Origin: Nitrosomonas mobilis | GTDB lineage: Bacteria; Pseudomonadota; Gammaproteobacteria; Burkholderiales; Nitrosomonadaceae | Assembly (NCBI RefSeq): GCF_900103035.1 | Contig: NZ_FMWO01000092.1 | Location: 1-64,000, forward strand | Reading direction: 5' to 3' | DNA length: 64,000 nt | Shown: in pieces, positions 1 through 64,000 of the stretch | How the letters are laid out: every line of letters starts with the position of its first letter | How positions within the stretch are numbered: position 1 is the stretch's first letter | Translations under genes and position numbers: made by a program | The notes under the pieces: model-generated | What the model saw: only the letters and a program-made list of their open reading frames with translations | Told to the model about the DNA's origin: nothing | Database searches by the model: none

Positions 1-2
1 AG

Positions 3-695
3 CAATGGTTGAATTACAGTGCAGCGTTGATTGAAGGTTTGACCGTGCGAGCTAGCGGCAGGCAATGCGGAATAGACAAAAACACCAGTTTTCGTTGGCG
101 CCATCGGTTCCTGACTTTGCCGGCGGCTACTAAAGCCAACCACTTGCAAGGAATCATTGAGGCGGATGAGACCTTTTTTCCCTCTTCCTGCAAAGGTCAA
201 CGTCACCTGAATCGTCCACCGCGTAAACGCGGTAAGCAAATCCATGTACGTGGAACAGGCAAAGATCAGGTGCCGGTGCTGGTAGTACGCGACCGCTCTG
301 GTGCAACAGCAGATTTCATGTTGAATGCGCTTGATAAGAAGACAATTGAGCCTCCTTTGCGGGCTATCCTGGCAAAAGATGCCATTTTCTGTAGTGATGG
401 CGCTGCCGTCTACCGGTCTGTGGCTCATAGCCTCGGAATTACCCATCACCCCGTCAATCTCTCTGCTGGAATTCGAGTCATTGCTGGTGTTTACCATATC
501 CAGAATGTTAATGCCTACGACAGCAGACTTAAACAGTGGATGAAAAGATTTCATGGGGTCGCAACCAAATACCTGGAAAGGTACCTAGGCTGGCGTAGAT
601 GGCTGGAACGTTGGGGTGGGCACAACTCGCCAATCATTGGTCTCCAGGCCGCTCTCGGACGAGAAAATCAGTTTCAACTATTAATGCAGACATAG
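3..695 (+). CDS. IS1595-family transposase, 5' end outside window
   Basis: The frame is open from the first bases, so the gene starts before the window and its N-terminal zinc ribbon is missing. What remains is the DDE catalytic region of an IS1595-family transposase: a 'CGIDKNTSFRWRHRFL' helix-turn-helix-like segment, the first acidic motif 'EADETFF', a central 'FCSDGAAVYR' and a C-terminal 'RLKQWMKRFHGVATKYLERYL' type segment (shortened here: RLKQWM...YLERYL). It differs from the IS1595-like transposase at 18372. Its stop lies 40 bp before the end of the unknown membrane-protein gene on the other strand. No terminal inverted repeat could be recognised at its right side. Confidence 0.85.
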   Translation, partial: QWLNYSAALIEGLTVRASGRQCGIDKNTSFRWRHRFLTLPAATKANHLQGIIEADETFFPSSCKGQRHLNRPPRKRGKQIHVRGTGKDQVPVLVVRDRSGATADFMLNALDKKTIEPPLRAILAKDAIFCSDGAAVYRSVAHSLGITHHPVNLSAGIRVIAGVYHIQNVNAYDSRLKQWMKRFHGVATKYLERYLGWRRWLERWGGHNSPIIGLQAALGRENQFQLLMQT

Positions 696-734
696 CCTTT
701 TATTTTATCGAAAGAGCTTCAGGCGGCCGCTCGG

Positions 735-2540
735 TTATGCAGTAAGTACTGTCGGAGTAGGTGAATTTTTCCGTCTGGCTTGAGCCTCGACGATACGGCT
801 GTAGTTCTCCAGTAGGGAGACGTTGCGGTGGCTTGGATAAAACTCACGGATGTTAGCGAGGGTCTTCGAGGTCAGTGCGGTGAGCGCAGGAGCGGTCTCG
901 CCGCGTGAAGCAATGGCACAACGAAAACAGATCAAGATCGAGACCAACGTCAGTTGCTGGGCCAAGGTCAGTTCTTCGAACACTACTGCATCGATGGCGA
1001 CAACCACCTGTTCAGCCGCCTGATTTATCGATGGCGCTGGTGAGGGTGCGGCGATTATCTCCTTAATCAGCAGCATCGCGCAACGAGATACTACGTCAGC
1101 GGGTGCGTATATTTCCAGTCTGGCGCGGGCGCTTGCCAGGTCTCCTTCACCAATTTCGATTAACGCTGCACTCAATGGATAATCGCCCAGGCGTTCCTTA
1201 CTCTTGATGATCTCTAACGTCTCAAGTGGGTCGATGTGCCCGCTCACGAGACCAAAAGAAAAAGACAAAGACAAGAACATCACGAGAGTAGTGTCACTGA
1301 CATTATTGTCGAGAACGAAATTGATCATCTGAGCTGTGCTTAGATTGCTCTCGGGGATGAGCATCAACTGGCCGATGACATCCATAAAGATCAAATCTGC
1401 GTCCTCTGGCAGGTCGTTACGCGCATGCGCCCAACGCATTTTCTTCACCGCCGCATTGAGATTGCCACGGTGTGCGGTAAGCAAAGCATCCAGTTGTGCC
1501 GTTTCGTCATCGTAATTTTTGATCTTGGCAAGTGTGGTTCGTGCTTCCTCGGCGCAGCCACCGATTAGCAACCTGCGCGCGATTAATTTTAAGTCTTCGT
1601 CGGTTTGCTCCCATGAATTGAACGGTAACAGCATGCGTACAATGTTGAGGTAGACCAGGCCGGAGCAAAGCATCTCGAACGCCTGTAGCGCTGTTACTTG
1701 CGCCAAAGTTTGTAGCATGTTGACAGCGATCTGCGACAACTCGATATTAAATACCTGCATGAGTTCTTGTATGAGCGCGCGAAGCTCCGAAATCGATAGT
1801 ACGTTGACGAGCGCGTCTTTGAAACCACCTAGGCCAAGTAAAGACGTTCCGGCTTGTATGCCGACGAATTGCACCAACACGGCAAACGCAAAAGTGTCGA
1901 TACACAGGTAGATGGCGAAAAAAATACGCGGGTCACCAGGCGTGCGACGCATTGAGGCCTTCAGGTCGTGCGGGAAGATCAGCATTGCGAAATGACGCGC
2001 GAACAGACTGACAGCGAGCAAGCAGAATAAGGTGAGTGCGATCGGCTCGGCGGTGCGTTCGTTGACCGAGAACCACAGAACGGTGAATGGCAGCAACGCG
2101 AATAAAGCTGCGCTTACCAAGTAAAAAACGTAGAAAAGTGTCGTAGGCCGGTATCTACGCGGAATCAATTGCCCGACCGAGTTGCGTCGCAAGAGCGGTC
2201 GGCCAGCAAGCGATATGATAGCTTGGCGCGGCCACAACAGTGCTTCCGCAAGGATCAGTAGCATAGCGGAGAAGCGTCGGCGCAGACGGGTGAGCGTTGG
2301 ATCCGCTCGCAGATGGGCATTGGCAAAATTTGCTAGCATGGTATTCCATGCGCTTGCCCGCTCTGACTCGGAAAATGCATCGCGGCTGTAGCGTGCGACC
2401 AGGGCACCGCTCACAAGTAGATAGACTGTTAACAGTATTGTACGGGGCCAGTAGTAAGCAAACGTGGCTAAGAGCAATAGCACAATCAGCACGATGATCA
2501 CTCGTATCATAACAATCAAAATGGAAACCCGCGCTCTCAT
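735..2540 (-). CDS. Unknown 601-residue multi-pass membrane protein
   Basis: I do not recognise this family. The N-terminal half is hydrophobic: likely membrane segments lie at about residues 8-28, 34-46, 132-156, 164-184 and 205-230, with basic stretches between them (residues ~80-130 are Arg-rich). The C-terminal half, from about residue 300, is soluble-looking and helical with alternating Leu/Ala and charged residues, as in TPR-like solenoids, but I see no clear repeat. It is a single gene flanked by IS1595 downstream and a MITE upstream, so no operon partner hints at its role. Several ATGs crowd the N-terminus (residues 1 and 11); the longest start is used. Confidence 0.6.
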   Translation of the reverse strand: MRARVSILIVMIRVIIVLIVLLLLATFAYYWPRTILLTVYLLVSGALVARYSRDAFSESERASAWNTMLANFANAHLRADPTLTRLRRRFSAMLLILAEALLWPRQAIISLAGRPLLRRNSVGQLIPRRYRPTTLFYVFYLVSAALFALLPFTVLWFSVNERTAEPIALTLFCLLAVSLFARHFAMLIFPHDLKASMRRTPGDPRIFFAIYLCIDTFAFAVLVQFVGIQAGTSLLGLGGFKDALVNVLSISELRALIQELMQVFNIELSQIAVNMLQTLAQVTALQAFEMLCSGLVYLNIVRMLLPFNSWEQTDEDLKLIARRLLIGGCAEEARTTLAKIKNYDDETAQLDALLTAHRGNLNAAVKKMRWAHARNDLPEDADLIFMDVIGQLMLIPESNLSTAQMINFVLDNNVSDTTLVMFLSLSFSFGLVSGHIDPLETLEIIKSKERLGDYPLSAALIEIGEGDLASARARLEIYAPADVVSRCAMLLIKEIIAAPSPAPSINQAAEQVVVAIDAVVFEELTLAQQLTLVSILICFRCAIASRGETAPALTALTSKTLANIREFYPSHRNVSLLENYSRIVEAQARRKNSPTPTVLTA

Positions 2541-2621
2541 TTATAAGTCACATACCTCTGGCAAAGCCGGGGTTGCGGTGGGGTAGGCTATTTCAGGTGG
2601 GTCAGTTCGCATGCCAATAAT

Positions 2622-2710
2622 GGTTCTGTCGCATTAAGCGTTTTTTATCCAATTCTCTCATTGATTTCATAGAAGAGAAATTGCCAAGAATTGCTTAATG
2701 CGACAGAGCC
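2622..2710. mobile_element. MITE copy 1 with IS6-type ends (89 bp)
   Basis: An 89-bp non-coding element bounded by inverted repeats: 'GGTTCTGTCGCATTAAGC' on the left and the reverse complement of 'GGCTCTGTCGCATTAAGC' on the right. These ends match the first bases of the IS6-family element at 3389. The interior is AT-rich and contains 'TTGCCAAGAATTGCTTAATG', which recurs inverted in the copy at 15845. I see no 8-bp target duplication. It lies between the unknown membrane-protein gene and parE. Confidence 0.75.
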
Positions 2711-2727
2711 AAGAATACTAAGATCCA

Positions 2728-3033
2728 TTATAAATGTCTGCCGTGATCCATGCTTTCGTGCAAAATTCGCATAATAAAAATTATTTGACCGATAATACGA
2801 AAAAAAATGACATGTCGCCCTGATTTACGGCCTTTGATAACTTTTGGAACGCCATAACGAGATTTTCCAGTATCTGGATCATTGGCTATGTTTACTATTG
2901 TTTTATAGAGCCCTTCTGTGTACTTAGTGGACTGTTCTTCACCCCATTTTGTGAAAGTATAAGCTGCAATAGCTCCTAAGTCGTCTCGCGCAGGATCGGT
3001 GATAATAAGTTCGTAATTATTGGGTGATGACAT
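2728..3033 (-). CDS. parE: ParE/RelE-superfamily toxin
   Basis: A 101-residue protein of the RelE/ParE fold. It has the N-terminal helix segment 'ELIITDPARDDLGAIAAYT', the 'KWGEEQSTKYTEGLY' helix, a 'YGVPKVIKGRKSGRHVIFF' strand region and a C-terminal 'IIFIMRILHESMDHGRHL' typical of ParE toxins, which in studied members poison DNA gyrase. Its start overlaps the 3' end of the upstream antitoxin gene by 17 bp, the usual translationally coupled arrangement. ParE versus a RelE-type ribonuclease cannot be settled from sequence alone; the C-terminal 'MRILHESMD' and the ParD partner favour ParE. Confidence 0.88.
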   Translation of the reverse strand: MSSPNNYELIITDPARDDLGAIAAYTFTKWGEEQSTKYTEGLYKTIVNIANDPDTGKSRYGVPKVIKGRKSGRHVIFFRIIGQIIFIMRILHESMDHGRHL

Positions 3034-3301
3034 CTGTGTTTACAACTATCTCACTGTTTTTTGCTTTTGATATTCCATCCTGTATTACTTGATCGAATAA
3101 TGCACGGGTAAATGGTTGTGTCTGACCTTCTTGTATCGCTCTCTCCCCAGCCTCTAAAGCAGCAAGCAAGCGGTTTTGTTCACTTTCCCTTTGTTTGCGT
3201 ACAGTATCGCGTATAGCCTCGGACAAGCTACTATAATAGCCATTCTCAACTTTGTTACGAAGGTAGGCTTCATCTATTTCAGCAAAAGATACTTTCATCA
3301 T
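3017..3301 (-). CDS. parD: ParD-like antitoxin
   Basis: A 94-residue antitoxin and the first gene of a two-gene operon with parE. The N-terminal half is a ribbon-helix-helix: a β-strand 'MKVSFAEIDEAYLRNKV' followed by 'GYYSSLSEAIRDTVRKQRE', matching the ParD signature 'G-Y-x-S-x-S-E-x-I-R'. The C-terminal half is acidic and polar and would wrap the toxin. A good ribosome site (TTGGAG) lies about 8 bases before the ATG; a second in-frame ATG follows at once. The upstream inverted repeat at 3332-3349 probably serves autoregulation. Confidence 0.88.
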   Translation of the reverse strand: MMKVSFAEIDEAYLRNKVENGYYSSLSEAIRDTVRKQRESEQNRLLAALEAGERAIQEGQTQPFTRALFDQVIQDGISKAKNSEIVVNTDVITQ

Positions 3302-3331
3302 GGTAATTTCTCCAAGTTATATACCCTGATC

Positions 3332-3349
3332 TTACCCCATAACGGGTAA
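3332..3349 (-). promoter_or_regulatory. Likely ParD operator
   Basis: An inverted repeat (TTACCC, 6-bp centre, GGGTAA) lies 31-48 bp upstream of the parD start, next to a TATA-rich stretch (TATATAAC) that could be the -10 box. Autoregulated RHH antitoxin operons usually carry such a site. It is inferred from position and symmetry only. Confidence 0.5.
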
Positions 3350-3388
3350 TTTGAGCACTATTTTTTGAGAAAAATTAGTAAAATTTCA

Positions 3389-4212
3389 GGTTCTGTCGCA
3401 TTAAGAAAACTGACCTAATAGTCTTGTAGACTATTATGATTGAGATAAATGGTTAGATTACATGCTTGATGTGAAAGGAATGCGGTTTCCGCTTGAGATA
3501 ATTCTGGTTTGTGTCCGCTGGTACGCAGCGTACCCGTTAAGTTGCCGGCATCTGGAAGAGATGATGGAAGAGCGTGCTGTTACGGTTGACCATTCTACAG
3601 TGAGCCGTTGGGTGGTCCGGTTTCTACCATTGCTGGAAAAGATTTTCAGAAAGTATAAGCGCCCGGTTGGTGGGAGCTGGCGGATGGACGAGACTTATAT
3701 CAAGGTCAAAGGCGTTTGGAAATACCTCTATCGCGCTGTGGACAGGGATGGTAAAACGATCGACTTTCTATTAACGGCCAAGCGCGATAAGGGCGCGGCT
3801 AAACGCTTTTTTGACAAAGCCATGCAAGCCAGTGACATTCCTGAAAAGATCACGATGGATAAAAATGGCGCGAATAAAGCAGCGATTGATGAGATCAATG
3901 CCAACAGGGAGATATCCATGATGGTTCGTCAGGTAAAATATCTCAATAATATTGTGGAACAAGACCATCGAGCAGTGAAACGAATAACAAAACCAATGCT
4001 CGGATTCAAATCTTTTCAATCAGCTAAAAACATCTTGACTGGCATCGAACTCATGCACATGATTCGCAAAGGTCAGATGATGATGGAGGGAGCGGACAAG
4101 ATGTCTTTTGCTGAGCAATTTTATGCGTTAGCAGAATAAATCCGTCTAGTGACAGAAGCCGGTACATCTGCTCTCTTGAAATATGCATTTTTATAGTTAA
4201 TGCGACAGAACC
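3389..4212 (+). mobile_element. IS6-family insertion sequence, copy A (824 bp, intact)
   Basis: A complete IS6-family element. The left end 'GGTTCTGTCGCATTAAG' and right end 'TTAATGCGACAGAACC' are inverted repeats of about 16 bp enclosing one transposase gene. The same 824-bp length and ends recur at 13566-14389. The flanking 8-mers (AAATTTCA and CGAATCGA) do not match, so no target duplication remains; in IS6 elements this usually means later recombination or replicative cointegrate events. Its ends are shared with four short MITEs in this window. Confidence 0.92.
3462..4139 (+). CDS. IS6-family transposase, intact
   Basis: A 225-residue DDE transposase, within the 220-240 range usual for IS6/IS26 elements. 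It starts with a short helix-turn-helix region ('VSRWVVRFLPLLEKIFRKY'), and the catalytic triad is visible as D76 ('RMDETYIKVKG'), D133 ('TMDKNGANKAA') and E166 ('NIVEQDHRAVKR'). No internal stop is present, so it can probably supply transposase for the fragments and MITEs that share its ends. It differs from the 13566 copy at scattered positions, so the two are not a very recent duplication. Confidence 0.93.
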   Translation: MLDVKGMRFPLEIILVCVRWYAAYPLSCRHLEEMMEERAVTVDHSTVSRWVVRFLPLLEKIFRKYKRPVGGSWRMDETYIKVKGVWKYLYRAVDRDGKTIDFLLTAKRDKGAAKRFFDKAMQASDIPEKITMDKNGANKAAIDEINANREISMMVRQVKYLNNIVEQDHRAVKRITKPMLGFKSFQSAKNILTGIELMHMIRKGQMMMEGADKMSFAEQFYALAE

Positions 4213-4296
4213 CGAATCGAAATGTTCGCAGTCTTTTAAAACAGAATCTCAGACTGAACGCGGTTTTTCAACAGCTTATTAAAGGTGGCGTGTTCC

Positions 4297-7200
4297 ATGC
4301 GTGATATCTTCGTCTGTTATTCAAGGAAAGATCTTGCGATTGCTGATAGATTGATCCAGCACTTGCATGAGGCAGGCTGGACTGTTTTTATCGACAGGCA
4401 AATCCATGTTGGACACCGTTGGCATCATGACATCGAAAAGGAGTTGCATGCTGCTAAAGCTGTTGTGGTGCTATGGTCCGTCAGTTCGCGTGAGAGCGAT
4501 TTCGTACTTGAAGAAGCTGAATATGGAAAACGTAACAATCTTCTGTTTCCTATTTATATTGAGCAAGTAGAGCCACCGTACGGTTTCAGTCGCATTCAGA
4601 CCGCAGATCTGACAGGTTGGAGAAACGGCACTGATAATTCAGGTCTAACAAAGCTCATTGAAGCATTGCGGCAACACCTGAATAAAACCGCATCACCCTT
4701 ACCAATTGGAGAAAACCCTTACAAAGGGTTGGCGGTATTCAAAGAAGAAGATGCAGAACGCTTCTTTGGACGCGATGAAGAAATCGAGAAGTTTCTTCGC
4801 CAATTTCTGAGCCTGACGACACCACTGAATGACCAGACGCCAGTACGCATATTACCTGTTCTCGGTCCTTCAGGTAGCGGCAAATCCTCATTAGTGCAGG
4901 CTGGTCTGCTGCCACGTATTCGTAAAGTAATTGGTGATGCAGAAAATGGCACACTCACTACTCTAGTATTTTCACCGCGCAGCCGCCCACTTCGTCAATT
5001 AACAATAGAACTGGCACGTTTAAGTCTGGAAGGAAAGAACAGAGCAACATGTATCAATGACTACGAGATTCTACTGAAGCAAACGTCAAATGGACGATTT
5101 TGTGGGTTGCTAAACATAGTCGATGCAATAATCTCCGGTGCGCCGGCAGAAGCTAATCAACATTTTTTATTAGTTGTTGATCAATTTGAAGAACTTTATA
5201 CGCTAACAGATCGTTATTCTGATCAGGAATCAATCGATACCGAGTCGGATATCTTTGTAGCCAATCTATTGGAGGCTGCGAGCGACCGGGAAGGCCGAAT
5301 AGCAGTAATTATCACATTGCGTAGTGACTTCTTTGAACAACTCACACACCGGCACAAAACACTGGCTAGTATTTGTGCCGAACAAAAATCACTGGTCGGT
5401 CCGCCGACCGAGAAAGGACTGCGACAGGCTATTTCCGTACCTGCTGCACGCGCTGGTTCACCTTTAAGTGATATTGTCATTGATCAATTAGTAGCACAAA
5501 CACTTGATCGTGATGGTGCGTTGCCACTGCTGCAAGTAACATTGAGCGCCATCTGGGAGGGCATGAAACAGGGCACGCAACCTGAAGAAACACTGCACAA
5601 ACTTGGTGGGGTTGGTGGCGCTTTACATGAACAGGCTGAAAATTTGTTCATGGCGCTGAATGAAACAGAACAAAATCTGGCTCGGCATGCACTACTGGCG
5701 ATGGTGCAGATTGGGGAAAACACACCGGATACACGCAAGCGAATTCAGATCGATGAACTGATTGCTGACAGTGACGACCCGGTTCATCTTGAAAAAGTAT
5801 TGCTCCATTTGGCGGGAACCACCATTAATCCGGCCAGCCATATAACCGAGTTACGCCTGATCACCCTATCAGGTGATGAAGACGGCGTGCGCCACGCCGA
5901 AATCGTGCATGAAGCCCTGTTGCAACGTTGGAACCGTTTACGTGAATGGATTGAATCCAATCGTGACAATCTGCGAATTCGAGAACGAATTCGGGAGCGT
6001 ATGCGGTTGTGGCAAGAAAATAATAATCGCAATGACCGTCTATTGCCACGAGGCAGTGAATTGGAAGATGGTCGCAAATTGCTGCACGTGGCCAAAGATA
6101 TTCCAGTTGCAGATATTAAACCATATATACAGCGCTCACTTGCACACCAGCAACGTAACACACAAGTTCGAGCAGGAATCTTTGTGAGTGTAATTGTTGT
6201 ACTTGCTGCTTTTCTAGGTTGGGCACTCATGTCTGAGCAAGAAGCACAACAGAATTTACTGACGGCTAATTTCAACTCAGCCAAATTTTATGAAGAAAGG
6301 GCGTTGGATGCACTTGCCAAAGCACAGGAAAGTGGCAATAGTGAAAGTTATCGTTCAGCTTGGTTATATGCATCAGAAGCAGCTTTACTCGATATACCGG
6401 TTGATAAACAAGCGCTTTCTAGTGAAACTTTAGGTTCATTGTTGCTGGGAAATTTAACACGTGATGCATTTAACGAATACTGGACATCACCTGTATTATA
6501 TTTTTATCCTAGCTTGCGCAGGATTGCCTATAGCCCGGATGGGCGTTGGCTGGCTGCGGGACAAAGTTCAAAGCTGTATGTGAGCAAAATATCACAACTT
6601 TTACTATGGGAGGTTGCCAGTGGCCGCTTGGTTCATCGAATCGATGCTCACAATGAAAATATTAATGGTTTGGCATTCTCTCCGGACAGCCACAAACTAG
6701 CCTCAGCTTCCAGTGATGGGAGTGTTCGCCTCTGGGGTACAAAACAAGGAGACTTATTACATACACTCGAAGGTGGCACGAATCAATTTTTTGATATCAA
6801 ATTCTATCCAGATAATAAACATCTAGCAGTTGCTTCATCACAAGGAATATCAATTTGGAAACCTGATGCAGAAGTGGCTGATATAACAACACTTAAGTTG
6901 CTAGAGGCAGGTATGTCTGAAAAAATTGAGATAGATTCGTCACAAAAGTGGCTGGCGGCAATAACTGATAACAAGGCACATCTCTATGCAAGAGAAACTG
7001 GCGATGTGACTCACATGCCTCGCGGTGAAAGGGGTGGAGTTAAAATGTTTGACATTGGTTTTGGTCCGCAGGAACATATGCTTGCAACTGCAGAAGGCCC
7101 CAATGTACATATTTGGGACATTGAAACCCGTAAACATTTGCGAACCTTTTCTCATGATCAAGGCATCTATGGTCTGGCATTTAGTCCTGATAAAGGAATT

Positions 7201-10200
7201 ATGGCTACCGGTGGATATAAAGGCGATATAAATTTATGGAATCCTCATAACGGTCAACGACTGGCCACATTGAGCGAACATATTCGAGGTATTAATGATA
7301 TTGCGTTCAGTCCTGATGGTAGTATCCTTGCCTCGGTTTCTAACAATAATGGTTTACGCTTGTGGGATGTAAGATCCAATGCACAAATTCAGCCAGATGA
7401 AGGTCACAGCGATATTATATCCAGCATTGCGGTTAGTCCTAATGGCAGTTTGATTGCTACAGGATCGTACGATAAATCAGTGCGTCTTTGGAGTACAGCT
7501 AAAGGTAAGTTGGTTTCTATTTTTAATAAGCATAAAAGCGCAATTACTCAAATTGACTTTAGCCCGGATAGTAATAGTTTGGCTACTGGTTCTTATGATG
7601 GAACGGTAATACTATGGAATATTGCAAATAATCAGCTGTCGCATGTATTTACGACCCCTGACAACCAGGTTATTTCAAGTATTTCATTTAGCTTGGATGG
7701 TAAAACACTTGCTGCCAGTAGCGGGGAAATGGTTTATATATGGGCTACTAAGAGCGGCAAACTAATGTATAAACTTAAAAGTAATCACGGCGAAATTCAG
7801 ATTGAATACAACGCAGAAAATAATAAGCTTAATGCTGCTAGCATTGAAAACGAAACCGTACATTTCTGGAATGTGACATCAAAAAATCGTATCCAAACGT
7901 TCAAAGGTCATAAAGTTCCAAAAGACTCGGGAACATATTTGGCATTTGATCCAACTGATCAGTTTTTTGCTATAGGAGTTGGCAGCCTGAGTAGAGATTT
8001 CGTGTTATATGTCTGGAATATAGCAAGCGGAAATCTATTACACACATTACCGTTGGATACTATTGATCTTCACGGTTCTTTAAATATCGTATTCAGTCCA
8101 GATGGGCAATGGATTGTACTATCAAATGGATATAGATTATATTTTGTTGAGACTGCTAGTGGCAAGCTTAATCGTATTGTTGATACAAATTGTCCTATAA
8201 CTGCACTAACATTTACAACGGATGGCCTGAGTCTCGCATTAGGATGTTCCGACAAGACAGTACGCTTAATTAATGCTGCATCCGGTGCACCTATACTCGC
8301 ATTTAAAGAACCGCTAACTAGTTTTGTTAGAAAGATTAGCTACAGTTCAGATGGAAAATGGCTAGCATTGGGAGATCAGGGAAAAACTGTAGGTATCTGG
8401 AATATCAGCACTGGTCGTCTTGTTCGAAAACTTCCTGTTCATGGTTATTATGAGGACTTAGCGTTTCATCCCACACAGCCTTGGCTAGCGGTCGGTTCAG
8501 TAACACAAACCATCGGCGTCTGGAATGTTACTAGCGGTGAACTTAAACAACGCTTTATTGGTAATGGTTTCGCTTCTCGGGATAACTGTATTGTCAGTTC
8601 AGATAGTCAGCTTGTAGCAATTCCTACACCGGACAATAAGTCGGTACGGTTGTGGGACATACAAGAGGGTGTGTTACGTCACACCTTGGATCAGGGTGAA
8701 ATTATTAGCTCTGCTTTTAGTCCAGATACTCAAACAATCGCAATTGCTTCTGACGACATGACAGTGCGATTATGGAATGTTAAAAACGGATATCCTGGTT
8801 TAACGATCGCGAATGAGAAAGTTGTTTCTCAGATGGGTTTCAGTCCAGATGGTCGCACGCTGTTAACAATGGATGGAGAAAAAACGGCCCTTTGGGATGT
8901 CGGCACCGGTCATCTGAAACATATACTTAAGCAAGATAACATGCGAGGTATAAGTCAGTTTAGTTTCAGGCCTGACAGTAAACAAGTTGCTGTGTCGACG
9001 GGCGTTAGCCCTGCAACCATGAATTTATGGGACACTGCTTCCGGTAATAAAATAGATTCATTTGAGGCAGGTTTCATTACTGCGTTATCTTTTTTTCCTG
9101 ATTCACCATTATTGGCAATTTTTGACAATGGACCATTACGGATATTGAATACCCAAACAAAAGAATGGATAAAACCGGAAAAGGCACTGAGTGCAATGGC
9201 TTTAAACATATCAAATAAATTGTCAGGTCGCTTTGCTCTGCCAAATTTTAATAAAGGGATCTTGCTTTTTGATGAAAAAGGTAACGCCACATCAAGTGGT
9301 AGTGTAGGTGCACTTAGCACGGGCAATCAAATGTTGGCGAGCAGTGATGATAATAACGATTCTTTACAAATCAGTGACCTAAATACTGACCAGGTCATTC
9401 AGGAAATCAAGACTCAAAACGCCACTCTTAAGTGTCTGGTGTTTACACCTGATGGAGAACAGCTGATTGCTCAATATCTTGGATATTCATTACATTTGTG
9501 GGATATCGAAACAGGGCAGTTACTTAATGACACAATTGAAGCGGGTGGCCACTCCCATACTGCAAGGCCCGAAGATATTGTTTTTAGTCCAGATGGCCGA
9601 TTATTAGCCTCACGAGGCTTGGAAAATAAATCGATTCAGTTGTGGAGTATCCAAGAGGGGGTGATAAAACACCAGCTTATTGGCCACAAAGACAACGTAA
9701 CCAGTCTGGCCTTTAGCCCTAATAACCAACTGCTGGCATCGGGCGGATATGAGTCCATAAAAATATGGAATGTAAAAAATGGAAGGCTTGTTGGCACTTT
9801 ATTGACCGAGAGTAAAGACCCAGTCCGCAGATTGACATTTAATTCCGAAGGCACCATATTGGCCTCGAGTAACGAATTTCAAGAAAGTGAAGTACGTCTG
9901 TGGGATGTACATACACTTTCTCTTCGGCTTGTGATAAAGGACAACAGTTCCCCAGTGTTCAGTCCCAATAATGATTTACTTGCTACTAATACCGAAAAAA
10001 AGGGAGTTAATCTATGGGACACTGGAAATGGCAAGCTCAAGTATAATTTTCCTGATGTTCATATAATGAAAGATAAGACTGAAGGGGTTTTCAGTTCAGA
10101 TGGTAGAATTATCGCAACAAAATATGGCAATTCTATTCTAGCATTATGGGATGTAAAAACCGGTCACAAACTGCATGAACTACAAGGATCGAACCCTTTT

Positions 10201-10557
10201 AGTTTTGCTCCAGATGGACGAACATTTACAGCTGGAATTTTTGAAAATGGACAACTCGACTCTGGCGTGTTTGTTTGGCCACTTGATATGCGTCTTCTGG
10301 ATTTGTTCACGGCTAAGGACAAACAACAGCGCGCCATTCTACACCATATGAAGCAAGGAGTAGAATTATTATGGCAACGTAAGGTGGATGGTTCTAATAT
10401 CATCGAAAGCCCCCGACAGCCAAGGCTATATACGCATAATGACTATTTCTTCGAACATGAAGATCGCATCCGTCCATTGCTAGACCCGCCCAGCTTAGGT
10501 CAGAGCAAGTTTGATCAGGTTTATGAATGGGCTGCTGAGCAGGCAAGATTAAAATAA
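4297..10557 (+). CDS. TIR - nSTAND NTPase - WD40 giant protein
   Basis: About 2,086 residues, starting at ATG 4297 (GGTGG eight bases upstream) or at GTG 4285; residue numbers here count from 4285. An N-terminal TIR domain (about 5-135) has the 'DIFVCYSRKD' first strand, a BB-loop region and 'FVLEEAEYGKRN', which places a candidate NADase glutamate at E76/E77. A linker 'NPYKGLAVFKEEDAERFFGR' type segment (N-P-Y-x-G-L, F-F-G-R) opens an nSTAND1-like NTPase with P-loop 'GPSGSGKSS' (194-202) and Walker B 'LLVVDQFEE' (~295-303). A hydrophobic segment at ~629-650 may span the membrane. From ~750 to ~2020 I count about 30 diverged WD40-type repeats ('SPDG..LA....D..V.LW'), enough for roughly four propellers. 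TIR-STAND proteins commonly act in conflict or defence signalling; the trigger and product here are unknown. Confidence 0.9.
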   Translation: MRDIFVCYSRKDLAIADRLIQHLHEAGWTVFIDRQIHVGHRWHHDIEKELHAAKAVVVLWSVSSRESDFVLEEAEYGKRNNLLFPIYIEQVEPPYGFSRIQTADLTGWRNGTDNSGLTKLIEALRQHLNKTASPLPIGENPYKGLAVFKEEDAERFFGRDEEIEKFLRQFLSLTTPLNDQTPVRILPVLGPSGSGKSSLVQAGLLPRIRKVIGDAENGTLTTLVFSPRSRPLRQLTIELARLSLEGKNRATCINDYEILLKQTSNGRFCGLLNIVDAIISGAPAEANQHFLLVVDQFEELYTLTDRYSDQESIDTESDIFVANLLEAASDREGRIAVIITLRSDFFEQLTHRHKTLASICAEQKSLVGPPTEKGLRQAISVPAARAGSPLSDIVIDQLVAQTLDRDGALPLLQVTLSAIWEGMKQGTQPEETLHKLGGVGGALHEQAENLFMALNETEQNLARHALLAMVQIGENTPDTRKRIQIDELIADSDDPVHLEKVLLHLAGTTINPASHITELRLITLSGDEDGVRHAEIVHEALLQRWNRLREWIESNRDNLRIRERIRERMRLWQENNNRNDRLLPRGSELEDGRKLLHVAKDIPVADIKPYIQRSLAHQQRNTQVRAGIFVSVIVVLAAFLGWALMSEQEAQQNLLTANFNSAKFYEERALDALAKAQESGNSESYRSAWLYASEAALLDIPVDKQALSSETLGSLLLGNLTRDAFNEYWTSPVLYFYPSLRRIAYSPDGRWLAAGQSSKLYVSKISQLLLWEVASGRLVHRIDAHNENINGLAFSPDSHKLASASSDGSVRLWGTKQGDLLHTLEGGTNQFFDIKFYPDNKHLAVASSQGISIWKPDAEVADITTLKLLEAGMSEKIEIDSSQKWLAAITDNKAHLYARETGDVTHMPRGERGGVKMFDIGFGPQEHMLATAEGPNVHIWDIETRKHLRTFSHDQGIYGLAFSPDKGIMATGGYKGDINLWNPHNGQRLATLSEHIRGINDIAFSPDGSILASVSNNNGLRLWDVRSNAQIQPDEGHSDIISSIAVSPNGSLIATGSYDKSVRLWSTAKGKLVSIFNKHKSAITQIDFSPDSNSLATGSYDGTVILWNIANNQLSHVFTTPDNQVISSISFSLDGKTLAASSGEMVYIWATKSGKLMYKLKSNHGEIQIEYNAENNKLNAASIENETVHFWNVTSKNRIQTFKGHKVPKDSGTYLAFDPTDQFFAIGVGSLSRDFVLYVWNIASGNLLHTLPLDTIDLHGSLNIVFSPDGQWIVLSNGYRLYFVETASGKLNRIVDTNCPITALTFTTDGLSLALGCSDKTVRLINAASGAPILAFKEPLTSFVRKISYSSDGKWLALGDQGKTVGIWNISTGRLVRKLPVHGYYEDLAFHPTQPWLAVGSVTQTIGVWNVTSGELKQRFIGNGFASRDNCIVSSDSQLVAIPTPDNKSVRLWDIQEGVLRHTLDQGEIISSAFSPDTQTIAIASDDMTVRLWNVKNGYPGLTIANEKVVSQMGFSPDGRTLLTMDGEKTALWDVGTGHLKHILKQDNMRGISQFSFRPDSKQVAVSTGVSPATMNLWDTASGNKIDSFEAGFITALSFFPDSPLLAIFDNGPLRILNTQTKEWIKPEKALSAMALNISNKLSGRFALPNFNKGILLFDEKGNATSSGSVGALSTGNQMLASSDDNNDSLQISDLNTDQVIQEIKTQNATLKCLVFTPDGEQLIAQYLGYSLHLWDIETGQLLNDTIEAGGHSHTARPEDIVFSPDGRLLASRGLENKSIQLWSIQEGVIKHQLIGHKDNVTSLAFSPNNQLLASGGYESIKIWNVKNGRLVGTLLTESKDPVRRLTFNSEGTILASSNEFQESEVRLWDVHTLSLRLVIKDNSSPVFSPNNDLLATNTEKKGVNLWDTGNGKLKYNFPDVHIMKDKTEGVFSSDGRIIATKYGNSILALWDVKTGHKLHELQGSNPFSFAPDGRTFTAGIFENGQLDSGVFVWPLDMRLLDLFTAKDKQQRAILHHMKQGVELLWQRKVDGSNIIESPRQPRLYTHNDYFFEHEDRIRPLLDPPSLGQSKFDQVYEWAAEQARLK

Positions 10558-10897
10558 TAAGCCCTGTTATTTGGTTCTGTCGCATTATCAGAAAAAACAT
10601 GCGGCTTGATCGATTTATTCGGCATTTCCGAGAAAATAATCGCACTTGAAGAACAACAATAATCTGCAAAAAAGACCTGGTAAAAAAGCAAAAAAAGTCC
10701 TATTAACCCTCATCAAATATATATATTGAAAAGCTATCTCTGTTGCAAAAAATAAAAAAACAGCTATATTACATTTTTCATCTAACTCTTTTTCAACATC
10801 TTTTAAATTTATTTTTTATCGAAAATAAATTTTTTCAATAGCGCCTGAACCAGTACTTTTAAATCTCAGCAAAGGGGATTCTACTCGACCATAAAAA
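10558..10897. other. AT-rich 340-bp gap with two stray IS termini
   Basis: No gene is supported. At 10573-10587 there are 15 bases identical to the type-1 IS6 end, and at 10738-10754 there are 17 bases identical to the end of the second IS6 type found at 12909. Neither has a partner end nearby. The rest is very AT-rich and includes the hairpin at 10805-10832. It probably carries the promoter of the downstream protease gene. Confidence 0.6.
10805..10832. repeat. AT-rich inverted repeat before the protease gene
   Basis: Perfect 11-bp arms (AAATTTATTTT and AAAATAAATTT) separated by 6 bases and followed by a T-run. It could be a weak terminator for the long TIR-STAND transcript, or an operator for the protease gene 66 bp further on. 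Symmetry is all that supports either reading. Confidence 0.4.
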
Positions 10898-12466
10898 ATG
10901 AAATTTAAAGACTTGTTAAACGTTACTTTATTGAACAATAGACGGGCCATTTATTTAATAGGTATGGTAGTTTTACTCCTCACCATTCTTATGCTTTCAT
11001 CCTGCTTTCCAAAAAAAACTTCCTTGCCCCTTTCGCTTGAGGAACAATTAGAACAGCTCGAAAGAATACAATCTCAATATGAGGATGATATCTTAGACAT
11101 CCCTGGAGTGCTAGGCATCGGCATCGGCCGATCTGAGAACGGCCTCCACTTCAGCGTCTTTATTGATAAATCTGAACCGGCTCCCGCACTACCGAAGATA
11201 ATCGGCGGCATTCCTGTCTGGGTGCTGCTCAGAGACCCAATCCAGCTTTTAGACGGATTCCCGCCCTGCGGAGCTGCGGGAACTGCTGAATGTCACGCTG
11301 ACCGACAGCCCTTGCCTGTGGAGATGGGGAATTCTGGAGGGTGGAATAGTTCTTCAGCACCAATAGCTTGCAGTCTTGGGTTCAAGGCTTGCGATCTCGG
11401 CACTCAGAAAATAGTGTTTGTAACTAATTCACACTGCAACCAGTCTATAACAACCTGCGAGATGGCGCCAATGGGTAGTACTTGGGTACACCCTGGTCTA
11501 GGGGACGTAAACTCAGGTTCATGTATAACCGATGGCTTATGCGATGTGATCGGTAAAGTTTCAGGGCATGCACCGCTATCATGTAATTCGAACAGCAACT
11601 TGGCAGACGCGACTAAAATAGAGAGTTCTTCAGAGCAAACCTTTTTTATATTTCGCGACATTGGCTTTTCCGGCGGGGAAGGTTCTCCAATGATTGGAGA
11701 CCCTGTGCGTAAAAGTGGCCGCACAACTGGTGACACTCGCGGAACGATTGTGCATATGAATGTGTCCAGGAAGTATGCTACTGGTTGCTGCGACGACATC
11801 ACGATGAAGGGTTTAATTGAGTGGGTAACTACTGACGGAACAGTAATGAGGGGTGGTGACTCAGGCTCTGCGCTTCTAAGCGATAGGCCGGCCCAGGGGG
11901 GTGGGAATGTGCCTTTTTATAACATTGTGGGTCTGAACTTTGCAGTCGCCGAATCTACTGACAATAACGATGGCAACACACTACATAACTATGCAAATCA
12001 TATAAAACACGTGTTGGCAGCCCTCAATCTCTCCTTGGATGTCTCGAGCTGTTTACAGGATTGTTTATTTACGTCAATGGCTAATACTTTGTCCGATCCA
12101 GAAATAGCTGTTTCTCTGGGCCATAAGTTTCGCGAACAGGTTCTGGAGAAGTCTTCTCGGGGTCAGCAATATAAAAACATCTATTACCAAATCACGGATG
12201 AAGCTGTACGCATTGCTGCCACCAACCCAAAACTTCTTTTACGCACAGCCAAAGTTTTTCAAAGCCAGAGACCATTGTTCAATGCCATGTTGGAAGGCTT
12301 GTCTGTGGAAATTAATCACGCCGATCTTGAAGTAATAGATGATCTGCTCAAGAGATATCAGAAGTATGGTAGTCCCCATTTGCAAATAGCCTTAGATGTT
12401 CTTCGAAAAGACCTTTATGATGATAAAGTATTAGCTGAATTTAATGTAAAAATTGAATACTATTAG
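10898..12466 (+). CDS. Trypsin-like serine peptidase, predicted lipoprotein
   Basis: A 522-residue protein with an N-terminal hydrophobic segment (about 17-33) ending in a lipobox-like 'LSSC' with Cys36, which suggests export and lipid anchoring. A 'IPGVLGIGIGRSENG' strand motif follows. The chymotrypsin-fold triad can be traced as H179 ('VTNSHCNQ'), D237 ('LADATKIE') and S322 ('RGGDSGSALLS'); the last is the classic G-D-S-G motif. Many cysteines between 80 and 260 fit disulfides in the periplasm. The last ~150 residues are helical and not recognised. It lies 340 bp after the TIR-STAND gene on the same strand and ends just before an IS6 fragment. Activity and any link to the TIR protein are inferred. 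Confidence 0.75.
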   Translation: MKFKDLLNVTLLNNRRAIYLIGMVVLLLTILMLSSCFPKKTSLPLSLEEQLEQLERIQSQYEDDILDIPGVLGIGIGRSENGLHFSVFIDKSEPAPALPKIIGGIPVWVLLRDPIQLLDGFPPCGAAGTAECHADRQPLPVEMGNSGGWNSSSAPIACSLGFKACDLGTQKIVFVTNSHCNQSITTCEMAPMGSTWVHPGLGDVNSGSCITDGLCDVIGKVSGHAPLSCNSNSNLADATKIESSSEQTFFIFRDIGFSGGEGSPMIGDPVRKSGRTTGDTRGTIVHMNVSRKYATGCCDDITMKGLIEWVTTDGTVMRGGDSGSALLSDRPAQGGGNVPFYNIVGLNFAVAESTDNNDGNTLHNYANHIKHVLAALNLSLDVSSCLQDCLFTSMANTLSDPEIAVSLGHKFREQVLEKSSRGQQYKNIYYQITDEAVRIAATNPKLLLRTAKVFQSQRPLFNAMLEGLSVEINHADLEVIDDLLKRYQKYGSPHLQIALDVLRKDLYDDKVLAEFNVKIEYY

Positions 12467-12483
12467 CCGATAATGGGGGCAAG

Positions 12484-12906
12484 GGTTCTGTCGCATTAAC
12501 GAAAGAAAGCTGATATCTGGTTAATTTTATCAAGTGTACAATTGGTCTTGACGCGATTATCTTGCCAACGCATAAAATTGCTCAGCAAAAGACATCTTGT
12601 CCGCTCCCTCCATAATCATCTGACCTTTGCGAATCATGTGCGCTAGTTCGATGCCAGCTAAGATGTTTTTAGCTGATTGAAACGATTTGAATCCAAGCAT
12701 TGGTTTTGTTATTCGTTTCACTGCTCGATGGTCTTGTTCCACGATATTGTTGAGGTATTTGACCTGCCTAACGACAATGGAAGTATCATTATTCTTGATG
12801 ATCTCATCAATCGCCGCTTTATTGGTGCCACTCTTATCCATCGTGACTTTTTCAGGAATGTCATTGTCTTGCACGGCTTTGTCAAAAAAGCGTTTAGCCT
12901 CCGCCT
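12484..12906 (-). mobile_element. IS6 fragment, copy B (3' half, inverted)
   Basis: The right end of the same IS6 element as copies A and D, in reverse orientation: its terminal repeat 'GGTTCTGTCGCATTAACG' starts at 12484 and matches the reversed end at 14389. It encodes the transposase C-terminus from about 'AKRFFDKAV' through the D and E catalytic motifs ('TMDKSGTNKAA', 'NIVEQDHRAVKR') to the stop at 12557. It is cut at 12906, exactly where a second IS6 type begins. The N-terminal half is not found on the far side, so the copy is dead. Confidence 0.88.
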
Positions 12907-13457
12907 GGCTCTGTTGCAAAAAATATCTTTGGCCAGGGATAAGTATCTGATATATTGGATTACGCTGTGTAAGTATAGAATTGTCTTTCAATAAGACGAA
13001 TTTCTCCTACAAGACCTTGTCCGCGTGCCCATGCATTCATTTGTCCTTTCTTAAACATGCGCATGATTTCAAACCCCTTGATCGTTGCATAGGCAGTCTC
13101 TAAGGATTTAAATCCACGTACAGGATTTATCAAGCGTTTGAGTTTGCCGTGATCGGCTTCGACAATATTGTTCAGATATTCCACCTGCCGGTTTACCGTA
13201 TATTTTAGGCATTTTTCTTCCATTTTCAGTTCCTCAATGACGGAACCAAAAGCTAGCGCTTTGTCTGTATTGATCGTCATTGGATGTGCTCATGGTTTTA
13301 TGGACTTGAGCGCTTTGCTGAGGAACCGCTTAGCCACCTTAGCACTGCGTGTAGACGACAAATAAAACTTAATTGTGTGACCGCACTTGTCGACAATCCT
13401 GAATAAATACGTCCATTTTCCTTTAACTTTTACATAAGTCTCATCTACTCGCCAGAG
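12907..13457 (-). mobile_element. Second IS6-type element, 3' remnant with broken transposase
   Basis: It begins at the terminus 'GGCTCTGTTGCAAAAAATAT', close to the ends of the IS26/IS15 branch and unlike the 'GGTTCTGTCGCATTAA' ends of the other copies. On the minus strand the transposase can be read from 'WRVDETYVKVKGKWTYL' (first catalytic Asp) to 'NNIVEADHGKLKRLI' (catalytic Glu) and its stop at 12960. A TGA at 13290-13292 interrupts the frame where the family has Trp ('LKSIKP-stop-AHPMTINTDKA'). The 5' end, including the helix-turn-helix and left terminus, is gone. Confidence 0.82.
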
Positions 13458-13565
13458 TTATTGTCAAAATCAGGGTTCCTTGCATTGATCTAGCCGAACC
13501 AATCTAGGCCAACGATCATGTATCCAGGCATATTCTGGCGATGTGCTGACTGTTACCACATAAAC
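13458..13565. other. 108-bp unassigned stretch between two IS6 copies
   Basis: This lies between the truncated second-type IS6 remnant and the left end of copy D. No open frame, terminal repeat or hairpin is evident. It does not contain the missing half of copy B. Confidence 0.4.
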
Positions 13566-14389
13566 GGTTCTGTCGCATTAAGAAAACTGACCTCATAGTC
13601 TTGTAGACTATTATGATTGAGATAAATGGATAGATTACATGCTTGATGTGAAAGGAATGCGGTTTCCGCTTGAGATAATTCTGGTTTGTGTGCGCTGGTA
13701 CGCAGCGTACCCGTTAAGTTGCCGGCACCTGGAATAAATGATGGAGGAGCGTGGTGTATCTGTGGATCATTCAACAGTGAGCCGTTGGGCGATCCGATTT
13801 TTACCATTACTGGAAAAGATTTTCAGAAAGTACAAGCGCCCGGTTGGTGGAAGCTGGCGAATGGACGAGACTTATATCAAGGTCAAAGGCGTTTGGAAAT
13901 ACTTCTACCGCGCTGTGGACAGGGATGGTAAAACGATCGACTTTCTATTAACGGCCAAACGCGATAAGGCCGCTGCCAAACGCTTCTTTGACAAAGCCAT
14001 GCAAGCCAATGGCGTTCCTGAAAAGGTCACGATGGATAAGAGTGGCGCCAATAAAGCAGCGATTGATGAGATCAATGCTAGCAGGGACATACCCATGGTG
14101 GTTCGTCAGGTCAAATATCTCAATAATATTGTGGAACAAGACCATCGGGCAGTGAAACGAATAACAAAGCCAATGCTCGGGTTCAAATCTTTTCAGTCAG
14201 CTAAAAGTATCTTGGCTGGCATAGAATTAATGCATATGATTCGCAAAGGACAGATGATGATGGAAGAAACTGACGAGATGTCTTTTGCTGAACAATTTTA
14301 TGCTCTAGCAAGATAATTACGTCAAGACCAACTGTACACTCGATAAAATCAAGAAAATATCAGCTTTCTTTCGTTAATGCGACAGAACC
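13566..14389 (+). mobile_element. IS6-family insertion sequence, copy D (824 bp)
   Basis: Same length, same ends and same orientation as copy A at 3389. The left repeat 'GGTTCTGTCGCATTAAG' starts at 13566 and the right repeat ends at 14389. The flanking 8-mers (ACATAAAC, GGACACTA) do not match. With copy A it forms direct repeats around the TIR-STAND-WD40 and protease genes. Its transposase has a nonsense codon (see the pseudogene). Confidence 0.92.
13639..14316 (+). pseudogene. IS6-family transposase with nonsense codon 33
   Basis: Colinear with the 225-codon transposase at 3462, but codon 33 is TAA at 13735-13737 where copy A has GAG (Glu), a two-base change. The catalytic residues downstream are unchanged ('RMDETYIKVKG', 'TMDKSGANKAA', 'NIVEQDHRAVKR'). 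An ATG follows the stop immediately, at 13738, so a 192-residue product lacking the first 33 residues of the N-terminal region could still be made by re-initiation. Without that region DNA binding is doubtful, so I treat it as broken. Confidence 0.8.
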
Positions 14390-14448
14390 GGACACTACCG
14401 CCCTACCCTTTTTATCCCTCAAAACACCCATAAAACTGTTCCGTTTTG

Positions 14449-14518
14449 TTGTCTCATAAATCAATGTCCCTTAAACTCATTGAGTGCGCTAATAAATAAG
14501 ACAATTATCAAATAAGAC
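14449..14518. promoter_or_regulatory. Possible resolvase res site
   Basis: The stretch holds TGTC/GACA-type half-sites: 'TTGTCTCAT' at 14449, its near-inverted partner 'ATAAGACAA' at 14496, and a further 'AATAAGAC' at 14511. Serine resolvases of Tn3-type elements bind such half-sites arranged as two or three dyads. The resolvase gene itself lies about 660 bp downstream, behind the toxin-antitoxin pair. The spacing does not fit a textbook res site exactly, so this is tentative. Confidence 0.3.
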
Positions 14519-14537
14519 TTGCATTACCCATTTAAAA

Positions 14538-14557
14538 CATATACAGTAATGTATATG
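14538..14557 (+). promoter_or_regulatory. Likely RHH antitoxin operator/promoter
   Basis: A perfect inverted repeat, CATATACA - GTAA - TGTATATG, sits 12 bp before the antitoxin ATG at 14570. It overlaps a possible -10 (TACAGT) set 17 bp from a TTGCAT -35 at 14519. An autoregulatory operator over the promoter is typical of RHH antitoxin operons. Its presence also argues against the longer reading frame starting at 14519. Confidence 0.6.
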
Positions 14558-14569
14558 AAACAAGATTCT

Positions 14570-14809
14570 ATGGTGCGCACACAGGTCTATCTATCCAAGG
14601 AACAAGAGCAAGCTCTCAAGTCCCTTGCCCTCACCTCTGGAACTCGCCAAAGCGAGCTTATTCGTGAGGCGGTTGATTTATTGCTTTCAGAAAAAAACGC
14701 ATTGCAAGGCCAGTGGAAGCAAGCCTTGCATGACATGAAAGGCATGTGGTCGGATGATGAAGACGCTGAGCAGCGTATGCAAACCATTCGCCAGGAGTTT
14801 GATCGTTAG
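14570..14809 (+). CDS. Ribbon-helix-helix antitoxin of a PIN-toxin pair
   Basis: A 79-residue protein starting 'MVRTQVYLSKEQEQALKSLA', a typical RHH β-strand (R-T-Q-V-Y-L) plus helix, followed by 'GTRQSELIREAVDLLL'. It would bind operator DNA as a dimer and neutralise the PIN toxin with its acidic tail ('MWSDDEDAEQRM'). The ATG at 14570 is chosen because the upstream candidates (14519, 14549, 14555) fall in or before the likely operator. The toxin gene starts 2 bp after its stop. The symbol is left blank because several RHH families pair with VapC. Confidence 0.85.
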   Translation: MVRTQVYLSKEQEQALKSLALTSGTRQSELIREAVDLLLSEKNALQGQWKQALHDMKGMWSDDEDAEQRMQTIRQEFDR

Positions 14810-14811
14810 GA

Positions 14812-15186
14812 ATGGCACATTACCTTATAGATACCTGCATCTTAATTGATTTCTTCCGTGGCAATGAAAAGGCTGCGCAGTTTTTGGAAGGATTGGAGAC
14901 CCCTCCTTTCCTGTCAGCCCTCACCGTTGCTGAACTATATGCAGGTGTTCGAGAAGGCAAGGAACGCACCTTGCTTGATAATCTGGTGCAGCATTTTCCT
15001 GTGATCCCTTTAAATGATGAAGCAGCTATTAAAGGCGGCCTATATCGGCGGCAGTATGGAAAAAGTCATGGTGTTGGAATTGTTGACGCGCTACTTGCTT
15101 CTTCTGCTGAATGCAAAAACCTTGTCCTTGCCACATGTAATGTGAAACATTTTCCCATGATGGAGAGTGTGTATTGTCCTTATTAA
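14812..15186 (+). CDS. vapC: VapC-like PIN-domain toxin
   Basis: A 124-residue PIN-domain ribonuclease of the VapC type, expected to cleave RNA with Mg2+. Acidic residues fitting the active site are D7 ('YLIDTCILIDFF'), E41 ('TVAELYAGV') and D92 ('GIVDALLAS'), with 'LATCNVKHF' near the C-terminus as in VapC proteins. It is coupled to the RHH antitoxin gene (2-bp gap), and its 3' end overlaps the resolvase gene by 13 bp, so the three genes probably form one transcript. Confidence 0.9.
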   Translation: MAHYLIDTCILIDFFRGNEKAAQFLEGLETPPFLSALTVAELYAGVREGKERTLLDNLVQHFPVIPLNDEAAIKGGLYRRQYGKSHGVGIVDALLASSAECKNLVLATCNVKHFPMMESVYCPY

Positions 15187-15827
15187 GAAAAGAAGAAACA
15201 GGCGCACTCTACGGTTATGCGCGAGTCAGTACAGGCGATCAGGACTTGGCCTTGCAACTTGATGCCTTAAAAAATGAAGGTTGTAATAATAAGAATATCT
15301 TTACCGATAAAATTTCTGGCGCAACATCTCAGCGCGTTGGCCTTGATGCCTGCCTATTCCAATTAAAAAAAGGAGATACCCTTCTCGTCTGGAGACTGGA
15401 CCGGCTTGGTCGTTCTATGCCTCATTTGGTAAGCCTCGTTGAAGAATTGCGACAGCGTGGTATTGGGTTTCGTTCTATCTGTGACGGTGCTATTGATACC
15501 ACCACAGCAAGTGGTGAGCTGGTATTCAATATTTTCTCATCCCTTGCCCAGTTTGAGCGGCGGCTTATTCAGGAGCGCACACGCGCAGGGCTTGAAGCTG
15601 CCAGAGCCAGAGGAAGAACAGGTGGCCGCAAGCCATTAGACCCTAATAATCCTCGTGTAAAAATGGCCAAAACTTTGCATGAAGATAAAGGACTGGATGT
15701 GAAAGAAATCTGCAAACAGATGCAGATTTCACGCAGTACGTTCTATATCTATAGATTGGTACATGTAAAGGATGCTGCGAAGATTATAGTGGACCCCTCC
15801 GTCAAGACAATAATGCATCGAGTTTAA
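15174..15827 (+). CDS. Serine resolvase/invertase with altered C-terminus
   Basis: A 217-residue small serine recombinase. The catalytic serine is S19 in 'GYARVSTGDQDLALQLDAL', and the conserved arginines appear in 'VWRLDRLGRSMPHLVSLVEEL' (shown split: VWRLDRLGRS...). The long helix 'LAQFERRLIQERTRAGLEAA' and a C-terminal helix-turn-helix ('VKEICKQMQISRSTFYIY') follow. It uses TTG at 15174, inside vapC. The last ~13 residues are encoded by a 50-bp IS3-type end at 15789, so the original tail has been replaced. Placement next to a toxin-antitoxin pair resembles resolvase genes of Tn3-family transposons, but no tnpA is seen. Confidence 0.88.
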   Translation: MSLLRKEETGALYGYARVSTGDQDLALQLDALKNEGCNNKNIFTDKISGATSQRVGLDACLFQLKKGDTLLVWRLDRLGRSMPHLVSLVEELRQRGIGFRSICDGAIDTTTASGELVFNIFSSLAQFERRLIQERTRAGLEAARARGRTGGRKPLDPNNPRVKMAKTLHEDKGLDVKEICKQMQISRSTFYIYRLVHVKDAAKIIVDPSVKTIMHRV

Positions 15828-15838
15828 GAGGGTAACCT
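15789..15838. mobile_element. IS3-type terminal fragment
   Basis: Fifty bases starting GTGGACCC match 44 of 50 positions of 22348-22397, the 3' end of the degenerate IS3-family remnant. Only the terminus is present here. It lies across the 3' end of the resolvase gene and supplies its stop codon. Confidence 0.7.
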
Positions 15839-15844
15839 TCTTCA

Positions 15845-15933
15845 GGCTCTGTCGCATTAAGCAATTCTTGGCAATTTTCCTTCAATGCAATCAATGAGGG
15901 ATTTTGACAAAAAACGCATAATGCGACAGAGCC
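15845..15933. mobile_element. MITE copy 2 with IS6-type ends (89 bp)
   Basis: An 89-bp element with ends 'GGCTCTGTCGCATTAAGC' and 'ATGCGACAGAGCC'. Read in reverse it closely matches copy 1 at 2622, including the internal 'TTGCCAAGAATTGCTTAATG' and 'CTCATTGATT' stretches, so the two belong to one family. No coding capacity. It follows the IS3 fragment by 6 bp and no target duplication is evident. Confidence 0.78.
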
Positions 15934-15959
15934 CTTAATTCTCTAGGACGCCTTGCTAC

Positions 15960-16136
15960 TCACCGCTCAGGCACCTTGCTTATTTCGACTTCGATGGCTT
16001 GTCAACTGGAGTAATGGAAGGCACTAATAACAAAATCCAATCGTTGCATAAAATGGCTTATGGCTTCAGAGATATCGAATTTTTTAAACTGAAAATTATA
16101 ACGCCACATGAAACTAAATATGTGTTGGTCGGTTGA
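15960..16136 (+). pseudogene. ISL3-family transposase, C-terminal remnant
   Basis: About 52 codons of a transposase tail: 'YFDFDGLSTGVMEGTNNKI' then 'MAYGFRDIEFFKLKI', the hallmark E-G-x-N-N-K-I and A-Y-G-(F/Y)-R-D motifs of ISL3-family (IS204/IS1001) transposases. The N-terminal ~350 residues are missing; the fragment starts just after MITE copy 2 and ends in a natural-looking stop. Confidence 0.78.
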
Positions 16137-16190
16137 ACACAGAAGCACGCACTTTCCGGATGAACCAAAAAATTAATATTTTATAGCTCA

Positions 16191-16208
16191 TGGTTATCAT
16201 GATAACCA
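16191..16208. repeat. 18-bp perfect palindrome
   Basis: TGGTTATCA followed directly by TGATAACCA, with no spacer. It lies 55 bp after the ISL3 remnant. It could be a protein-binding site left from a lost gene; no adjacent intact gene explains it. Confidence 0.4.
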
Positions 16209-16345
16209 GTTATAGTTATACCTCATTTTTATATGCTCTCCACATAACATTGTCTGACCCTTTGTGCAATACCACACTGCTGACCATGGCGCCAACCAGC
16301 CGTCATAGCCTGATGGACCCCATGCCCTCCGCTGTTGCAGTGAAG

Positions 16346-16471
16346 TCAACTCCTGACGTTTAATGCAGCCGTCTTCTGAAAATGACGCTTTCCGACGCGC
16401 TCGGAAATCTCACGTTGTGTAAAGCGGCTTCGTGCCTGCTTCAGAAGTTCAAGTGATTGGGCGTGACTCAT
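16346..16471 (-). pseudogene. Decayed HTH-like gene start (41 codons)
   Basis: An ATG at 16471 has a good ribosome site (GAGGACAAA just before it) and begins 'MSHAQSLELLKQARSRF' followed by 'TQREISERVGKR', which resembles the start of a helix-turn-helix. The frame then loses sense and stops after 41 codons. I read it as the remnant of a DNA-binding protein; the family is not recognised. Confidence 0.35.
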
Positions 16472-16603
16472 TTTGTCCTCACTGAGTATATTTACGGACG
16501 TTATGACCTATGTTATTCCCTATTTCCAGGAATATTTGTGATCGGTGTGTCAGCTTGAGCTATACCCTAACCTGATTACAGCTGCGGAGGGCATTGGGAC
16601 CAT

Positions 16604-16627
16604 CAGTTACTGATATATCAGTAACTG
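16604..16627. promoter_or_regulatory. 24-bp perfect palindrome, likely HigA-type operator
   Basis: CAGTTACTGATA followed by its exact reverse complement, 100 bp upstream of the toxin-antitoxin operon at 16727. A palindrome of this length is a good candidate binding site for the dimeric HTH antitoxin encoded second in that operon. No -10/-35 pair is obvious between it and the gene. Confidence 0.5.
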
Positions 16628-16726
16628 CCGAGAAATACTCGATAGTTCGCCGTTCTAATCCATAATCGCTACGCAAGGGTATTAATACTGCATCAAGGAT
16701 AGATTTTTCTTGTTGAATAGAAGTCA

Positions 16727-17098
16727 ATGACGTACAATAAAGCGATGAAAGTGAGGCCCATTACCGTTGTCGAGCTTCCCTCATTCCTGAATCTGTCCAG
16801 GCTGGTCTGGACTGACGGCGAACGGGCAGAATTAATTGATTATGTCGCACGGAATCCGGAAAGTGGAGATCTCATACCCGGAACGGGTGGTGTTCGAAAA
16901 CTGCGATGGAGCAGAGCGGGTATTGGTAAACGTGGTGGTGCACGTGTGGTTTATTTTTATTGCCATGCTGACGCCCCGATTTATATGTTGCTGGCCTATG
17001 CCAAGGCCGTAAGCACAGACTTGACCCTGGATCAGAAGCAACAGGTGAGAAAGTTGACCGTACTGCTGAAAGAACGGCATAGTGTAAAAGGAGATTGA
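16727..17098 (+). CDS. HigB/RelE-like toxin
   Basis: A 123-residue toxin of the RelE superfamily, HigB2/COG4737-like. Typical segments are 'ERAELIDYVARNPESGDLI', 'GTGGVRKLRWSRAGIGKRGG' and 'ARVVYFYCHADAPIYMLLAY' ahead of a Lys-rich tail. Such toxins are ribosome-dependent or free mRNA interferases. The toxin gene precedes the antitoxin gene (1-bp gap), the order characteristic of HigBA-type modules. An internal ATG at 16745 is a possible alternative start. Confidence 0.85.
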   Translation: MTYNKAMKVRPITVVELPSFLNLSRLVWTDGERAELIDYVARNPESGDLIPGTGGVRKLRWSRAGIGKRGGARVVYFYCHADAPIYMLLAYAKAVSTDLTLDQKQQVRKLTVLLKERHSVKGD

Positions 17099-17099
17099 A

Positions 17100-17390
17100 A
17101 TGGGAACGAATTTTGGCGACGATTTGATTGAGAGTATGAACCAGGCAGTAGATTACGCAAAAGGACAATCAAAAGCGACGCAGGTGCATGTAGTAGAAGT
17201 ACCTGATGTACGTAGCCTGCGTGAACGGCTCAAAATGTCGCAACAAACCTTTGCTTCAACATATCGTATTCCTCTGGCAACGCTCAAGGGTTGGGAACAA
17301 GGACGGCGTCAGCCTGACGCAACCGTAGCTGCGTATCTGAGTGTCATTGAAAAATTACCAGTAGAGACGCAGGTTGCACTCGAAAGCTAG
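17100..17390 (+). CDS. HigA/NadS-like HTH antitoxin
   Basis: A 96-residue protein with a C-terminal Xre-type helix-turn-helix: 'SLRERLKMSQQTFASTYRI' followed by 'ATLKGWEQGRRQPDATVAAY', the W-E-x-G-R-R-x-P signature of the antitoxin half of HigBA/NadS pairs. The N-terminal ~40 residues would contact the toxin. It directly follows the toxin gene and should repress the operon, probably at the 24-bp palindrome upstream. Confidence 0.87.
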   Translation: MGTNFGDDLIESMNQAVDYAKGQSKATQVHVVEVPDVRSLRERLKMSQQTFASTYRIPLATLKGWEQGRRQPDATVAAYLSVIEKLPVETQVALES

Positions 17391-17566
17391 AAGGCATCCA
17401 TCCTGTAGATCAGGAGATTAAGCTTGAACAAAAAAAAGCAAAGGAAAAAGTGACTCAGAAATGCATGCTTACTGGTGCAATAATATTGGATTACATTGAG
17501 AATAAAGGCGAGTTTTCAGAGCAGATTCTTAATATCCTGGGTCCACGTCTCGAATCAGAAAGCTAG
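17390..17566 (+). pseudogene. Unidentified 59-codon frame fragment
   Basis: An open frame directly after the antitoxin stop reads 'GIHPVDQEIKLEQKKAKEK' then 'MLTGAIILDYIENKGEFSEQ' and ends at 17566. It has no suitable start near its beginning (first ATG at 17465). The Lys/Glu-rich helix plus short hydrophobic stretch faintly recalls tails of small mobilisation proteins, but I would not assign it. It may be a fragment of a lost plasmid or element gene. Confidence 0.3.
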
Positions 17567-17648
17567 AAAGAACTACTTGGGATTAAAGCGCAGCCGGAAA
17601 CAAGCGATGCCAGTACGATAGAATCATAAAGAATCTGAATACCCCCGG

Positions 17649-17930
17649 TCAGGCAGTTTCAAGCACTCGTATTTCGATACGAAGGCCGGCGGCGGTCGCC
17701 ATGTTCACCAGTGCATCAAGGCCGAATAGATCGATTTTGCCGCGCTTCAGGTCAGAGACACGTGGCTGAGTCACGCCCAAGAGTTTGGCTGCCTGCATCT
17801 GGCTCATTTCAGTCCGCGTAAGGTGGTTTTTCAGGGCCGTCATCAGGACGGAACGCAGCTTCATGTTTTCCGCTTCTTCCGGGGTGGCCTCGATGGTATC
17901 CCAGACGCTGGCAAATTGTTCGTTGCTCAT
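17649..17930 (-). CDS. Orphan HigA-like (COG5606) antitoxin
   Basis: A 93-residue Xre-family antitoxin: 'MSQMQAAKLLGVTQPRVSDL' with 'KRGKIDLFGLDALVNMA' after it matches the HTH antitoxin that partners Gp49/HigB-like toxins (toxin gene first). Its ATG overlaps the stop of the toxin remnant (ATGA at 17927-17930), showing that the two were once a coupled operon. The toxin reading frame is now broken, leaving this as an antitoxin without a partner that could still bind the palindrome at 18196. Confidence 0.85.
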   Translation of the reverse strand: MSNEQFASVWDTIEATPEEAENMKLRSVLMTALKNHLTRTEMSQMQAAKLLGVTQPRVSDLKRGKIDLFGLDALVNMATAAGLRIEIRVLETA

Positions 17931-18190
17931 TGGTCTAGTTCCTTCAATAAATCTCGATAACGCTTGGTGGCCAAGTCCAGATCAGTCTTGCTTGTCTTCT
18001 CGGTCTTTTTCTGGAAGCAGTGAAGCACATAGACAGCATCAGCAAACCTGGCAACGTAGATAACCCGAAACGCCCCGGCTGCATACTCTGACTCGGATCT
18101 CCTTTACCCCTCGACCCACGGTACCTATAGGCTTTCAGTCGTCCGGGTCCTGGCCGCACTGCACCTGGTCAAGTTGATGGCCAGCCTCAC
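17927..18190 (-). pseudogene. Gp49/HigB-like toxin, decayed
   Basis: The frame can be rebuilt on the minus strand as 'EAGHQLDQVQCGQDPDD', a TGA where the family has Trp, 'KPIGTVGRGVKEIRV', a frameshift (two bases apparently lost in a GAGAG run), then 'EYAAGAFRVIYVARFADAVY' and 'VLHCFQKKTEKTSKTDLDLA' to the stop. The N-terminal ~35 residues are missing, because the upstream operator starts almost at once. These are at least three independent lesions, so the toxin cannot be made. Confidence 0.8.
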
Positions 18191-18195
18191 GCCTG

Positions 18196-18219
18196 TATTA
18201 TACAAAATATTGTATAATA
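18196..18219 (-). promoter_or_regulatory. Palindrome upstream of the broken toxin operon
   Basis: Ten-base arms (TATTATACAA and TTGTATAATA) with a 4-bp centre; the right half contains a TATAAT box. It lies just before the truncated toxin gene and is the likely promoter/operator recognised by the surviving HTH antitoxin. Confidence 0.5.
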
Positions 18220-18371
18220 TGGTAAGTGATTTTCGTGAGCCCTTACAATTAAGGTTTAACGCTATTTGCCGTTAACCGTTTTTTTAGCCTCCACACCGCT
18301 GAGCCCGCTCTTATTGGGTTTGTTGCGACATAAAAGTCATGGCTGTTAAATGATACAAGGAGTGATCGATC

Positions 18372-19325
18372 ATGGCGATGAATCGAATTCAATTTCAATC
18401 TGGACTGTCGATGCTGGAATTTCTCAAGGGCTTTGGTACGGAGGTGCAGTGCGAGCTAGCGCTGGAGGTTGCCCGTTGGTCGGATGGGTTTCACTGTCCA
18501 CGCTGTAACGGTACTGCTTACTATGCCATACGTGATGGTATACGCAAGGTTTTTCAATGCAGAGCCTGCCGACATCAGGCCTCATTGATTGCCGGGACAG
18601 TTTTTCAGGGCACTAAACTACCGTTGACCGTCTGGTTTTTGGCAATTTATCTGGTTAGTCAGGCCAAGACCGGTTTGTCATCCCTGGCGCTCAAGCGCCA
18701 GCTGGGAGTGAGCTATCCTACGGCATGGTTGATACATCACAAACTGATGCAGGCGATGGCTAATCGTGAGGAGCGCTATGTCCTGGATGGCAGAATCCAG
18801 GTCGATGATGCTTATCTTGGTGGAGAGCGTGCGGGAGGAAAAGCGGGCAGAGGTTCAGAGAATAAGGTACCCATTGTTGCCGCTGTGTCTCTGACTGAGG
18901 ATGATCACCCTTTGCGCGTGAGGCTTACCCCAGTCTCGGGATTTACGCTAAAGGCAATTTCAGCCTGGGCAAAGGATTGTCTGGCACCCGGCAGCACGGT
19001 GTTCTCGGATGCCTTGGCCTGCTTTGGTGCCGTCACCAAAATTGGCTGTAGCCACCATTTTACAGTTATCGCCGGACGCAAACCAAAGGAGACTCCCGAG
19101 TTCCGGTGGATCAACACTATCCTCGGCAATCTCAAGACCAGCTTGTCGGGTTGTTACCATGCTTTCAACTTCCGCAAGTATGCCGCTCGCTATCTTGCCG
19201 CCTTCAGTTACCGATTCAACCGGCGTTTTGATCTTTGCTCACTGCACGAACGATTGCTGATCGCCGCTGCTTCGACCGCTCCGCAGCCCTTGCACTCTAT
19301 TCGAATGGCTGACGTTCGTTGCTAA
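18372..19325 (+). CDS. IS1595-family transposase, full length
   Basis: A 317-residue protein with the family layout. The N-terminal zinc ribbon has two CxxC pairs ('CPRCNG' and 'CRACRH'). A helix-turn-helix stretch 'KRQLGVSYPTAWLIHHKLM' follows, then the DDE region beginning 'IQVDDAYLGGERAGGK' and including 'STVFSDALACFG' and 'CSHHFTVIAG'. The ATG is preceded by AAGGAG at good spacing. No frame damage is visible, so the enzyme may be active, but the right terminal repeat is not seen: an IS256 remnant begins 8 bp after the stop. Confidence 0.9.
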   Translation: MAMNRIQFQSGLSMLEFLKGFGTEVQCELALEVARWSDGFHCPRCNGTAYYAIRDGIRKVFQCRACRHQASLIAGTVFQGTKLPLTVWFLAIYLVSQAKTGLSSLALKRQLGVSYPTAWLIHHKLMQAMANREERYVLDGRIQVDDAYLGGERAGGKAGRGSENKVPIVAAVSLTEDDHPLRVRLTPVSGFTLKAISAWAKDCLAPGSTVFSDALACFGAVTKIGCSHHFTVIAGRKPKETPEFRWINTILGNLKTSLSGCYHAFNFRKYAARYLAAFSYRFNRRFDLCSLHERLLIAAASTAPQPLHSIRMADVRC

Positions 19326-19332
19326 TCAGAAA

Positions 19333-19991
19333 GCAATTTATCTGACGATCGGCGTTAATATGGAAGGCCATAAAGAAATCCTGAGTCTATTGGTTGCTGA
19401 GGCCGAGGGTGCCAAATTCTGGCTCAACGTTGTCACTGAACTCAAGAACCGTGGCGTGTAGGGTAACTTTGTCACCTGCGTTGATGGTTTAAAGAGCTTC
19501 TCTGAAGTGATTGAAACGGTCTATCCATAATGCAATTCTATATCGTGCACATGGTGCGTAACAGTCTCAACTACGCCGGATTGAATAAACGCAAGGAAGT
19601 AGTTGCTGATTTACGCTTGATCTACAGCGCCGCCACGATTGATGAGGCTGAGCAAGCGCTAGCAGACTTTGAAGATAAATGGAACAAGGCTTATCCACCA
19701 ATTTCCCTATCTTGGCGCAATAATTGGCAGCGCATCATTCCATTCTTTGACTACCCGCCTGAGATACGGCGCATCATTTATACAACCAATACGATTGAAT
19801 CAGTCAATATGAGTCTACGCAAAGTCAGCAAAATCCGGGGATCGTTTCCTAACGATGACGCCGTGATCAAATTGTTCTATTTGGCGCTCAGCAATATAGT
19901 CAAAAGATGGTCTAGGCCAATAAGAGATTGGAAACCTGCACTAAACAGGTTTACTATTCAGTTTAACGAAAGAATGCCCAGGCAATATTAA
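19333..19991 (+). pseudogene. IS256-family transposase, C-terminal half, broken
   Basis: The reading starts at 'AIYLTIGVNMEGHKEIL' and 'NVVTELKNRGV', then meets a TAG, continues with 'NFVTCVDGLKSFSEVIETVYP', and changes frame near 19528 into 'FYIVHMVRNSLNYAGL' through 'YTTNTIESVNMSLRKVSKIR' to the stop. These are the IS256/Mutator motifs (C-x-x-H-class 'IVHMVRN', 'TTNxIES'). The N-terminal half, with the first catalytic residue, is absent. The downstream 'ACACAAAATCTAGGACACCC' probably is the element's end and abuts the epsL stop. Confidence 0.82.
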
Positions 19992-20026
19992 CCACCATTT
20001 ACACAAAATCTAGGACACCCTCAGAC

Positions 20027-21286
20027 TTAATGAAAATTGGCTTGTAAATTGACAGTAGCCGATAGGGTTTGGTAATTTCTAAACGGCTCGTTGGATCTGC
20101 GCTTCTCGTAATTAAATATGACACTCGTATTGATGCTGTCCAATAAATGGTAGCTTAAGTTAAGACCGACATTACCAACATCATCTTTGCGTTGATTAGA
20201 ATCAGCATTACCGATGCCAGATTTTCCCAGGAATTGTTGATGTTGGTACCCTATGGGCAATGTCAAGTAAATTTTCGGGCTAAATTGCCAAGAAATATCA
20301 AGCCATACACCCTGATTTAGCAAAAAGTCAGATGCTAGGTCAACAAATTGTTCAATTTCGCGCCTTGTAGACAGCTTTAACCGCGTTTTGTCGGTGAGTC
20401 GCCAATTTAAATTAAACACCCCGATTACGTCGGAAAAATCCCGAGCACTAAAATGTTGGTAGTTTTGATGCGTGTAGCCGATTAATCCACCAATATCCGT
20501 TTTACTGCTGATAAGCCAATTCCAAGTAACAGCATAGTTCATTCGGGTATAAGTATTATCAAAGGTACTCCCGGCCGTTAATACCCGATTTGGAAATTTG
20601 CCGTCGGTTGCGATTGTCTGTAATCCCAAAGAACTACCGGTGGGGCTTAAATACTGCAAATTGATTTTGGCATTATTTTCAATGTTGGTATTAAATCGCC
20701 GACTGTTATCGTCAAACTTGCTTTCCGTTCTAAACAGATCAAACTTGATTCTCCCATTGGGATGGAACAGATAACCAGCACTGACAAAAAAATTCTGTTG
20801 ATTCCGTAAATTGTTTACTAGCCTATTTAAAAAGTTGAAATTAGCTAATTCTTGAATATTGGCATAACTGATTTCGCCACTTAGTTTACTCCCGGTTTTC
20901 CAGTTCCAATTAGCCTCAGTATTCCAGCCAAGATAATTTAGGCTATTAAAATTTTGAAACCAGTTCTCGTTTACGTTTGCCTTGATGATGAAATGCTGCC
21001 TACTAATTCTCCAGTCCATATTAAATCCAGCTGCAATTTGTTTGAGAAACTCACTTTTGTGATTTTTGTCACTAAAATTATCCGAACCAATATTATTAGG
21101 CGCTCTCAAGAAATTACTGTCATATAGCAACATGGAAGCAACATAAGGCTTAAAGGAATCATCTGACGTAGCGTAGCTATTTTCTGGCATTTCCCCTATC
21201 AGGAAAATAAAGCACAACAATAAGCACCGATTCTTTGATGTAATTTTTTTATACCCATATTGAAAACAATCAAAATTTAGCAACAC
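20027..21286 (-). CDS. epsL: EpsL-like outer-membrane β-barrel (exopolysaccharide locus)
   Basis: A 419-residue protein with a signal-like hydrophobic stretch (about 22-32), then many alternating aromatic/polar strands ('FKPYVASMLLYDSNFLR', 'IKANVNENWFQNFN', 'WNTEANWNWKTGSKLSGEIS') ending in a short aromatic-terminated strand. This fits EpsL, the outer-membrane protein of exosortase-B-associated exopolysaccharide loci. The start is a TTG at 21286, about 90 bp after the stop of epsG. The IS256 remnant begins immediately after its stop, so downstream eps genes, if any existed, have been lost. Confidence 0.75.
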   Translation of the reverse strand: MLLNFDCFQYGYKKITSKNRCLLLCFIFLIGEMPENSYATSDDSFKPYVASMLLYDSNFLRAPNNIGSDNFSDKNHKSEFLKQIAAGFNMDWRISRQHFIIKANVNENWFQNFNSLNYLGWNTEANWNWKTGSKLSGEISYANIQELANFNFLNRLVNNLRNQQNFFVSAGYLFHPNGRIKFDLFRTESKFDDNSRRFNTNIENNAKINLQYLSPTGSSLGLQTIATDGKFPNRVLTAGSTFDNTYTRMNYAVTWNWLISSKTDIGGLIGYTHQNYQHFSARDFSDVIGVFNLNWRLTDKTRLKLSTRREIEQFVDLASDFLLNQGVWLDISWQFSPKIYLTLPIGYQHQQFLGKSGIGNADSNQRKDDVGNVGLNLSYHLLDSINTSVIFNYEKRRSNEPFRNYQTLSATVNLQANFH

Positions 21287-21378
21287 TGTTATCAGAGCCG
21301 CCCTGGGCGACTCAAGAGACGCTGAAAATACTGTTTACTTGTTAAAGTCATGACAAGTCTTTATCTCTGGTTTTTCGT

Positions 21379-22212
21379 TCAATAATTTACCAATGCGACG
21401 CCAAGGCATTGGCTACCGCCAGCTTGTAAAATTTCTTTTAGTAAACGCAAGTCATTCAGCCGGGTATGGTGTTGTCGCGCCACTAACAGAGCACCTCCAC
21501 AATTGGAGGCGACAGTGTGCGCGTCCATCCCTTGTTCTGCTGAAGGGGTATCAATCAAGATAACATCAAATTGTATTTGCAATTGTTGCAGGCAGTTTTT
21601 TATACCTCGGCTAATCAATTCTCCTGGATTTGGCGGTAGCGTGCCTGCTGGCAAGATCGATAAGTCACGAAAGATCGGAATTTGTGTGATGGTCGTAAGA
21701 TCAGCCCGCCCGGCTAGAACATCCGACAAGCCATAAACACCTTTCAGCTTAAATAATTGATGCTGCCGTGGCTGTCGCAAGTCAGCATCAATTAACAACG
21801 TACGTTTGCCCAGCTGAGAAAAAACAATCGCCAAATTGGCCGCTAAATGGCTGCGCCCCTCGCTACGATCAGGACTAACCAACGCCAAAGTTTTATGATC
21901 ATCGATAAACCAACGTAGCATTAACTGTTCCCGTAGGACTCGGAGCGATTCAACTTCAGAACTAAAGGGTCGGTATGCTGCAACCAGTTTTTGGCTGAAA
22001 CAATCTTCGTCCGCAGCTAGAAAAGGAAAGTCAAATTGAGAAGACAAGGCTTTTTGTATATCGTCATCATTGATTAGCCCCAGCGCCTTTGCTGCATCAC
22101 CAAAACGGATACCTTTCTGTTTTTGTAAAAAAATAATGCGATCTTCATCGCTGGCCTTGATTTTTCCTGAATCTAATAATATAGATCCGATAGAAATAGG
22201 ATTTTTTGTCAT
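21379..22212 (-). CDS. epsG: EpsG-like chain-length-determinant kinase
   Basis: A 277-residue P-loop protein of the bacterial tyrosine-kinase/MinD-like fold used in polysaccharide export. An N-terminal ~90-residue region ('IGSILLDSGKI', 'LGLINDDDIQKALSSQFDFP') resembles the GspE-N-like domain of EpsG. The ATP site follows as 'SPDRSEGRSHLAANLAIVFS', Walker A' as 'RTLLIDADLRQPRQHQLF', and 'FDVILIDTPSAEQGMDA'. The Walker A Lys is Arg, which I recall as normal for EpsG. It should regulate chain length with an EpsF-like partner, which is not present here. Upstream lies an IS3 graveyard. Confidence 0.78.
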   Translation of the reverse strand: MTKNPISIGSILLDSGKIKASDEDRIIFLQKQKGIRFGDAAKALGLINDDDIQKALSSQFDFPFLAADEDCFSQKLVAAYRPFSSEVESLRVLREQLMLRWFIDDHKTLALVSPDRSEGRSHLAANLAIVFSQLGKRTLLIDADLRQPRQHQLFKLKGVYGLSDVLAGRADLTTITQIPIFRDLSILPAGTLPPNPGELISRGIKNCLQQLQIQFDVILIDTPSAEQGMDAHTVASNCGGALLVARQHHTRLNDLRLLKEILQAGGSQCLGVALVNY

Positions 22213-22347
22213 GGTTTATTTCCTGGGGTCTGTTTACATTTTTCGGTAATTATTTAATAAATACAGACATGCTTGTAATATTGAGGCTTCTATGTCATCA
22301 ATAAAACGAGTTTGTGATACCCCGCTTGATGCTTAGTGACGAGTAAA
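22213..22347. other. epsG upstream region
   Basis: Only 135 bp separate the epsG start from the IS3 remnant. An AT-rich stretch (TTATTTAATAAATACAG) could hold a promoter. The upstream eps genes expected in a complete locus are missing. Confidence 0.4.
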
Positions 22348-22816
22348 GTGGACCCATCAGTCAAGACAACAATGTATCCAGTTTAAGAGAGTAACCTGTC
22401 ACATGTAGCGGAACGGCGCTGCCCTTATTTTCTATTTTTTGCTTCCATTTCTGATGGAGTTTCTTCTGTATTTCTGCATTTCTGTATTTATCCACAATCC
22501 TTGCGCCGCCCCCGCTCACTGTCAGGTAAACCTCATCCGGCGAGGTAATAGCCTAGCAATTGGTGTACCCTTTCCGCATTGTAAAACATAAAGGATTCTG
22601 TCAGACCAACTGCTAAATCAGAATTGTGGTGTAACCCTTCAGATACACGTGTTTATGTTTAACGCTACGTCAGAGTCGTTCCACAAAGGTGTTATCTAAT
22701 ACCCTGCCGCGCCCGTCTGTGTTAATGGCAATTCCGCGCGCCTTAAGCACGCCAGTAAAAGCATCGCTGGTGAACTAGCTATCTTGATCGGTATTAAATA
22801 TGGCCTGGTATTCCAT
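22348..22816 (-). pseudogene. IS3-family transposase remnant (orfB C-terminus)
   Basis: On the minus strand broken pieces of an IS3-family integrase core read 'YQAIFNTDQDS', a stop, 'FTSDAFTGVLKARGIAI', 'DGRGRVLDNTFVERL', a stop, and 'YTNC' near 'SPDEVYLTVSGGG'. These recall 'TDQGSQFTS' and 'DNxFVERLWRSVKYE' of IS3 members. Several stops and shifts make it dead. The low-coordinate end (22348-22397) is the terminus that recurs at 15789. Confidence 0.75.
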
Positions 22817-22846
22817 GTGCCTGCTATTATCACTCGCGTGATCGTC

Positions 22847-23098
22847 ATTGAATACTTGTCAGATTCGAAAATCGAACCGATCTTCCTGCCACCCTATGCA
22901 AGCAATCCGGACCTGATTGAGCGCTATTGACGGTTTTTCTAAAAAATTCTGTATGACAAATACTACGGAATCTTTCCCACGTTCAAGTGAGCTTGCGATG
23001 ATTTCTTTGCTGCTTCCGAGCAGCTGCAAGGATACGCTACGTTCATTGTTGACTTATAGTTTTCAGATTATCAATTGCGTTCGAGTGCCGGAATTTGA
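22847..23098 (+). pseudogene. IS630-family transposase, C-terminal remnant
   Basis: A single frame reads 'SKIEPIFLPPYASNPDLIERY', stop, 'RFF', stop, 'KILYDKYYGIFPTFK', stop, 'ACDDFFAASEQLQGYATF' and ends 'SDYQLRSSAGI'. The 'FLPPYxxxxxLIERxW' block followed by 'KxxLYxKYY' is the IS630 C-terminus, with the catalytic Glu in 'LIER'. Four in-frame stops are present and the N-terminal two thirds are missing. Confidence 0.75.
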
Positions 23099-23102
23099 GG
23101 TG

Positions 23103-23315
23103 TAGTGGGTATAGTAGGATTTGGCACTTTTTAGTGGCGTAGCGCGTCAGGCCAGTAGAGAGGGGCGCAATCCGGCAACTGGTGGAACCATGACAATTTC
23201 CGTTAAAAAAAGTCGTTAAATCCATACCAGGCAAGGCATTGTCGGATGCTGTGGCGGCTGGAATGAATAAATAATTCGTACTGGCAAGTGCTAATGGAAG
23301 AAGCCATGGAATCAT
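23103..23315 (-). pseudogene. Possible remnant of an exported protein gene
   Basis: Starting at ATG 23315 the frame reads 'MIPWLLPLALASTNYLFIPA', a plausible signal peptide, then 'DNALPGMDLTTFFNGNCHG', and loses character. It sits between a MITE copy (upstream, 18 bp away) and the IS630 remnant (downstream), so both ends may have been cut. I do not recognise the family, and the open frame could be chance. Confidence 0.3.
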
Positions 23316-23332
23316 CAAGCGACAGACAAATC

Positions 23333-23422
23333 AGTTCCGTCGCATTAAGCAAATTATTAGGAATTTTTCTTAAATATAATTAATTATAGATTTGGATAAA
23401 AGATGCATAGCGCGACAGAATC
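23333..23422. mobile_element. MITE copy 3 (degenerate, 90 bp)
   Basis: The ends 'AGTTCCGTCGCATTAAGC' and 'GCGCGACAGAATC' are diverged versions of the family ends, and the spacing (90 bp) matches copies 1 and 2. The interior is very AT-rich. It forms the left boundary of the CAP-protein segment, with copy 4 as its right boundary. Confidence 0.65.
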
Positions 23423-23575
23423 GCCAGATGTACCATCTTTTACCGACAGATCGGTTTATTCAACAATAACGCCACGGTTAACTAGGACATAGTCATAATT
23501 TATTTGCAGCGCATTATTTATAAGTATAGACTTTCATTGTCACTTGACAATCAACTGTTTATCCGAGGGGTTATT

Positions 23576-24097
23576 ATGTCGCATAAAATTATTATGGTAT
23601 CAATCATAGTTATCATGTCTTTTCCTGCTTACGCATTGAATGTCGCACAGCAAGCTGAAATGGTTGTCGCACACAATATATATCGGGCAGAGGTTGGCGC
23701 ACCGCCTATTAAGTATTCTGGTAGCTTAGCCACTACTGCACAAGCTTGGGCAGATAATTTAAAAACAAATAAAAGCTGTAACCTTGAACATAGCAAGGGG
23801 AGTGGACTTGGAGAAAACATATTCTGGGCGGGTGCAGTAACCTGGTCAGATGGAAAAATAGGGAAACAAGATGTTACCCCAACAAAGGTCACTGATTCGT
23901 GGGGCAGTGAAAAAGCGGATTACATCTACAGTTCCAATAGTTGCAGAGACGGTAAAATATGTGGGCATTACACGCAAGTGGTTTGGAGCGAAACAACTGA
24001 AATCGGCTGTGGAACTGCAGTGTGTGATGATAGCACTCAAGTTTGGGTTTGCAATTATGCACCTGCAGGAAATATGGCTGGTGAAAAACCTTATTGA
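23576..24097 (+). CDS. Secreted CAP-domain (PR-1-like) protein
   Basis: A 173-residue protein from ATG 23576, with a strong GAGGGG ribosome site; the longer frame from 23504 is unlikely. A signal peptide ('MVSIIVIMSFPAYA') precedes a CAP/SCP domain with signature blocks 'GHYTQVVWSETTEIGCG' and 'VWVCNYAPAGNMAGEKPY'. The spacing of 'CNLEHS', 'NSCRDGKICGHYTQ' and the 'KPY' end follow plant and fungal PR-1 proteins, and the mature part has six cysteines as they do. Family members bind sterols or lipids, or have unknown roles. The gene lies alone between MITE copies 3 and 4, which suggests it arrived or could move with them. Confidence 0.88.
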   Translation: MSHKIIMVSIIVIMSFPAYALNVAQQAEMVVAHNIYRAEVGAPPIKYSGSLATTAQAWADNLKTNKSCNLEHSKGSGLGENIFWAGAVTWSDGKIGKQDVTPTKVTDSWGSEKADYIYSSNSCRDGKICGHYTQVVWSETTEIGCGTAVCDDSTQVWVCNYAPAGNMAGEKPY

Positions 24098-24103
24098 TAA
24101 TCG

Positions 24104-24191
24104 GGCGCTGTCGCCTTAAAAATTCTTTGAAATCTTTCTTCAATGGAATCAATTAATAATTTTGATGAGGAACGATTAATGCAACAGAACC
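24104..24191. mobile_element. MITE copy 4 (degenerate, 88 bp)
   Basis: The ends 'GGCGCTGTCGCCTTAA' and 'TTAATGCAACAGAACC' are family ends with a few changes. Interior 'CTTCAATGGAATCAATTAAT' resembles 'CTTCAATGCAATCAATGAG' of copy 2. It starts 6 bp after the CAP gene stop. Confidence 0.65.
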
Positions 24192-24236
24192 TTTTTTATT
24201 GGTGATAGAGGGGGTTCCGGGCAGGCACTACATAAA

Positions 24237-27200
24237 CTACATAAATTCCCTGGCCGTCAGCTGTTCCTGATGCCGGTCCCGCGCCAGCAATAAATAAAAA
24301 GTCGGCACGACGATCAATGTAAACAGCGCACCGCCAATACCGAGACCGCTAAAGATTACCAGGCCGATGTCAAAACGGCTGGCCGCACCGGGGCCAGAGG
24401 CGATGAGCAGAGGAACCATGCCAACCATGGTGGATATCGTTGTCATCAATATAGGCCGCAAACGAATTGCAGCAGCCTGCTCCACGGCATCTCGTTTGGA
24501 CAAGCCTTCCCGAATCTGCAGTTGGTTGGCAAATTCAACAATTAGTATGCCATTTTTAGCGGTTAGTCCGATCAAAGTGATTAGCCCAACTTGTGTATAA
24601 ATATTGAGCGAGGCGAATCCCAGCATCAGGAAAGCCAGTGCGCTGGCAATAGACATAGGAACTGAAGTTAAAATAATGAGCGGATCACGCCAGCTCTCGA
24701 ATTGCGCTGCGAGCACCAGGTAAATAATCAGCAGTGACATAAAAAAAGTAATAATCAGATCACTGCCTTGCTGTGCATACTGGCGCGAGTTGCCTGTGTA
24801 GTCAAAACTGTAGCCGCGCGGAAAGAACTCATTGGCAAGCTGCTCTATATAACCCATGGCATCACCGAGGGCGACGCCCTGTGCCGGGGAGCCTGATACG
24901 GTTATGCTGTTGAGTTGTTGAAACTGAGTCCGCTTGCTGGGTTCGACTGATTTTTCGATATGCACTAGAGAAGAAAGAGGAACCTGGCCACCGGAAGCTG
25001 TGCGGAGGTAATAATTGTAAAACTTGCTGGTGTCAAGCCGCGCCGGATCGTCCACTTGTGGAATCACCTTGTAGCTGCGTCCTTGCAGATTAAAACGATT
25101 GATATAACCATCACCCAACAGGGCGGCCAAATTACGGCCGATTTCTTCCATTGAGATGCCAAGGTCAGCAGCCCTGTTACGATCGATAACGAGCGTAGCT
25201 TTAGGTCTGGTAAATTCCACTTCTTTTTGCAGGAAGGAGAATTGCCCACTTTCCATCGCTGCGTTAACCAGTAGATCAGCGACTTCATCAATTTGCGTAT
25301 AATCAGCATCGGATTTAATCACAAACTGCAGCGATAAGCCGCCACCGGATCCAGGTAGACTTGGGCGTGGAATTACGGCTGTCTTGAATCCAGCAATGCC
25401 ATTGACCTTGTCTTGCAGTTTCGGCTGGATATCCATTTGTGAGCGTTCCCGCTGTGATGTTGGCGGCATTTTAAAGCCACCAAATACAACATTGTCATCG
25501 CCACCAAAACCGAGCAGGAGAAAACTCTCATTGTATTCTGGAAAAGTTTCGAAGGCGCTGACTAGTTCACGTGTATAAGTTTCATTATATTTCAACGTCG
25601 CGGTTTGAGGGCCTGTGGCCATAAAAAACAGAATACTTTGGTCCTCGGTTGGTGCGAGCTCTTTTTGTGCCAGTGCAAACATAAAATATATGCTGCCCAG
25701 CACGACCAGAGCGAATACTGGTAGAACTAATGGAAATTCCAGGACTGTGTGCAGCAGTCGCTGATAATATCCGGAAAGTCCGTTGAAAAAATGCTCAATG
25801 CTTTGTTCAAACCGACCGGCCTTGCCTTTTTCCTTCAATATATTTGAACAAAGCATGGGTGCCAGCGTGAGTGCTACGATGGTTGAGATGACTACTGCGC
25901 CGACCAGCGAAAAAGCAAATTCGGTAAACAAGGTGCCCACCAGGCCACCCATAAACCCGATCGGCAGATAGACCGCAACCAATGCCACGGTAGTCGCAAT
26001 AATCGGCAACACCAGTTCTCGTGCGGCGTCAATCGCAGCCTGGAAGCGAGATTTGCCTAACTCGATATGCCGATGCACGTTTTCTACCATGACAATGGCG
26101 TCATCAACAACCAGACCAATAGCCAGCACCATGGCCAGCATGGTCAGGAGATTGATCGAAAAGCCCATCATGAGCATCAAGAACAGGCTGCCAATCAACG
26201 ACAGCGGTACAGTTACAGCAGGCACTAGCGCTGCGCGAATTGTCCCCAGGGTCAGGTAAATAACCACTAATACGATTATGATCGCAATTACCAGCGTAAA
26301 AAGAACTTCATCGATAGAATCCTGAATAAACTGGCTGGCATCATACGGTACCAGTACTTCAAGCGCTTCAGGCAATTCCGGCGCGATATCTGCCATAGCC
26401 TTGCGTACATCCTGAGCGACAACCAATGGGTTAGCACCTGGTGCTTGCTCAATCGCCATGAAAATAGCGGCCTTGCCTTTGTACCAGCTGACCGAATCAT
26501 AGTCTTCGCTACCCATTTCGCTCTGCGTGATATCCTTCAGACGAACCAATGCGCCATTACGATTGCTCACAACCAATTGCTGAAAATCCTTTTCATGCGC
26601 GACATCTGTTGTGGCGCTCAGATCCACCATGACATACTCGCCCTTGGTTTGCCCTGCACCCGAGAGGTAATTATTGGTACGCAGTACTTCGGATACATCA
26701 TCAGCGGTGACACCCAGTGCAGCCATGCGCAGAGGATCCAACCAGATGCGCATAGCATAGGTTTTATTCCCCAGTAATTGTGCTTTGCCTACGCCAGAAA
26801 CGGCCTGCAGCTTGGGTTGCACGACACGTAATAAAAAGTCGTTAATCTGTGCCGGTGCCATTGTGTCGCTATAAAAAGCCAGATACATCAATGCAGTCCG
26901 ATCTCCAGTCCGGGAAATAATCACCGGATCCTCGGATTCCGCTGGCAGTACATTGCGTTGGCTGGCGACCTTGGCCTGAATTTCAGCCACTGCCGCATTG
27001 GGATCGTAATTTAAGCGCATGCGTGCTTCGATCGTGGAACTGCCCTGACGGCTGACCGAAGATAGATAATCGATCCCCTCAGCTTCCGCGATGGCCTGCT
27101 GAAGAGGTGTCGTGATAAAGCCCTTCACCAGTTCACTGCTGGCGCCCGGGTAGGCAGTAGTGACTGTGACGACAGTATCTTCGGTTTTGGGATATTGCCG

Positions 27201-27302
27201 CACATCCAGCAGTAGTATTGATCGGAAACCGATGACTAGAATCATTAGACTGATGACGCTTGCCAGCACCGGTCGCCGGACGAAAATATCGGTAAATGTC
27301 AC
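24237..27302 (-). CDS. RND-family (HAE1) efflux pump permease
   Basis: A 1,021-residue inner-membrane proton/drug antiporter of the AcrB/MexB type. It has the usual repeat of one N-terminal helix ('RPVLASVISLMILVIGF'), a large periplasmic loop and six helices, twice. Proton-relay residues are visible: the D-D pair in 'AIGLVVDDAIVMVENVHRH' and the Lys in 'LTAKNGILIVEFANQ'. Its start overlaps the adaptor gene stop by 4 bp, so the pair is co-translated. No outer-membrane factor gene is adjacent; it must be supplied elsewhere. The substrate cannot be read from sequence. Confidence 0.93.
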   Translation of the reverse strand: MTFTDIFVRRPVLASVISLMILVIGFRSILLLDVRQYPKTEDTVVTVTTAYPGASSELVKGFITTPLQQAIAEAEGIDYLSSVSRQGSSTIEARMRLNYDPNAAVAEIQAKVASQRNVLPAESEDPVIISRTGDRTALMYLAFYSDTMAPAQINDFLLRVVQPKLQAVSGVGKAQLLGNKTYAMRIWLDPLRMAALGVTADDVSEVLRTNNYLSGAGQTKGEYVMVDLSATTDVAHEKDFQQLVVSNRNGALVRLKDITQSEMGSEDYDSVSWYKGKAAIFMAIEQAPGANPLVVAQDVRKAMADIAPELPEALEVLVPYDASQFIQDSIDEVLFTLVIAIIIVLVVIYLTLGTIRAALVPAVTVPLSLIGSLFLMLMMGFSINLLTMLAMVLAIGLVVDDAIVMVENVHRHIELGKSRFQAAIDAARELVLPIIATTVALVAVYLPIGFMGGLVGTLFTEFAFSLVGAVVISTIVALTLAPMLCSNILKEKGKAGRFEQSIEHFFNGLSGYYQRLLHTVLEFPLVLPVFALVVLGSIYFMFALAQKELAPTEDQSILFFMATGPQTATLKYNETYTRELVSAFETFPEYNESFLLLGFGGDDNVVFGGFKMPPTSQRERSQMDIQPKLQDKVNGIAGFKTAVIPRPSLPGSGGGLSLQFVIKSDADYTQIDEVADLLVNAAMESGQFSFLQKEVEFTRPKATLVIDRNRAADLGISMEEIGRNLAALLGDGYINRFNLQGRSYKVIPQVDDPARLDTSKFYNYYLRTASGGQVPLSSLVHIEKSVEPSKRTQFQQLNSITVSGSPAQGVALGDAMGYIEQLANEFFPRGYSFDYTGNSRQYAQQGSDLIITFFMSLLIIYLVLAAQFESWRDPLIILTSVPMSIASALAFLMLGFASLNIYTQVGLITLIGLTAKNGILIVEFANQLQIREGLSKRDAVEQAAAIRLRPILMTTISTMVGMVPLLIASGPGAASRFDIGLVIFSGLGIGGALFTLIVVPTFYLLLARDRHQEQLTAREFM

Positions 27303-28393
27303 GGCGTGGTCTCCCGTTCGCCTGGTGCTGGCAGATCGTCGATTTCGATTAACGCGTCATTACGTAACTTGACCTGACCAGCGCTGACTACACGCTCATC
27401 AGCCTGCAGACCTTTGACAATCTGCACGCGGCCATTGCGCGTTTCTCCAGCCTCTATTTGCCGGCGTTGTACTATAAGACCATGTTCCCCTGGCGCGACC
27501 ACGAATACGGATTCTCCGTATGGATTATAGGTAATGGCTGTGTCAGGCAGTGTCAGTACTTCCTTGTCCTGGCTAGACAGAATCTGTACTTCAGCAAACA
27601 TGCCAGGCCGCAGAATTTTCTCGGAGTTGGTTAGTGTTGCTCGTACTTTTACCGAGCGGGTTCCAATATCGATGCCAGGATTAATTGCGCTAATCCTGCC
27701 ATGAAAAATATTATCCGGATAAGCTTGTACCGTGATGGTCAGATCCTGATCGACAGTCAGGTCGGCCAGATGCTGTTCAGGCAGCATGAAATCGACATGA
27801 ATGGGATCGAGCACATGCAAGGGAACAATCGCCGATCCTTCCGCCAGATATTGGCCAACATCCACCAGTCGGATGCCGAGGTTGCCGCTAAACGGCGCGC
27901 GGATTTGCTTTTTAGCGATTACGGACAACTTCGCCGTGACAGCTGATTGAGCCAGGGTAAGCTGTGCCTGATCAAGATCATAAGCAGCTTGAGAAATAAA
28001 TTTTTTGCTCAGCAACTGCTTGCTGCGCTCAAGCTTAATTCGTGCCAAAAACGCGTCAGCCCGCAAACCGCTGAGCTCCGCTTCATCAGTTGAGGTATCG
28101 AGCTTGATAAGCAACTGGCCTTTCTTGACCGATTGCCCCGACTCAAAATGAATAGCGGTAACGGTACCGGCGAGTTCATTGCTAACATCAACACCGGCTA
28201 CAGCAATCAGGCTTCCGACGCTGGTCAGGTAGGGTTGCCATTGTTCCTGTTTGACTTCCGTCACTGCCACAACCACAGGAGAAGGTGTTTTTTTCTTGCT
28301 CTCGGCGCGCTGATCCTGATAAAACTTCCAACCAAACAGACCGCCGAAAATCATCAAGCAAAACATGAAGACAAAAAATATACGCCTAACCAT
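27299..28393 (-). CDS. RND efflux periplasmic adaptor (MFP subunit)
   Basis: A 364-residue membrane-fusion protein: an N-terminal anchor ('FFVFMFCLMIFGGLFGW'), a biotinyl-lipoyl-like half ('AGTVTAIHFESGQSVKKGQL'), a coiled-coil hairpin, the second lipoyl half ('KKQIRAPFSGNLGIRLVDVG') and β-barrel domains ending 'GLQADERVVSAGQVKLRNDA'. It links the RND permease to an outer-membrane channel. It is the first gene of the two-gene operon and overlaps the permease by 4 bp. The 'FSGNLGIRLVDVGQYL' motif is shared with MdtA/MexE-like adaptors. Confidence 0.92.
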   Translation of the reverse strand: MVRRIFFVFMFCLMIFGGLFGWKFYQDQRAESKKKTPSPVVVAVTEVKQEQWQPYLTSVGSLIAVAGVDVSNELAGTVTAIHFESGQSVKKGQLLIKLDTSTDEAELSGLRADAFLARIKLERSKQLLSKKFISQAAYDLDQAQLTLAQSAVTAKLSVIAKKQIRAPFSGNLGIRLVDVGQYLAEGSAIVPLHVLDPIHVDFMLPEQHLADLTVDQDLTITVQAYPDNIFHGRISAINPGIDIGTRSVKVRATLTNSEKILRPGMFAEVQILSSQDKEVLTLPDTAITYNPYGESVFVVAPGEHGLIVQRRQIEAGETRNGRVQIVKGLQADERVVSAGQVKLRNDALIEIDDLPAPGERETTP

Positions 28394-28823
28394 ATTATTT
28401 AATTAGATTGTTTGACAGAAGCCACTGCCACTGTTGAATGAGCTGAAATGCCCCAGATACTTTTATACTGAAGGGACACGTTCTTGTCCAGCGGCTTACA
28501 AAGTTCTTTAAATGGGTATTACTGGCTTATGCCAGATGGCGTTAATAGTTATAAGCCAGCCATATCATCGAACTTACTCCCACACTATGGTAGTAACTGC
28601 TGCGGTTCGTTGATCGTGATCATTGCATGGAAACACACTGGAAATGTTGCATTACAGACGAGTTTAAGAAGAAAGATTGCTATCGATTGCACAGGCAATA
28701 CTTTCGTATAAAGTCCAGACTGTATAGCTGTAATCTTTAGCTGCTCAAAATCATTGATTAAAAGCTTGTCATAGCGTGAGCATCCATGTATGTCCTTAAA
28801 TCTTGCAGGATGAATTAATAATA
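28394..28823. other. 430-bp gap between the efflux operon and hemE
   Basis: No convincing gene. It contains an inverted repeat, CTGGCTTAT (28522-28530) and ATAAGCCAG (28551-28559), with a 20-base loop. The upstream part should hold the promoter of the efflux operon (minus strand) and the remainder follows the hemE stop. A 75-codon frame at 28484 has no ribosome site and no recognisable features. Confidence 0.5.
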
Positions 28824-29894
28824 CTACCTGTCAGTATGGTAGCGCGGGCTGGCGGCATGCACGGCTTCGACCAGCGCAGCAGCATGCTCGGGAGGAGTGA
28901 ACTGGGAGATGCCATGACCGAGGTTGAAGACATGACCGTGCCCGTAACCATAGCTTGCCAGCACTTTTTCGACTTCAACCGCGATAGTTTCAGGCGGCGA
29001 AAACAATACGGCTGGATCAAGATTGCCTTGTAACGCCACTTTGTCTTGCGCCCGGCGTCGGGCTTCACCAATGTCGATGGTCCAGTCGAGACCCACTGCG
29101 TCACAGCCGCTGGCAACGATGGATTCCAGCCATAATCCGCCACCTTTGGTAAAAACGATGTTGGGTATGCGTTCGCCGTGGTGTTCACGTTTAAGGCCAG
29201 ACAAAATCTGCTGCATGTAGTGCAGGGAGAATTCCTGATAGGCAGCATGCGAGAGTGCGCCTCCCCAGCTATCGAAAATCATGACTGCCTGTGCACCGGC
29301 TTCGATCTGGGCATTTAAATAAGTAGTAACCGCTTGTGCGGTGATGTCGAGAATATGGTGCAGCAGATCGGGGCGTGCATACAGCATGGTTTTGATTTGG
29401 CGGAAATCGCTGCTGCCTTCGCCTTCGATCATGTAGCAGGCGAGGGTAAACGGGCTGCCAGAAAAACCGATCAGCGGCACTTGATTGTTGAGTGCCTTGC
29501 GGATCTGGGTGACCGCATCCATAACATAGCGTAAATGGGTACCCGGGTCGGGCGCCGTCAAATCGCGTATTTCCCATTCCTCGCGTAACGGACGTTCAAA
29601 TTTTGGCCCTTCACCGGCAGCAAAATAGAGTCCCAGTCCCATCGCATCCGGGATCGTAAGTATGTCGGAGAACAAGATAGCCGCATCCAACGGAAAACGC
29701 GCCAAAGGTTGCAAGGTTACTTCCGTCGCAAAATCCGGGTTTTTACATAACGAGAGAAAGTCACCGGCACGGGCGCGCGTCTGGTTGTATTCCGGCAGAT
29801 AACGCCCTGCCTGGCGCATCATCCATACAGGGGTATAGTCGGTTGGTTGGCGCAGCAGCGCGCGGATAAAGGTATCGTTATCGAGTTTTGACAT
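28824..29894 (-). CDS. hemE: Uroporphyrinogen decarboxylase
   Basis: A 356-residue enzyme from ATG 29894; the family is about 355 long, so the longer frame to 29912 (TTG) is not preferred. It decarboxylates uroporphyrinogen III to coproporphyrinogen III in the cytoplasm. Signatures: '[15 protein letters not shown]' near the N-terminus, '[17 protein letters not shown]', '[18 protein letters not shown]', and 'DSWGGALS' in the core. It shares the strand with valS and starts 40 bp after the valS stop, so they may be co-transcribed. Confidence 0.96.
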
Positions 29895-29933
29895 AGTATG
29901 GGTATGGGCCAATGAATTTTAAAAAATGGAGAA

Positions 29934-32699
29934 TCAGCCTAGTTTGGCGATCTGTTCGTTTACTTTTTCCAGTGTTGCACTGAATGCCGTAAGCCGTTCC
30001 TTTTCCTGTGCGACTATCTTTGCTGGCGCGCGTTCGATAAAATCAGGATTGGCAAGTTTGACTTCAGCTTTGCTGATTTCGCCTTCCAGGCGCAATCTTT
30101 CCTTTTGCAGGCGCTCTTGTTCCGCTGCCATATCCACCTCTATTTTGAGCATCAGGCGGCATTGCGCAACGATGACGACAGGTGCGTCGGTATCCGGCAG
30201 GCCTGTCGGTAAAATTTCGACAGTAGATAGTTTTGCCAGCGCACACAGATAAGGAGAAAAATCGGCCAGTTGCTCGGGATATTCCCCGGTAATCAGTAGT
30301 GGCACGCGTTCTGCTGGTGACAGCTTCATTTCGCTACGCAGGGTGCGACAGGCATTGATGATTTCCTTGAGGCGAGCCACATGAATGTTCGCCTGTTCAT
30401 CGAGACGGCTCAGATCAGCTGTAGGGTAGGGCTGCAGCATGATGCTAGCGTCTTTTTTTCCGGCAAGCGGTGCAACCGCCTGCCACAGTTCTTCGGTAAT
30501 GAACGGAATGATCGGGTGAGCCAGGCGCAGTATGGCTTCCAGCACGCGCACCAGTGTGCGGCGGGTGGCACGCTGCCGCGACAGGTCATCGCTATTGAGC
30601 TGTACCTTGGCAAGCTCAACATACCAGTCACAGTATTCGTCCCACACCAGTTCGTATATTTCGCGTGCGGCCAGATCGAAGCGGTATTCGGCAAAGTGCT
30701 TTGTAACTGCCTGCTCTGCTAGTTGCAGACGACCGGTGATCCATTTGTCCGTTGCCGAAAAATTGACTGACAGCGACTCATCGAGTCCGGTGTCCTTTTC
30801 CTCGCAGTTCATCAGGACAAAGCGGGTTGCGTTCCACAACTTGTTGCAGAAATTGCGATAACCTTCGCAGCGCTGTAGATCGAATTTGATATCGCGCCCA
30901 TGCGAAGCAAGACTGGCAAACGTGAACCGGAGCGCATCGGTACCAAATGAGGGAATACCATTCGGAAACTGCCGACGCGTGGTTTTCTCGATTGCCTGCG
31001 CCTGGTTGGGATTCATCAGGCCAGCGGTACGTTTTTCGATCAACTCCGGCAACGTAATGCCATCGATCAGGTCGAGCGGGTCGAGCACGTTACCTTTTGA
31101 CTTGCTCATTTTCTGCCCTTCAGCATCACGGATCAGCCCCGTGATGTAAACCTCGCGGAAGGGTACTTTTCCCGTGAAATATAGCGACATCATCACCATG
31201 CGCGCCACCCAGAAAAAAATGATATCAAAGCCGGTTACCAGCACCGAGCCTGGCAGAAAAGTTTTAAGCTCAGGCGTATCTTCCGGCCAGCCAAGCGTGG
31301 AAAAAGGCCACAACGCCGAGGAAAACCAGGTATCCAGCACATCCTCATCCTGACGCAGATTCTGTTTGCCGGCTAAACGCCGTGCTTCTTCCTGACTGTG
31401 TGCAACCGTCACGTTGCCATCGTCATCGTACCAGGCAGGAATGCGATGTCCCCACCATAGCTGGCGGGAAATACACCAGTCCTGGATGCTTTCCAGCCAT
31501 TGACGGTAGACGTGGGCCCAGTTGTCCGGTACAAAGCGTACGTCACCTCGTTCGACTGCTGCCAATCCCTGTTGTGCCAGTCCAGCCATCGCCACATACC
31601 ACTGATCGGTCAGCATGGGCTCGATTACCGCCTGGGTACGATCTCCACGTGGCACCATCATTTTGTGTGGTCGCGTTTCAATCATTAACCCTTGTGCCTC
31701 AAGTTCCGCCAGAATTTTCTTTCTGGCGTCGAAGCGATCCATGTTCTGATATTCAGCTGGTGCGCAGTCATTGATCCTGCCATCCAGAGTGAATATATTG
31801 AGCGGCACCAGATTGTGCCGCAGCCCTACCTGATAGTCGTTGAAATCATGCGCTGGGGTAATCTTCACGCAACCGCTACCAAAGGCTGGATCGACATAAT
31901 CGTCGGCAATAATGGGAATGGTGCGTTCACTCAGTGGTAGGCGCAGGTGGCGACCGATCAGATTCCGATACCGCTCATCATCGGGGTGAACGGCGACTGC
32001 CATATCGCCAAGCATGGTTTCCGGACGTGTAGTTGCAACGATCAGCCCTTCCAGTTTGTTGTTTGCACTGGTTTCAGCCGGTTCAAACGGGTAGAGAATA
32101 TGCCACAGCGAACCGTTTTCTTCGGTTGAGATTACTTCTAGGTCGGATACCGCCGTCTGCAAAACCGGATCCCAGTTGACGAGACGCTTGCCGCGATAAA
32201 TTAGCCCATCTCGGTACAGACGCACGAATACTTCGGTGACCGCACGCGACAGTGTTTCATCCATCGTGAAGCGTTCACGTGACCAGTCGCACGATGTTCC
32301 CATGCGCCGCATCTGACGGGTGATGGTCGAACCGGAAGTTTCCTTCCATTGCCAGACTTTTTCCAGAAAAGCTTCTCGTCCGATCTGGCGGCGGTCGATG
32401 CCAGCCTGATCCAGTTGACGTTCAACCACAATCTGGGTGGCGATACCGGCATGATCGGTACCTGGCTGCCACAGGGTGTTGTCGCCCAGCATACGATGAT
32501 AGCGGATCAACGCATCCATCAAGGTATGTTGGAAGGCGTGCCCCATATGCAGTGTACCGGTGACATTGGGTGGGGGAAGCATAATGCAATAAGCGTCAGC
32601 TTTATCCCGGTTATCGGGAGAAAAATAGCCCGCTGACTCCCAGGTGGCATACCAGCGTTTTTCGATGTCGGCTGGATCAAAACTCTTGGTTAATTGCAT
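29934..32699 (-). CDS. valS: Valyl-tRNA synthetase
   Basis: About 921 residues from ATG 32699; a start at 32717 would add six residues. A class I synthetase with the HIGH-type motif '[20 protein letters not shown]', the '[14 protein letters not shown]' signature loop, the CP1 editing domain ('[20 protein letters not shown]') and the C-terminal coiled coil ('[20 protein letters not shown]') that contacts tRNA-Val. It follows holC and a small unknown gene on the same strand, as in many proteobacteria where pepA-holC-valS cluster. Confidence 0.97.
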
Positions 32700-32781
32700 G
32701 ATGCTCGAACAGGTCAATAAATTGGAGAAATAAGGCTCGCCATTATAACCCGCTCATCTCTAGCCAGAAGCGTATTCCCCG

Positions 32782-33171
32782 CTAAAAGTTTTTAGGCAGG
32801 CGTTTGGCCAGTGCTTGCAGCAGGGTTATCCTGGCGAGGGGGTCCAATTTTATTTGCGCCTCGCGGATGGCATGATCAAAAGCGAAGCATAACAATTCGG
32901 AGATTCCGGTTTCCACAGGCCAATTACTTGTCGTAAGTTCAACTTTTTCAATCAGCAGTGGGATCTCGTCACTTTCGGCTGGTGACAGGAATGGCGATTG
33001 TTGCTTGGATACCACTTCTTCTTGTGTGGCATGGTTGCCATCACTTGATGGTTGCAGTTTCTGAACAAGCGAGCGGTTTTCGTGCTGATAACGTAGTAGC
33101 ACCTCATCCAGTTTGACTAGAAGACCATCCTCGTCAGGATCTGCAATTTGTTCAGCGTCGCTATCGGTCAT
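32782..33171 (-). CDS. Hypothetical protein between holC and valS
   Basis: A 129-residue, acidic, soluble protein with no recognised domain. The N-terminal part ('DEDGLLVKLDEVLLRYQHEN') is helical; the middle is low-complexity and rich in Ser, Glu and Gln; the C-terminal part ('LDPLARITLLQALAKRLPKN') is again helical. It starts 11 bp after the holC stop and lies within the pepA-holC-valS run, so it is probably translated with them. A role in DNA polymerase III or in translation cannot be claimed. Confidence 0.6.
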   Translation of the reverse strand: MTDSDAEQIADPDEDGLLVKLDEVLLRYQHENRSLVQKLQPSSDGNHATQEEVVSKQQSPFLSPAESDEIPLLIEKVELTTSNWPVETGISELLCFAFDHAIREAQIKLDPLARITLLQALAKRLPKNF

Positions 33172-33182
33172 ATACCTGACAA

Positions 33183-33605
33183 CTATAAGCGGTGATGGTG
33201 AATTTCATATTTCTGTGCCTGATAATAGCGATAGCGTTTTCGCGCCAGTTGCTTGTCCAGATCAGTCTCATTGACCACTTCAATGATGCGTTTTACGAAC
33301 GCCCCCCCAGGAGGAACTCCAGTACCGAGATTGAGCAGGACATCATAGTAGATAGCGAGAGTTTGCGCGAGTTCGGTGCACAACACCACCGGCGTTACTT
33401 CGGCCAGTTTGTTACTTGCCAAGCAATGTGGCACAAAGCTGGTTGGCGAAAATGTCCACAGCAGTTTGTCGAGCTGGTTGGCGACCGCGGTATCGGTCAC
33501 ATCAACCAGCGTTTTCAATTTTTGTTGCGAAGCTTTTTCACAAAGATGGCAGGCAATCAGCAGTTTATTTGTTGCCCCAGTATAAAAATCTACCCGTGTC
33601 ACCAT
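33183..33605 (-). CDS. holC: DNA polymerase III chi subunit
   Basis: A 140-residue protein with the HolC pattern: 'VDFYTGATNKLLIACHLCEK' at the N-terminus, 'LDKLLWTFSPTSFVPHCLA' in the middle (W-T-F and F-x-P-H residues), and 'VVLCTELAQTLAIYYDVLLN' with the typical 'R-Y-R-Y-Y' tail. It belongs to the clamp loader and binds SSB. It lies 11 bp after the pepA stop, the common pepA-holC order. Confidence 0.9.
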   Translation of the reverse strand: MVTRVDFYTGATNKLLIACHLCEKASQQKLKTLVDVTDTAVANQLDKLLWTFSPTSFVPHCLASNKLAEVTPVVLCTELAQTLAIYYDVLLNLGTGVPPGGAFVKRIIEVVNETDLDKQLARKRYRYYQAQKYEIHHHRL

Positions 33606-33616
33606 GCAAACCGGAA

Positions 33617-35113
33617 TCAGTTCTGTTTGGCGCGTGCTGCCAGGAACTCAGTCAGCAGCGGAACCGGGCGTCCGGTCGAGCCTTTTTCTTTACCCGATTT
33701 CCAGGCTGTACCGGCGATATCGAGGTGTGCCCAGTGGCATTTTTCGGTGAAGCGTGACAGAAAACAGGCCGCTGTGACGGCGCCGCCCCATCTGCCGCCC
33801 ATATTGGCGATATCGGCAAAATTGCTGTCGAGCAGTTCCTGATACTCATCCCAAAGCGGCAATTGCCAGGCACGGTCATAGGTTTGCTCGCCTGCCTGCA
33901 GCAGAGTCTGAATAAGTGACTCATCATTACCAAATAAACCCGTGGCATTGTGACCGAGCGCAATGACACACGCACCAGTCAGAGTGGCGATATCGATGAT
34001 GGCTTCAGGTTTGTACTGCTGTTGCGCGTAAGTCAGAGCGTCGCACAGAACGAGGCGGCCTTCAGCGTCAGTATTCAGAATCTCAACAGTCATGCCTGAC
34101 ATGGTCTTGACGACGTCTCCTGGACGCGATGCCTGGCCATCGGGCATGTTTTCTGCTGCTGGAATGATGCCGACTACGTTGATTGGCAGCTTCATTTCGG
34201 CCACAGCAGTAAGTGTACCCAATACGCTGGCGGCGCCACTCATGTCGTATTTCATCTCATCCATGTCCGGCGCGGGTTTGATCGAAATACCGCCAGTGTC
34301 AAACGTAATCCCTTTGCCAACCAGTACCACTGGCTTTTCCATTTTTTCTCGGCCACGGTATTCGAGTACGATCAGTTTGCCCGGTTGCCGGCTGCCACGT
34401 GAGACTGCCAGCAATGCGCCCATGCCCAGCTTTTCCATGTCTTTTTCTTCAAGCACAGTGCATTTCAGCTCATAGGTTTTTGCCATACTTATTGCCTGCT
34501 CAGCCAGATAACTGGGGGTGCAGATATTAGGAGCAAGATTACCCAGATCTTTGGCCACGTTCATACCACAGGCGGTGGCTATACCCTGTTGTAACGCACT
34601 TTCTACTACTGGCAAGTCGGCCTTGTTCTCGAGCGGAATGACAACTTTTTCCAGCACGGGCGCTTTTGATTCCGCTGTACTTTTGAGACGATCAAAGCGA
34701 TAGATGCTTGTCTGTGCGAGCAGCACGACCTGCAGTACACGCCATTCAATTGTCCGTTTTTTTACGATTAAATCGGCGAGACAAAAACAGACATCTTTCG
34801 CGCCAGTCTGATGCAGTGCCTTAAATGCTGCACTGATCGCTGCAGAAAAAGTTTTCTCGCTGAATGTTTTTTCCTTACCTAACCCCACCAGCAACACCCG
34901 TTTACTGTTGATATTCGGCACATGATGGAGCAGCAAGGTGGAATTCTCCTTGCCATTCATATCACCCTGCGCGAGCAGCTTGCTCAAATAACCATTTGAA
35001 ACTTCATCCAGTCGCCTGGCAGCTTCGGTCAGCTTGCGAGGCTCAAATACACCCACCACGAGACTGTCTCCCTGATATTTGTCCAGATTAACGGGTTTGG
35101 TAATAAATTCCAT
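33617..35113 (-). CDS. pepA: Leucyl aminopeptidase
   Basis: A 498-residue M17 cytosol aminopeptidase, the usual length. It has an N-terminal macro-like domain (1-170) and a catalytic domain with the two-metal site: 'LVGKGITFDTGGISIKP' (Lys and Asp ligands) and the signature 'NTDAEGRLVLCD'. Family members cleave N-terminal residues in the cytoplasm, and in E. coli PepA also binds DNA. First gene of the pepA-holC-unknown-valS run. Confidence 0.95.
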   Translation of the reverse strand: MEFITKPVNLDKYQGDSLVVGVFEPRKLTEAARRLDEVSNGYLSKLLAQGDMNGKENSTLLLHHVPNINSKRVLLVGLGKEKTFSEKTFSAAISAAFKALHQTGAKDVCFCLADLIVKKRTIEWRVLQVVLLAQTSIYRFDRLKSTAESKAPVLEKVVIPLENKADLPVVESALQQGIATACGMNVAKDLGNLAPNICTPSYLAEQAISMAKTYELKCTVLEEKDMEKLGMGALLAVSRGSRQPGKLIVLEYRGREKMEKPVVLVGKGITFDTGGISIKPAPDMDEMKYDMSGAASVLGTLTAVAEMKLPINVVGIIPAAENMPDGQASRPGDVVKTMSGMTVEILNTDAEGRLVLCDALTYAQQQYKPEAIIDIATLTGACVIALGHNATGLFGNDESLIQTLLQAGEQTYDRAWQLPLWDEYQELLDSNFADIANMGGRWGGAVTAACFLSRFTEKCHWAHLDIAGTAWKSGKEKGSTGRPVPLLTEFLAARAKQN

Positions 35114-35387
35114 AGATACTCCTGTCGTTTATTGTTCGATGATGGGAAAATTTGAGTAAGTAAGGCATGGGGCGAGAATAATATAAATTTTGTGAAAGAT
35201 CAGCAATTCTGTATCTCAAACAAAATTTGATTCTAATCAAATAACCCTGTTTTATCCGATTATTTTAATAATCATGATGAGTTGTTTCCGATAAAATAGA
35301 TTCTATTCGAAAACTTTGAAAAGAAATTACAAAAATAAAGCTAGATTGGCGGATTGTATTTGCTATTCCAATAACCATAGGTACTGA

Positions 35388-36863
35388 ATGAAAGATACTT
35401 TGCTCTCTCAGTTACGGTTCTGCACTAATCTGCCCAGCTTGCCCTCGATCGCTCTAAAGATCATCGACCTTGCGGGCAGGCTTGATACCAACCTTAACCA
35501 AATTAATCATTATATCTCTCTGGACCCCGCGCTGGCTGCCAGAATCGTTAAAACCGCTAATTCACCGCTGTACAAGTCTCGCCACCCGATCAGTAATATC
35601 AGCCAGGCAGTCAATATTCTTGGCATGCATGGCGTGATGACGATTGCATTGTCGTTTTCACTGACAGACTCATTGATGAAGCAATCCAGAAATATGATGA
35701 ATCCTGCTAGCAGCGGGTTATTCTGGCGCCGATCGATTACTTCCGCACTGGCTTGCCGCGCATTGGGCAAGCGGTTGGGTATGAGTAGGTTGCTGGATGA
35801 CCTGTTTCTGGCGGCATTATTACAGGACATCGGTATTCTTGCTTTCTGCGCACTGTTGCCGGAGGACTATTCCAGCATCATAGACACTGCCACCAGTCAT
35901 GAAGAAATTTATAACATGGAGCGCAATCAATTTGAGCTTGGTCACGACGAGCTGGGTGGGGCGCTACTTGCGCATTGGAAGTTGCCAATCTATATTATTG
36001 ACGCATGTAAGCGCAGTCATCATATGGCTGGTTCGAATCAGCCCGGTATCAACGAATGTGTTGCCGCGTCAGGCAGTATTACCGATTATTTTCTGATGCC
36101 CGGAGATGAAACCAGAATTGCGGCGGCAATCGATGTAACCTACAGCAGCCTGGGGCTGGATAAATTTGCCTTGATGGAAGTGCTGGAAGACATGAGAAAT
36201 GAGCTGCAGCATGTCGAGGAATTGTTTGCCATCTCCATTCTCAATAGCAACCAGCTGAACGGTCTCGTTGATGAAGCACGCGAGCTTCTGACAACACGCA
36301 CACTCATCAAAATACGTGAGCTGGAAAATAAAGTGCAGCATGACGGCTTGACCGGCGCGCATAACCGTTCCTATTTCGATGACGCTCTGCGCAGTGAATT
36401 TCTGTTCTCCTGCCAGCAGGAAACACCGCTGGCGCTGGCCATGATCGACATTGATCATTTCAAGGTTGTTAATGACACCTATGGCCATATCGCCGGTGAC
36501 GGTATTCTGGTGGCGATTGTCAGAACTATTTCTGAGCAGATCAGACAAACGGATGTGCTGTGCCGCTATGGTGGCGAAGAATTCGCGCTGATTCTCCCCG
36601 GCACGTCGATTAATGATGCCCGCCATCTACTGACAAGAATTCAGGAAAACATTCAGGCGATTGCCTATAAACTGGATAGTGGCCATATCATTAAAGTAAC
36701 TGCTTCGATTGGCCTGGCGGTCAATATGGATCGTGAAAAATCCTTTATGGATGAGCGCGCAATGCTGGATGCAGCTGATTGTGCGCTATATGCGGCCAAA
36801 CATAGCGGGCGCGACCGAATTATGGAATGGAATCCCTCCTTGGTTTCGCATACGCAACGATGA
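35388..36863 (+). CDS. HDOD-GGDEF signalling protein
   Basis: A 491-residue cytoplasmic protein. An N-terminal HDOD domain (about 10-220: 'LPSLPSIALKIIDLAG', 'ISLDPALAARIVKTANSPLY', 'ILGMHGVMTIALSFS') is followed by a linker helix and a GGDEF domain (about 315-480). The active-site loop is intact, 'RYGGEEFALILPG', so it is probably a c-di-GMP cyclase, with 'DIDHFKVVNDTYGHIAGD' upstream. No transmembrane segment is seen. It is transcribed divergently from pepA, with 274 bp of AT-rich DNA between them. Its target pathway is unknown. Confidence 0.92.
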   Translation: MKDTLLSQLRFCTNLPSLPSIALKIIDLAGRLDTNLNQINHYISLDPALAARIVKTANSPLYKSRHPISNISQAVNILGMHGVMTIALSFSLTDSLMKQSRNMMNPASSGLFWRRSITSALACRALGKRLGMSRLLDDLFLAALLQDIGILAFCALLPEDYSSIIDTATSHEEIYNMERNQFELGHDELGGALLAHWKLPIYIIDACKRSHHMAGSNQPGINECVAASGSITDYFLMPGDETRIAAAIDVTYSSLGLDKFALMEVLEDMRNELQHVEELFAISILNSNQLNGLVDEARELLTTRTLIKIRELENKVQHDGLTGAHNRSYFDDALRSEFLFSCQQETPLALAMIDIDHFKVVNDTYGHIAGDGILVAIVRTISEQIRQTDVLCRYGGEEFALILPGTSINDARHLLTRIQENIQAIAYKLDSGHIIKVTASIGLAVNMDREKSFMDERAMLDAADCALYAAKHSGRDRIMEWNPSLVSHTQR

Positions 36864-37282
36864 TCAAAACACCCGTCATACTCTCAAATCAAACCTCTCC
36901 CAGACTAAAAATATCGTTTTTAACAGCGTATTGTTGAGATTGCCTATCCATTTCTCTCCCGTCCCCACCGTTAGATCAGCCAGGTCGTGTTTGGATTGAA
37001 TCACATCGTCGACCCCATTTCTCAAATGAGGTTCGGGTAATGAGGCGATGAGTCTGCACATTATATGTTGCTGGTCAATACGATAAGCGCGATCCGCAGC
37101 TTGCGCTTCAATCTCACGCTAACCCGTATTTGTGGATTGAGTATTTTGTTGCTCCATAACGCCGCGTCTAATTTTTTGTACATACTAAGGATGAATGCCT
37201 TTCCCGCTATCAATGACCCGGGCAGTTGAAGGCGGTATAATCCATTTTATCGATAAAAACAGGATGTTTCTAAGAATGAACT
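36864..37282. other. 419-bp gap upstream of ovoA
   Basis: No supported gene. A 61-codon minus-strand frame at 36876-37061 has no ribosome site or known motif. A TATAAT at 37236-37241, with a poor -35, is the likely ovoA promoter, 42 bp before the start. Confidence 0.45.
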
Positions 37283-39400
37283 ATGACTTCAAAACCTGAG
37301 CTTTTCCAACGCCCCCCCCTGCTTACTGGCGAGGATATTTCTGCCAAGCGTGAAGAAATCCGCTGCTACTTTCATACCACACTTGATCGTTATGAGCAGT
37401 TGTTTGAAACCTTGCATAATGATGACGCTTATTACATCAAACCAATCACGTTGCGTCATCCGCTGATATTTTATCTGGGTCATACCGCCACTTTCTTTAC
37501 CAACAAATTCATACTGGCTGGCTTGTTTACCGAGCGGATTGATCCACATCTGGAGTCGATCTTTGCCGTCGGTGTCGATGAAATGAGCTGGGATGATCTG
37601 GATACGACCCACTATGAGTGGCCAACGGTGGAAAGCGTTATGGCTTATCGTCGCACGATGCGCAGCAGGGTGGATGCACTTATCAGCACCTTGCCGTTGT
37701 CGTTGCCCATTACTTGGGATAGCCCATGGTGGGCGATTTTAATGGGTGTGGAGCACGAACGCATTCATCTGGAGACTTCTTCGGTGCTGATCCGTCAGCA
37801 CAGGCTTGAGCATGTCAAGCCCCATCCGTCATGGCAACCGTGCCGTGTCAGTGGAAAAGCCCCGGAAAACCAGATGGTGGCGGTGGCAGCGGGCAGTGTG
37901 ACAATCGGCAAGGATAGGACAACGGATTCCTTTTATGGGTGGGATAACGAATATGGGTATCATGAAGCTGAAGTTGACGCTTTTCAGGCAAGCCGCTATC
38001 TGGTCAGCAATCAGGAGTTTTTAATTTTTGTAGAGGCCGGTGGATACCAGGCAGATGAATTCTGGGAAGAAGAAGGGCTCGCCTGGCGACGGCATACAGG
38101 GGTGACGCATCCTACGTTCTGGGTACGCAAGGCGAATCAATGGCTGCTGCGTCTCATGACTGAAGAAGTCTCGATGCCATGGAACTGGCCAGTGGAGACC
38201 AATTATCATGAAGCCAAAGCATTCTGTAATTGGAAAGCAAAAACGACTGGGCAGCCAGTACGCCTGCCGACTGAAGACGAATGGTATCGTCTGTATGAAG
38301 CTGCCGGTTTGACCGAGATAGCGCATGATGCGCCTGCCAAGGGGAACCTCCACCTGGATTTTTATGCATCGAGCTGTCCGGTGGATGAATTCCGGCAAGG
38401 CGGTTTTTACGATATTGTCGGTAATGTTTGGCAATGGACAGAAACGCCAATGTATCCGTTCTCAGGGTTCGATGTGCATCCGTTATATGACGATTTCACT
38501 ACGCCAACTTTTGATGACCAGCATAATCTCATCAAGGGAGGTTCCTGGGTCGCCTGTGGAAATGAGTCACTCAAGGCAGCACGTTACGCTTTTCGGCGGC
38601 ATTTTTTCCAGCACGCTGGATTTCGCTATGTGATTTCAACGTCGTCGGCGATTCCACTCGGTTCACGTTACGAGACGGACAAACTCCTGTCGGAATATGC
38701 CGAATTCCACTATGGTGATACTTATTTCGATGTACCGAATTTTCCAAAAGCACTGGCGGAACTGGCCATTGCCGCAATGGGAAACCGACCGATGCGCACG
38801 GCGCTCGATCTGGGGTGTGCTTCCGGTCGAACTACTTTTGAACTCGCCAGGCATTTCAATCATGTCACCGGTGTCGATTTTTCCGCTCGTTTCATCAATC
38901 AAGGGGTACAACTTGCCCAACAGGGCGTACTGCGTTATACGTTAGCCGATGAAGGGGATCTGGTGTTTTATCGGGAGCGCACGTTAGCGGGGCTTGAACT
39001 GGAAGCGGTTAGAAACAAAGTTACATTTTTTCAGGGGGATGCGTGTAATCTTAAGCCGATACTGACCGGTTTCGATCTGATTCTGGCAGCTAACCTGATC
39101 GATCGTTTATATGATCCCGCCAGGTTTCTGCAGTGTGTTCACGAACGGCTGAATGCAGGCGGACTGCTACTGATTGCTTCACCTTATACGTGGCTGGAAG
39201 AGCATACCAAGCGATCTGCATGGATCGGTGGTTTCAAGCGTGATGGTGAAAGTTTCAGCACATTGGATGGACTCAAGGTCATACTTGGTCAACATTTCCG
39301 ATTGATCAAAGGTCCTGAATCCGTTCCATTCGTGATTCGCGAAACCTCCCGCAAATTTCAGCACAGCCTGTCTGAAGCCACGATCTGGGAGAAAATTTGA
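37283..39400 (+). CDS. ovoA: 5-histidylcysteine sulfoxide synthase / methyltransferase (ovothiol)
   Basis: A 705-residue three-domain protein matching OvoA. A DinB-like N-terminal domain carries the iron-binding histidines H67 ('FYLGHTATF'), H158 and H162 ('GVEHERIHLETSS'). A formylglycine-enzyme-like sulfatase-modifying domain follows ('QMVAVAAGSVTIGKD' to 'LIKGGSWVACGNESLK'). The C-terminal domain is a SAM methyltransferase ('TALDLGCASGRTTFELAR'). OvoA joins cysteine to histidine C5 as the sulfoxide and later methylates 5-thiohistidine, giving ovothiol A, a redox thiol. Its stop overlaps the next gene, a PLP lyase, by 4 bp. Confidence 0.92.
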   Translation: MTSKPELFQRPPLLTGEDISAKREEIRCYFHTTLDRYEQLFETLHNDDAYYIKPITLRHPLIFYLGHTATFFTNKFILAGLFTERIDPHLESIFAVGVDEMSWDDLDTTHYEWPTVESVMAYRRTMRSRVDALISTLPLSLPITWDSPWWAILMGVEHERIHLETSSVLIRQHRLEHVKPHPSWQPCRVSGKAPENQMVAVAAGSVTIGKDRTTDSFYGWDNEYGYHEAEVDAFQASRYLVSNQEFLIFVEAGGYQADEFWEEEGLAWRRHTGVTHPTFWVRKANQWLLRLMTEEVSMPWNWPVETNYHEAKAFCNWKAKTTGQPVRLPTEDEWYRLYEAAGLTEIAHDAPAKGNLHLDFYASSCPVDEFRQGGFYDIVGNVWQWTETPMYPFSGFDVHPLYDDFTTPTFDDQHNLIKGGSWVACGNESLKAARYAFRRHFFQHAGFRYVISTSSAIPLGSRYETDKLLSEYAEFHYGDTYFDVPNFPKALAELAIAAMGNRPMRTALDLGCASGRTTFELARHFNHVTGVDFSARFINQGVQLAQQGVLRYTLADEGDLVFYRERTLAGLELEAVRNKVTFFQGDACNLKPILTGFDLILAANLIDRLYDPARFLQCVHERLNAGGLLLIASPYTWLEEHTKRSAWIGGFKRDGESFSTLDGLKVILGQHFRLIKGPESVPFVIRETSRKFQHSLSEATIWEKI

Positions 39401-40584
39401 CAGATCTGGACTTGTTTGACCGCGAGATTGATCGGTCTGGCACTTTCAGTACCAAGTATGATGCTCGTCAGGCGGTATTCGGTCATGCCGATGTAATGCC
39501 GCTGTGGGTAGCCGATATGGATTTTGCTGCGCCGGTTGCAGTTACCGATGCCTTGCGTGCACGTGCGGCACACCCCATTTATGGCTATACTCAGGCACCG
39601 GATAGTGCCTATGCCGCGTTGATCAACTGGCTGAAACAGCGCCATGGCTGGGAAGTGGCGCGTGAATGGATCGTGTTTTGTCCGGGTGTCGTACCCTCTC
39701 TCGTCACGAGCATTCTAACGCTGACCGAAGCGGATGCGCATGTGATTGTGCAGCCGCCGGTGTACTTCCCATTTTTTTCAGCCGTTACAAAAACGGGCAG
39801 GCGTTTGCTGGAAAATCCACTGCGAAAAAATAATCTTTCCTATCATATTGATTTTGAGGCGTTATCAGCGCAAGCAAAATCGGCACAGATGCTGTTGTTC
39901 TGTTCTCCGCACAACCCGGTTGGCCGGGTCTGGCAGAAACCGGAGCTGCTTGATTTGCTGGCGGTCTGTGAGCAGCGTGGGCTGATCATCGTTTGTGACG
40001 AAATTCATGCAGACCTAGTATATCCTGAGCATGATCATCAGATTCTGGGGGCGCTGGCGGATAATCCGCAACAAATCATCACGGCGGTGGCTCCGAGCAA
40101 GACTTTCAATATTCCCGGTTTAAACCTGTCGGCATTGATTGTTCCCAACCCTGAGTATCGTGATGCCATTACTTCTTATTTAAACAAGCTGCATATCAGT
40201 GTCACCAATCCATTCAGTCTGGTCGCATTTGAGGCAGCTTACCAGCATGGTAGTTCGTGGCTGGATTCTCTGATGGTTTATTTGGCGCATTCCCGAGATA
40301 TGGTGCAGTGTTTTCTGTCGGAATATCTGCCGGAAATCAGGCTGATTCCGCCACAGGGAACCTATCTGCTGTGGCTGGATTGTTGTGCGCTGGGGATGAA
40401 TGATGATGCACTGCACCATTTTTTTGTTTTTGAGGTAGGTATTGGCCTGAGCCCAGGTATTCTGTTTGGTGCGCAAGGCAGCGGTTACATGCGCATGAAT
40501 CTAGCTGCTCCTCGTCACAAAATTAGACAGGCACTGGATAATATGTTTGGAGCGGTGCGTCGACACCAACAAGGCCGGATTTGA
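39397..40584 (+). CDS. ovoB: PatB/MalY-type PLP C-S lyase, likely OvoB
   Basis: A 395-residue fold-type I PLP enzyme. It has the PatB/MalY opening ('DVMPLWVADMDF'), the 'SPHNPVGRVW' substrate loop, 'IVCDEIHADLVY' and the PLP lysine K235 in 'APSKTFNIPGL'. It starts at TTG 39397, overlapping the ovoA stop, with GGGAGA at ideal spacing. C-S lyases of this class can act as cystathionine β-lyase; coupling to ovoA points to cleavage of the 5-histidylcysteine sulfoxide to 5-thiohistidine (the OvoB step). That assignment is by context, since MalY-type lyases are broad. Confidence 0.8.
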   Translation: MTDLDLFDREIDRSGTFSTKYDARQAVFGHADVMPLWVADMDFAAPVAVTDALRARAAHPIYGYTQAPDSAYAALINWLKQRHGWEVAREWIVFCPGVVPSLVTSILTLTEADAHVIVQPPVYFPFFSAVTKTGRRLLENPLRKNNLSYHIDFEALSAQAKSAQMLLFCSPHNPVGRVWQKPELLDLLAVCEQRGLIIVCDEIHADLVYPEHDHQILGALADNPQQIITAVAPSKTFNIPGLNLSALIVPNPEYRDAITSYLNKLHISVTNPFSLVAFEAAYQHGSSWLDSLMVYLAHSRDMVQCFLSEYLPEIRLIPPQGTYLLWLDCCALGMNDDALHHFFVFEVGIGLSPGILFGAQGSGYMRMNLAAPRHKIRQALDNMFGAVRRHQQGRI

Positions 40585-40593
40585 GCTCTCAGC

Positions 40594-41139
40594 TTAGAGC
40601 AGTTCGCGGATAACTTCCTCTATCTGTTTCTTTTTAATGCGGCCAAGATGGGCATTGACGATGCTGCCGTTCCGATCTATGGTCACTGTGAAAGGCAAAG
40701 CTCCTTGCGGGTTGCCCATGGCTTCCGCAAGAGTGAAAGCATCGAATTCCCCGACTATTACCGGATAATTGATTCCGAATTCCTCGCTGAAAGCAGCTAC
40801 TTTTTTGGCGTCATCAACGGCGATACCTACTACCACGACCCCTTGATTACGGTAACTGGCGTAAGTATCAATCAGCTCCGGAATTTCGTCACGGCAGGGC
40901 GCACACCAGGTTGCCCAGAAATTGGCGACGATAATTTTTCCCCGCCATTGTTCACCTGGCTGAGCGACACCCGTTACATCAGTCAATGTGGCATTGAAGA
41001 ACGCTTCAGCACCCGCCTGTTTCTGGTCACTGGTCATAAGCAGGCTGTTGTCGATCTGCCGGGATTTGTAGGCAAAACCAGCTGCCAGTGACAGAATGGC
41101 AACAACGACATAAAATGAAAATTTGCTCGATTGAGTCAT
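40594..41139 (-). CDS. TlpA/ResA-type membrane-anchored thioredoxin
   Basis: A 181-residue protein with one N-terminal membrane anchor ('FYVVVAILSLAAGFAY') and a thioredoxin fold exposed to the periplasm. The active site is 'FWATWCAPCRDEIPELIDTY', with C-x-P-C, and the cis-Pro region is 'GALPFTVTID'. It lies downstream of dsbD on the same strand, 52 bp after its stop, so the two probably form a periplasmic thiol-reduction pair. Roles could include cytochrome c maturation or general disulfide reduction. Confidence 0.88.
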   Translation of the reverse strand: MTQSSKFSFYVVVAILSLAAGFAYKSRQIDNSLLMTSDQKQAGAEAFFNATLTDVTGVAQPGEQWRGKIIVANFWATWCAPCRDEIPELIDTYASYRNQGVVVVGIAVDDAKKVAAFSEEFGINYPVIVGEFDAFTLAEAMGNPQGALPFTVTIDRNGSIVNAHLGRIKKKQIEEVIRELL

Positions 41140-41191
41140 GTTTGATCCATAAAAATTAGTAAGACAGAAGATAGGGCGTCTCTAAAAAAGA

Positions 41192-43135
41192 TCAGATCAG
41201 CACCGCATCAAGAACGGTTAGAAAATCATCCTTGTTCAGGTAGCCGATAACCCGGACCCTCGGAATTTCCTGCCCCTGCCGGTCAAAAAACAGTAACCCT
41301 GGCGGGCCAAAAAGATTGAAGCGCTTGAGCAGTTCCGCATCATCCTGGCTGCCTGCGGTCACATCAATTTTTACCAGTGCAACATCTTGTAGGCGCGCCT
41401 GGACACTGGGATCACTGAAGGTAAACCGCTCCATTTCCTTGCAAGAGACACACCAGTCGGCATAGAAGTCGATCATGACGTGACGTCCGCGGGATTGTTG
41501 GATAAATTCGTCCAGCTCCGCAACAGTTCTGATTTTTTGGAATGGCAACGCTTTGTTTTCTCTGCCTCCTATGAATTGATTGCCAGTGGTTCCGGCAGAA
41601 AAATTGAAATTGGAGAGCGGCTGCAGCACATCGCGGCTGCCGGAGAGTACACCAATCAGGATGGCCACCCCGGTTAACAGCGAAATGACACCCACTCCCT
41701 TGAATAGCTTTTTGAATCCACTTGTCTGTGCGGGAAGCGGATCGAGCGCATGTAGGTAGATTGCGGAAATGATCAGCAGTGCTGCCCACAGCAACATATG
41801 CGTTACTTCGGAAATTACCGGGGAAATTAGCCAGATCGCAACCGCGAGCAATAATACACCAAAGAACTGTTTGATGGACTCCATCCAGGCGCCGGAATGC
41901 GGTAAAAATGCTCCGGCAGAAACCCCTAGCAGCAGCAGCGGCACACCCATGCCGAGCGCCATGACGAACAAGGCGGATCCACCTAGTACCAGATCCTGCG
42001 TCTGACTGATATAGAGCAGCGCACCAGCCAGTGGCGCGGCGACACAAGGGCCGACAATCAGAGCGGATAACGCACCCATACCAAATACGCCGGTTAAATG
42101 TCCTCCCTTTAGCTGCCCCGTTTCAACTGTTAATTTATTCTGCAGTGACGACGGTAGCTGCAGCTCATAAAAACCGAACATGGAAAAAGACAGCAGTACA
42201 AATATGAGAGCAAATGAACCCAATACCCATGCATTTTGCAGGGCTGCCGAGAGCATCGAGCCGGATAGCCCGGCTAATGCACCAATGATGGCGTAGGTGA
42301 TCGACATACCTAGCACATAAGCGAGCGATAGTATAAAACCACGTGCTTTAGAGAGGTGCTGTCCTTTGCTGGCGATAATGCTTGATAAAATCGGAAACAT
42401 CGGAAATACACACGGCGTGAAAGCCAGCAATAAGCCGATGACGAAAAACCCGCTTAGAATCAACCAGTAATTACCGCTGGCAAACATTTGTTCAATTTTG
42501 TAGGTTTCTGTTTCAAAAATTGGAGCAGCAGCAGATGACGAGGATGGTGTTTGAAATAATTGGGCGGCCGCGTCATTTGTGGTTGACGCAACTGCATTTG
42601 GGCTTACTTCGGCAGTGGCATCAACCGCAGCCAAGGCAGCGGGCAAGATAAGCTTGTTGACCTTGTTGATTGGGGCGTAACAAACCCCAACCGGTTCGTT
42701 GCAGCCCTGATAAGTAGCTGCAAGCGTCAATTCATTGGTTGCGGCTCCATCGCGTCGCAACGAAATAATCGCTTGTAGAGGCTGATAATAAACTTCGGTC
42801 TGTCCAAACGTAAGATCGTCCTTAATTTTCCCCGCTGGTAGGCTGACCTTGTCGATGCGAATGCCTTCACTATTGGATTCAAAAGCTATTTTTTCCCGAT
42901 AAAGATAATAGTCCTTCGCTGGTGTCAGGCGGGCAATTAACGTATTGGCATCACGTACTTCCAGTGACAGCTTGAAAGCTTCATCAGGTGGAAGCAATTC
43001 CTGCTGCGATTCTCCAAAACTTGCCCCCAATTTTTCCAGAACAGACAATAAGCTGGAGGATTTTTTTTCTTCTGCAAACGCATATGTGCTGGTAAAGCAC
43101 AGGAAAACAATAAAAATGGTTTTCAACCAATGCAT
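41192..43135 (-). CDS. dsbD: Thiol:disulfide interchange protein DsbD
   Basis: About 647 residues from ATG 43135, chosen because GGGGTGAT lies 8 bases upstream and a signal peptide ('IFIVFLCFTSTYAFA') follows; the frame extends back to 43210. The domain order is the N-terminal periplasmic DsbDα (cysteines in 'YQGCNEPVGVCYAPINK'), about eight membrane helices of DsbDβ with Cys in 'FTPCVFPMFPILSS' and 'VGPCVAAPLAGA', and a C-terminal thioredoxin domain 'YADWCVSCKEMERF'. It passes electrons from cytoplasmic thioredoxin to the periplasm. cutA lies just upstream. Confidence 0.95.
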   Translation of the reverse strand: MHWLKTIFIVFLCFTSTYAFAEEKKSSSLLSVLEKLGASFGESQQELLPPDEAFKLSLEVRDANTLIARLTPAKDYYLYREKIAFESNSEGIRIDKVSLPAGKIKDDLTFGQTEVYYQPLQAIISLRRDGAATNELTLAATYQGCNEPVGVCYAPINKVNKLILPAALAAVDATAEVSPNAVASTTNDAAAQLFQTPSSSSAAAPIFETETYKIEQMFASGNYWLILSGFFVIGLLLAFTPCVFPMFPILSSIIASKGQHLSKARGFILSLAYVLGMSITYAIIGALAGLSGSMLSAALQNAWVLGSFALIFVLLSFSMFGFYELQLPSSLQNKLTVETGQLKGGHLTGVFGMGALSALIVGPCVAAPLAGALLYISQTQDLVLGGSALFVMALGMGVPLLLLGVSAGAFLPHSGAWMESIKQFFGVLLLAVAIWLISPVISEVTHMLLWAALLIISAIYLHALDPLPAQTSGFKKLFKGVGVISLLTGVAILIGVLSGSRDVLQPLSNFNFSAGTTGNQFIGGRENKALPFQKIRTVAELDEFIQQSRGRHVMIDFYADWCVSCKEMERFTFSDPSVQARLQDVALVKIDVTAGSQDDAELLKRFNLFGPPGLLFFDRQGQEIPRVRVIGYLNKDDFLTVLDAVLI

Positions 43136-43151
43136 ATCAATGATCACCCCG

Positions 43152-43493
43152 TTATCCGTTGCTTGTTTCGTCAATAACCCATTGTGAATAGGCAGGCGAC
43201 GCCTTATCAAATGAGACTGCCAGAATTTCGGGGAGTTCGTAAGGGTGCAGAGCCTTAATAGTTTTCTCCACTGCGTTGTAGTGACGCGTAGTAGTTTTAA
43301 TCATGACAGGAACTTCTTCTGCTTCTCTGAGTTGACTTTGCCAACGATACAGTGAACGGCAGACAGGAAAGATATTTACACATGCAGCCAGCCGATCGCC
43401 AATCAGACTTTCTGCCAGTACTTTTGCGCTCGCCTCGTCTGGATAGTTTGTCAGGACCATGAGCGATTGCGATGCCACTATTTTTTCAGACAT
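43152..43493 (-). CDS. cutA: CutA-like divalent-cation tolerance protein
   Basis: A 113-residue protein with the CutA1 fold: 'LVLTNYPDEASAKVLAESLI'-type start (V-L-T-N-x-P-D), 'RLAACVNIFPVCRSLYRWQ' and the C-terminal 'HPYELPEILAV', all conserved in the trimeric family. The original copper-tolerance role is debated. Its stop lies 16 bp before the dsbD start, so the two may be co-transcribed; this cutA-dsbD order is common in beta- and gammaproteobacteria. Confidence 0.92.
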   Translation of the reverse strand: MSEKIVASQSLMVLTNYPDEASAKVLAESLIGDRLAACVNIFPVCRSLYRWQSQLREAEEVPVMIKTTTRHYNAVEKTIKALHPYELPEILAVSFDKASPAYSQWVIDETSNG

Positions 43494-43578
43494 CTGTGCG
43501 TACCCCTCGATGTTAAAAGATTGTATGTTATTCTATTGTAAACCTAATCAATGCAATTTAGAAACCCAGGCAGGTCAC

Positions 43579-43653
43579 ATGGCTAATTATGATGCTAATT
43601 TGTCTGTAAAGTTTTGCGACTTCCAAACTGCTTCTAAAAAATACGCGTCATGA
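43579..43653 (+). CDS. Possible 24-residue leader peptide
   Basis: A short frame from ATG 43579 (GCAGG about 5-9 bases upstream) encodes a polar 24-residue peptide and ends in TGA overlapping the ATG of the next gene (ATGA at 43650-43653). This layout suggests translational coupling to the 63-residue membrane protein, which has no ribosome site of its own. It may also be chance. Confidence 0.3.
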   Translation: MANYDANLSVKFCDFQTASKKYAS

Positions 43654-43841
43654 GAAAACTTTTTCTGTTTCTGCAATTACTCACCATCACATTTCCAATT
43701 GGAGTTTTTTTTACTTATATTATTATGGACGAAGGTGATCAGTTTACCTTTGAGCACTATCTGGTGACTGCATTAAGCGCCTTTCCATTCTTCATGTCGC
43801 TCTTGATCAGATTCTTTTTATCGGACTTTGAAGATAAATAA
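43650..43841 (+). CDS. Small membrane protein, two helices
   Basis: A 63-residue protein with two predicted membrane segments ('LFLFLQLLTITFPIGVFF' and 'ALSAFPFFMSLLIRFFL') joined by an acidic loop and ending in a charged tail ('SDFEDK'). I do not recognise a family. No clear ribosome site precedes it except by coupling to the short frame upstream. It lies 48 bp before the SH3-domain membrane protein and is divergent from cutA. Confidence 0.5.
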   Translation: MRKLFLFLQLLTITFPIGVFFTYIIMDEGDQFTFEHYLVTALSAFPFFMSLLIRFFLSDFEDK

Positions 43842-43889
43842 GTTTTCTGAAGATAACGCCACGCAGCAATTGCTATTCATTCCATCACC

Positions 43890-44582
43890 ATGACAATTAA
43901 TAAACAATCATGCCTCTTTCAGGCTGTCCTGATTTTTCTGTTGTTATTTATAATGACGATGACTGTACATGCCGAGAAACGTTACGCCAGTGACCAGGTT
44001 GAAGTGTTGCTGCGCACGGGACCGAGTCATCAGCATGCCATCGTGCGTATGCTTAAAAGTGGAGATGCGGTGGAGGTGTTGGAGCGCGACAAGGCCAAAG
44101 GATATAGCAGGGTAAGAGCCAAAGGTGGTTCGGAAGGCTGGGTGTTAAGTCGCCATTTGATGGCGGAACCGTCTGCACGAGAGTTGCTGGAGGATCTGAG
44201 TTTACAGATATCCGGTGCAGAGAGCAAAGTGGATGGCCCGGGGGCACAGGCCAGTCTGATCAGGCTGGAATTCGAGACGTTAACTAAACAGATTGTTGCT
44301 GTAGAAAAAGATAATCAGGTCCTCCTGGAGGACCTGATTAATATCAGGCAAACTGCTGCCGACGCTATTGCCCTGGAAAGCCAGCATCAGGAAATGTTAC
44401 AGCAAAACACGGTAATGGAAGCGAAACTCGTGGAGCTTGAAAAGGAAAACGCCACACTCAGTAGTCATATCCAGCGAGACTGGTTCTATGCTGGTGCAAT
44501 CGTGCTGTTTACCGGCCTGCTGCTCGGGCTGCTCATTCCCCGTGTTCAGTGGCGGAAACGATCACGCTTCAGTGACTTTTGA
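43890..44582 (+). CDS. SH3-domain, coiled-coil, membrane-anchored protein
   Basis: A 230-residue protein of the TIGR04211-like 'SH3 and anchor domain' type (YgiM relatives). It has an N-terminal signal ('AVLIFLLLFIMTMTVHA'), a bacterial SH3 domain (about 30-90: 'VEVLLRTGPSHQHAIVRMLK', 'GWVLSRHLM'), a coiled coil ('LEFETLTKQIVAVEKDNQVL') and a C-terminal membrane helix ('IVLFTGLLLGLLIPRVQW'). It likely sits in the inner membrane facing the periplasm; the function is unknown. It converges on the nuclease gene with a 14-bp gap. Confidence 0.83.
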   Translation: MTINKQSCLFQAVLIFLLLFIMTMTVHAEKRYASDQVEVLLRTGPSHQHAIVRMLKSGDAVEVLERDKAKGYSRVRAKGGSEGWVLSRHLMAEPSARELLEDLSLQISGAESKVDGPGAQASLIRLEFETLTKQIVAVEKDNQVLLEDLINIRQTAADAIALESQHQEMLQQNTVMEAKLVELEKENATLSSHIQRDWFYAGAIVLFTGLLLGLLIPRVQWRKRSRFSDF

Positions 44583-44596
44583 AACTATATACTTAC

Positions 44597-45478
44597 TTAT
44601 TCGAGCAGAATAAACGCACTTGGGTGGCGCACCCGAATGGAAAAATGATCCTTGCTGCGTGATATCCAGCCATGTACCTCGATACGTTTGTTCAGAAATT
44701 GCTGTAGTGGCGGGAACAGCGCCAGGTCGCTGTTGGCAATACGGATATCGATATTGTCACTGACAATCAATCGACTGAAGCGTCTACTGCGATCTACTTT
44801 GCTGATTTTGGCGTGATAGCGCTGCCACCCGGCTGGTTTTTCAGTCAGTTTGGCAAGTGAACGAGGTGCATAATGTGTCATTGCCCAGATACCAAGGCGC
44901 TGTTTCTCGGCTTGTCGTTGTGCCCTGATCATTGTATCGGCATAGCGAATATTGGGTGGGATGATAACGACAGTAGCCAAGCCTTTTTCCACCAGGGAGA
45001 GATTGATATGTTCACCACTGGCCAGATGAAGGTGGGCGAGCTTACGTTGATAATGGTCCTGTTCCTGTTGATCATATTCCAGATACACATGACGCCCCTG
45101 CAGTTTGTCACGCAGCCAGTTTTTTGCCTGAGTACCGCCTGGTTCGCCGGTGCGATTGCGGCTATCAATTTCAGGCGCATTGATTCCCAGTAATCTGACA
45201 CGCAAGCCGCCTTCAAGGGTAACCGTGTCGCCATCGATTACCTTGATCACCTGGTAGGCAATGCGTGATGGCCGGGAATCCAGCTTCAGTGGGCGAGCAT
45301 CAGGAGTTGGCTTATCCGAGTAAGTAACATTGCCTTCGGCATCCTGCGCACGGTAAATAGTGCTTGCCAGACCCAGGGAGGTTGACAGCAGAATGATGGC
45401 GAAACAGACCAACCATCGATTTATCCACATCATCGTCGGTGAGACCGGGTGTTTCTGGCATGATCTGCTAAAATGCAT
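44597..45478 (-). CDS. Secreted SNase-like nuclease with DUF4124-like start
   Basis: A 293-residue protein; the first ATG at 45478 or the one at 45433 could be used. A signal helix ('WLVCFAIILLSTSLGLAS') is followed by a DUF4124-like 'YRAQDAEGNVTYSDKPTPD' motif and then a thermonuclease fold: 'VIKVIDGDTVTLEGGLRVRL', 'GINAPEIDSRNRTGEP' and 'VEKGLATVVIIPP'. Active-site residues expected in staphylococcal nuclease (Asp in 'DGDT', Arg in 'LRVRLLGI', Glu in 'APEID') are present, so nuclease activity is likely in the periplasm or outside. Confidence 0.85.
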   Translation of the reverse strand: MHFSRSCQKHPVSPTMMWINRWLVCFAIILLSTSLGLASTIYRAQDAEGNVTYSDKPTPDARPLKLDSRPSRIAYQVIKVIDGDTVTLEGGLRVRLLGINAPEIDSRNRTGEPGGTQAKNWLRDKLQGRHVYLEYDQQEQDHYQRKLAHLHLASGEHINLSLVEKGLATVVIIPPNIRYADTMIRAQRQAEKQRLGIWAMTHYAPRSLAKLTEKPAGWQRYHAKISKVDRSRRFSRLIVSDNIDIRIANSDLALFPPLQQFLNKRIEVHGWISRSKDHFSIRVRHPSAFILLE

Positions 45479-45527
45479 GAATATTACGTTTCCGTTAACT
45501 TAATTTTGGTGATAAAAGAAATCCGTT

Positions 45528-46979
45528 ATGGAGATTGACCAGGCGATCAACGCTGCGTTCGAGCCATTATCTCGTCTCGTTTCCGCAGTGGTGCTTTTTA
45601 GTGTATCCGTAATGGGTATGGAAATTCAGCTCGTATTACTATGGCTGGTAGCGGCCGCGCTCTTTTTTACATTGTATCTGGGTTTCGCTAATGTACGTTA
45701 TTTTGCACTCGCGATACGTTTACTGCGTGACACGAATGACAGCAAAAATACGGATGGGGAAATCAGCCGTTTTGAGGCGTTGATGACTTCGCTCTCCGGT
45801 ACAGTAGGACTGGGCAACATCGCCGGCGTGGCAGTTGCCATTTCTGTTGGTGGGCCGGGTGCGGCATTCTGGATGGCGGTCATGGGTGTGTTTGGGATGT
45901 CAACCAAACTGGTTGAGGTTTCACTTGGTGTGAAATACCGCCAGCATGGTTCGAAACGCCACCCTGAGAAAATCTCGGGGGGACCGATGTACTACCTGCG
46001 CAGTGCTTTTGACCGCTACGGTCACCCACGTCTGGGTAGTTTTATGGCTGCTACATTTGCCGTTTGCTGCATTGGCGGCACGCTGGGTGCAGGTGGCCTC
46101 TTTCAGGTTAATCAGGCATACCATCAGGCGCTGGTCATTACGGGGGGGGCTGATAGCGGCTTTCTGGTCAGCCATGGCTGGTTGTTTGGACTGGTAACCG
46201 CACTACTGGTTGGTTTGGTTATACTGGGTGGTATTCAGTGGATTGCTGCAGTTGCTGGACGAATTGTTCCATTGATGGCTATTATCTATATTCTGATGGG
46301 CTGCATAGTGATTGGTATGCACATCGAGGCATTGCCTGCGGCAATTCAGACCATTATCGGAATGGCGCTATATCCACAGGCGGGGATGGGTGCATTGCTG
46401 GGTGCATTGCTGGTTGGTGTGCAGCGAGCTGCTTTTTCCAATGAAGCTGGGCTCGGCTCCTCGGCCATTGCCCACTCTTCGGTCAGAACCAGTGAACCGG
46501 TCAGCCAGGGAATAGTCGGCATGCTGGGACCTTTTATTGATACGGTTATCATTTGCTCAATCACCTCGCTCGTGATCGTCATTTCCGGCGCTTATTCCGA
46601 AAGTAACGGTATGGAAGGGGTTGCGCTTACCTCGCGGGCATTTGCCATCGGGTTGCCATGGTTTCCCTATGCACTGGCTGCGACAGTATTTCTGTTTGCG
46701 TACTCGACCATGATTTCCTGGTCTTATTACGGCCTGAAATGTGTCACTTATCTGTTTGGCGAACGGGACAGTATCGAAATAATCTATAAATTGCTGTTCT
46801 GCTTTGCAATTGTGGTTGGAGCCTCTGCAGAGCTATCCAATGTTATGATGTTTATGGACTCAATGGTGCTGGCAATGTCCGTGCCCAACATCATTGGTCT
46901 TTTTATGCTGGCCCCGGAAATTAGGCAAGATCTCAAGGAATACCTGTTGCGCCACAAGAATGGAACTTTACATCCATGA
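45528..46979 (+). CDS. AGCS-family sodium:alanine/glycine symporter
   Basis: A 483-residue membrane protein with about ten helices. AGCS signatures: 'SLSGTVGLGNIAGVAVAIS' with 'GGPGAAFWMAVMGVFGM' after it, and 'AFSNEAGLGSSAIAHSSVRT', plus 'PFIDTVIICSITSLVIV'. It should take up alanine or glycine with sodium. The gene is transcribed away from the nuclease gene, 50 bp apart, and toward the mla operon, which starts 38 bp after its stop; whether they share a transcript is unclear. Confidence 0.9.
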   Translation: MEIDQAINAAFEPLSRLVSAVVLFSVSVMGMEIQLVLLWLVAAALFFTLYLGFANVRYFALAIRLLRDTNDSKNTDGEISRFEALMTSLSGTVGLGNIAGVAVAISVGGPGAAFWMAVMGVFGMSTKLVEVSLGVKYRQHGSKRHPEKISGGPMYYLRSAFDRYGHPRLGSFMAATFAVCCIGGTLGAGGLFQVNQAYHQALVITGGADSGFLVSHGWLFGLVTALLVGLVILGGIQWIAAVAGRIVPLMAIIYILMGCIVIGMHIEALPAAIQTIIGMALYPQAGMGALLGALLVGVQRAAFSNEAGLGSSAIAHSSVRTSEPVSQGIVGMLGPFIDTVIICSITSLVIVISGAYSESNGMEGVALTSRAFAIGLPWFPYALAATVFLFAYSTMISWSYYGLKCVTYLFGERDSIEIIYKLLFCFAIVVGASAELSNVMMFMDSMVLAMSVPNIIGLFMLAPEIRQDLKEYLLRHKNGTLHP

Positions 46980-47017
46980 ATCATCACTCATTCTGTTCGT
47001 ACCGATTATCCTAACGA

Positions 47018-47839
47018 ATGTCGACTGTTGCTGAAAGTACACTGGTCAAGTTTGACAATGTCAGTTTTTCCTATGGAAACACGCCTATTCTGAAAGGTGC
47101 CAACCTTGCAATTCCTCGTGGGCAAGTGGTTGCCATCATGGGAGGGAGCGGATCGGGTAAAACCACGTTGCTACGTCTGATTGGTGGTGAAATCCGACCA
47201 ACTGCCGGTACCGTTCATGTTGCCGGTGAAGTCGTACACGAACTTAGCCGCAACGCACTGTTCACAATGCGTCGCAAAATGGGAATGCTATTTCAGTTCG
47301 GCGCGCTGTTTACCGATTTATCGGTATTTGATAACGTCGCTTTCCAGATGCGCGAACATAGCAATTTGCCTGAAGACATGATCCGCGATCTGGTGCTGAT
47401 GAAACTGCATGCCGTCGGGTTGCGGGGCGCACATCATCTGATGCCGGTAGAACTCTCAGGTGGGATGGCCCGCCGGGTGGCGCTGGCACGCTCGATTGCG
47501 CTCGATCCAATGCTGATGATGTTTGATGAACCATTCACCGGGCTCGACCCAATTTCGTTGAGCGTTATCGGCAGTCTGATTCGGCGACTAACCGACGCGC
47601 TTGGTATGACTTCAATTCTGGTGACGCATGATGTGCAGGAATCTCTGCAGATTGTTGATCATGTCTATTTTCTGGCCGATGGTAAAATTGTCGCACACGG
47701 CACGCCTGATGAGGTACGGCAGTCTGATGCGCCATTCGTCCATCAGTTCATCCACGGCGAGGTTGATGGTCCGGTGCCTTTTCATTATCAGGCAAGGGCC
47801 TATGCTGATGACCTTGGAATTCAGTCAGGTGGGAATTAA
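47018..47839 (+). CDS. mlaF: Mla phospholipid transporter ATPase
   Basis: A 273-residue ABC ATPase: Walker A 'MGGSGSGKTTLLRLIGGEI', signature 'LSGGMARRVALARSIAL', Walker B 'MMFDEPFTGLD', and the H-loop in 'LVTHDVQE'. First gene of a mlaFEDCB operon that moves phospholipids between the outer and inner membranes. The Mla-type 'GALFTDLSVFDNVAFQMRE' region is present. The mlaE gene starts 3 bp after its stop. Confidence 0.94.
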   Translation: MSTVAESTLVKFDNVSFSYGNTPILKGANLAIPRGQVVAIMGGSGSGKTTLLRLIGGEIRPTAGTVHVAGEVVHELSRNALFTMRRKMGMLFQFGALFTDLSVFDNVAFQMREHSNLPEDMIRDLVLMKLHAVGLRGAHHLMPVELSGGMARRVALARSIALDPMLMMFDEPFTGLDPISLSVIGSLIRRLTDALGMTSILVTHDVQESLQIVDHVYFLADGKIVAHGTPDEVRQSDAPFVHQFIHGEVDGPVPFHYQARAYADDLGIQSGGN

Positions 47840-47842
47840 ATT

Positions 47843-48652
47843 GTGGACGTTATCTTGATCAAACAGACTGCTGCGGTTATCCAGCGAATAGGCCATCGAA
47901 CGATTAACAGCATCTGGCGGCTGGGCTGCGCTAGTCACTTTATTTTACTGGTTTTGCTCAAATCCTGGACTAGTTTTGCCCGCCCCCGTCTGATCACGCG
48001 TGAAATATATTATGCCGGCGTAATGTCACTGGTCATCATTCTGGTGTCGGGGCTGTTCGTTGGTCTGGTGCTAGGGTTACAGGGCTATGAGACTTTGCAG
48101 AAATTTGGCTCGGAATCTGCAGTGGGTACGCTGGTTGCCTTGTCATTGGTACGAGAACTGGGGCCGGTGGTTGCCGGATTGTTGTTTGCCAGTCGCGCGG
48201 GTTCGGCAATGACTGCGGAAATTGGCTTGATGAAAGCAACCGAACAATTGTCAGCAATGGGCATGATGGCAGTTGATCCAGTTGCACGAGTGGTCGCACC
48301 CAAATTCTGGGCGGGAGTCTTTTCCATGCCGTTATTGGCTGCCATGTTTTCAGTTATGGGCGTGTTTGGCGGCTATCTGGTGACGGTCGTGGTGATTGGT
48401 GTGGATGAAGGATCATTCTGGTCACAGATGCAAAATGCAGTAGATTTTCGCTACGACATCGTCAATGGTGTGATCAAAAGCTGCTGCTTTGGTGTGGTGA
48501 TCACTGCTATTGCGGTATTTGAGGGATTTGATGCCCCACCAACTGCAGAAGGTGTATCAATGGCGACCACCAGGACCGTCGTGACTTCTTCACTAGCGAT
48601 CCTGGGGCTCGATTTTGTGTTGACAGCGTTCATGTTCAGAGGAGTAGCTTAA
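47843..48652 (+). CDS. mlaE: Mla phospholipid transporter permease
   Basis: A 269-residue membrane protein of the MlaE/YrbE family, starting at GTG 47843 (GGTGGGA upstream). Motifs: 'SLVIILVSGLFVGLVLGLQG', 'LVRELGPVVAGLLFASRAGS' with 'MTAEIGLMKATEQLSAM' and a C-terminal hydrophobic segment. It forms the membrane core with MlaF and MlaD. Its last base overlaps the first base of mlaD. Confidence 0.95.
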   Translation: MDVILIKQTAAVIQRIGHRTINSIWRLGCASHFILLVLLKSWTSFARPRLITREIYYAGVMSLVIILVSGLFVGLVLGLQGYETLQKFGSESAVGTLVALSLVRELGPVVAGLLFASRAGSAMTAEIGLMKATEQLSAMGMMAVDPVARVVAPKFWAGVFSMPLLAAMFSVMGVFGGYLVTVVVIGVDEGSFWSQMQNAVDFRYDIVNGVIKSCCFGVVITAIAVFEGFDAPPTAEGVSMATTRTVVTSSLAILGLDFVLTAFMFRGVA

Positions 48653-49110
48653 TGCAGCGAACGGTGATGGATTTCTGGGTGGGCGTGTTCGTGATGGCGG
48701 GTATTGGCGCATTATTGATATTGGGTCTGAAGGTTGGTAATCTGACGAGTTATCAGGGCGGGGACAGTTACGCTCTGCTCGGAAATTTTGAAAATATCGG
48801 TGGTCTGAAGATACGTGCGCCAGTCAAAAGCGCCGGAGTCGTGGTAGGTCGCGTGGCGAATATCGAGTTTAGTCTGGAAACCTATGATGCGGTTGTCACC
48901 TTGAGCATGGATAGTCGCTACCGTTTTCCAAAGGACACCTTTGCCAGTATCCTGACGTCGGGTTTGCTGGGGGAGCAGTACGTCGGCCTGTTGCCCGGTG
49001 GAGATGAGGCCATGCTCGAGGATGGTGAGCGCTTTATTAAAACCAATTCGGCGATGGTGCTGGAAGAAATGATTGGACGTTTCTTGTTCAACAAGGCAGC
49101 TGGCGACTAG
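48652..49110 (+). CDS. mlaD: Mla system MCE-domain protein
   Basis: A 152-residue protein with a membrane anchor ('FWVGVFVMAGIGALLILGL') and one MCE domain: 'ALLGNFENIGGLKIRAPVK' followed by 'AGVVVGRVANIEF' and 'SILTSGLLGEQYVGLLPGG'. MlaD makes a hexameric ring that carries lipids between the periplasmic carrier MlaC and the membrane complex. Only one MCE domain, as usual for MlaD. Confidence 0.94.
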   Translation: MQRTVMDFWVGVFVMAGIGALLILGLKVGNLTSYQGGDSYALLGNFENIGGLKIRAPVKSAGVVVGRVANIEFSLETYDAVVTLSMDSRYRFPKDTFASILTSGLLGEQYVGLLPGGDEAMLEDGERFIKTNSAMVLEEMIGRFLFNKAAGD

Positions 49111-49143
49111 AGTCATTTTTAACAATCAACGAGTTATTTAACC

Positions 49144-49758
49144 ATGAAACAACTCATAAAAATTCTACTGTTATCATTGATAATTCATACCTTGCCCGTA
49201 TTTGGCGAGGATAATTCGCCCGACGGTATTATCCGGCGCACGGTGGATGAAGTAACAGAAATTCTTCGCAAGGATGACGGCATCAAGGCGGGTGATCAGG
49301 ACAGAATTCTGGCATTGGTCCAGGACAAAATTCTGCCGCATTTCAGCTTTCCTCGTATGACACAACTGGCCATGGGAAGGAACTGGTCGAAAGCATCCAA
49401 TGAACAGAAAAAAGTGTTGGTGAATGAGTTCCGTACATTGCTGGTACGCACCTACTCGAACTCGTTAACCAATTACCGTGATGCAGTTATTGAGATTGAA
49501 CAGACCATAATTGACCCCGCCGCCACTCGCTCGACGGTCAAAGCCAAGGTTATTCAGGGAAGTGGGCGGCAGCCGGTACCAATCGATTATTCCATGGAAA
49601 GAACTGCTTCAGGGTGGAAAGTTTACGATGTGACCGTGGCGGGGGTCAGTCTGGTAACCAATTATCGAGGTTCGTTCAACAGTCAAATCCGCGATGGTGG
49701 CATAGATGGTTTGATCGCTACGCTTTCAGAAAAAAACACCTCCCTTCTTGGGCAGTAA
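49144..49758 (+). CDS. mlaC: Mla periplasmic lipid carrier
   Basis: A 204-residue exported protein of the MlaC/Ttg2D family: signal peptide ('ILLLSLIIHTLPVFG'), then 'ILPHFSFPRMTQLAMGRNWS', 'FRTLLVRTYSNSLTNYRD' and 'GWKVYDVTVAGVSLVTNYRG'. It ferries phospholipids between outer-membrane MlaA and MlaFEDB. It follows mlaD by 33 bp, and mlaB follows 16 bp later. Confidence 0.93.
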   Translation: MKQLIKILLLSLIIHTLPVFGEDNSPDGIIRRTVDEVTEILRKDDGIKAGDQDRILALVQDKILPHFSFPRMTQLAMGRNWSKASNEQKKVLVNEFRTLLVRTYSNSLTNYRDAVIEIEQTIIDPAATRSTVKAKVIQGSGRQPVPIDYSMERTASGWKVYDVTVAGVSLVTNYRGSFNSQIRDGGIDGLIATLSEKNTSLLGQ

Positions 49759-49774
49759 TGTTTAGAACACCTTC

Positions 49775-50065
49775 ATGAATATTAAAATTAATAATAATCA
49801 GTTAAGCGTTTCCGGGTCCGTGACATTTGCCAACGTGGCCGAGATAACCCGCGCCGGACTGACGGTTATGAGTCAGCCGGAACCTGTTGTTGACCTGGCA
49901 AAAATTACAGAGCTTGATTCTGCCGCGGTCAGCATGTTGCTGGCGTGGCTGCGTGCCGCTCAACAACATGGTCAGCAACTTCGGGTGATCAATTTACCGC
50001 AAAATATGGCAAGTCTCATCAAGCTATATGATTTGACCGAATTACTACCGTTTGAATCCTGCTGA
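49775..50065 (+). CDS. mlaB: Mla STAS-domain protein
   Basis: A 96-residue STAS-domain protein ('VVDLAKITELDSAAVSMLLA', 'HGQQLRVINLPQNMASLIKL'). In E. coli MlaB binds MlaF and stabilises the transporter. Position directly after mlaC supports the assignment despite short length and generic domain. Confidence 0.87.
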   Translation: MNIKINNNQLSVSGSVTFANVAEITRAGLTVMSQPEPVVDLAKITELDSAAVSMLLAWLRAAQQHGQQLRVINLPQNMASLIKLYDLTELLPFESC

Positions 50066-50123
50066 TTTTGCTAAATAACGATTATTTACCCACATTATCT
50101 TTATCGTCGGGTAATCTCGTCTG

Positions 50124-51044
50124 ATGACACCTGCTATTGAAGTCCAGCAACTGTCCAAACGCTATGGAGCGCTGACTGCACTGGATGATATCGACCTGAA
50201 AATCGAGCAGGGTGAATTTTTTGCGTTACTTGGCTCAAATGGCGCGGGTAAAACCACGTTAATCAGTATACTCGCCGGCCTGATCAAGCCAACCAGCGGC
50301 ACCGCCAGGGTAATGGGGTATGATGTCCAGTCGCAATATCAGCAAACGCGCCAGAGACTGGGTGTTGTTCCGCAGGAACTGGTCTATGATCCTTTTTTTA
50401 ACGTGCGTGAAATGCTGGTCATGCAGTCTGGCTATTTTGGCATCAAGCATAACGATGTGTGGATCGATGAAATTCTGTTTCGGCTTGATCTCGCCAATAA
50501 GGCCCATGTCAATCTGCGAGCGTTGTCCGGCGGGATGAAACGGCGGGTACTGATTGCTCAGGCTTTGGTACATAAACCTCCCGTGATTATTCTCGACGAA
50601 CCTACGGCGGGAGTGGATGTCGATTTACGCCAAAGTTTATGGCAATTTGTGCAACAGCTTAATCAGGATGGTCATACAGTCGTGCTAACCACACACTATC
50701 TGGAAGAGGCGGAAGCATTATGTCGCCGAGTTGCAATGCTCAAACAGGGTAGGGTTGTCGTGCTCGACAGTATCGAGAACCTGGTGCGCACCATCCGCGA
50801 CTATACGCTGCTGTTGCGTTTGTCTACCAATATCCTGCCGGATGGATTGCAGTCATGGACAGTTAAGCACGATCCGGTTGGTGAGTTATACCGCATCAGT
50901 ATCAAGGAATATACCGAGATTGAAACCATTCTGTCGCTGCTGCGTGAGGCAGGTATACAAATCATTGATCTGCAATTGCGGCAGCCTGATCTTGAGGATG
51001 TATTTGTCAAAACCATGGAAATGGATCAGGCTGTCGCCTTATGA
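50124..51044 (+). CDS. ABC-2 exporter ATPase
   Basis: A 306-residue ABC ATPase of the YadG/CcmA-like group: Walker A 'GSNGAGKTTLISILAGLI', signature 'LSGGMKRRVLIAQALVH' and Walker B 'VIILDEPTAGVD'. It overlaps the permease gene by 4 bp and lies 58 bp after mlaB. It may be co-expressed with the mla operon, as often in betaproteobacteria, but its substrate is unknown. The ~80-residue C-terminal extension is typical of ABC-2 ATPases. Confidence 0.92.
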   Translation: MTPAIEVQQLSKRYGALTALDDIDLKIEQGEFFALLGSNGAGKTTLISILAGLIKPTSGTARVMGYDVQSQYQQTRQRLGVVPQELVYDPFFNVREMLVMQSGYFGIKHNDVWIDEILFRLDLANKAHVNLRALSGGMKRRVLIAQALVHKPPVIILDEPTAGVDVDLRQSLWQFVQQLNQDGHTVVLTTHYLEEAEALCRRVAMLKQGRVVVLDSIENLVRTIRDYTLLLRLSTNILPDGLQSWTVKHDPVGELYRISIKEYTEIETILSLLREAGIQIIDLQLRQPDLEDVFVKTMEMDQAVAL

Positions 51045-51796
51045 CGGGTTTTTATACCCTGCTGTACAAGGAATTGCTACGCTTCTGGAAAGTTGCTTTT
51101 CAGACAGTGCTGGCGCCAGTACTCTCCAGTCTGTTATATCTGATGATATTCTCCCATGTGCTGGCTGAACGCGCACAAGTGTATGCTGACGTGAGCTATG
51201 CAGCTTTTCTGATACCGGGTCTGGTCATGATGGCTATCCTGCAGAATGCATTCGCCAATTCTTCTTCCAGCCTGATTCAGTCTAAAATTACCGGCAATCT
51301 GGTGTTTATCCTGCTGACGCCATTATCGTATCTGGAGATATTTCTTGCCTACGTTGTGGCATCCATGCTGCGCGGATTGGTAGTCGGGCTCGGGGTGTAT
51401 CTGGTGGCCGCCTGGTTTTATCCGGTTTCTCCTCAATTGTCTGGCTGGGTTATTGTGTTTGCGCTGCTTGGCAGCGCCATACTGGGAGTGATGGGACTGA
51501 TCGCCGGTATTGTTTCAGACAAATTTGATCAGCTGGCAGGGTTTCAAAATTTTATTATTTTGCCGTTGACCTTTCTTTCTGGTGTTTTCTATTCGATTCA
51601 TTCGCTGCCGTCCACGTGGCAGTTTTTATCCCATCTTAATCCGTTCTTCTATATGGTGGATGGATTTCGTTACGGCTTTTTTGGTTTTTCTGATTTCTCA
51701 CCCTATATCAGTCTGTTGATTATTCTGGCATGCCTCGTCGTTATTTCCGGGTGGGCATTGTGGATGTTACGAAGCGGCTATAAAATTCGACACTGA
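51041..51796 (+). CDS. ABC-2 exporter permease
   Basis: A 251-residue membrane protein of the YadH type with six helices and the ABC-2 signature region 'LPLTFLSGVFYSIHSLPSTW' followed by 'LSHLNPFFYMVDGFRYGFFG'. It works with the ATPase whose gene overlaps it. The substrate is not known. Confidence 0.92.
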   Translation: MTGFYTLLYKELLRFWKVAFQTVLAPVLSSLLYLMIFSHVLAERAQVYADVSYAAFLIPGLVMMAILQNAFANSSSSLIQSKITGNLVFILLTPLSYLEIFLAYVVASMLRGLVVGLGVYLVAAWFYPVSPQLSGWVIVFALLGSAILGVMGLIAGIVSDKFDQLAGFQNFIILPLTFLSGVFYSIHSLPSTWQFLSHLNPFFYMVDGFRYGFFGFSDFSPYISLLIILACLVVISGWALWMLRSGYKIRH

Positions 51797-51840
51797 ACAC
51801 GTGTTACTATTTTTAATCTATTAAACTCAAAGGAAACAAT

Positions 51841-52095
51841 ATGGTTACCGCAGAATCTATTGAACACTCTATCAGAGCTTCCCTGCCATGCGAGTGGGTC
51901 AGCGTGGAAGGAGATGACGGTCATCACTTCAATGCCGTTATTGTCAGTGACCAATTTGAAGGCAAGAGCATGATACAGCAGCATCAACTGGTGTACCGCG
52001 CACTCGGTGGACGGATGCGTGAGGAAATTCACGCGCTGTCAATGAAAACTTATACCATTACCCAGTGGGAGGCGGTCAATAAATCGCACACATAA
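51841..52095 (+). CDS. ibaG: BolA/IbaG-family protein
   Basis: An 84-residue BolA-like protein ('DDGHHFNAVIVSDQFEGKSM', 'QHQLVYRALGGRMREEIHAL'). It has a very good ribosome site (AAAGGA). IbaG genes commonly follow mla clusters in beta- and gammaproteobacteria, and family members interact with monothiol glutaredoxins. The invariant His in 'QQHQLVY' is present. Confidence 0.87.
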   Translation: MVTAESIEHSIRASLPCEWVSVEGDDGHHFNAVIVSDQFEGKSMIQQHQLVYRALGGRMREEIHALSMKTYTITQWEAVNKSHT

Positions 52096-52113
52096 AAATA
52101 CTAGTCATACTAA

Positions 52114-53688
52114 CTAACGTACAAATTGACTGGTGCCGACAGTTTCCACAATAAGCTGTCGATAATGTTCAGACTTGCGAGTCTGCAGCGCTTCCAGCGG
52201 ATTGAAATTATCGGTCAGAATGAGTCCACGACTGTTATCGATAGTGAGCAGCCGGCTCTCCAGCCAGGCTTGCTGTGTTCTGGAGAGCTGCTCATCCTCA
52301 ATACGCAAGGGATGCTGCGACGCGATGAAGATAAAATCGTTGAAATCTACTCCCAGTTCGGAGATGAATATCAGTTGATGCATAAAAACTTGCGCAAGCG
52401 TCTTGCCAACCGAGGCTAAAGCGATATTCTCCCCCGTATCCAGAAACGAGACAAAATTCAGCGCCAATATTCCTCGCTTACTCAACAGATCATCGATCTG
52501 TTGCAGCGTTTCCTCGGTCAACAAGTGCACTGGCTCGGCGCCTCCGGTAAATACATCCAGAATGATCAGGTCGTAGCTACCCTGCAATTTACGGATCTCA
52601 TAGCGTGCGTCACCAATTATGTGGTTGCCGGTAGGCTTGAAATCAAAGTAATTCTGTGCGGCCTCGGCAACTGCTGGGTCGATCTCGATGGTATCAGTCG
52701 TGATGCCGAACTGTAATAGATCGGTTGCCATGTGCCCCGCACCTTGTCCGATGAGCAGGGCGCGTTCAATACCCGGCGCCAGCCGCGGAATCAGTTCAAC
52801 GATTTTCTGATAAGTCATCAGATTCTCACCATGACTGATACTGGCTGCACCAATTGTGGATGCATCCGCCATCAACAGCCGCATGTTTGCGACAGAGTTA
52901 TCCAATACTCGCACCCAGCCATAGAGGCTTTCGCGTTCAAAACGCACTTGATAAGGTTGTGCGGCATGGCCGACCGCGTTTGCTGGCAAGTTAGCTGCAT
53001 TACTTGGGGAAAGTCCACCGGGAGACAGCATAACGCCAGGCAGCGCCAATAAAATCACAGGGATCAGCGAGTACCGCAGGGAAATATGCTTGCGCTCGAA
53101 GAAAGCGACCAGCGTCGCCAGCACAAATAGTCCCAGGCCAACGCCCACAAAAATCTCACGTGAACCAATGCGCGGGAACAGGTAGAAACCGAGTAACAAG
53201 GTGCCGACCACACTGCCGACCGTGCTGACCGCATAGATTGAACCGGTACTCGCGCCGACCCCGCTAAGACTGTCAGTCGCCAGTTTGACGGCGAACGGGC
53301 CGACCATGCCAAGCATGATAAGGCTGGGCGTAAACAGGATCAGCGTACTGGTAAATGTTCCCATTTGTAGTCCCAGCGAATCCGTTGCCAGCAGCACCGG
53401 CGCCGTCATCCACGGGATAAGCAGTGTTAGCAAACCCGCCAGTGCAATGATCAGCGCGAGCCCGGTTCGTTTTGCGTGGTCCGCCCAATGCCCACCCGCA
53501 TAATAGCCAATGGCAAGCGCAATCATTGTCACCGAAATCAGTGATGCCCACACATAGAGACTCGCGCCATAAAACGGAGCAATCAGGCGCGTACCCAGTA
53601 GCTCGATTACCATCACCGAAGCGCCGGTCAGGAAAACGGTGCAATAAAGCCACCAATATGGCAGTTTCTGTCCAGCAGGAGAGTTCAT
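52114..53688 (-). CDS. Membrane-fused spermidine synthase-like protein
   Basis: About 524 residues from ATG 53688 (GGA upstream; a TTG at 53700 is less likely). The N-terminal ~230 residues have seven or eight membrane helices ('YCTVFLTGASVMVIELLGTR', 'STVGSVVGTLLLGFYLFPRI'). The C-terminal half is a Rossmann-type spermidine-synthase-like domain: 'ERALLIGQGAGHMATDLLQF', 'TDTIEIDPAVAEAAQNYF', 'YDLIILDVFTGG'. Proteins of this build have no firmly known role and may not make polyamines. It converges on ibaG with an 18-bp gap. Confidence 0.85.
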   Translation of the reverse strand: MNSPAGQKLPYWWLYCTVFLTGASVMVIELLGTRLIAPFYGASLYVWASLISVTMIALAIGYYAGGHWADHAKRTGLALIIALAGLLTLLIPWMTAPVLLATDSLGLQMGTFTSTLILFTPSLIMLGMVGPFAVKLATDSLSGVGASTGSIYAVSTVGSVVGTLLLGFYLFPRIGSREIFVGVGLGLFVLATLVAFFERKHISLRYSLIPVILLALPGVMLSPGGLSPSNAANLPANAVGHAAQPYQVRFERESLYGWVRVLDNSVANMRLLMADASTIGAASISHGENLMTYQKIVELIPRLAPGIERALLIGQGAGHMATDLLQFGITTDTIEIDPAVAEAAQNYFDFKPTGNHIIGDARYEIRKLQGSYDLIILDVFTGGAEPVHLLTEETLQQIDDLLSKRGILALNFVSFLDTGENIALASVGKTLAQVFMHQLIFISELGVDFNDFIFIASQHPLRIEDEQLSRTQQAWLESRLLTIDNSRGLILTDNFNPLEALQTRKSEHYRQLIVETVGTSQFVR

Positions 53689-54159
53689 GGGATTTTCCAA
53701 ATAATTGAAAATGGGTAATCGACAGATTGTATAACGATTGATTGCTGTTGGTATGCGACAAATTGTCGCATCTCAGCGGCTAACGAAAATCCATGTATCC
53801 CGATACATGGAAGTTTAGTCAACCTTAAATGAACAAACGCGAAAGTGATGCTATAGGCACCGTCTTGCATCTACCTGGACAGATGGTCTGTGGTATCGGT
53901 TACCGGTATGCGCAGCATATTGATGCAGCGCCCGAATCCAACTTTCAGCGTGGGTGCGATGGGCAACAGACTGGCGGAGTACAGGATAGTTGTAGAAGAG
54001 AATATATTGTTTTTTCAATATATTACCCTACGTAAAGAATACTGATATTTACTCAATAATCGGCAGCCGGCATCTGCCAGAATCAGCACCAACAAGCCAA
54101 TTTTATCTGATTCTGTGGGTCAGCCTGGTCAGGCATCCTGCGATATGATGACGAAAATA
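53689..54159. other. 471-bp gap with three inverted repeats
   Basis: No gene is supported. It contains ATGCGAC/GTCGCAT (about 53754-53772), TCCATGTAT-CCCG-ATACATGGA (53790-53811) and AATATATTG-TTTTTT-CAATATATT (54001-54024). The section also holds the promoter of the spermidine-synthase-like gene on the minus strand and the tail of the tyrA transcript. Confidence 0.5.
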
Positions 54160-55053
54160 CTATTTGACGATTGGTTTTCTAGTGGCCTGCCATTGGTGGC
54201 GGGTGTCTCGCGCCTGGGTGAAAAACTGTTCCAGTGCCGTATGGTTGGATTGACACAACAGGTCTTGCAAATTTGTCAGCAGGTGTTGATAGACCGTAAT
54301 TTTATCAATCAGCGCGTCACGGTTATCCAGGCAGATGTCACGCCACATTTCAGGTGAGCTGCCCGCGATACGGGTCATATCGATGAGGCTGGTACCTGCC
54401 AGTTGCAGGTTTGCCATGGCTTGATCTCCACTAACCATGCTGATATGGTTCATGAGCGCGAATGCGAGCAGGTGTGGCAAATGGCTAATCGCGGCAAGTA
54501 CCTGGTCATGTTGTGCAGGGGTCATGCTGGAGACAACTGCACCGCACTGTTGCCAGAGAAATGCAACCTGATCAATGGCTGCTGCGTGGTTTTCTGGCAG
54601 CGGAGTCAATATAACAGGTTTGTTTTTAAAAAGAGCAGGGTCTGCCGCCCCAGCACCACTGAATTCAGTGCCGGCAATTGGGTGGGCAGGGATAAAAAAG
54701 GGCAAATGATTGCCTAGATGCTCACGGGCAGTATTGATGACATTTTGTTTGGTACTACCCACATCGGATACGATGGTATGTTTTTCCAGATGAGGGGCAA
54801 TTTGTTGCAAAATACGAGCATTCTGTCCAACCGGGGTCGCCAGCAATACGAAATCCGCTCCCGATAAAGCTTTAGGAAAATCATTGGTGTAGTCATCTAT
54901 AATGCCCAGCTCGATTGCGCACTGCAGATTCTGTCGACTGCGCCCGATTCCGGTGATGTGCGAAACTTGTCCCGCCTGACGCAGCGCAAGTGCAAATGAA
55001 CCGCCAATCAGTCCAACACCAATTACTACAAGTTTGTCAAGACATTTGATCAT
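54160..55053 (-). CDS. tyrA: Prephenate dehydrogenase
   Basis: A 297-residue NAD-dependent enzyme: dinucleotide motif 'LVVIGVGLIGGSFALALRQA', 'DFVLLATPVGQNARIL', 'SDVGSTKQNVI' and 'FIPAHPIAGTEFSGAGAAD' containing the catalytic His. It converts prephenate to 4-hydroxyphenylpyruvate for tyrosine. It follows hisC on the same strand after 156 bp. In many betaproteobacteria aroA comes next; here it is missing and a different gene follows. Confidence 0.94.
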   Translation of the reverse strand: MIKCLDKLVVIGVGLIGGSFALALRQAGQVSHITGIGRSRQNLQCAIELGIIDDYTNDFPKALSGADFVLLATPVGQNARILQQIAPHLEKHTIVSDVGSTKQNVINTAREHLGNHLPFFIPAHPIAGTEFSGAGAADPALFKNKPVILTPLPENHAAAIDQVAFLWQQCGAVVSSMTPAQHDQVLAAISHLPHLLAFALMNHISMVSGDQAMANLQLAGTSLIDMTRIAGSSPEMWRDICLDNRDALIDKITVYQHLLTNLQDLLCQSNHTALEQFFTQARDTRHQWQATRKPIVK

Positions 55054-55209
55054 TAAGGGTTCTCTAGAAATTCACATTTCGCCGCAATACTATGTTACTG
55101 ATAAAAAATATTTCTTTACATATCAATTATATGCTGCGCCAACATTTTTTATTCGCGCCTGGCCTTGCTTAGAACTCTGAATTTTTAGAGGTACTCTTAA
55201 GAAAACTGG

Positions 55210-56328
55210 TCAGGCGATTTCCTTCAGAGATTGTTCCAGTGAAACTAAAAATTTGTAATTTTCCGCTTCAAGGCCAATCGTGACGCGCAAATGATGATTC
55301 ATGCCGTAATTGCTCAAAGGCCGCACGATCACTCCCTGGTGCAGCAGGTCTTTGTAAACTTTCAAGGCATTGACGGATTCTCCATTGATGTAGATGCTGA
55401 CAAAATTAGCATAGGACGGAATAAACTCAACTCCCAGTTGCCGTAACCCATTTGTCATCTGCAGCATTCCGCTTCGATTAGTGGTGTACGCTTGCTTGAC
55501 AAACTCGACATCCTGGAGCGCCGCCAATGCGCCAGCCTGGCCGATACTGTTAACATTGAATGGTTGACGGATACGATTCATCAGATTGGCGATATCTGGA
55601 TGCGCCAGCGCAAAACCGACGCGCACACTTGCCAGACCATACGCCTTGGAAAAAGTGCGGGTAATCACCAGATTGGGGAAATCCTTCAGCCAGGCAATAC
55701 TGTGCGCCTTGTTGGCCTCCGGTAGATACTCGTCATAGGCCTCGTCAAGAATCACCAAGATGTCCGGAGAGATACGTTCCATAAAACGCAGCAGATCCCG
55801 TCCTTCACATAGGGTGCCAGTCGGATTATTGGGATTGGCGATAAAGACGACACGCGTATCCGCTGTGGTCGCATCGAGCATAGCCGCCAAGTCATGGCCA
55901 AAATTGCGTGCGGTCACAGAAATTCCGGTGGCACCAACTGCTTGCACCAGTAACGGGTAAATAGCAAATGCGTATTGTGAATAGATTGCTGAAGCCCCGG
56001 GACGTAAAAAGATACGCGCAGCCAGCTCCAGTACGTCATTGGATCCATTGCCCAGCACAATCTGTTCAGTGGGCACGCCCAAATATTCGGAGAGTGCCCC
56101 CTTCAATTCAAAACCACTGCCATCCGGATAGCGGGAAGCTTCGCTGAGTGCACGGATCATGGCCTCTTTGGCCATTGGACTGGTGCCTAGGGGGTTCTCA
56201 TTAGACGCAAGCTTGATGACTTCATCTTTATTAAGACTAAGTTCACGTACCAGTTCGGATATCGGTTTTCCGGGACGGTAGGGTTGAATTGCCCGAATAT
56301 ATTCTGGTGCGAGTTCACATAACTTCAT
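55210..56328 (-). CDS. hisC: Histidinol-phosphate aminotransferase
   Basis: A 372-residue class I/II PLP aminotransferase with '[20 protein letters not shown]', '[16 protein letters not shown]', '[11 protein letters not shown]' and the PLP lysine in '[16 protein letters not shown]'. In this gene order (pheA-hisC-tyrA) the enzyme often also serves aromatic amino acid transamination, so it may act on phenylpyruvate as well as histidinol phosphate. Confidence 0.92.
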
Positions 56329-56365
56329 GGTATTTGGTACTTCCTCGTTAGGAAATAAAGAATGA

Positions 56366-57433
56366 TCAAGCTAAGGGATAAGAACCGAGCAGCTTAAAGA
56401 AAGTTGCATTATGGCGGAGTGACTGCAACGCCAAGGCAACATTTTCGTCCTGTTGATGCCCCTCAATATCGACAAAAAAAACGTAATCCCATAAATTAGC
56501 ACGTGAAGGGCGTGATTCCAAGCGGGTCATGCTGACCTGATGACGTGCGAGCGGCGCCAGCAATTCATGTACCGCGCCAGGGCGATTACTGGTCGCCATG
56601 ACGAGAGATGTCTTGTCCCGGCCGGAAGGAGCAACAGCTTGCGAACCGATGATGAGAAACCGTGTAGTGTTATTTGAGTTATCTTGTATATTACAGGCAC
56701 ATAGCATTAAACCGAATACTTCTGCCGCCTTCTTGCTGGCGATAGCTGCAGCGTGCTCGTCATTGGCTGCAAGTCGTGCGGCGTCGGCATTACTGGCGGC
56801 ATTGATACATTCGATTCCCTGCAGGTGATGCAGGTTCTCTATCAACCAGGAGTGGCACTGGGCAAATGACTGTGGATGTGAATAAATTTTGCGAATTTTA
56901 CTCAGATCCACCTGTTTTGCCATCAAGCACTGGTGAATGGCCAGTTCCAGTTCGCCACAAATCAGGAGTGGTGTCTGGAGCAGTAAATCCATGGTTCTGC
57001 CAACCGCGCCTTCGGTCGAATTTTCAACTGGAATTACGCCAAAATTGGCGGTACCAGATTCCACTTGACGAAACACTTCATCGATCGAACGGCTGGGTAA
57101 CGCGTTGACGGCCTTGCCGAAGCGTTTGTTGACCGCTTCCTCGGAAAAGGTTCCTTCTGGCCCCAGGTAGGCGACCGTGAATGGATCTTCCAGTGCACGG
57201 CAAGCAGAAATGATTTCAGTGAACAGCTGCTGGATTTGTATCTGGCTGAGTGGGCCATGATTATGTTGCTGTAGGCGGGTAAAAATCTGCGATTCCCGTT
57301 CAGGGCGATAGACGGCACCGGATTTCTGTCGCCCCACTTCCTGCGCAAGCTGTGCACGCGTATTGATTAACTCAAGCAATTCATCATCAATAGCATCAAT
57401 TTTATTACGCAAATGTTTCAGGTCTTCGATCAT
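56366..57433 (-). CDS. pheA: Bifunctional chorismate mutase/prephenate dehydratase
   Basis: A 355-residue P-protein. A chorismate mutase domain (1-~88, '[19 protein letters not shown]'), a prephenate dehydratase domain (~90-270, '[20 protein letters not shown]', '[18 protein letters not shown]') and a C-terminal ACT domain (~275-355, '[20 protein letters not shown]', '[20 protein letters not shown]'). The E-S-R-P motif binds phenylalanine for feedback control. It lies 48 bp after the serA stop. Confidence 0.95.
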
Positions 57434-57481
57434 GCTTGTCTCTGGCAGCGTTCAGTTCTCCCTGGGCATCAAAGCAAAGGA

Positions 57482-58693
57482 TTACTGTCGTTCGTTACTG
57501 GATAATTTGGGAATATAACGTACCATCAATACACCGGTAATGTTTTCGATTGCATTAATGATTTCCCGTGGGATGGGTTTATCAGTATCCACCAGGGTAT
57601 AAGCGATTTCGCCACGCGATTTATTCACCATGTTATGAATATTCAAGCCAATACTGGCCATACAAGTTGATATCTGCCCAAGTAGATTTGGTACATTGGC
57701 ATTGGCAATAGCTGTTCGATAGGGTACTTCCCGTTCCATCGTAACATCAGGAAAATTAACGCTGTACAGAATATTGCCATTGATCAGATAATCCTTGATC
57801 TGGTCAGTAATCATAATGGCGCAATTTTCTTCGGCTTCCTTGGTGGAAGCGCCAAGATGGGGCAGGGCAATGACTGCAGGGTGATGCTGCAGTTTCTGGC
57901 TTGGAAAATCACAGATATAGTTCTTGATCGACCCTTTTTCGATACCAACAAGTATCGCATCTTCATCCACGATTTCATCGCGTGAAAAATTCAGCAATAT
58001 CGTATTTTTTTGCATTTTGGCCACGAGGTCCGTATTGACAAGATGATGCGTCGAGTCGTTTAGCGGAACATGCAGCGAAACGACATGGCTGCGATGTACC
58101 AGTGTTTCTATCTCATTTACTTTCCTGACTTCAGCAGATAGGCTCCAGGCAGCGTCAACCGTGATTTTGGGATCAAAACCCGACACCTTCATTCCCAGCC
58201 TGATGGCGGCATCGGCAACCAACCGTCCAATTTTTCCGAGTCCGATGATGCCAAGCATTTGTCCCGGCAGTTCCAGTCCTGAGAAACGTTTTTTTTCAGC
58301 TTCAACCTGTTGGTGCAAGGCAGTATCATCCCCTTGCAGTTTCTCGACAAAACGAATGGCCGGAATGATGTTGCGCGAAGCGAGCAGCATGCCAGCCAGC
58401 ACCAGCTCCTTGACAGCATTGGCATTGGCGCCAGGGGTGTTGAATACCGGAACACCACGCGCATTCATTTGGTTGACCGGAATATTATTGGTTCCTGCAC
58501 CGGCACGGCCGATGGCAACTACACTCTTGGGAATAGGCATGTCATGCATATTATGCGAACGCAGCAGGATGACGTCAGGATCAGCAATGTTGCTGCCAAT
58601 CTGAAAACGGTCTGCCGACAGACGATTGAGTCCGATAGCGGCAATGGCGTTAAGTGTCAGAATGTTAAATTTTCTATCTAATGATTCAGGCAT
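57482..58693 (-). CDS. serA: D-3-phosphoglycerate dehydrogenase with ACT domain
   Basis: About 403 residues from ATG 58693, which overlaps the end of serC by 8 bp; the frame extends back to 58780 but that lies inside serC. Motifs: 'GRAGAGTNNIPVNQMNARGV', NAD-binding 'LGIIGLGKIGRLVADAAIRL', 'LHVPLNDSTHHLVN' and the catalytic His in 'IALPHLGASTKEAEENCA'. A C-terminal ACT domain ('IAYTLVDTDKPIPREIINAI') suggests serine feedback. It is the first step of serine synthesis, coupled to serC. Confidence 0.93.
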   Translation of the reverse strand: MPESLDRKFNILTLNAIAAIGLNRLSADRFQIGSNIADPDVILLRSHNMHDMPIPKSVVAIGRAGAGTNNIPVNQMNARGVPVFNTPGANANAVKELVLAGMLLASRNIIPAIRFVEKLQGDDTALHQQVEAEKKRFSGLELPGQMLGIIGLGKIGRLVADAAIRLGMKVSGFDPKITVDAAWSLSAEVRKVNEIETLVHRSHVVSLHVPLNDSTHHLVNTDLVAKMQKNTILLNFSRDEIVDEDAILVGIEKGSIKNYICDFPSQKLQHHPAVIALPHLGASTKEAEENCAIMITDQIKDYLINGNILYSVNFPDVTMEREVPYRTAIANANVPNLLGQISTCMASIGLNIHNMVNKSRGEIAYTLVDTDKPIPREIINAIENITGVLMVRYIPKLSSNERQ

Positions 58694-59792
58694 GATTTTT
58701 CTCAAATTCCTGCATGAAGGTAACCAATGTTTGCACGCCTTCCACTGGCATGGCATTGTAGATCGATGCTCGCATGCCACCTACGGAACGATGACCTTTA
58801 AGCTGAATTAATCCACGTGCTTCGGCTTGTTGTAAAAAAATGCTATCAAGTGCTGCATCAACCAAGGTAAAAGGAATGTTCATTCGTGAACGGTCTGGCG
58901 TCACAACCGGGCAGCGATAAAACTGGCTGGCATCGATCAGATCATAAATAAGCTTTGCTTTAGTGAGATTGCGTTGCTCAATTGCGGACAGGCCACCGAG
59001 CTGTTTCAGCCACCGCATCACCAGACCCATAATGTAAATAGCATAAGTTGGCGGTGTGTTGTACATCGAATCATTCTTTGCATGTGTTTTGTAGCGATAC
59101 ATGGTCGGCGTACCGGAAAGTGGGTCAATTCGCAGTAAGTCCTCACGCACAATGACAATCACCAATCCTGCGGGGCCAACATTTTTTTGAGCGCCAGCAT
59201 AAATCAACCCAAATTTGTTGATATCAAACGGACGAGACAGAAAATCGGATGACATGTCTGCAACCAGGGGAATGTCCGAGCTTCCGCCAGCGATCATCGA
59301 TAAATCGGGTGTCCACTGGAACTCGACGCCACCAATGGTTTCATTCGGAGTGTAGTGCACGTATGCGGTGTCCTGGCTAATTTGCCATTGATCAATGGCT
59401 GGTACCGAGTTGAAAGCACTTTTCTCCGCGCTGGCGGCGATATGCACCTGGCAGTAACTTGATGCTTCAGCAATGGCTTTTTCCGACCATTGACCCGTAT
59501 GAACATAATCAGCATGTTTCTTATTGCCGAGCAGATTCATGGGCACCATCGCAAATTGGCCAGATGCGCCACCCTGTAGAAATAGTACCTTGTAATGATC
59601 GGGAATATTGGCCAGATCGCGCAAATCCTGTTCGGTCTGCTGGGCAATAGTCATGAATTCCTTGCCACGATGGCTCATTTCCATGACAGACATTCCGCTG
59701 CCGTGCCAGTCTAGCATTTCCTCGCGAGCCTGCTGGAGAACGACCTCCGGCAATACGGCAGGACCTGCACTAAAATTGAATATTTTTCGCAT
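58686..59792 (-). CDS. serC: Phosphoserine aminotransferase
   Basis: A 368-residue class V PLP enzyme: 'FNFSAGPAVLPEVVLQQARE' at the start, 'VLFLQGGASGQFAMVPMNLL', 'LVADMSSDFLSRPFDI' with the PLP lysine in 'YAGAQKNVGPAGLVIVI', and 'GHRSVGGMRASIYNAMPVEG' near the end. It makes phosphoserine (and supports pyridoxine synthesis in many bacteria). gyrA lies upstream on the same strand, separated by 167 bp. Confidence 0.96.
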   Translation of the reverse strand: MRKIFNFSAGPAVLPEVVLQQAREEMLDWHGSGMSVMEMSHRGKEFMTIAQQTEQDLRDLANIPDHYKVLFLQGGASGQFAMVPMNLLGNKKHADYVHTGQWSEKAIAEASSYCQVHIAASAEKSAFNSVPAIDQWQISQDTAYVHYTPNETIGGVEFQWTPDLSMIAGGSSDIPLVADMSSDFLSRPFDINKFGLIYAGAQKNVGPAGLVIVIVREDLLRIDPLSGTPTMYRYKTHAKNDSMYNTPPTYAIYIMGLVMRWLKQLGGLSAIEQRNLTKAKLIYDLIDASQFYRCPVVTPDRSRMNIPFTLVDAALDSIFLQQAEARGLIQLKGHRSVGGMRASIYNAMPVEGVQTLVTFMQEFEKNHA

Positions 59793-59959
59793 AAGTTATG
59801 ATTTATTTAGTCTTTTAGGGCACCACTAAAAATTCAGGATTCTGAGCAAGACCAGATGCGAATAAAAAATATTGACGCGGTATCCAATTGGTATGTAAGG
59901 AAACATTTTTTATAAGCAACAGGGTATTGTGGCGAAATATGAATTTCTAGAGACGCACT

Positions 59960-62500
59960 TTATTCGGTTTCGACAATTCTTTCCAGTCCGGCCAGTTTTT
60001 CATTGTGCCCCAGATTGATTAACGTCACACCTTGGGTAGAGCGACCCATTTCCCTGATTTCACTGACACGCGTCCGAATCATGACGCCGCCGGTCGTGAT
60101 CAGCATGATTTCATCTTCCGGCCGCACAAGCTGTGCGGCTACAACTTTGCCATTGCGTGCGTTGGTGCTGATTGCAATCATTCCCTGCGTAGCGCGCCCA
60201 TGGCGGGTATATTCTCCGATGGGGGTGCGTTTGCCAAAACCGTTTTCGGTTGCAGTCAGCACTGTTAGGGATTCATTTTCAGCCACCAGCAGCGAAATTA
60301 CCTTTTGACCAGCGCCGAGCTTCATTCCCCTGACGCCGCGTGCCTGACGGCCTATGGGCCGGACATCATTTTCATCAAATCGCACCGCTTTACCGGCATC
60401 AGAGAATAGCATGACATCATGTTTACCATCCGTGAGGGCAATGCCAATCAGGTAATCACCTTCATCCAGTCCAATGGCAATAATCCCGCTGCTACGTGGA
60501 CGTGAGAACTCGGTTAACGGCGTTTTTTTAACGGTTCCGAGTGCGGTTGCCATGAAAATAAAGTGCGTGTCATCAAAGGATTTGACAGACAAAACAGCAT
60601 TAATCTTTTCGTTCTGCACCAATGGCAGCAGATTATTGATTGGCTTGCCGCGCGCGGATCGACCACCTTGTGGCACATTATATACTTTGATCCAATAAAT
60701 ACGGCCGAGGCTGGAAAAACATAAAATATAATCGTGAGTATTGGCAATGAACAGGTTATCGATGAAATCATCCTCACGAGTCGTGATAGCGAGCTTGCCG
60801 CGCCCACCACGTTTTTGTGCCTGATAATCATCCAGCAACTGGGATTTGATATAACCCGCATGGGATAGCGTTACCACCATATCGGCCGGAGTGATTAAAT
60901 CTTCGGTTTGTAAATCTTCCGCATCAATCACGACTTCACTGCGACGAGCATCACCAAATTGCTGTTTAATCGCGATTAGTTCTTCCGTAATAATGACGGT
61001 GATTCTAGCTGGGTTGGCCAGTATATCCAGAAAATCCATAATCTTATTCATCACTTCGCGGTACTCGGAGACAATCTTTTCCTGTTCGAGGCCGGTCAGG
61101 CGTTGCAGGCGTAAATCAAGAATGGCTTGTGCCTGAACGTCTGATAATAGATAGCCATGCGCGGTTAAACCCAGATGAGCGGTCAGCGAATCGGGTCGCA
61201 GACTTTCGGCATCGATCATTGCGCGTCGCAGCATTTCTTCGACCAGTTGCGAATGCCATGGTCGAGACATCAGGCCTTGTTTCGCGTCAGCAGGCGTAGG
61301 CGCAGCTTTGATTAACGCAATGATTTCGTCCACGTTGGATAACGCTACCGCAAGTCCTTCCAACAAGTGGCCACGTTCTCGCGCTCTTTTGAGCTCAAAT
61401 GCTGTGCGCCGTGTGACTACTTCGCGGCGATGGCGCAGGAAGCATTCCAGCATCTGCTTCAGATTGAGCAGACGTGGCTGGCCATCGACGAGTGCGACCA
61501 TGTTCATTCCGAATGTATCCTGCATTTGTGTTTCTTTGTACAGATTGTTCAGGATGACATCTGGATTCTCGGCACGCTTCAATTCGATTACCACTCGCAT
61601 GCCGGATTTGTCAGATTCATCACGCAGCTCGGAAATCCCCTCAATTTTCTTGTCACGCACCAGCTCGCCAATACGTATCAGTAAATTGGCCTTATTCACC
61701 TGATAAGGTAGCTCGTCAATAATAATGCTTTGACGACTGCCTTTCTCCATATCCTCAAAATGGGTACGGGCGCGTATTACGACTCTGCCGCGACCGGTAC
61801 GGTAGCCATCACGAATGCCAGCAACGCCATAGAGAATCCCTGCGGTCGGAAAATCCGGTGCAACGATGCAGGTCATTAACTCGCCAATATCCGCTTCCGG
61901 CTTGGTTTGTAACAAAAGGCAGGCATCAATGACTTCATTGAGGTTGTGCGGCGGGATGTTGGTTGCCATTCCTACGGCGATGCCAGACGAACCATTGATC
62001 AGTAAATTGGGTATTTTGGCAGGAAGAATCAGTGGCTCGCGTTCAGATTCATCATAGTTTGTCCCGAAATCAACGGTTTCCTTGTCAAGATCCGCCAGTA
62101 GCTCGTGCGCAATGCGTGACATGCGTATTTCGGTATAACGCATCGCTGCCGCATTATCGCCATCGATCGAGCCGAAATTACCTTGGCCATCGATCAGCAT
62201 GTAACGTAACGAGAAATTTTGTGCCATACGCACGATAGTGTCATAGACAGCGGTATCGCCATGAGGATGGTACTTACCGATGACATCCCCTACGATACGT
62301 GCCGATTTCTTGTAAGGCCGATTCCAGTCGTTGGATAATTCATGCATGGCAAAAAGTACGCGCCGGTGCACCGGTTTGAGCCCATCGCGCACATCAGGTA
62401 ACGCTCTGCCGACAATAACGCTCATCGCATAGTCGAGATAGGAACGCTTCATCTCATCTTCAAGACTGATGGGCAGGGTTTCCTTTGCGAATTGATCCAT
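59960..62500 (-). CDS. gyrA: DNA gyrase subunit A
   Basis: An 846-residue type II topoisomerase subunit. The N-terminal part has the winged-helix region and catalytic Tyr122 ('[15 protein letters not shown]'). The quinolone-determining region reads '[19 protein letters not shown]', with Thr at position 83 and Asp at 87 (E. coli has Ser83). The C-terminal β-pinwheel includes the GyrA box '[10 protein letters not shown]' (K-R-G-G-R-G). It lies upstream of serC-serA-pheA-hisC-tyrA, a common betaproteobacterial order. Confidence 0.97.
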
Positions 62501-62709
62501 AATGTTTTGGGGTAAGTATCAGTTAAATAAGAATCAGGATTTATCTAAATAATCGATGGCAAATGATGGTTAATTTCCAGCAGAAAAGCAGAAATAGTGT
62601 GCGGTATACGTCTATTTGTTTGTGTGACTGGAAAATGTTTGCGGGCGGGCTATTTTCAGGTTTTTACAGCACTGTATCTTACCACAAACCCCCTTACCAT
62701 TTAGGCAGA

Positions 62710-64000
62710 CTAAGGTTGGGCCTGATTTCGTGAAAATAACTGCATTAAGCTGGGCAATACCAGGAAAACGCACAGCAGAATGAACGTGATACCGATGCTC
62801 AGCAATAAACCCATGCTGGCCGTACCAGGGTGTGAGGAAAGGATCAAGCTGCCGAAACCGACCATGGTGGTCAAGGCACTGAAAAAAATGGCTCGTGCTG
62901 TACTGGTATGCAGCAGATGAGCATCAGTCTGATGTTGATGGCGACCACGCGTGACCATATGGATACTGCTGTCGATGCCGATGCCAAGTAATAGCGGCAG
63001 GGCAATAATGTTGGCAAAGTTGAAGGGGATATGCAGGATGACGGTGGCGGCAACCGTAAACAGTGCAGCCAGCAATAAGGGAATTAAAACCAGTAAGATT
63101 GATAGCATATTACGCAGCAACCACCACAGTGCAAACAGAATCCCGATAAGCGCCAGTGTAAAAGCCTGAATAAAAGCATCGACTACTGCTTCGCCCGCTT
63201 CGAGAATAATAATGGGTGCACTGCTGACTTGCGGCGCATAGCGCTGTACGGCGCGTACAAATTTTCGTAATGCTTCATTATCATCGATGTTGCTGGCAGG
63301 GTAAGCCACGACCAGATATTTACCTTCTGGACTCAGCCAGCGTGAACGTAACGATTCGGGAAGGGAATCAACATCCACTTCGCTGGCGGTCAGCGCAGTC
63401 TGCAGGCGCGCCAATGTTTCGGGCAACAGCGCGAACAGATCCTGCTCGATATTGGCCAGCAGTTGTTGGCTGTCAATGGGGCGGGTGCTGTCCAAAGCGG
63501 ATAGCAAAGCTAGCAGAGAATTTGTCAGCTTTTGTGCTGCAGTGGCAATAATAGCGTGATCTGTATCCTGCGTTAATAGTTGTAATGATTGCAGTAGTGG
63601 GGTGAGTGCGCTGCGCTGCTGTGCAGTCGTATAATGTTTGTTCGCTGGCTGAACCGGAGTAAAGAAATCCGGGCCAAGTGCCAATGAAATCTCATCAAGT
63701 AGCACAAGTTTTTCAGTTTGTTCTGTCGGAATAAAATCGGCGAGACTGACAACTTTCTCTACCTCCGGTAATGGCGCCAGTTTTTGAGTCAATTTTTTTG
63801 CTTCGAGCTGATTATCGACCGGAATTGCGCCAAACCAAGGAGATTGCTCTGGATCTGCCAGTAATTCCCGAAAGGTTTGCACTGCTTCGCCATTCGGATT
63901 ATTCATATTAAGCAGGTTGTGATCAAATTTTACTTCTGGTAGTGCCATGATCGACACGCCTCCGGCCAGGACTGTAACGAGTAATACTGTTCTTGGATAG
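62710..64000 (-). CDS. HpnN-like hopanoid RND transporter, 5' end outside window
   Basis: The frame is open to the window edge, so the gene starts beyond 64000; the GTG at 63957 is probably internal. The visible part begins in a membrane helix, has a periplasmic domain ('SPWFGAIPVDNQLEAKKL', 'PEGKYLVVAYPASNIDDNEA') and then RND/MMPL-type helices with 'IIALPLLLGIGIDSSIHMV' and 'TSTARAIFFSALTTMVGFGS'. This fits the C-terminal half of HpnN, which moves hopanoids to the outer membrane. The assignment to HpnN rests on pattern, not on a search. Confidence 0.72.
   Translation of the reverse strand, partial: YPRTVLLVTVLAGGVSIMALPEVKFDHNLLNMNNPNGEAVQTFRELLADPEQSPWFGAIPVDNQLEAKKLTQKLAPLPEVEKVVSLADFIPTEQTEKLVLLDEISLALGPDFFTPVQPANKHYTTAQQRSALTPLLQSLQLLTQDTDHAIIATAAQKLTNSLLALLSALDSTRPIDSQQLLANIEQDLFALLPETLARLQTALTASEVDVDSLPESLRSRWLSPEGKYLVVAYPASNIDDNEALRKFVRAVQRYAPQVSSAPIIILEAGEAVVDAFIQAFTLALIGILFALWWLLRNMLSILLVLIPLLLAALFTVAATVILHIPFNFANIIALPLLLGIGIDSSIHMVTRGRHQHQTDAHLLHTSTARAIFFSALTTMVGFGSLILSSHPGTASMGLLLSIGITFILLCVFLVLPSLMQLFSRNQAQP

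What the first reader, a model, noticed from the sequence alone, without database searches (positions are those of the whole stretch)
4297..10557. TIR-nSTAND-WD40 protein with about 30 WD40 repeats
One gene joins a TIR domain with a candidate NADase glutamate (E76/E77), an nSTAND1-like NTPase with intact P-loop and Walker B, a possible membrane segment and roughly 30 WD40-type units (my count by eye), enough for four propellers. TIR and STAND parts are known in bacterial conflict systems, where a sensor triggers TIR NAD+ cleavage. The very long, diverged repeat sensor and its place in a mobile unit make this a candidate defence gene. The diverged repeats argue for an old sensor rather than recent repeat expansion.
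Basis: partly seen in the sequence, partly recalled or inferred. Interest (0 to 1): 0.72.

Follow-up and report, generated by a model that had tools for sequence, protein, structure and literature searches.

The report
Probable membrane TIR–STAND–WD40 receptor
A gene from a Nitrosomonas-type bacterium encodes a giant protein that looks like a single-pass membrane alarm, with a propeller-rich sensor probably outside the cell membrane and an NAD-cutting TIR trigger inside; the parts are known, but the way they are combined and swapped is unusual.

Summary
Window 4297–10557 encodes 2086 aa: TIR (TIR_2, 4e-22), nSTAND1 NTPase (3e-95), a strongly hydrophobic helix (residues 627–645) and about 30 diverged WD40 units. 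The modelled first propeller is seven-bladed; "four propellers" is not shown.

A helix at this place recurs in 100 of 105 scored homologs; in the four tested for it, DNA-binding domains precede it and an extracellular solute-binding domain follows. The WD40 sensor is therefore probably periplasmic, TIR and NTPase cytosolic. (2) Swapping. The same body carries a trypsin-like domain instead of TIR in P0005; 16 close TIR relatives (59–68%) in the genus are fused to FGE-type sensors, one within a complete-looking diversity-generating retroelement. (3) The sensor diverges fastest: 42% to P0003, against 64% (NTPase) and 91% (TIR).

The gene is accessory (2 of 85 genus genomes) and hemmed by IS6-type ends. 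Best reading: a membrane STAND receptor that detects an envelope or phage cue outside and fires a TIR NADase inside. Activity, localisation and phage phenotype are untested. New variant of a known kind.

The parts
4297..10557 (+). TIR–nSTAND1–TM–WD40 gene, 2086 aa from ATG (an in-frame GTG at 4285 overlaps the ribosome-binding sequence)
   Evidence: start shared with ortholog P0003
4306..4656 (+). TIR domain, residues 4–120
4513..4515 (+). candidate catalytic glutamate E73 (E77 from GTG)
   Evidence: invariant in 13 aligned TIRs; profile alignment puts it on the E of SARM1 'WVHKE'
4717..6033 (+). nSTAND1 NTPase, residues 141–579
   Evidence: Pfam PF20703 2.6e-95
4864..4890 (+). Walker A GPSGSGKSS, residues 190–198
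5167..5193 (+). Walker B region LLVVDQFEE, residues 291–299
   Evidence: D295, E298, E299 invariant; letters
6175..6231 (+). predicted transmembrane helix, residues 627–645
   Evidence: KD 2.51; K+R 4 before, 1 after, counted on the 99% twin P0002; continuous helix 608–664 in the model
6499..10281 (+). about 30 WD40 units, about residues 735–1995
   Evidence: many WD40-type Pfam models
6469..7377 (+). first propeller, about residues 725–1027, units 1–7
8191..8247 (+). Cys1299 and Cys1317, the only cysteines of the WD40 region kept in all four proteins aligned; possible disulfide
10282..10554 (+). conserved C-terminal tail, marker of this body
   Evidence: 60, 63 and 53% to P0003, P0004, P0005; 2 of 85 genus genomes
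3389..4212 (+). IS6/IS240-type element (transposase 3462–4139) ending 84 bp before the ATG
   Evidence: Pfam DDE_Tnp_IS240 4.2e-43; end motif
10573..10587 (+). isolated IS6-type end-like sequence GGTTCTGTCGCATTA, 15 bp after the stop codon
12484..12906 (-). remnant of the same IS6-type element
   Evidence: 88% to the first copy over 343 bp
13566..14389 (+). second IS6-type copy
   Evidence: 91% over 761 bp; DDE_Tnp_IS240
10898..12466 (+). neighbouring trypsin-type protein, 522 aa, lipobox by eye; link to the receptor not shown
   Evidence: H179, D254, S322 among the invariant columns of 13 aligned rows; in 0 of 84 other genus genomes

Best explanation
It is a single-pass membrane receptor of the STAND class. 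The N-terminal TIR and the nSTAND1 NTPase lie in the cytoplasm, a helix at residues 627–645 crosses the inner membrane, and about 30 WD40 blades hang in the periplasm as the sensor. A ligand or damage signal at the envelope, most likely phage-related, would cluster or re-order the propellers. The NTPase would then exchange nucleotide and oligomerise, and the TIRs would be brought together to cleave NAD+, halting or killing the infected cell. Shown by sequence or model: domains, motifs, the hydrophobic helix, fold matches, accessory distribution and effector swapping. Inferred: sensor outside, NTPase switching, NADase activity, phage defence.
For: TIR; catalytic glutamate position. The best Foldseek match to residues 1–665 is the plant TIR-NLR RPP1 (7crc_B, E 1.6e-9, loose: TM 0.23); the chain sequence of 7crb/7crc/7dfv is named an NADase in the PDB. 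NTPase motifs. Topology: 100 of 105 scored homologs have a helix with KD of at least 1.6, and 87 of those 100 have more K+R before than after it. In the 4 homologs tested (P0067, P0068, P0099, P0110), Trans_reg_C and BTAD precede nSTAND1 (3 also a kinase) and SBP_bac_1 or Bmp follow the helix. One conserved Cys pair in a WD40 region with four cysteines. Planctomycete kinases with WD40 tails are likewise predicted periplasmic (PMC11032199, abstract and passages). Effector modularity: P0005 has the same body (63% in nSTAND, 53% in tail) with Trypsin_2 in place of TIR. Sensor faster than NTPase faster than TIR. Accessory: 2 of 85, between IS6-type ends.
Confidence: 0.5

Rival explanations
1. It is a cytosolic, APAF1/NLR-like sensor: the hydrophobic helix is a peripheral or buried anchor, and the WD40 blades fold back on the NTPase in the cytoplasm until a phage protein binds them.
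Against: KD 2.51 over 19 residues in a continuous modelled helix 608–664; solute-binding domains occupy the same place in four relatives; the helix is kept in 100 of 105 scored homologs.
Confidence: 0.25
2. It is a membrane signalling receptor for a non-phage cue (envelope stress, nutrient, kin contact); TIR makes a signal or limits growth rather than killing.
For: nSTAND1–TM relatives carry kinase and transcription-factor domains at the N-terminus and solute-binding domains at the C-terminus, which look like regulation, not immunity.
Against: TIR and trypsin-like domains swap on one body; patchy, IS-bound distribution; fast sensor divergence; TIR cousins sit on receptors of a diversity-generating retroelement.
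Confidence: 0.2
3. The gene is a decaying passenger of IS6-rich DNA with no present function.
For: IS6-type ends lie 84 bp before and 15 bp after the gene; in G006 the ortholog's TIR is split by a Mutator-family transposase gene.
Against: A 6.3-kb frame is open with motifs intact, and the unit register is kept at mean 31–42% identity.
Confidence: 0.05

Closest known systems
nSTAND1–WD40 proteins and STAND conflict systems (nSTAND1 named in PMC8195603; passages)
   Same: NTPase family, WD40 tail, varied N-terminal effectors including TIR; 14 of 120 homolog N-termini match my TIR profile, an undercount since P0029 and P0036 bear PF13676 but were not hit; Caballeronia plasmid pNK84 has a TIR-annotated nSTAND1–WD40 protein of 1447 aa
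   Different: Thirty units here; the 11 profile-matching homologs outside this body's own group are 1147–1481 aa long. I did not find the outward sensor or the shared TIR cassette described for them.
DGR-diversified nSTAND1/TIR antigen sensors (PMC10907252; passages)
   Same: TIR, nSTAND1, TM, sensor at the C-terminus; that paper already predicts a periplasmic sensor for some targets; the TIR of one target in G033 is 66% identical to ours
   Different: Sensor is WD40, not FGE/CLec; no RT in this genome
Plant TIR-NLRs (RPP1, ROQ1)
   Same: TIR then STAND NTPase; best structural match
   Different: LRR sensor, cytosolic (recalled); here WD40 and a membrane helix
APAF1 and TEP1/NWD1 (TIR-like DUF4062–NACHT–WD40; PMC13174449 passages)
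   Same: effector–NTPase–WD40 order
   Different: 'transmembrane' does not occur in that paper's main text; different NTPase clade and effector
Animal Toll-like receptors (PMC7075850 passages)
   Same: repeat sensor, single TM and cytosolic TIR, if our topology is right
   Different: opposite chain order, LRR sensor, no NTPase
Planctomycete membrane kinases with periplasmic WD40 tails (PMC11032199, abstract and passages)
   Same: cytosolic effector, mostly one TM, WD40 mostly predicted periplasmic
   Different: kinase, not TIR–STAND; arrays up to 19 WD40 units in the species described

Membership tests
TIR NADase effectors | TIR fold | tested here: met
TIR NADase effectors | catalytic glutamate in sequence | tested here: met
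   E73 aligns with the E of SARM1 WVHKE and is invariant in 13 rows
TIR NADase effectors | formed NADase pocket | tested here: inconclusive
   model block around E73 has pLDDT 63; coordinates not inspected
TIR NADase effectors | NAD+ cleavage | not testable with these tools
   needs a biochemical assay
STAND NTPases, nSTAND1 clade | nSTAND1 profile with Walker A and B | tested here: met
STAND NTPases, nSTAND1 clade | ligand-driven oligomerisation | not testable with these tools
   needs purified protein
WD40 propeller proteins | tandem WD40 units closing as propellers | tested here: met
   about 30 units; first propeller matches seven-bladed structures; number of propellers open
Thoeris type III ThcB4 | NCBIfam NF058526 above its cut-off | tested here: not met
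   22.6 bits against 220
Known antiviral STAND (Avs) systems | match to a PADLOC Avs model | tested here: inconclusive
   only HEAT-ARM_XIII and SAVED_TIR matched at E 0.001; the library dates from 2023
Toll-like receptor layout | sensor outside, one TM, TIR inside | tested here: inconclusive
   predicted only
DGR-diversified receptors | reverse transcriptase in the genome | tested here: not met
   no RVT_1 in G000 (99.85% complete); control rings in 3 of 14 genomes
DGR-diversified receptors | FGE/CLec variable domain in the protein | tested here: not met
   the C-terminus is WD40; the only hit of a DGR target's FGE part in the window is another gene at 37874–38587

The most novel reading that the evidence does not exclude
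A bacterial Toll/NLR hybrid: a one-chain membrane receptor whose giant WD40 sensor surveys the periplasm for phage adsorption or DNA injection and, through a STAND switch, fires a cytosolic TIR NADase before or as the genome enters. In this genus its TIR belongs to a shared effector cassette that is plugged onto two kinds of sensor: one changing by WD40 divergence, the other mutated on purpose by a retroelement.
Probability: 0.3. Interest if true: 0.8.

Novelty: new variant of a known kind. Interest (0 to 1): 0.5.

Why it matters
STAND defence proteins studied at the bench are, as I recall, treated as cytosolic sensors. If this body faces outward, bacteria have a STAND receptor that senses outside the membrane and answers with a TIR inside, close to the logic of animal Toll receptors with an NLR switch in the middle. 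PMC10907252 already suggests periplasmic sensing for some DGR targets (passages), so the idea is not wholly new; here it would come with a giant WD40 sensor and a matched set of relatives. The same body with two effectors (TIR, trypsin-like), and one TIR clade on two sensors (WD40, FGE), would let chimeras in laboratory strains show which part sets specificity and which the outcome.

Tried and rejected
Considered and rejected or left open. (1) A functional pair with the downstream trypsin-type gene: attractive because P0005 carries a trypsin-like effector, but the neighbour occurs in 0 of 84 other genus genomes, G006 included, and the surroundings of its 49 other homologs were not examined; left unlinked. 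(2) A composite IS6 transposon: two IS6-type copies, a remnant and a lone end surround the gene, but no target duplication or empty site was tested. (3) Recent repeat expansion: rejected, units are 21% alike on average. (4) DGR diversification of this protein: rejected, no RT in the genome. (5) TIR exchange between P0003's line and this gene: TIR 91% against nSTAND 64%, while P0004 is nearer in nSTAND (68%) but not in TIR (80%). This suggests recombination at the TIR boundary; stronger constraint on TIR could contribute, and P0003's DNA was not held. (6) Where the trypsin/TIR swap falls on the tree: the four-member clade is firm (100/100), its inside is not (83/81 and 82/30). (7) An IS-borne promoter for the gene: the scan found 3 promoter-like sites against 2.2 expected, no evidence.

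Led nowhere: two genome-contig scans found no relative; megablast on plasmids found none; phmmer of the single TIR on the PDB found none at 0.001, so a profile was used. A search with the C-terminal 127 residues found only P0002–P0004 (112 candidates), so it did not bring further effector-swapped bodies. VIA-align lists cannot exclude families that are not listed.

Limits of counts: one search scored only the 7997 candidates sharing most words and listed 120 of 836 hits; all homolog statistics are on those 120. Searches saw part of the TIR places, as stated in the full report.

Full report
OBSERVATION. The frame at 4297–10557 is open and encodes 2086 residues from the ATG. An in-frame GTG lies 12 bases upstream but overlaps the ribosome-binding sequence (AAGGTGG), and the 68%-identical P0003 (identity over residues 1–760) starts at the same place. 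Pfam finds TIR_2 (4.3e-22) and TIR (5.8e-5) in residues 1–135 and nSTAND1 (2.6e-95) next to it. Sixty Pfam families, most of the 25 shown being WD40-type, match the whole protein; the WD40 model itself stretches. By motif scan and by eye I place 30 WD40 units 36–49 residues apart; six lack the tryptophan.

HOST. The window is part of a 95,350-bp contig of a 3.08-Mb genome in 112 contigs.

MEMBRANE HELIX AND TOPOLOGY. Residues 627–645 have mean hydropathy 2.51 inside a continuous modelled helix 608–664. K+R in the 20 residues before and after are 4/1 in P0002 (99% twin of our protein), 7/2 in P0003, 6/1 in P0004, 5/4 in P0005. Of the 120 homologs listed, 105 had both motifs needed for scoring (15 dropped). 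Of these, 100 have a 19-mer of KD 1.6 or more after the NTPase; K+R is higher before it in 87, equal in 4, lower in 9 (P0006, P0010, P0012–P0015, P0017, P0024, P0094). Seven of the 9 are among the nearest outside relatives (P0006–P0019), where the bias therefore fails. Stronger is domain content. P0067, P0068, P0099 and P0110, chosen because one search lists solute-binding domains for them, have Trans_reg_C and BTAD before nSTAND1 (three also a kinase), and SBP_bac_1 or Bmp after the helix (helix positions). A DNA-binding part must be inside and a solute-binding protein works outside, so in these the chain runs in-to-out. A Streptomyces plasmid homolog is annotated 'transporter substrate-binding domain-containing protein'. 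Our WD40 region has four cysteines; only C1299 and C1317 are kept in all four proteins aligned. By motif position they lie at the start of strand A and the end of strand B of one unit, where a disulfide is plausible (inferred). A published survey predicts WD40 tails of planctomycete membrane kinases mostly in the periplasm (PMC11032199, abstract and passages), and the DGR paper predicts some nucleotide-binding sensors to face the periplasm (PMC10907252, passages); an outward sensor is not new in itself.

SENSOR. The WD40 model of residues 666–1865 (five rows) is weak (pLDDT 68.5, pTM 0.41). Its first propeller, residues about 725–1027, matches single propellers at 1.8–2.3 Å, among them two titled seven-bladed (7big, 7bie); 2ymu and Apaf-1 align over a longer range but loosely (7.1 and 10.3 Å). 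Thirty units would allow, for example, two propellers of seven and two of eight; this is arithmetic, not a result. Against P0003, P0004 and P0005 the units keep register with mean same-position identity of 42, 40 and 31%, against 21% between units within the protein. The array is therefore old and stable in length.

RELATIVES AND SWAPPING. Identity to P0003 is TIR 91%, nSTAND 64%, WD40 42%, tail 60%; to P0004 TIR 80% over 61 residues, nSTAND 68%, WD40 40%, tail 63%; to P0005 nSTAND 63%, WD40 31%, tail 53%. P0005 has Trypsin_2 (3.5e-9) where the others have TIR, and the four form a clade of 100/100 support in an nSTAND tree of 18 rows. In 85 genus genomes, the host included, the tail occurs in 2, an nSTAND at 1e-30 or better in 15, of which only G006 besides the host exceeds 34% identity, and TIRs at 1e-10 or better in 20. 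One search lists 27 places outside the host. I read 19 of them (21 locus entries, two duplicates). In 16 the TIR, 59–68% identical, is followed by an FGE-type domain, complete or cut short, by eye; the other three (L061, L062, L069) have more distant TIRs (37–44%). The 8 not read are broken, short or more distant matches and the G006 pieces. Pfam confirmed TIR_2 plus FGE-sulfatase in 9 of the 9 submitted. In G033 (L036) a TIR–nSTAND1–FGE protein, a template repeat, a reverse transcriptase (RVT_1 9.3e-21) and a TIR–FGE protein with a TIR 66% identical to ours stand together. Mismatches between variable and template repeats fall on template adenines in 16 of 20 and 14 of 17 cases. Parts of related RTs lie next to two more TIR–FGE genes (L028/L034, L055) out of 23 locus entries searched, many with only about 1.5 kb of flank. 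Among 12 TIR–FGE proteins scored, 3 have a helix of KD 2.0 or more between TIR and FGE; the TIR–nSTAND1–FGE protein has one too. DGR-diversified TIR/STAND sensors are in print for multicellular bacteria, and Nitrosomonas is named there among organisms with several DGRs (PMC10907252, passages). Our host genome has no RVT_1 match.

CONTEXT. IS6/IS240-type transposase genes lie at 3462–4139 and 13738–14316, a remnant at about 12484–12906 and a lone end-like sequence at 10573. G+C of the seven 1-kb bins from 4001 to 11000 is 0.37–0.47, against 0.49 for bases 24,001–64,000. In G006 the ortholog's TIR is divided around codons 67–73 by a Mutator-family transposase gene (Transposase_mut 1.9e-102); some 4 kb away are a separate TIR gene and, directly after it, an nSTAND1–WD40 gene. 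I describe it only.

MECHANISM. Shown: domains, motifs, folds at model level, the helix, effector swapping, accessory distribution. Inferred: outward WD40 (my probability about 0.7), NADase activity (0.75), STAND-type switching (0.8), use against phage (0.55). With a membrane between sensor and NTPase, direct APAF1-like folding back is not possible; the signal would have to pass by clustering or rearrangement in the membrane plane.

NOVELTY. Full-text searches of the held open-licence library listed no paper that I could recognise as describing a TIR–nSTAND1–TM–WD40 protein with an outward sensor. I read passages of seven papers, none in full, and most subscription papers are not held. TIR–nSTAND1–WD40 itself is an ordinary combination in databases (at least 14 of 120 homolog N-termini match the TIR profile; Caballeronia plasmid pNK84). 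Hence a new variant of a known kind.

Noticed in passing
L036 (G033:C41) 10913–16997: A complete-looking diversity-generating retroelement in a genus relative with two targets (TIR–nSTAND1–FGE and TIR–FGE), template repeat 13909–14028 and RT 14610–15785; mismatches fall mostly on template adenines.
   Followed up: partly
window 10898–12466: Trypsin-type protein with a lipobox by eye and no Pfam match at 0.001; three of its homologs list PF00089; H179, D254, S322 and several cysteines invariant in 13 aligned rows; absent from the other 84 genus genomes.
   Followed up: partly
window 2622–2710 and 15845–15933: Two short (about 90 bp) MITE-like elements with IS6-type ends, about 88% alike, in opposite orientation.
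   Followed up: no
window 2728–3033, 14812–15186, 15174–15827, 16727–17098: ParE-type toxin, PIN domain, serine resolvase and a RelE match just under its cut-off cluster around the gene; the Caballeronia pNK84 TIR-annotated nSTAND1–WD40 gene also sits beside a ParDE pair.
   Followed up: no
L033 (G006) 14134–19379: A separate TIR gene (with a DUF4062 match below its cut-off) followed at once by an nSTAND1–WD40 gene, some 4 kb from the split ortholog: the same parts on two genes.
   Followed up: no
L033 (G006) 8633–10116: The ortholog's TIR is divided by a Mutator-family transposase gene near the catalytic glutamate.
   Followed up: partly
window 37283–39400: A 705-aa protein with an FGE-like stretch; by eye its ends look like DinB and a methyltransferase, as in ovothiol/ergothioneine synthesis enzymes (recalled); unrelated to the receptor.
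   Followed up: no
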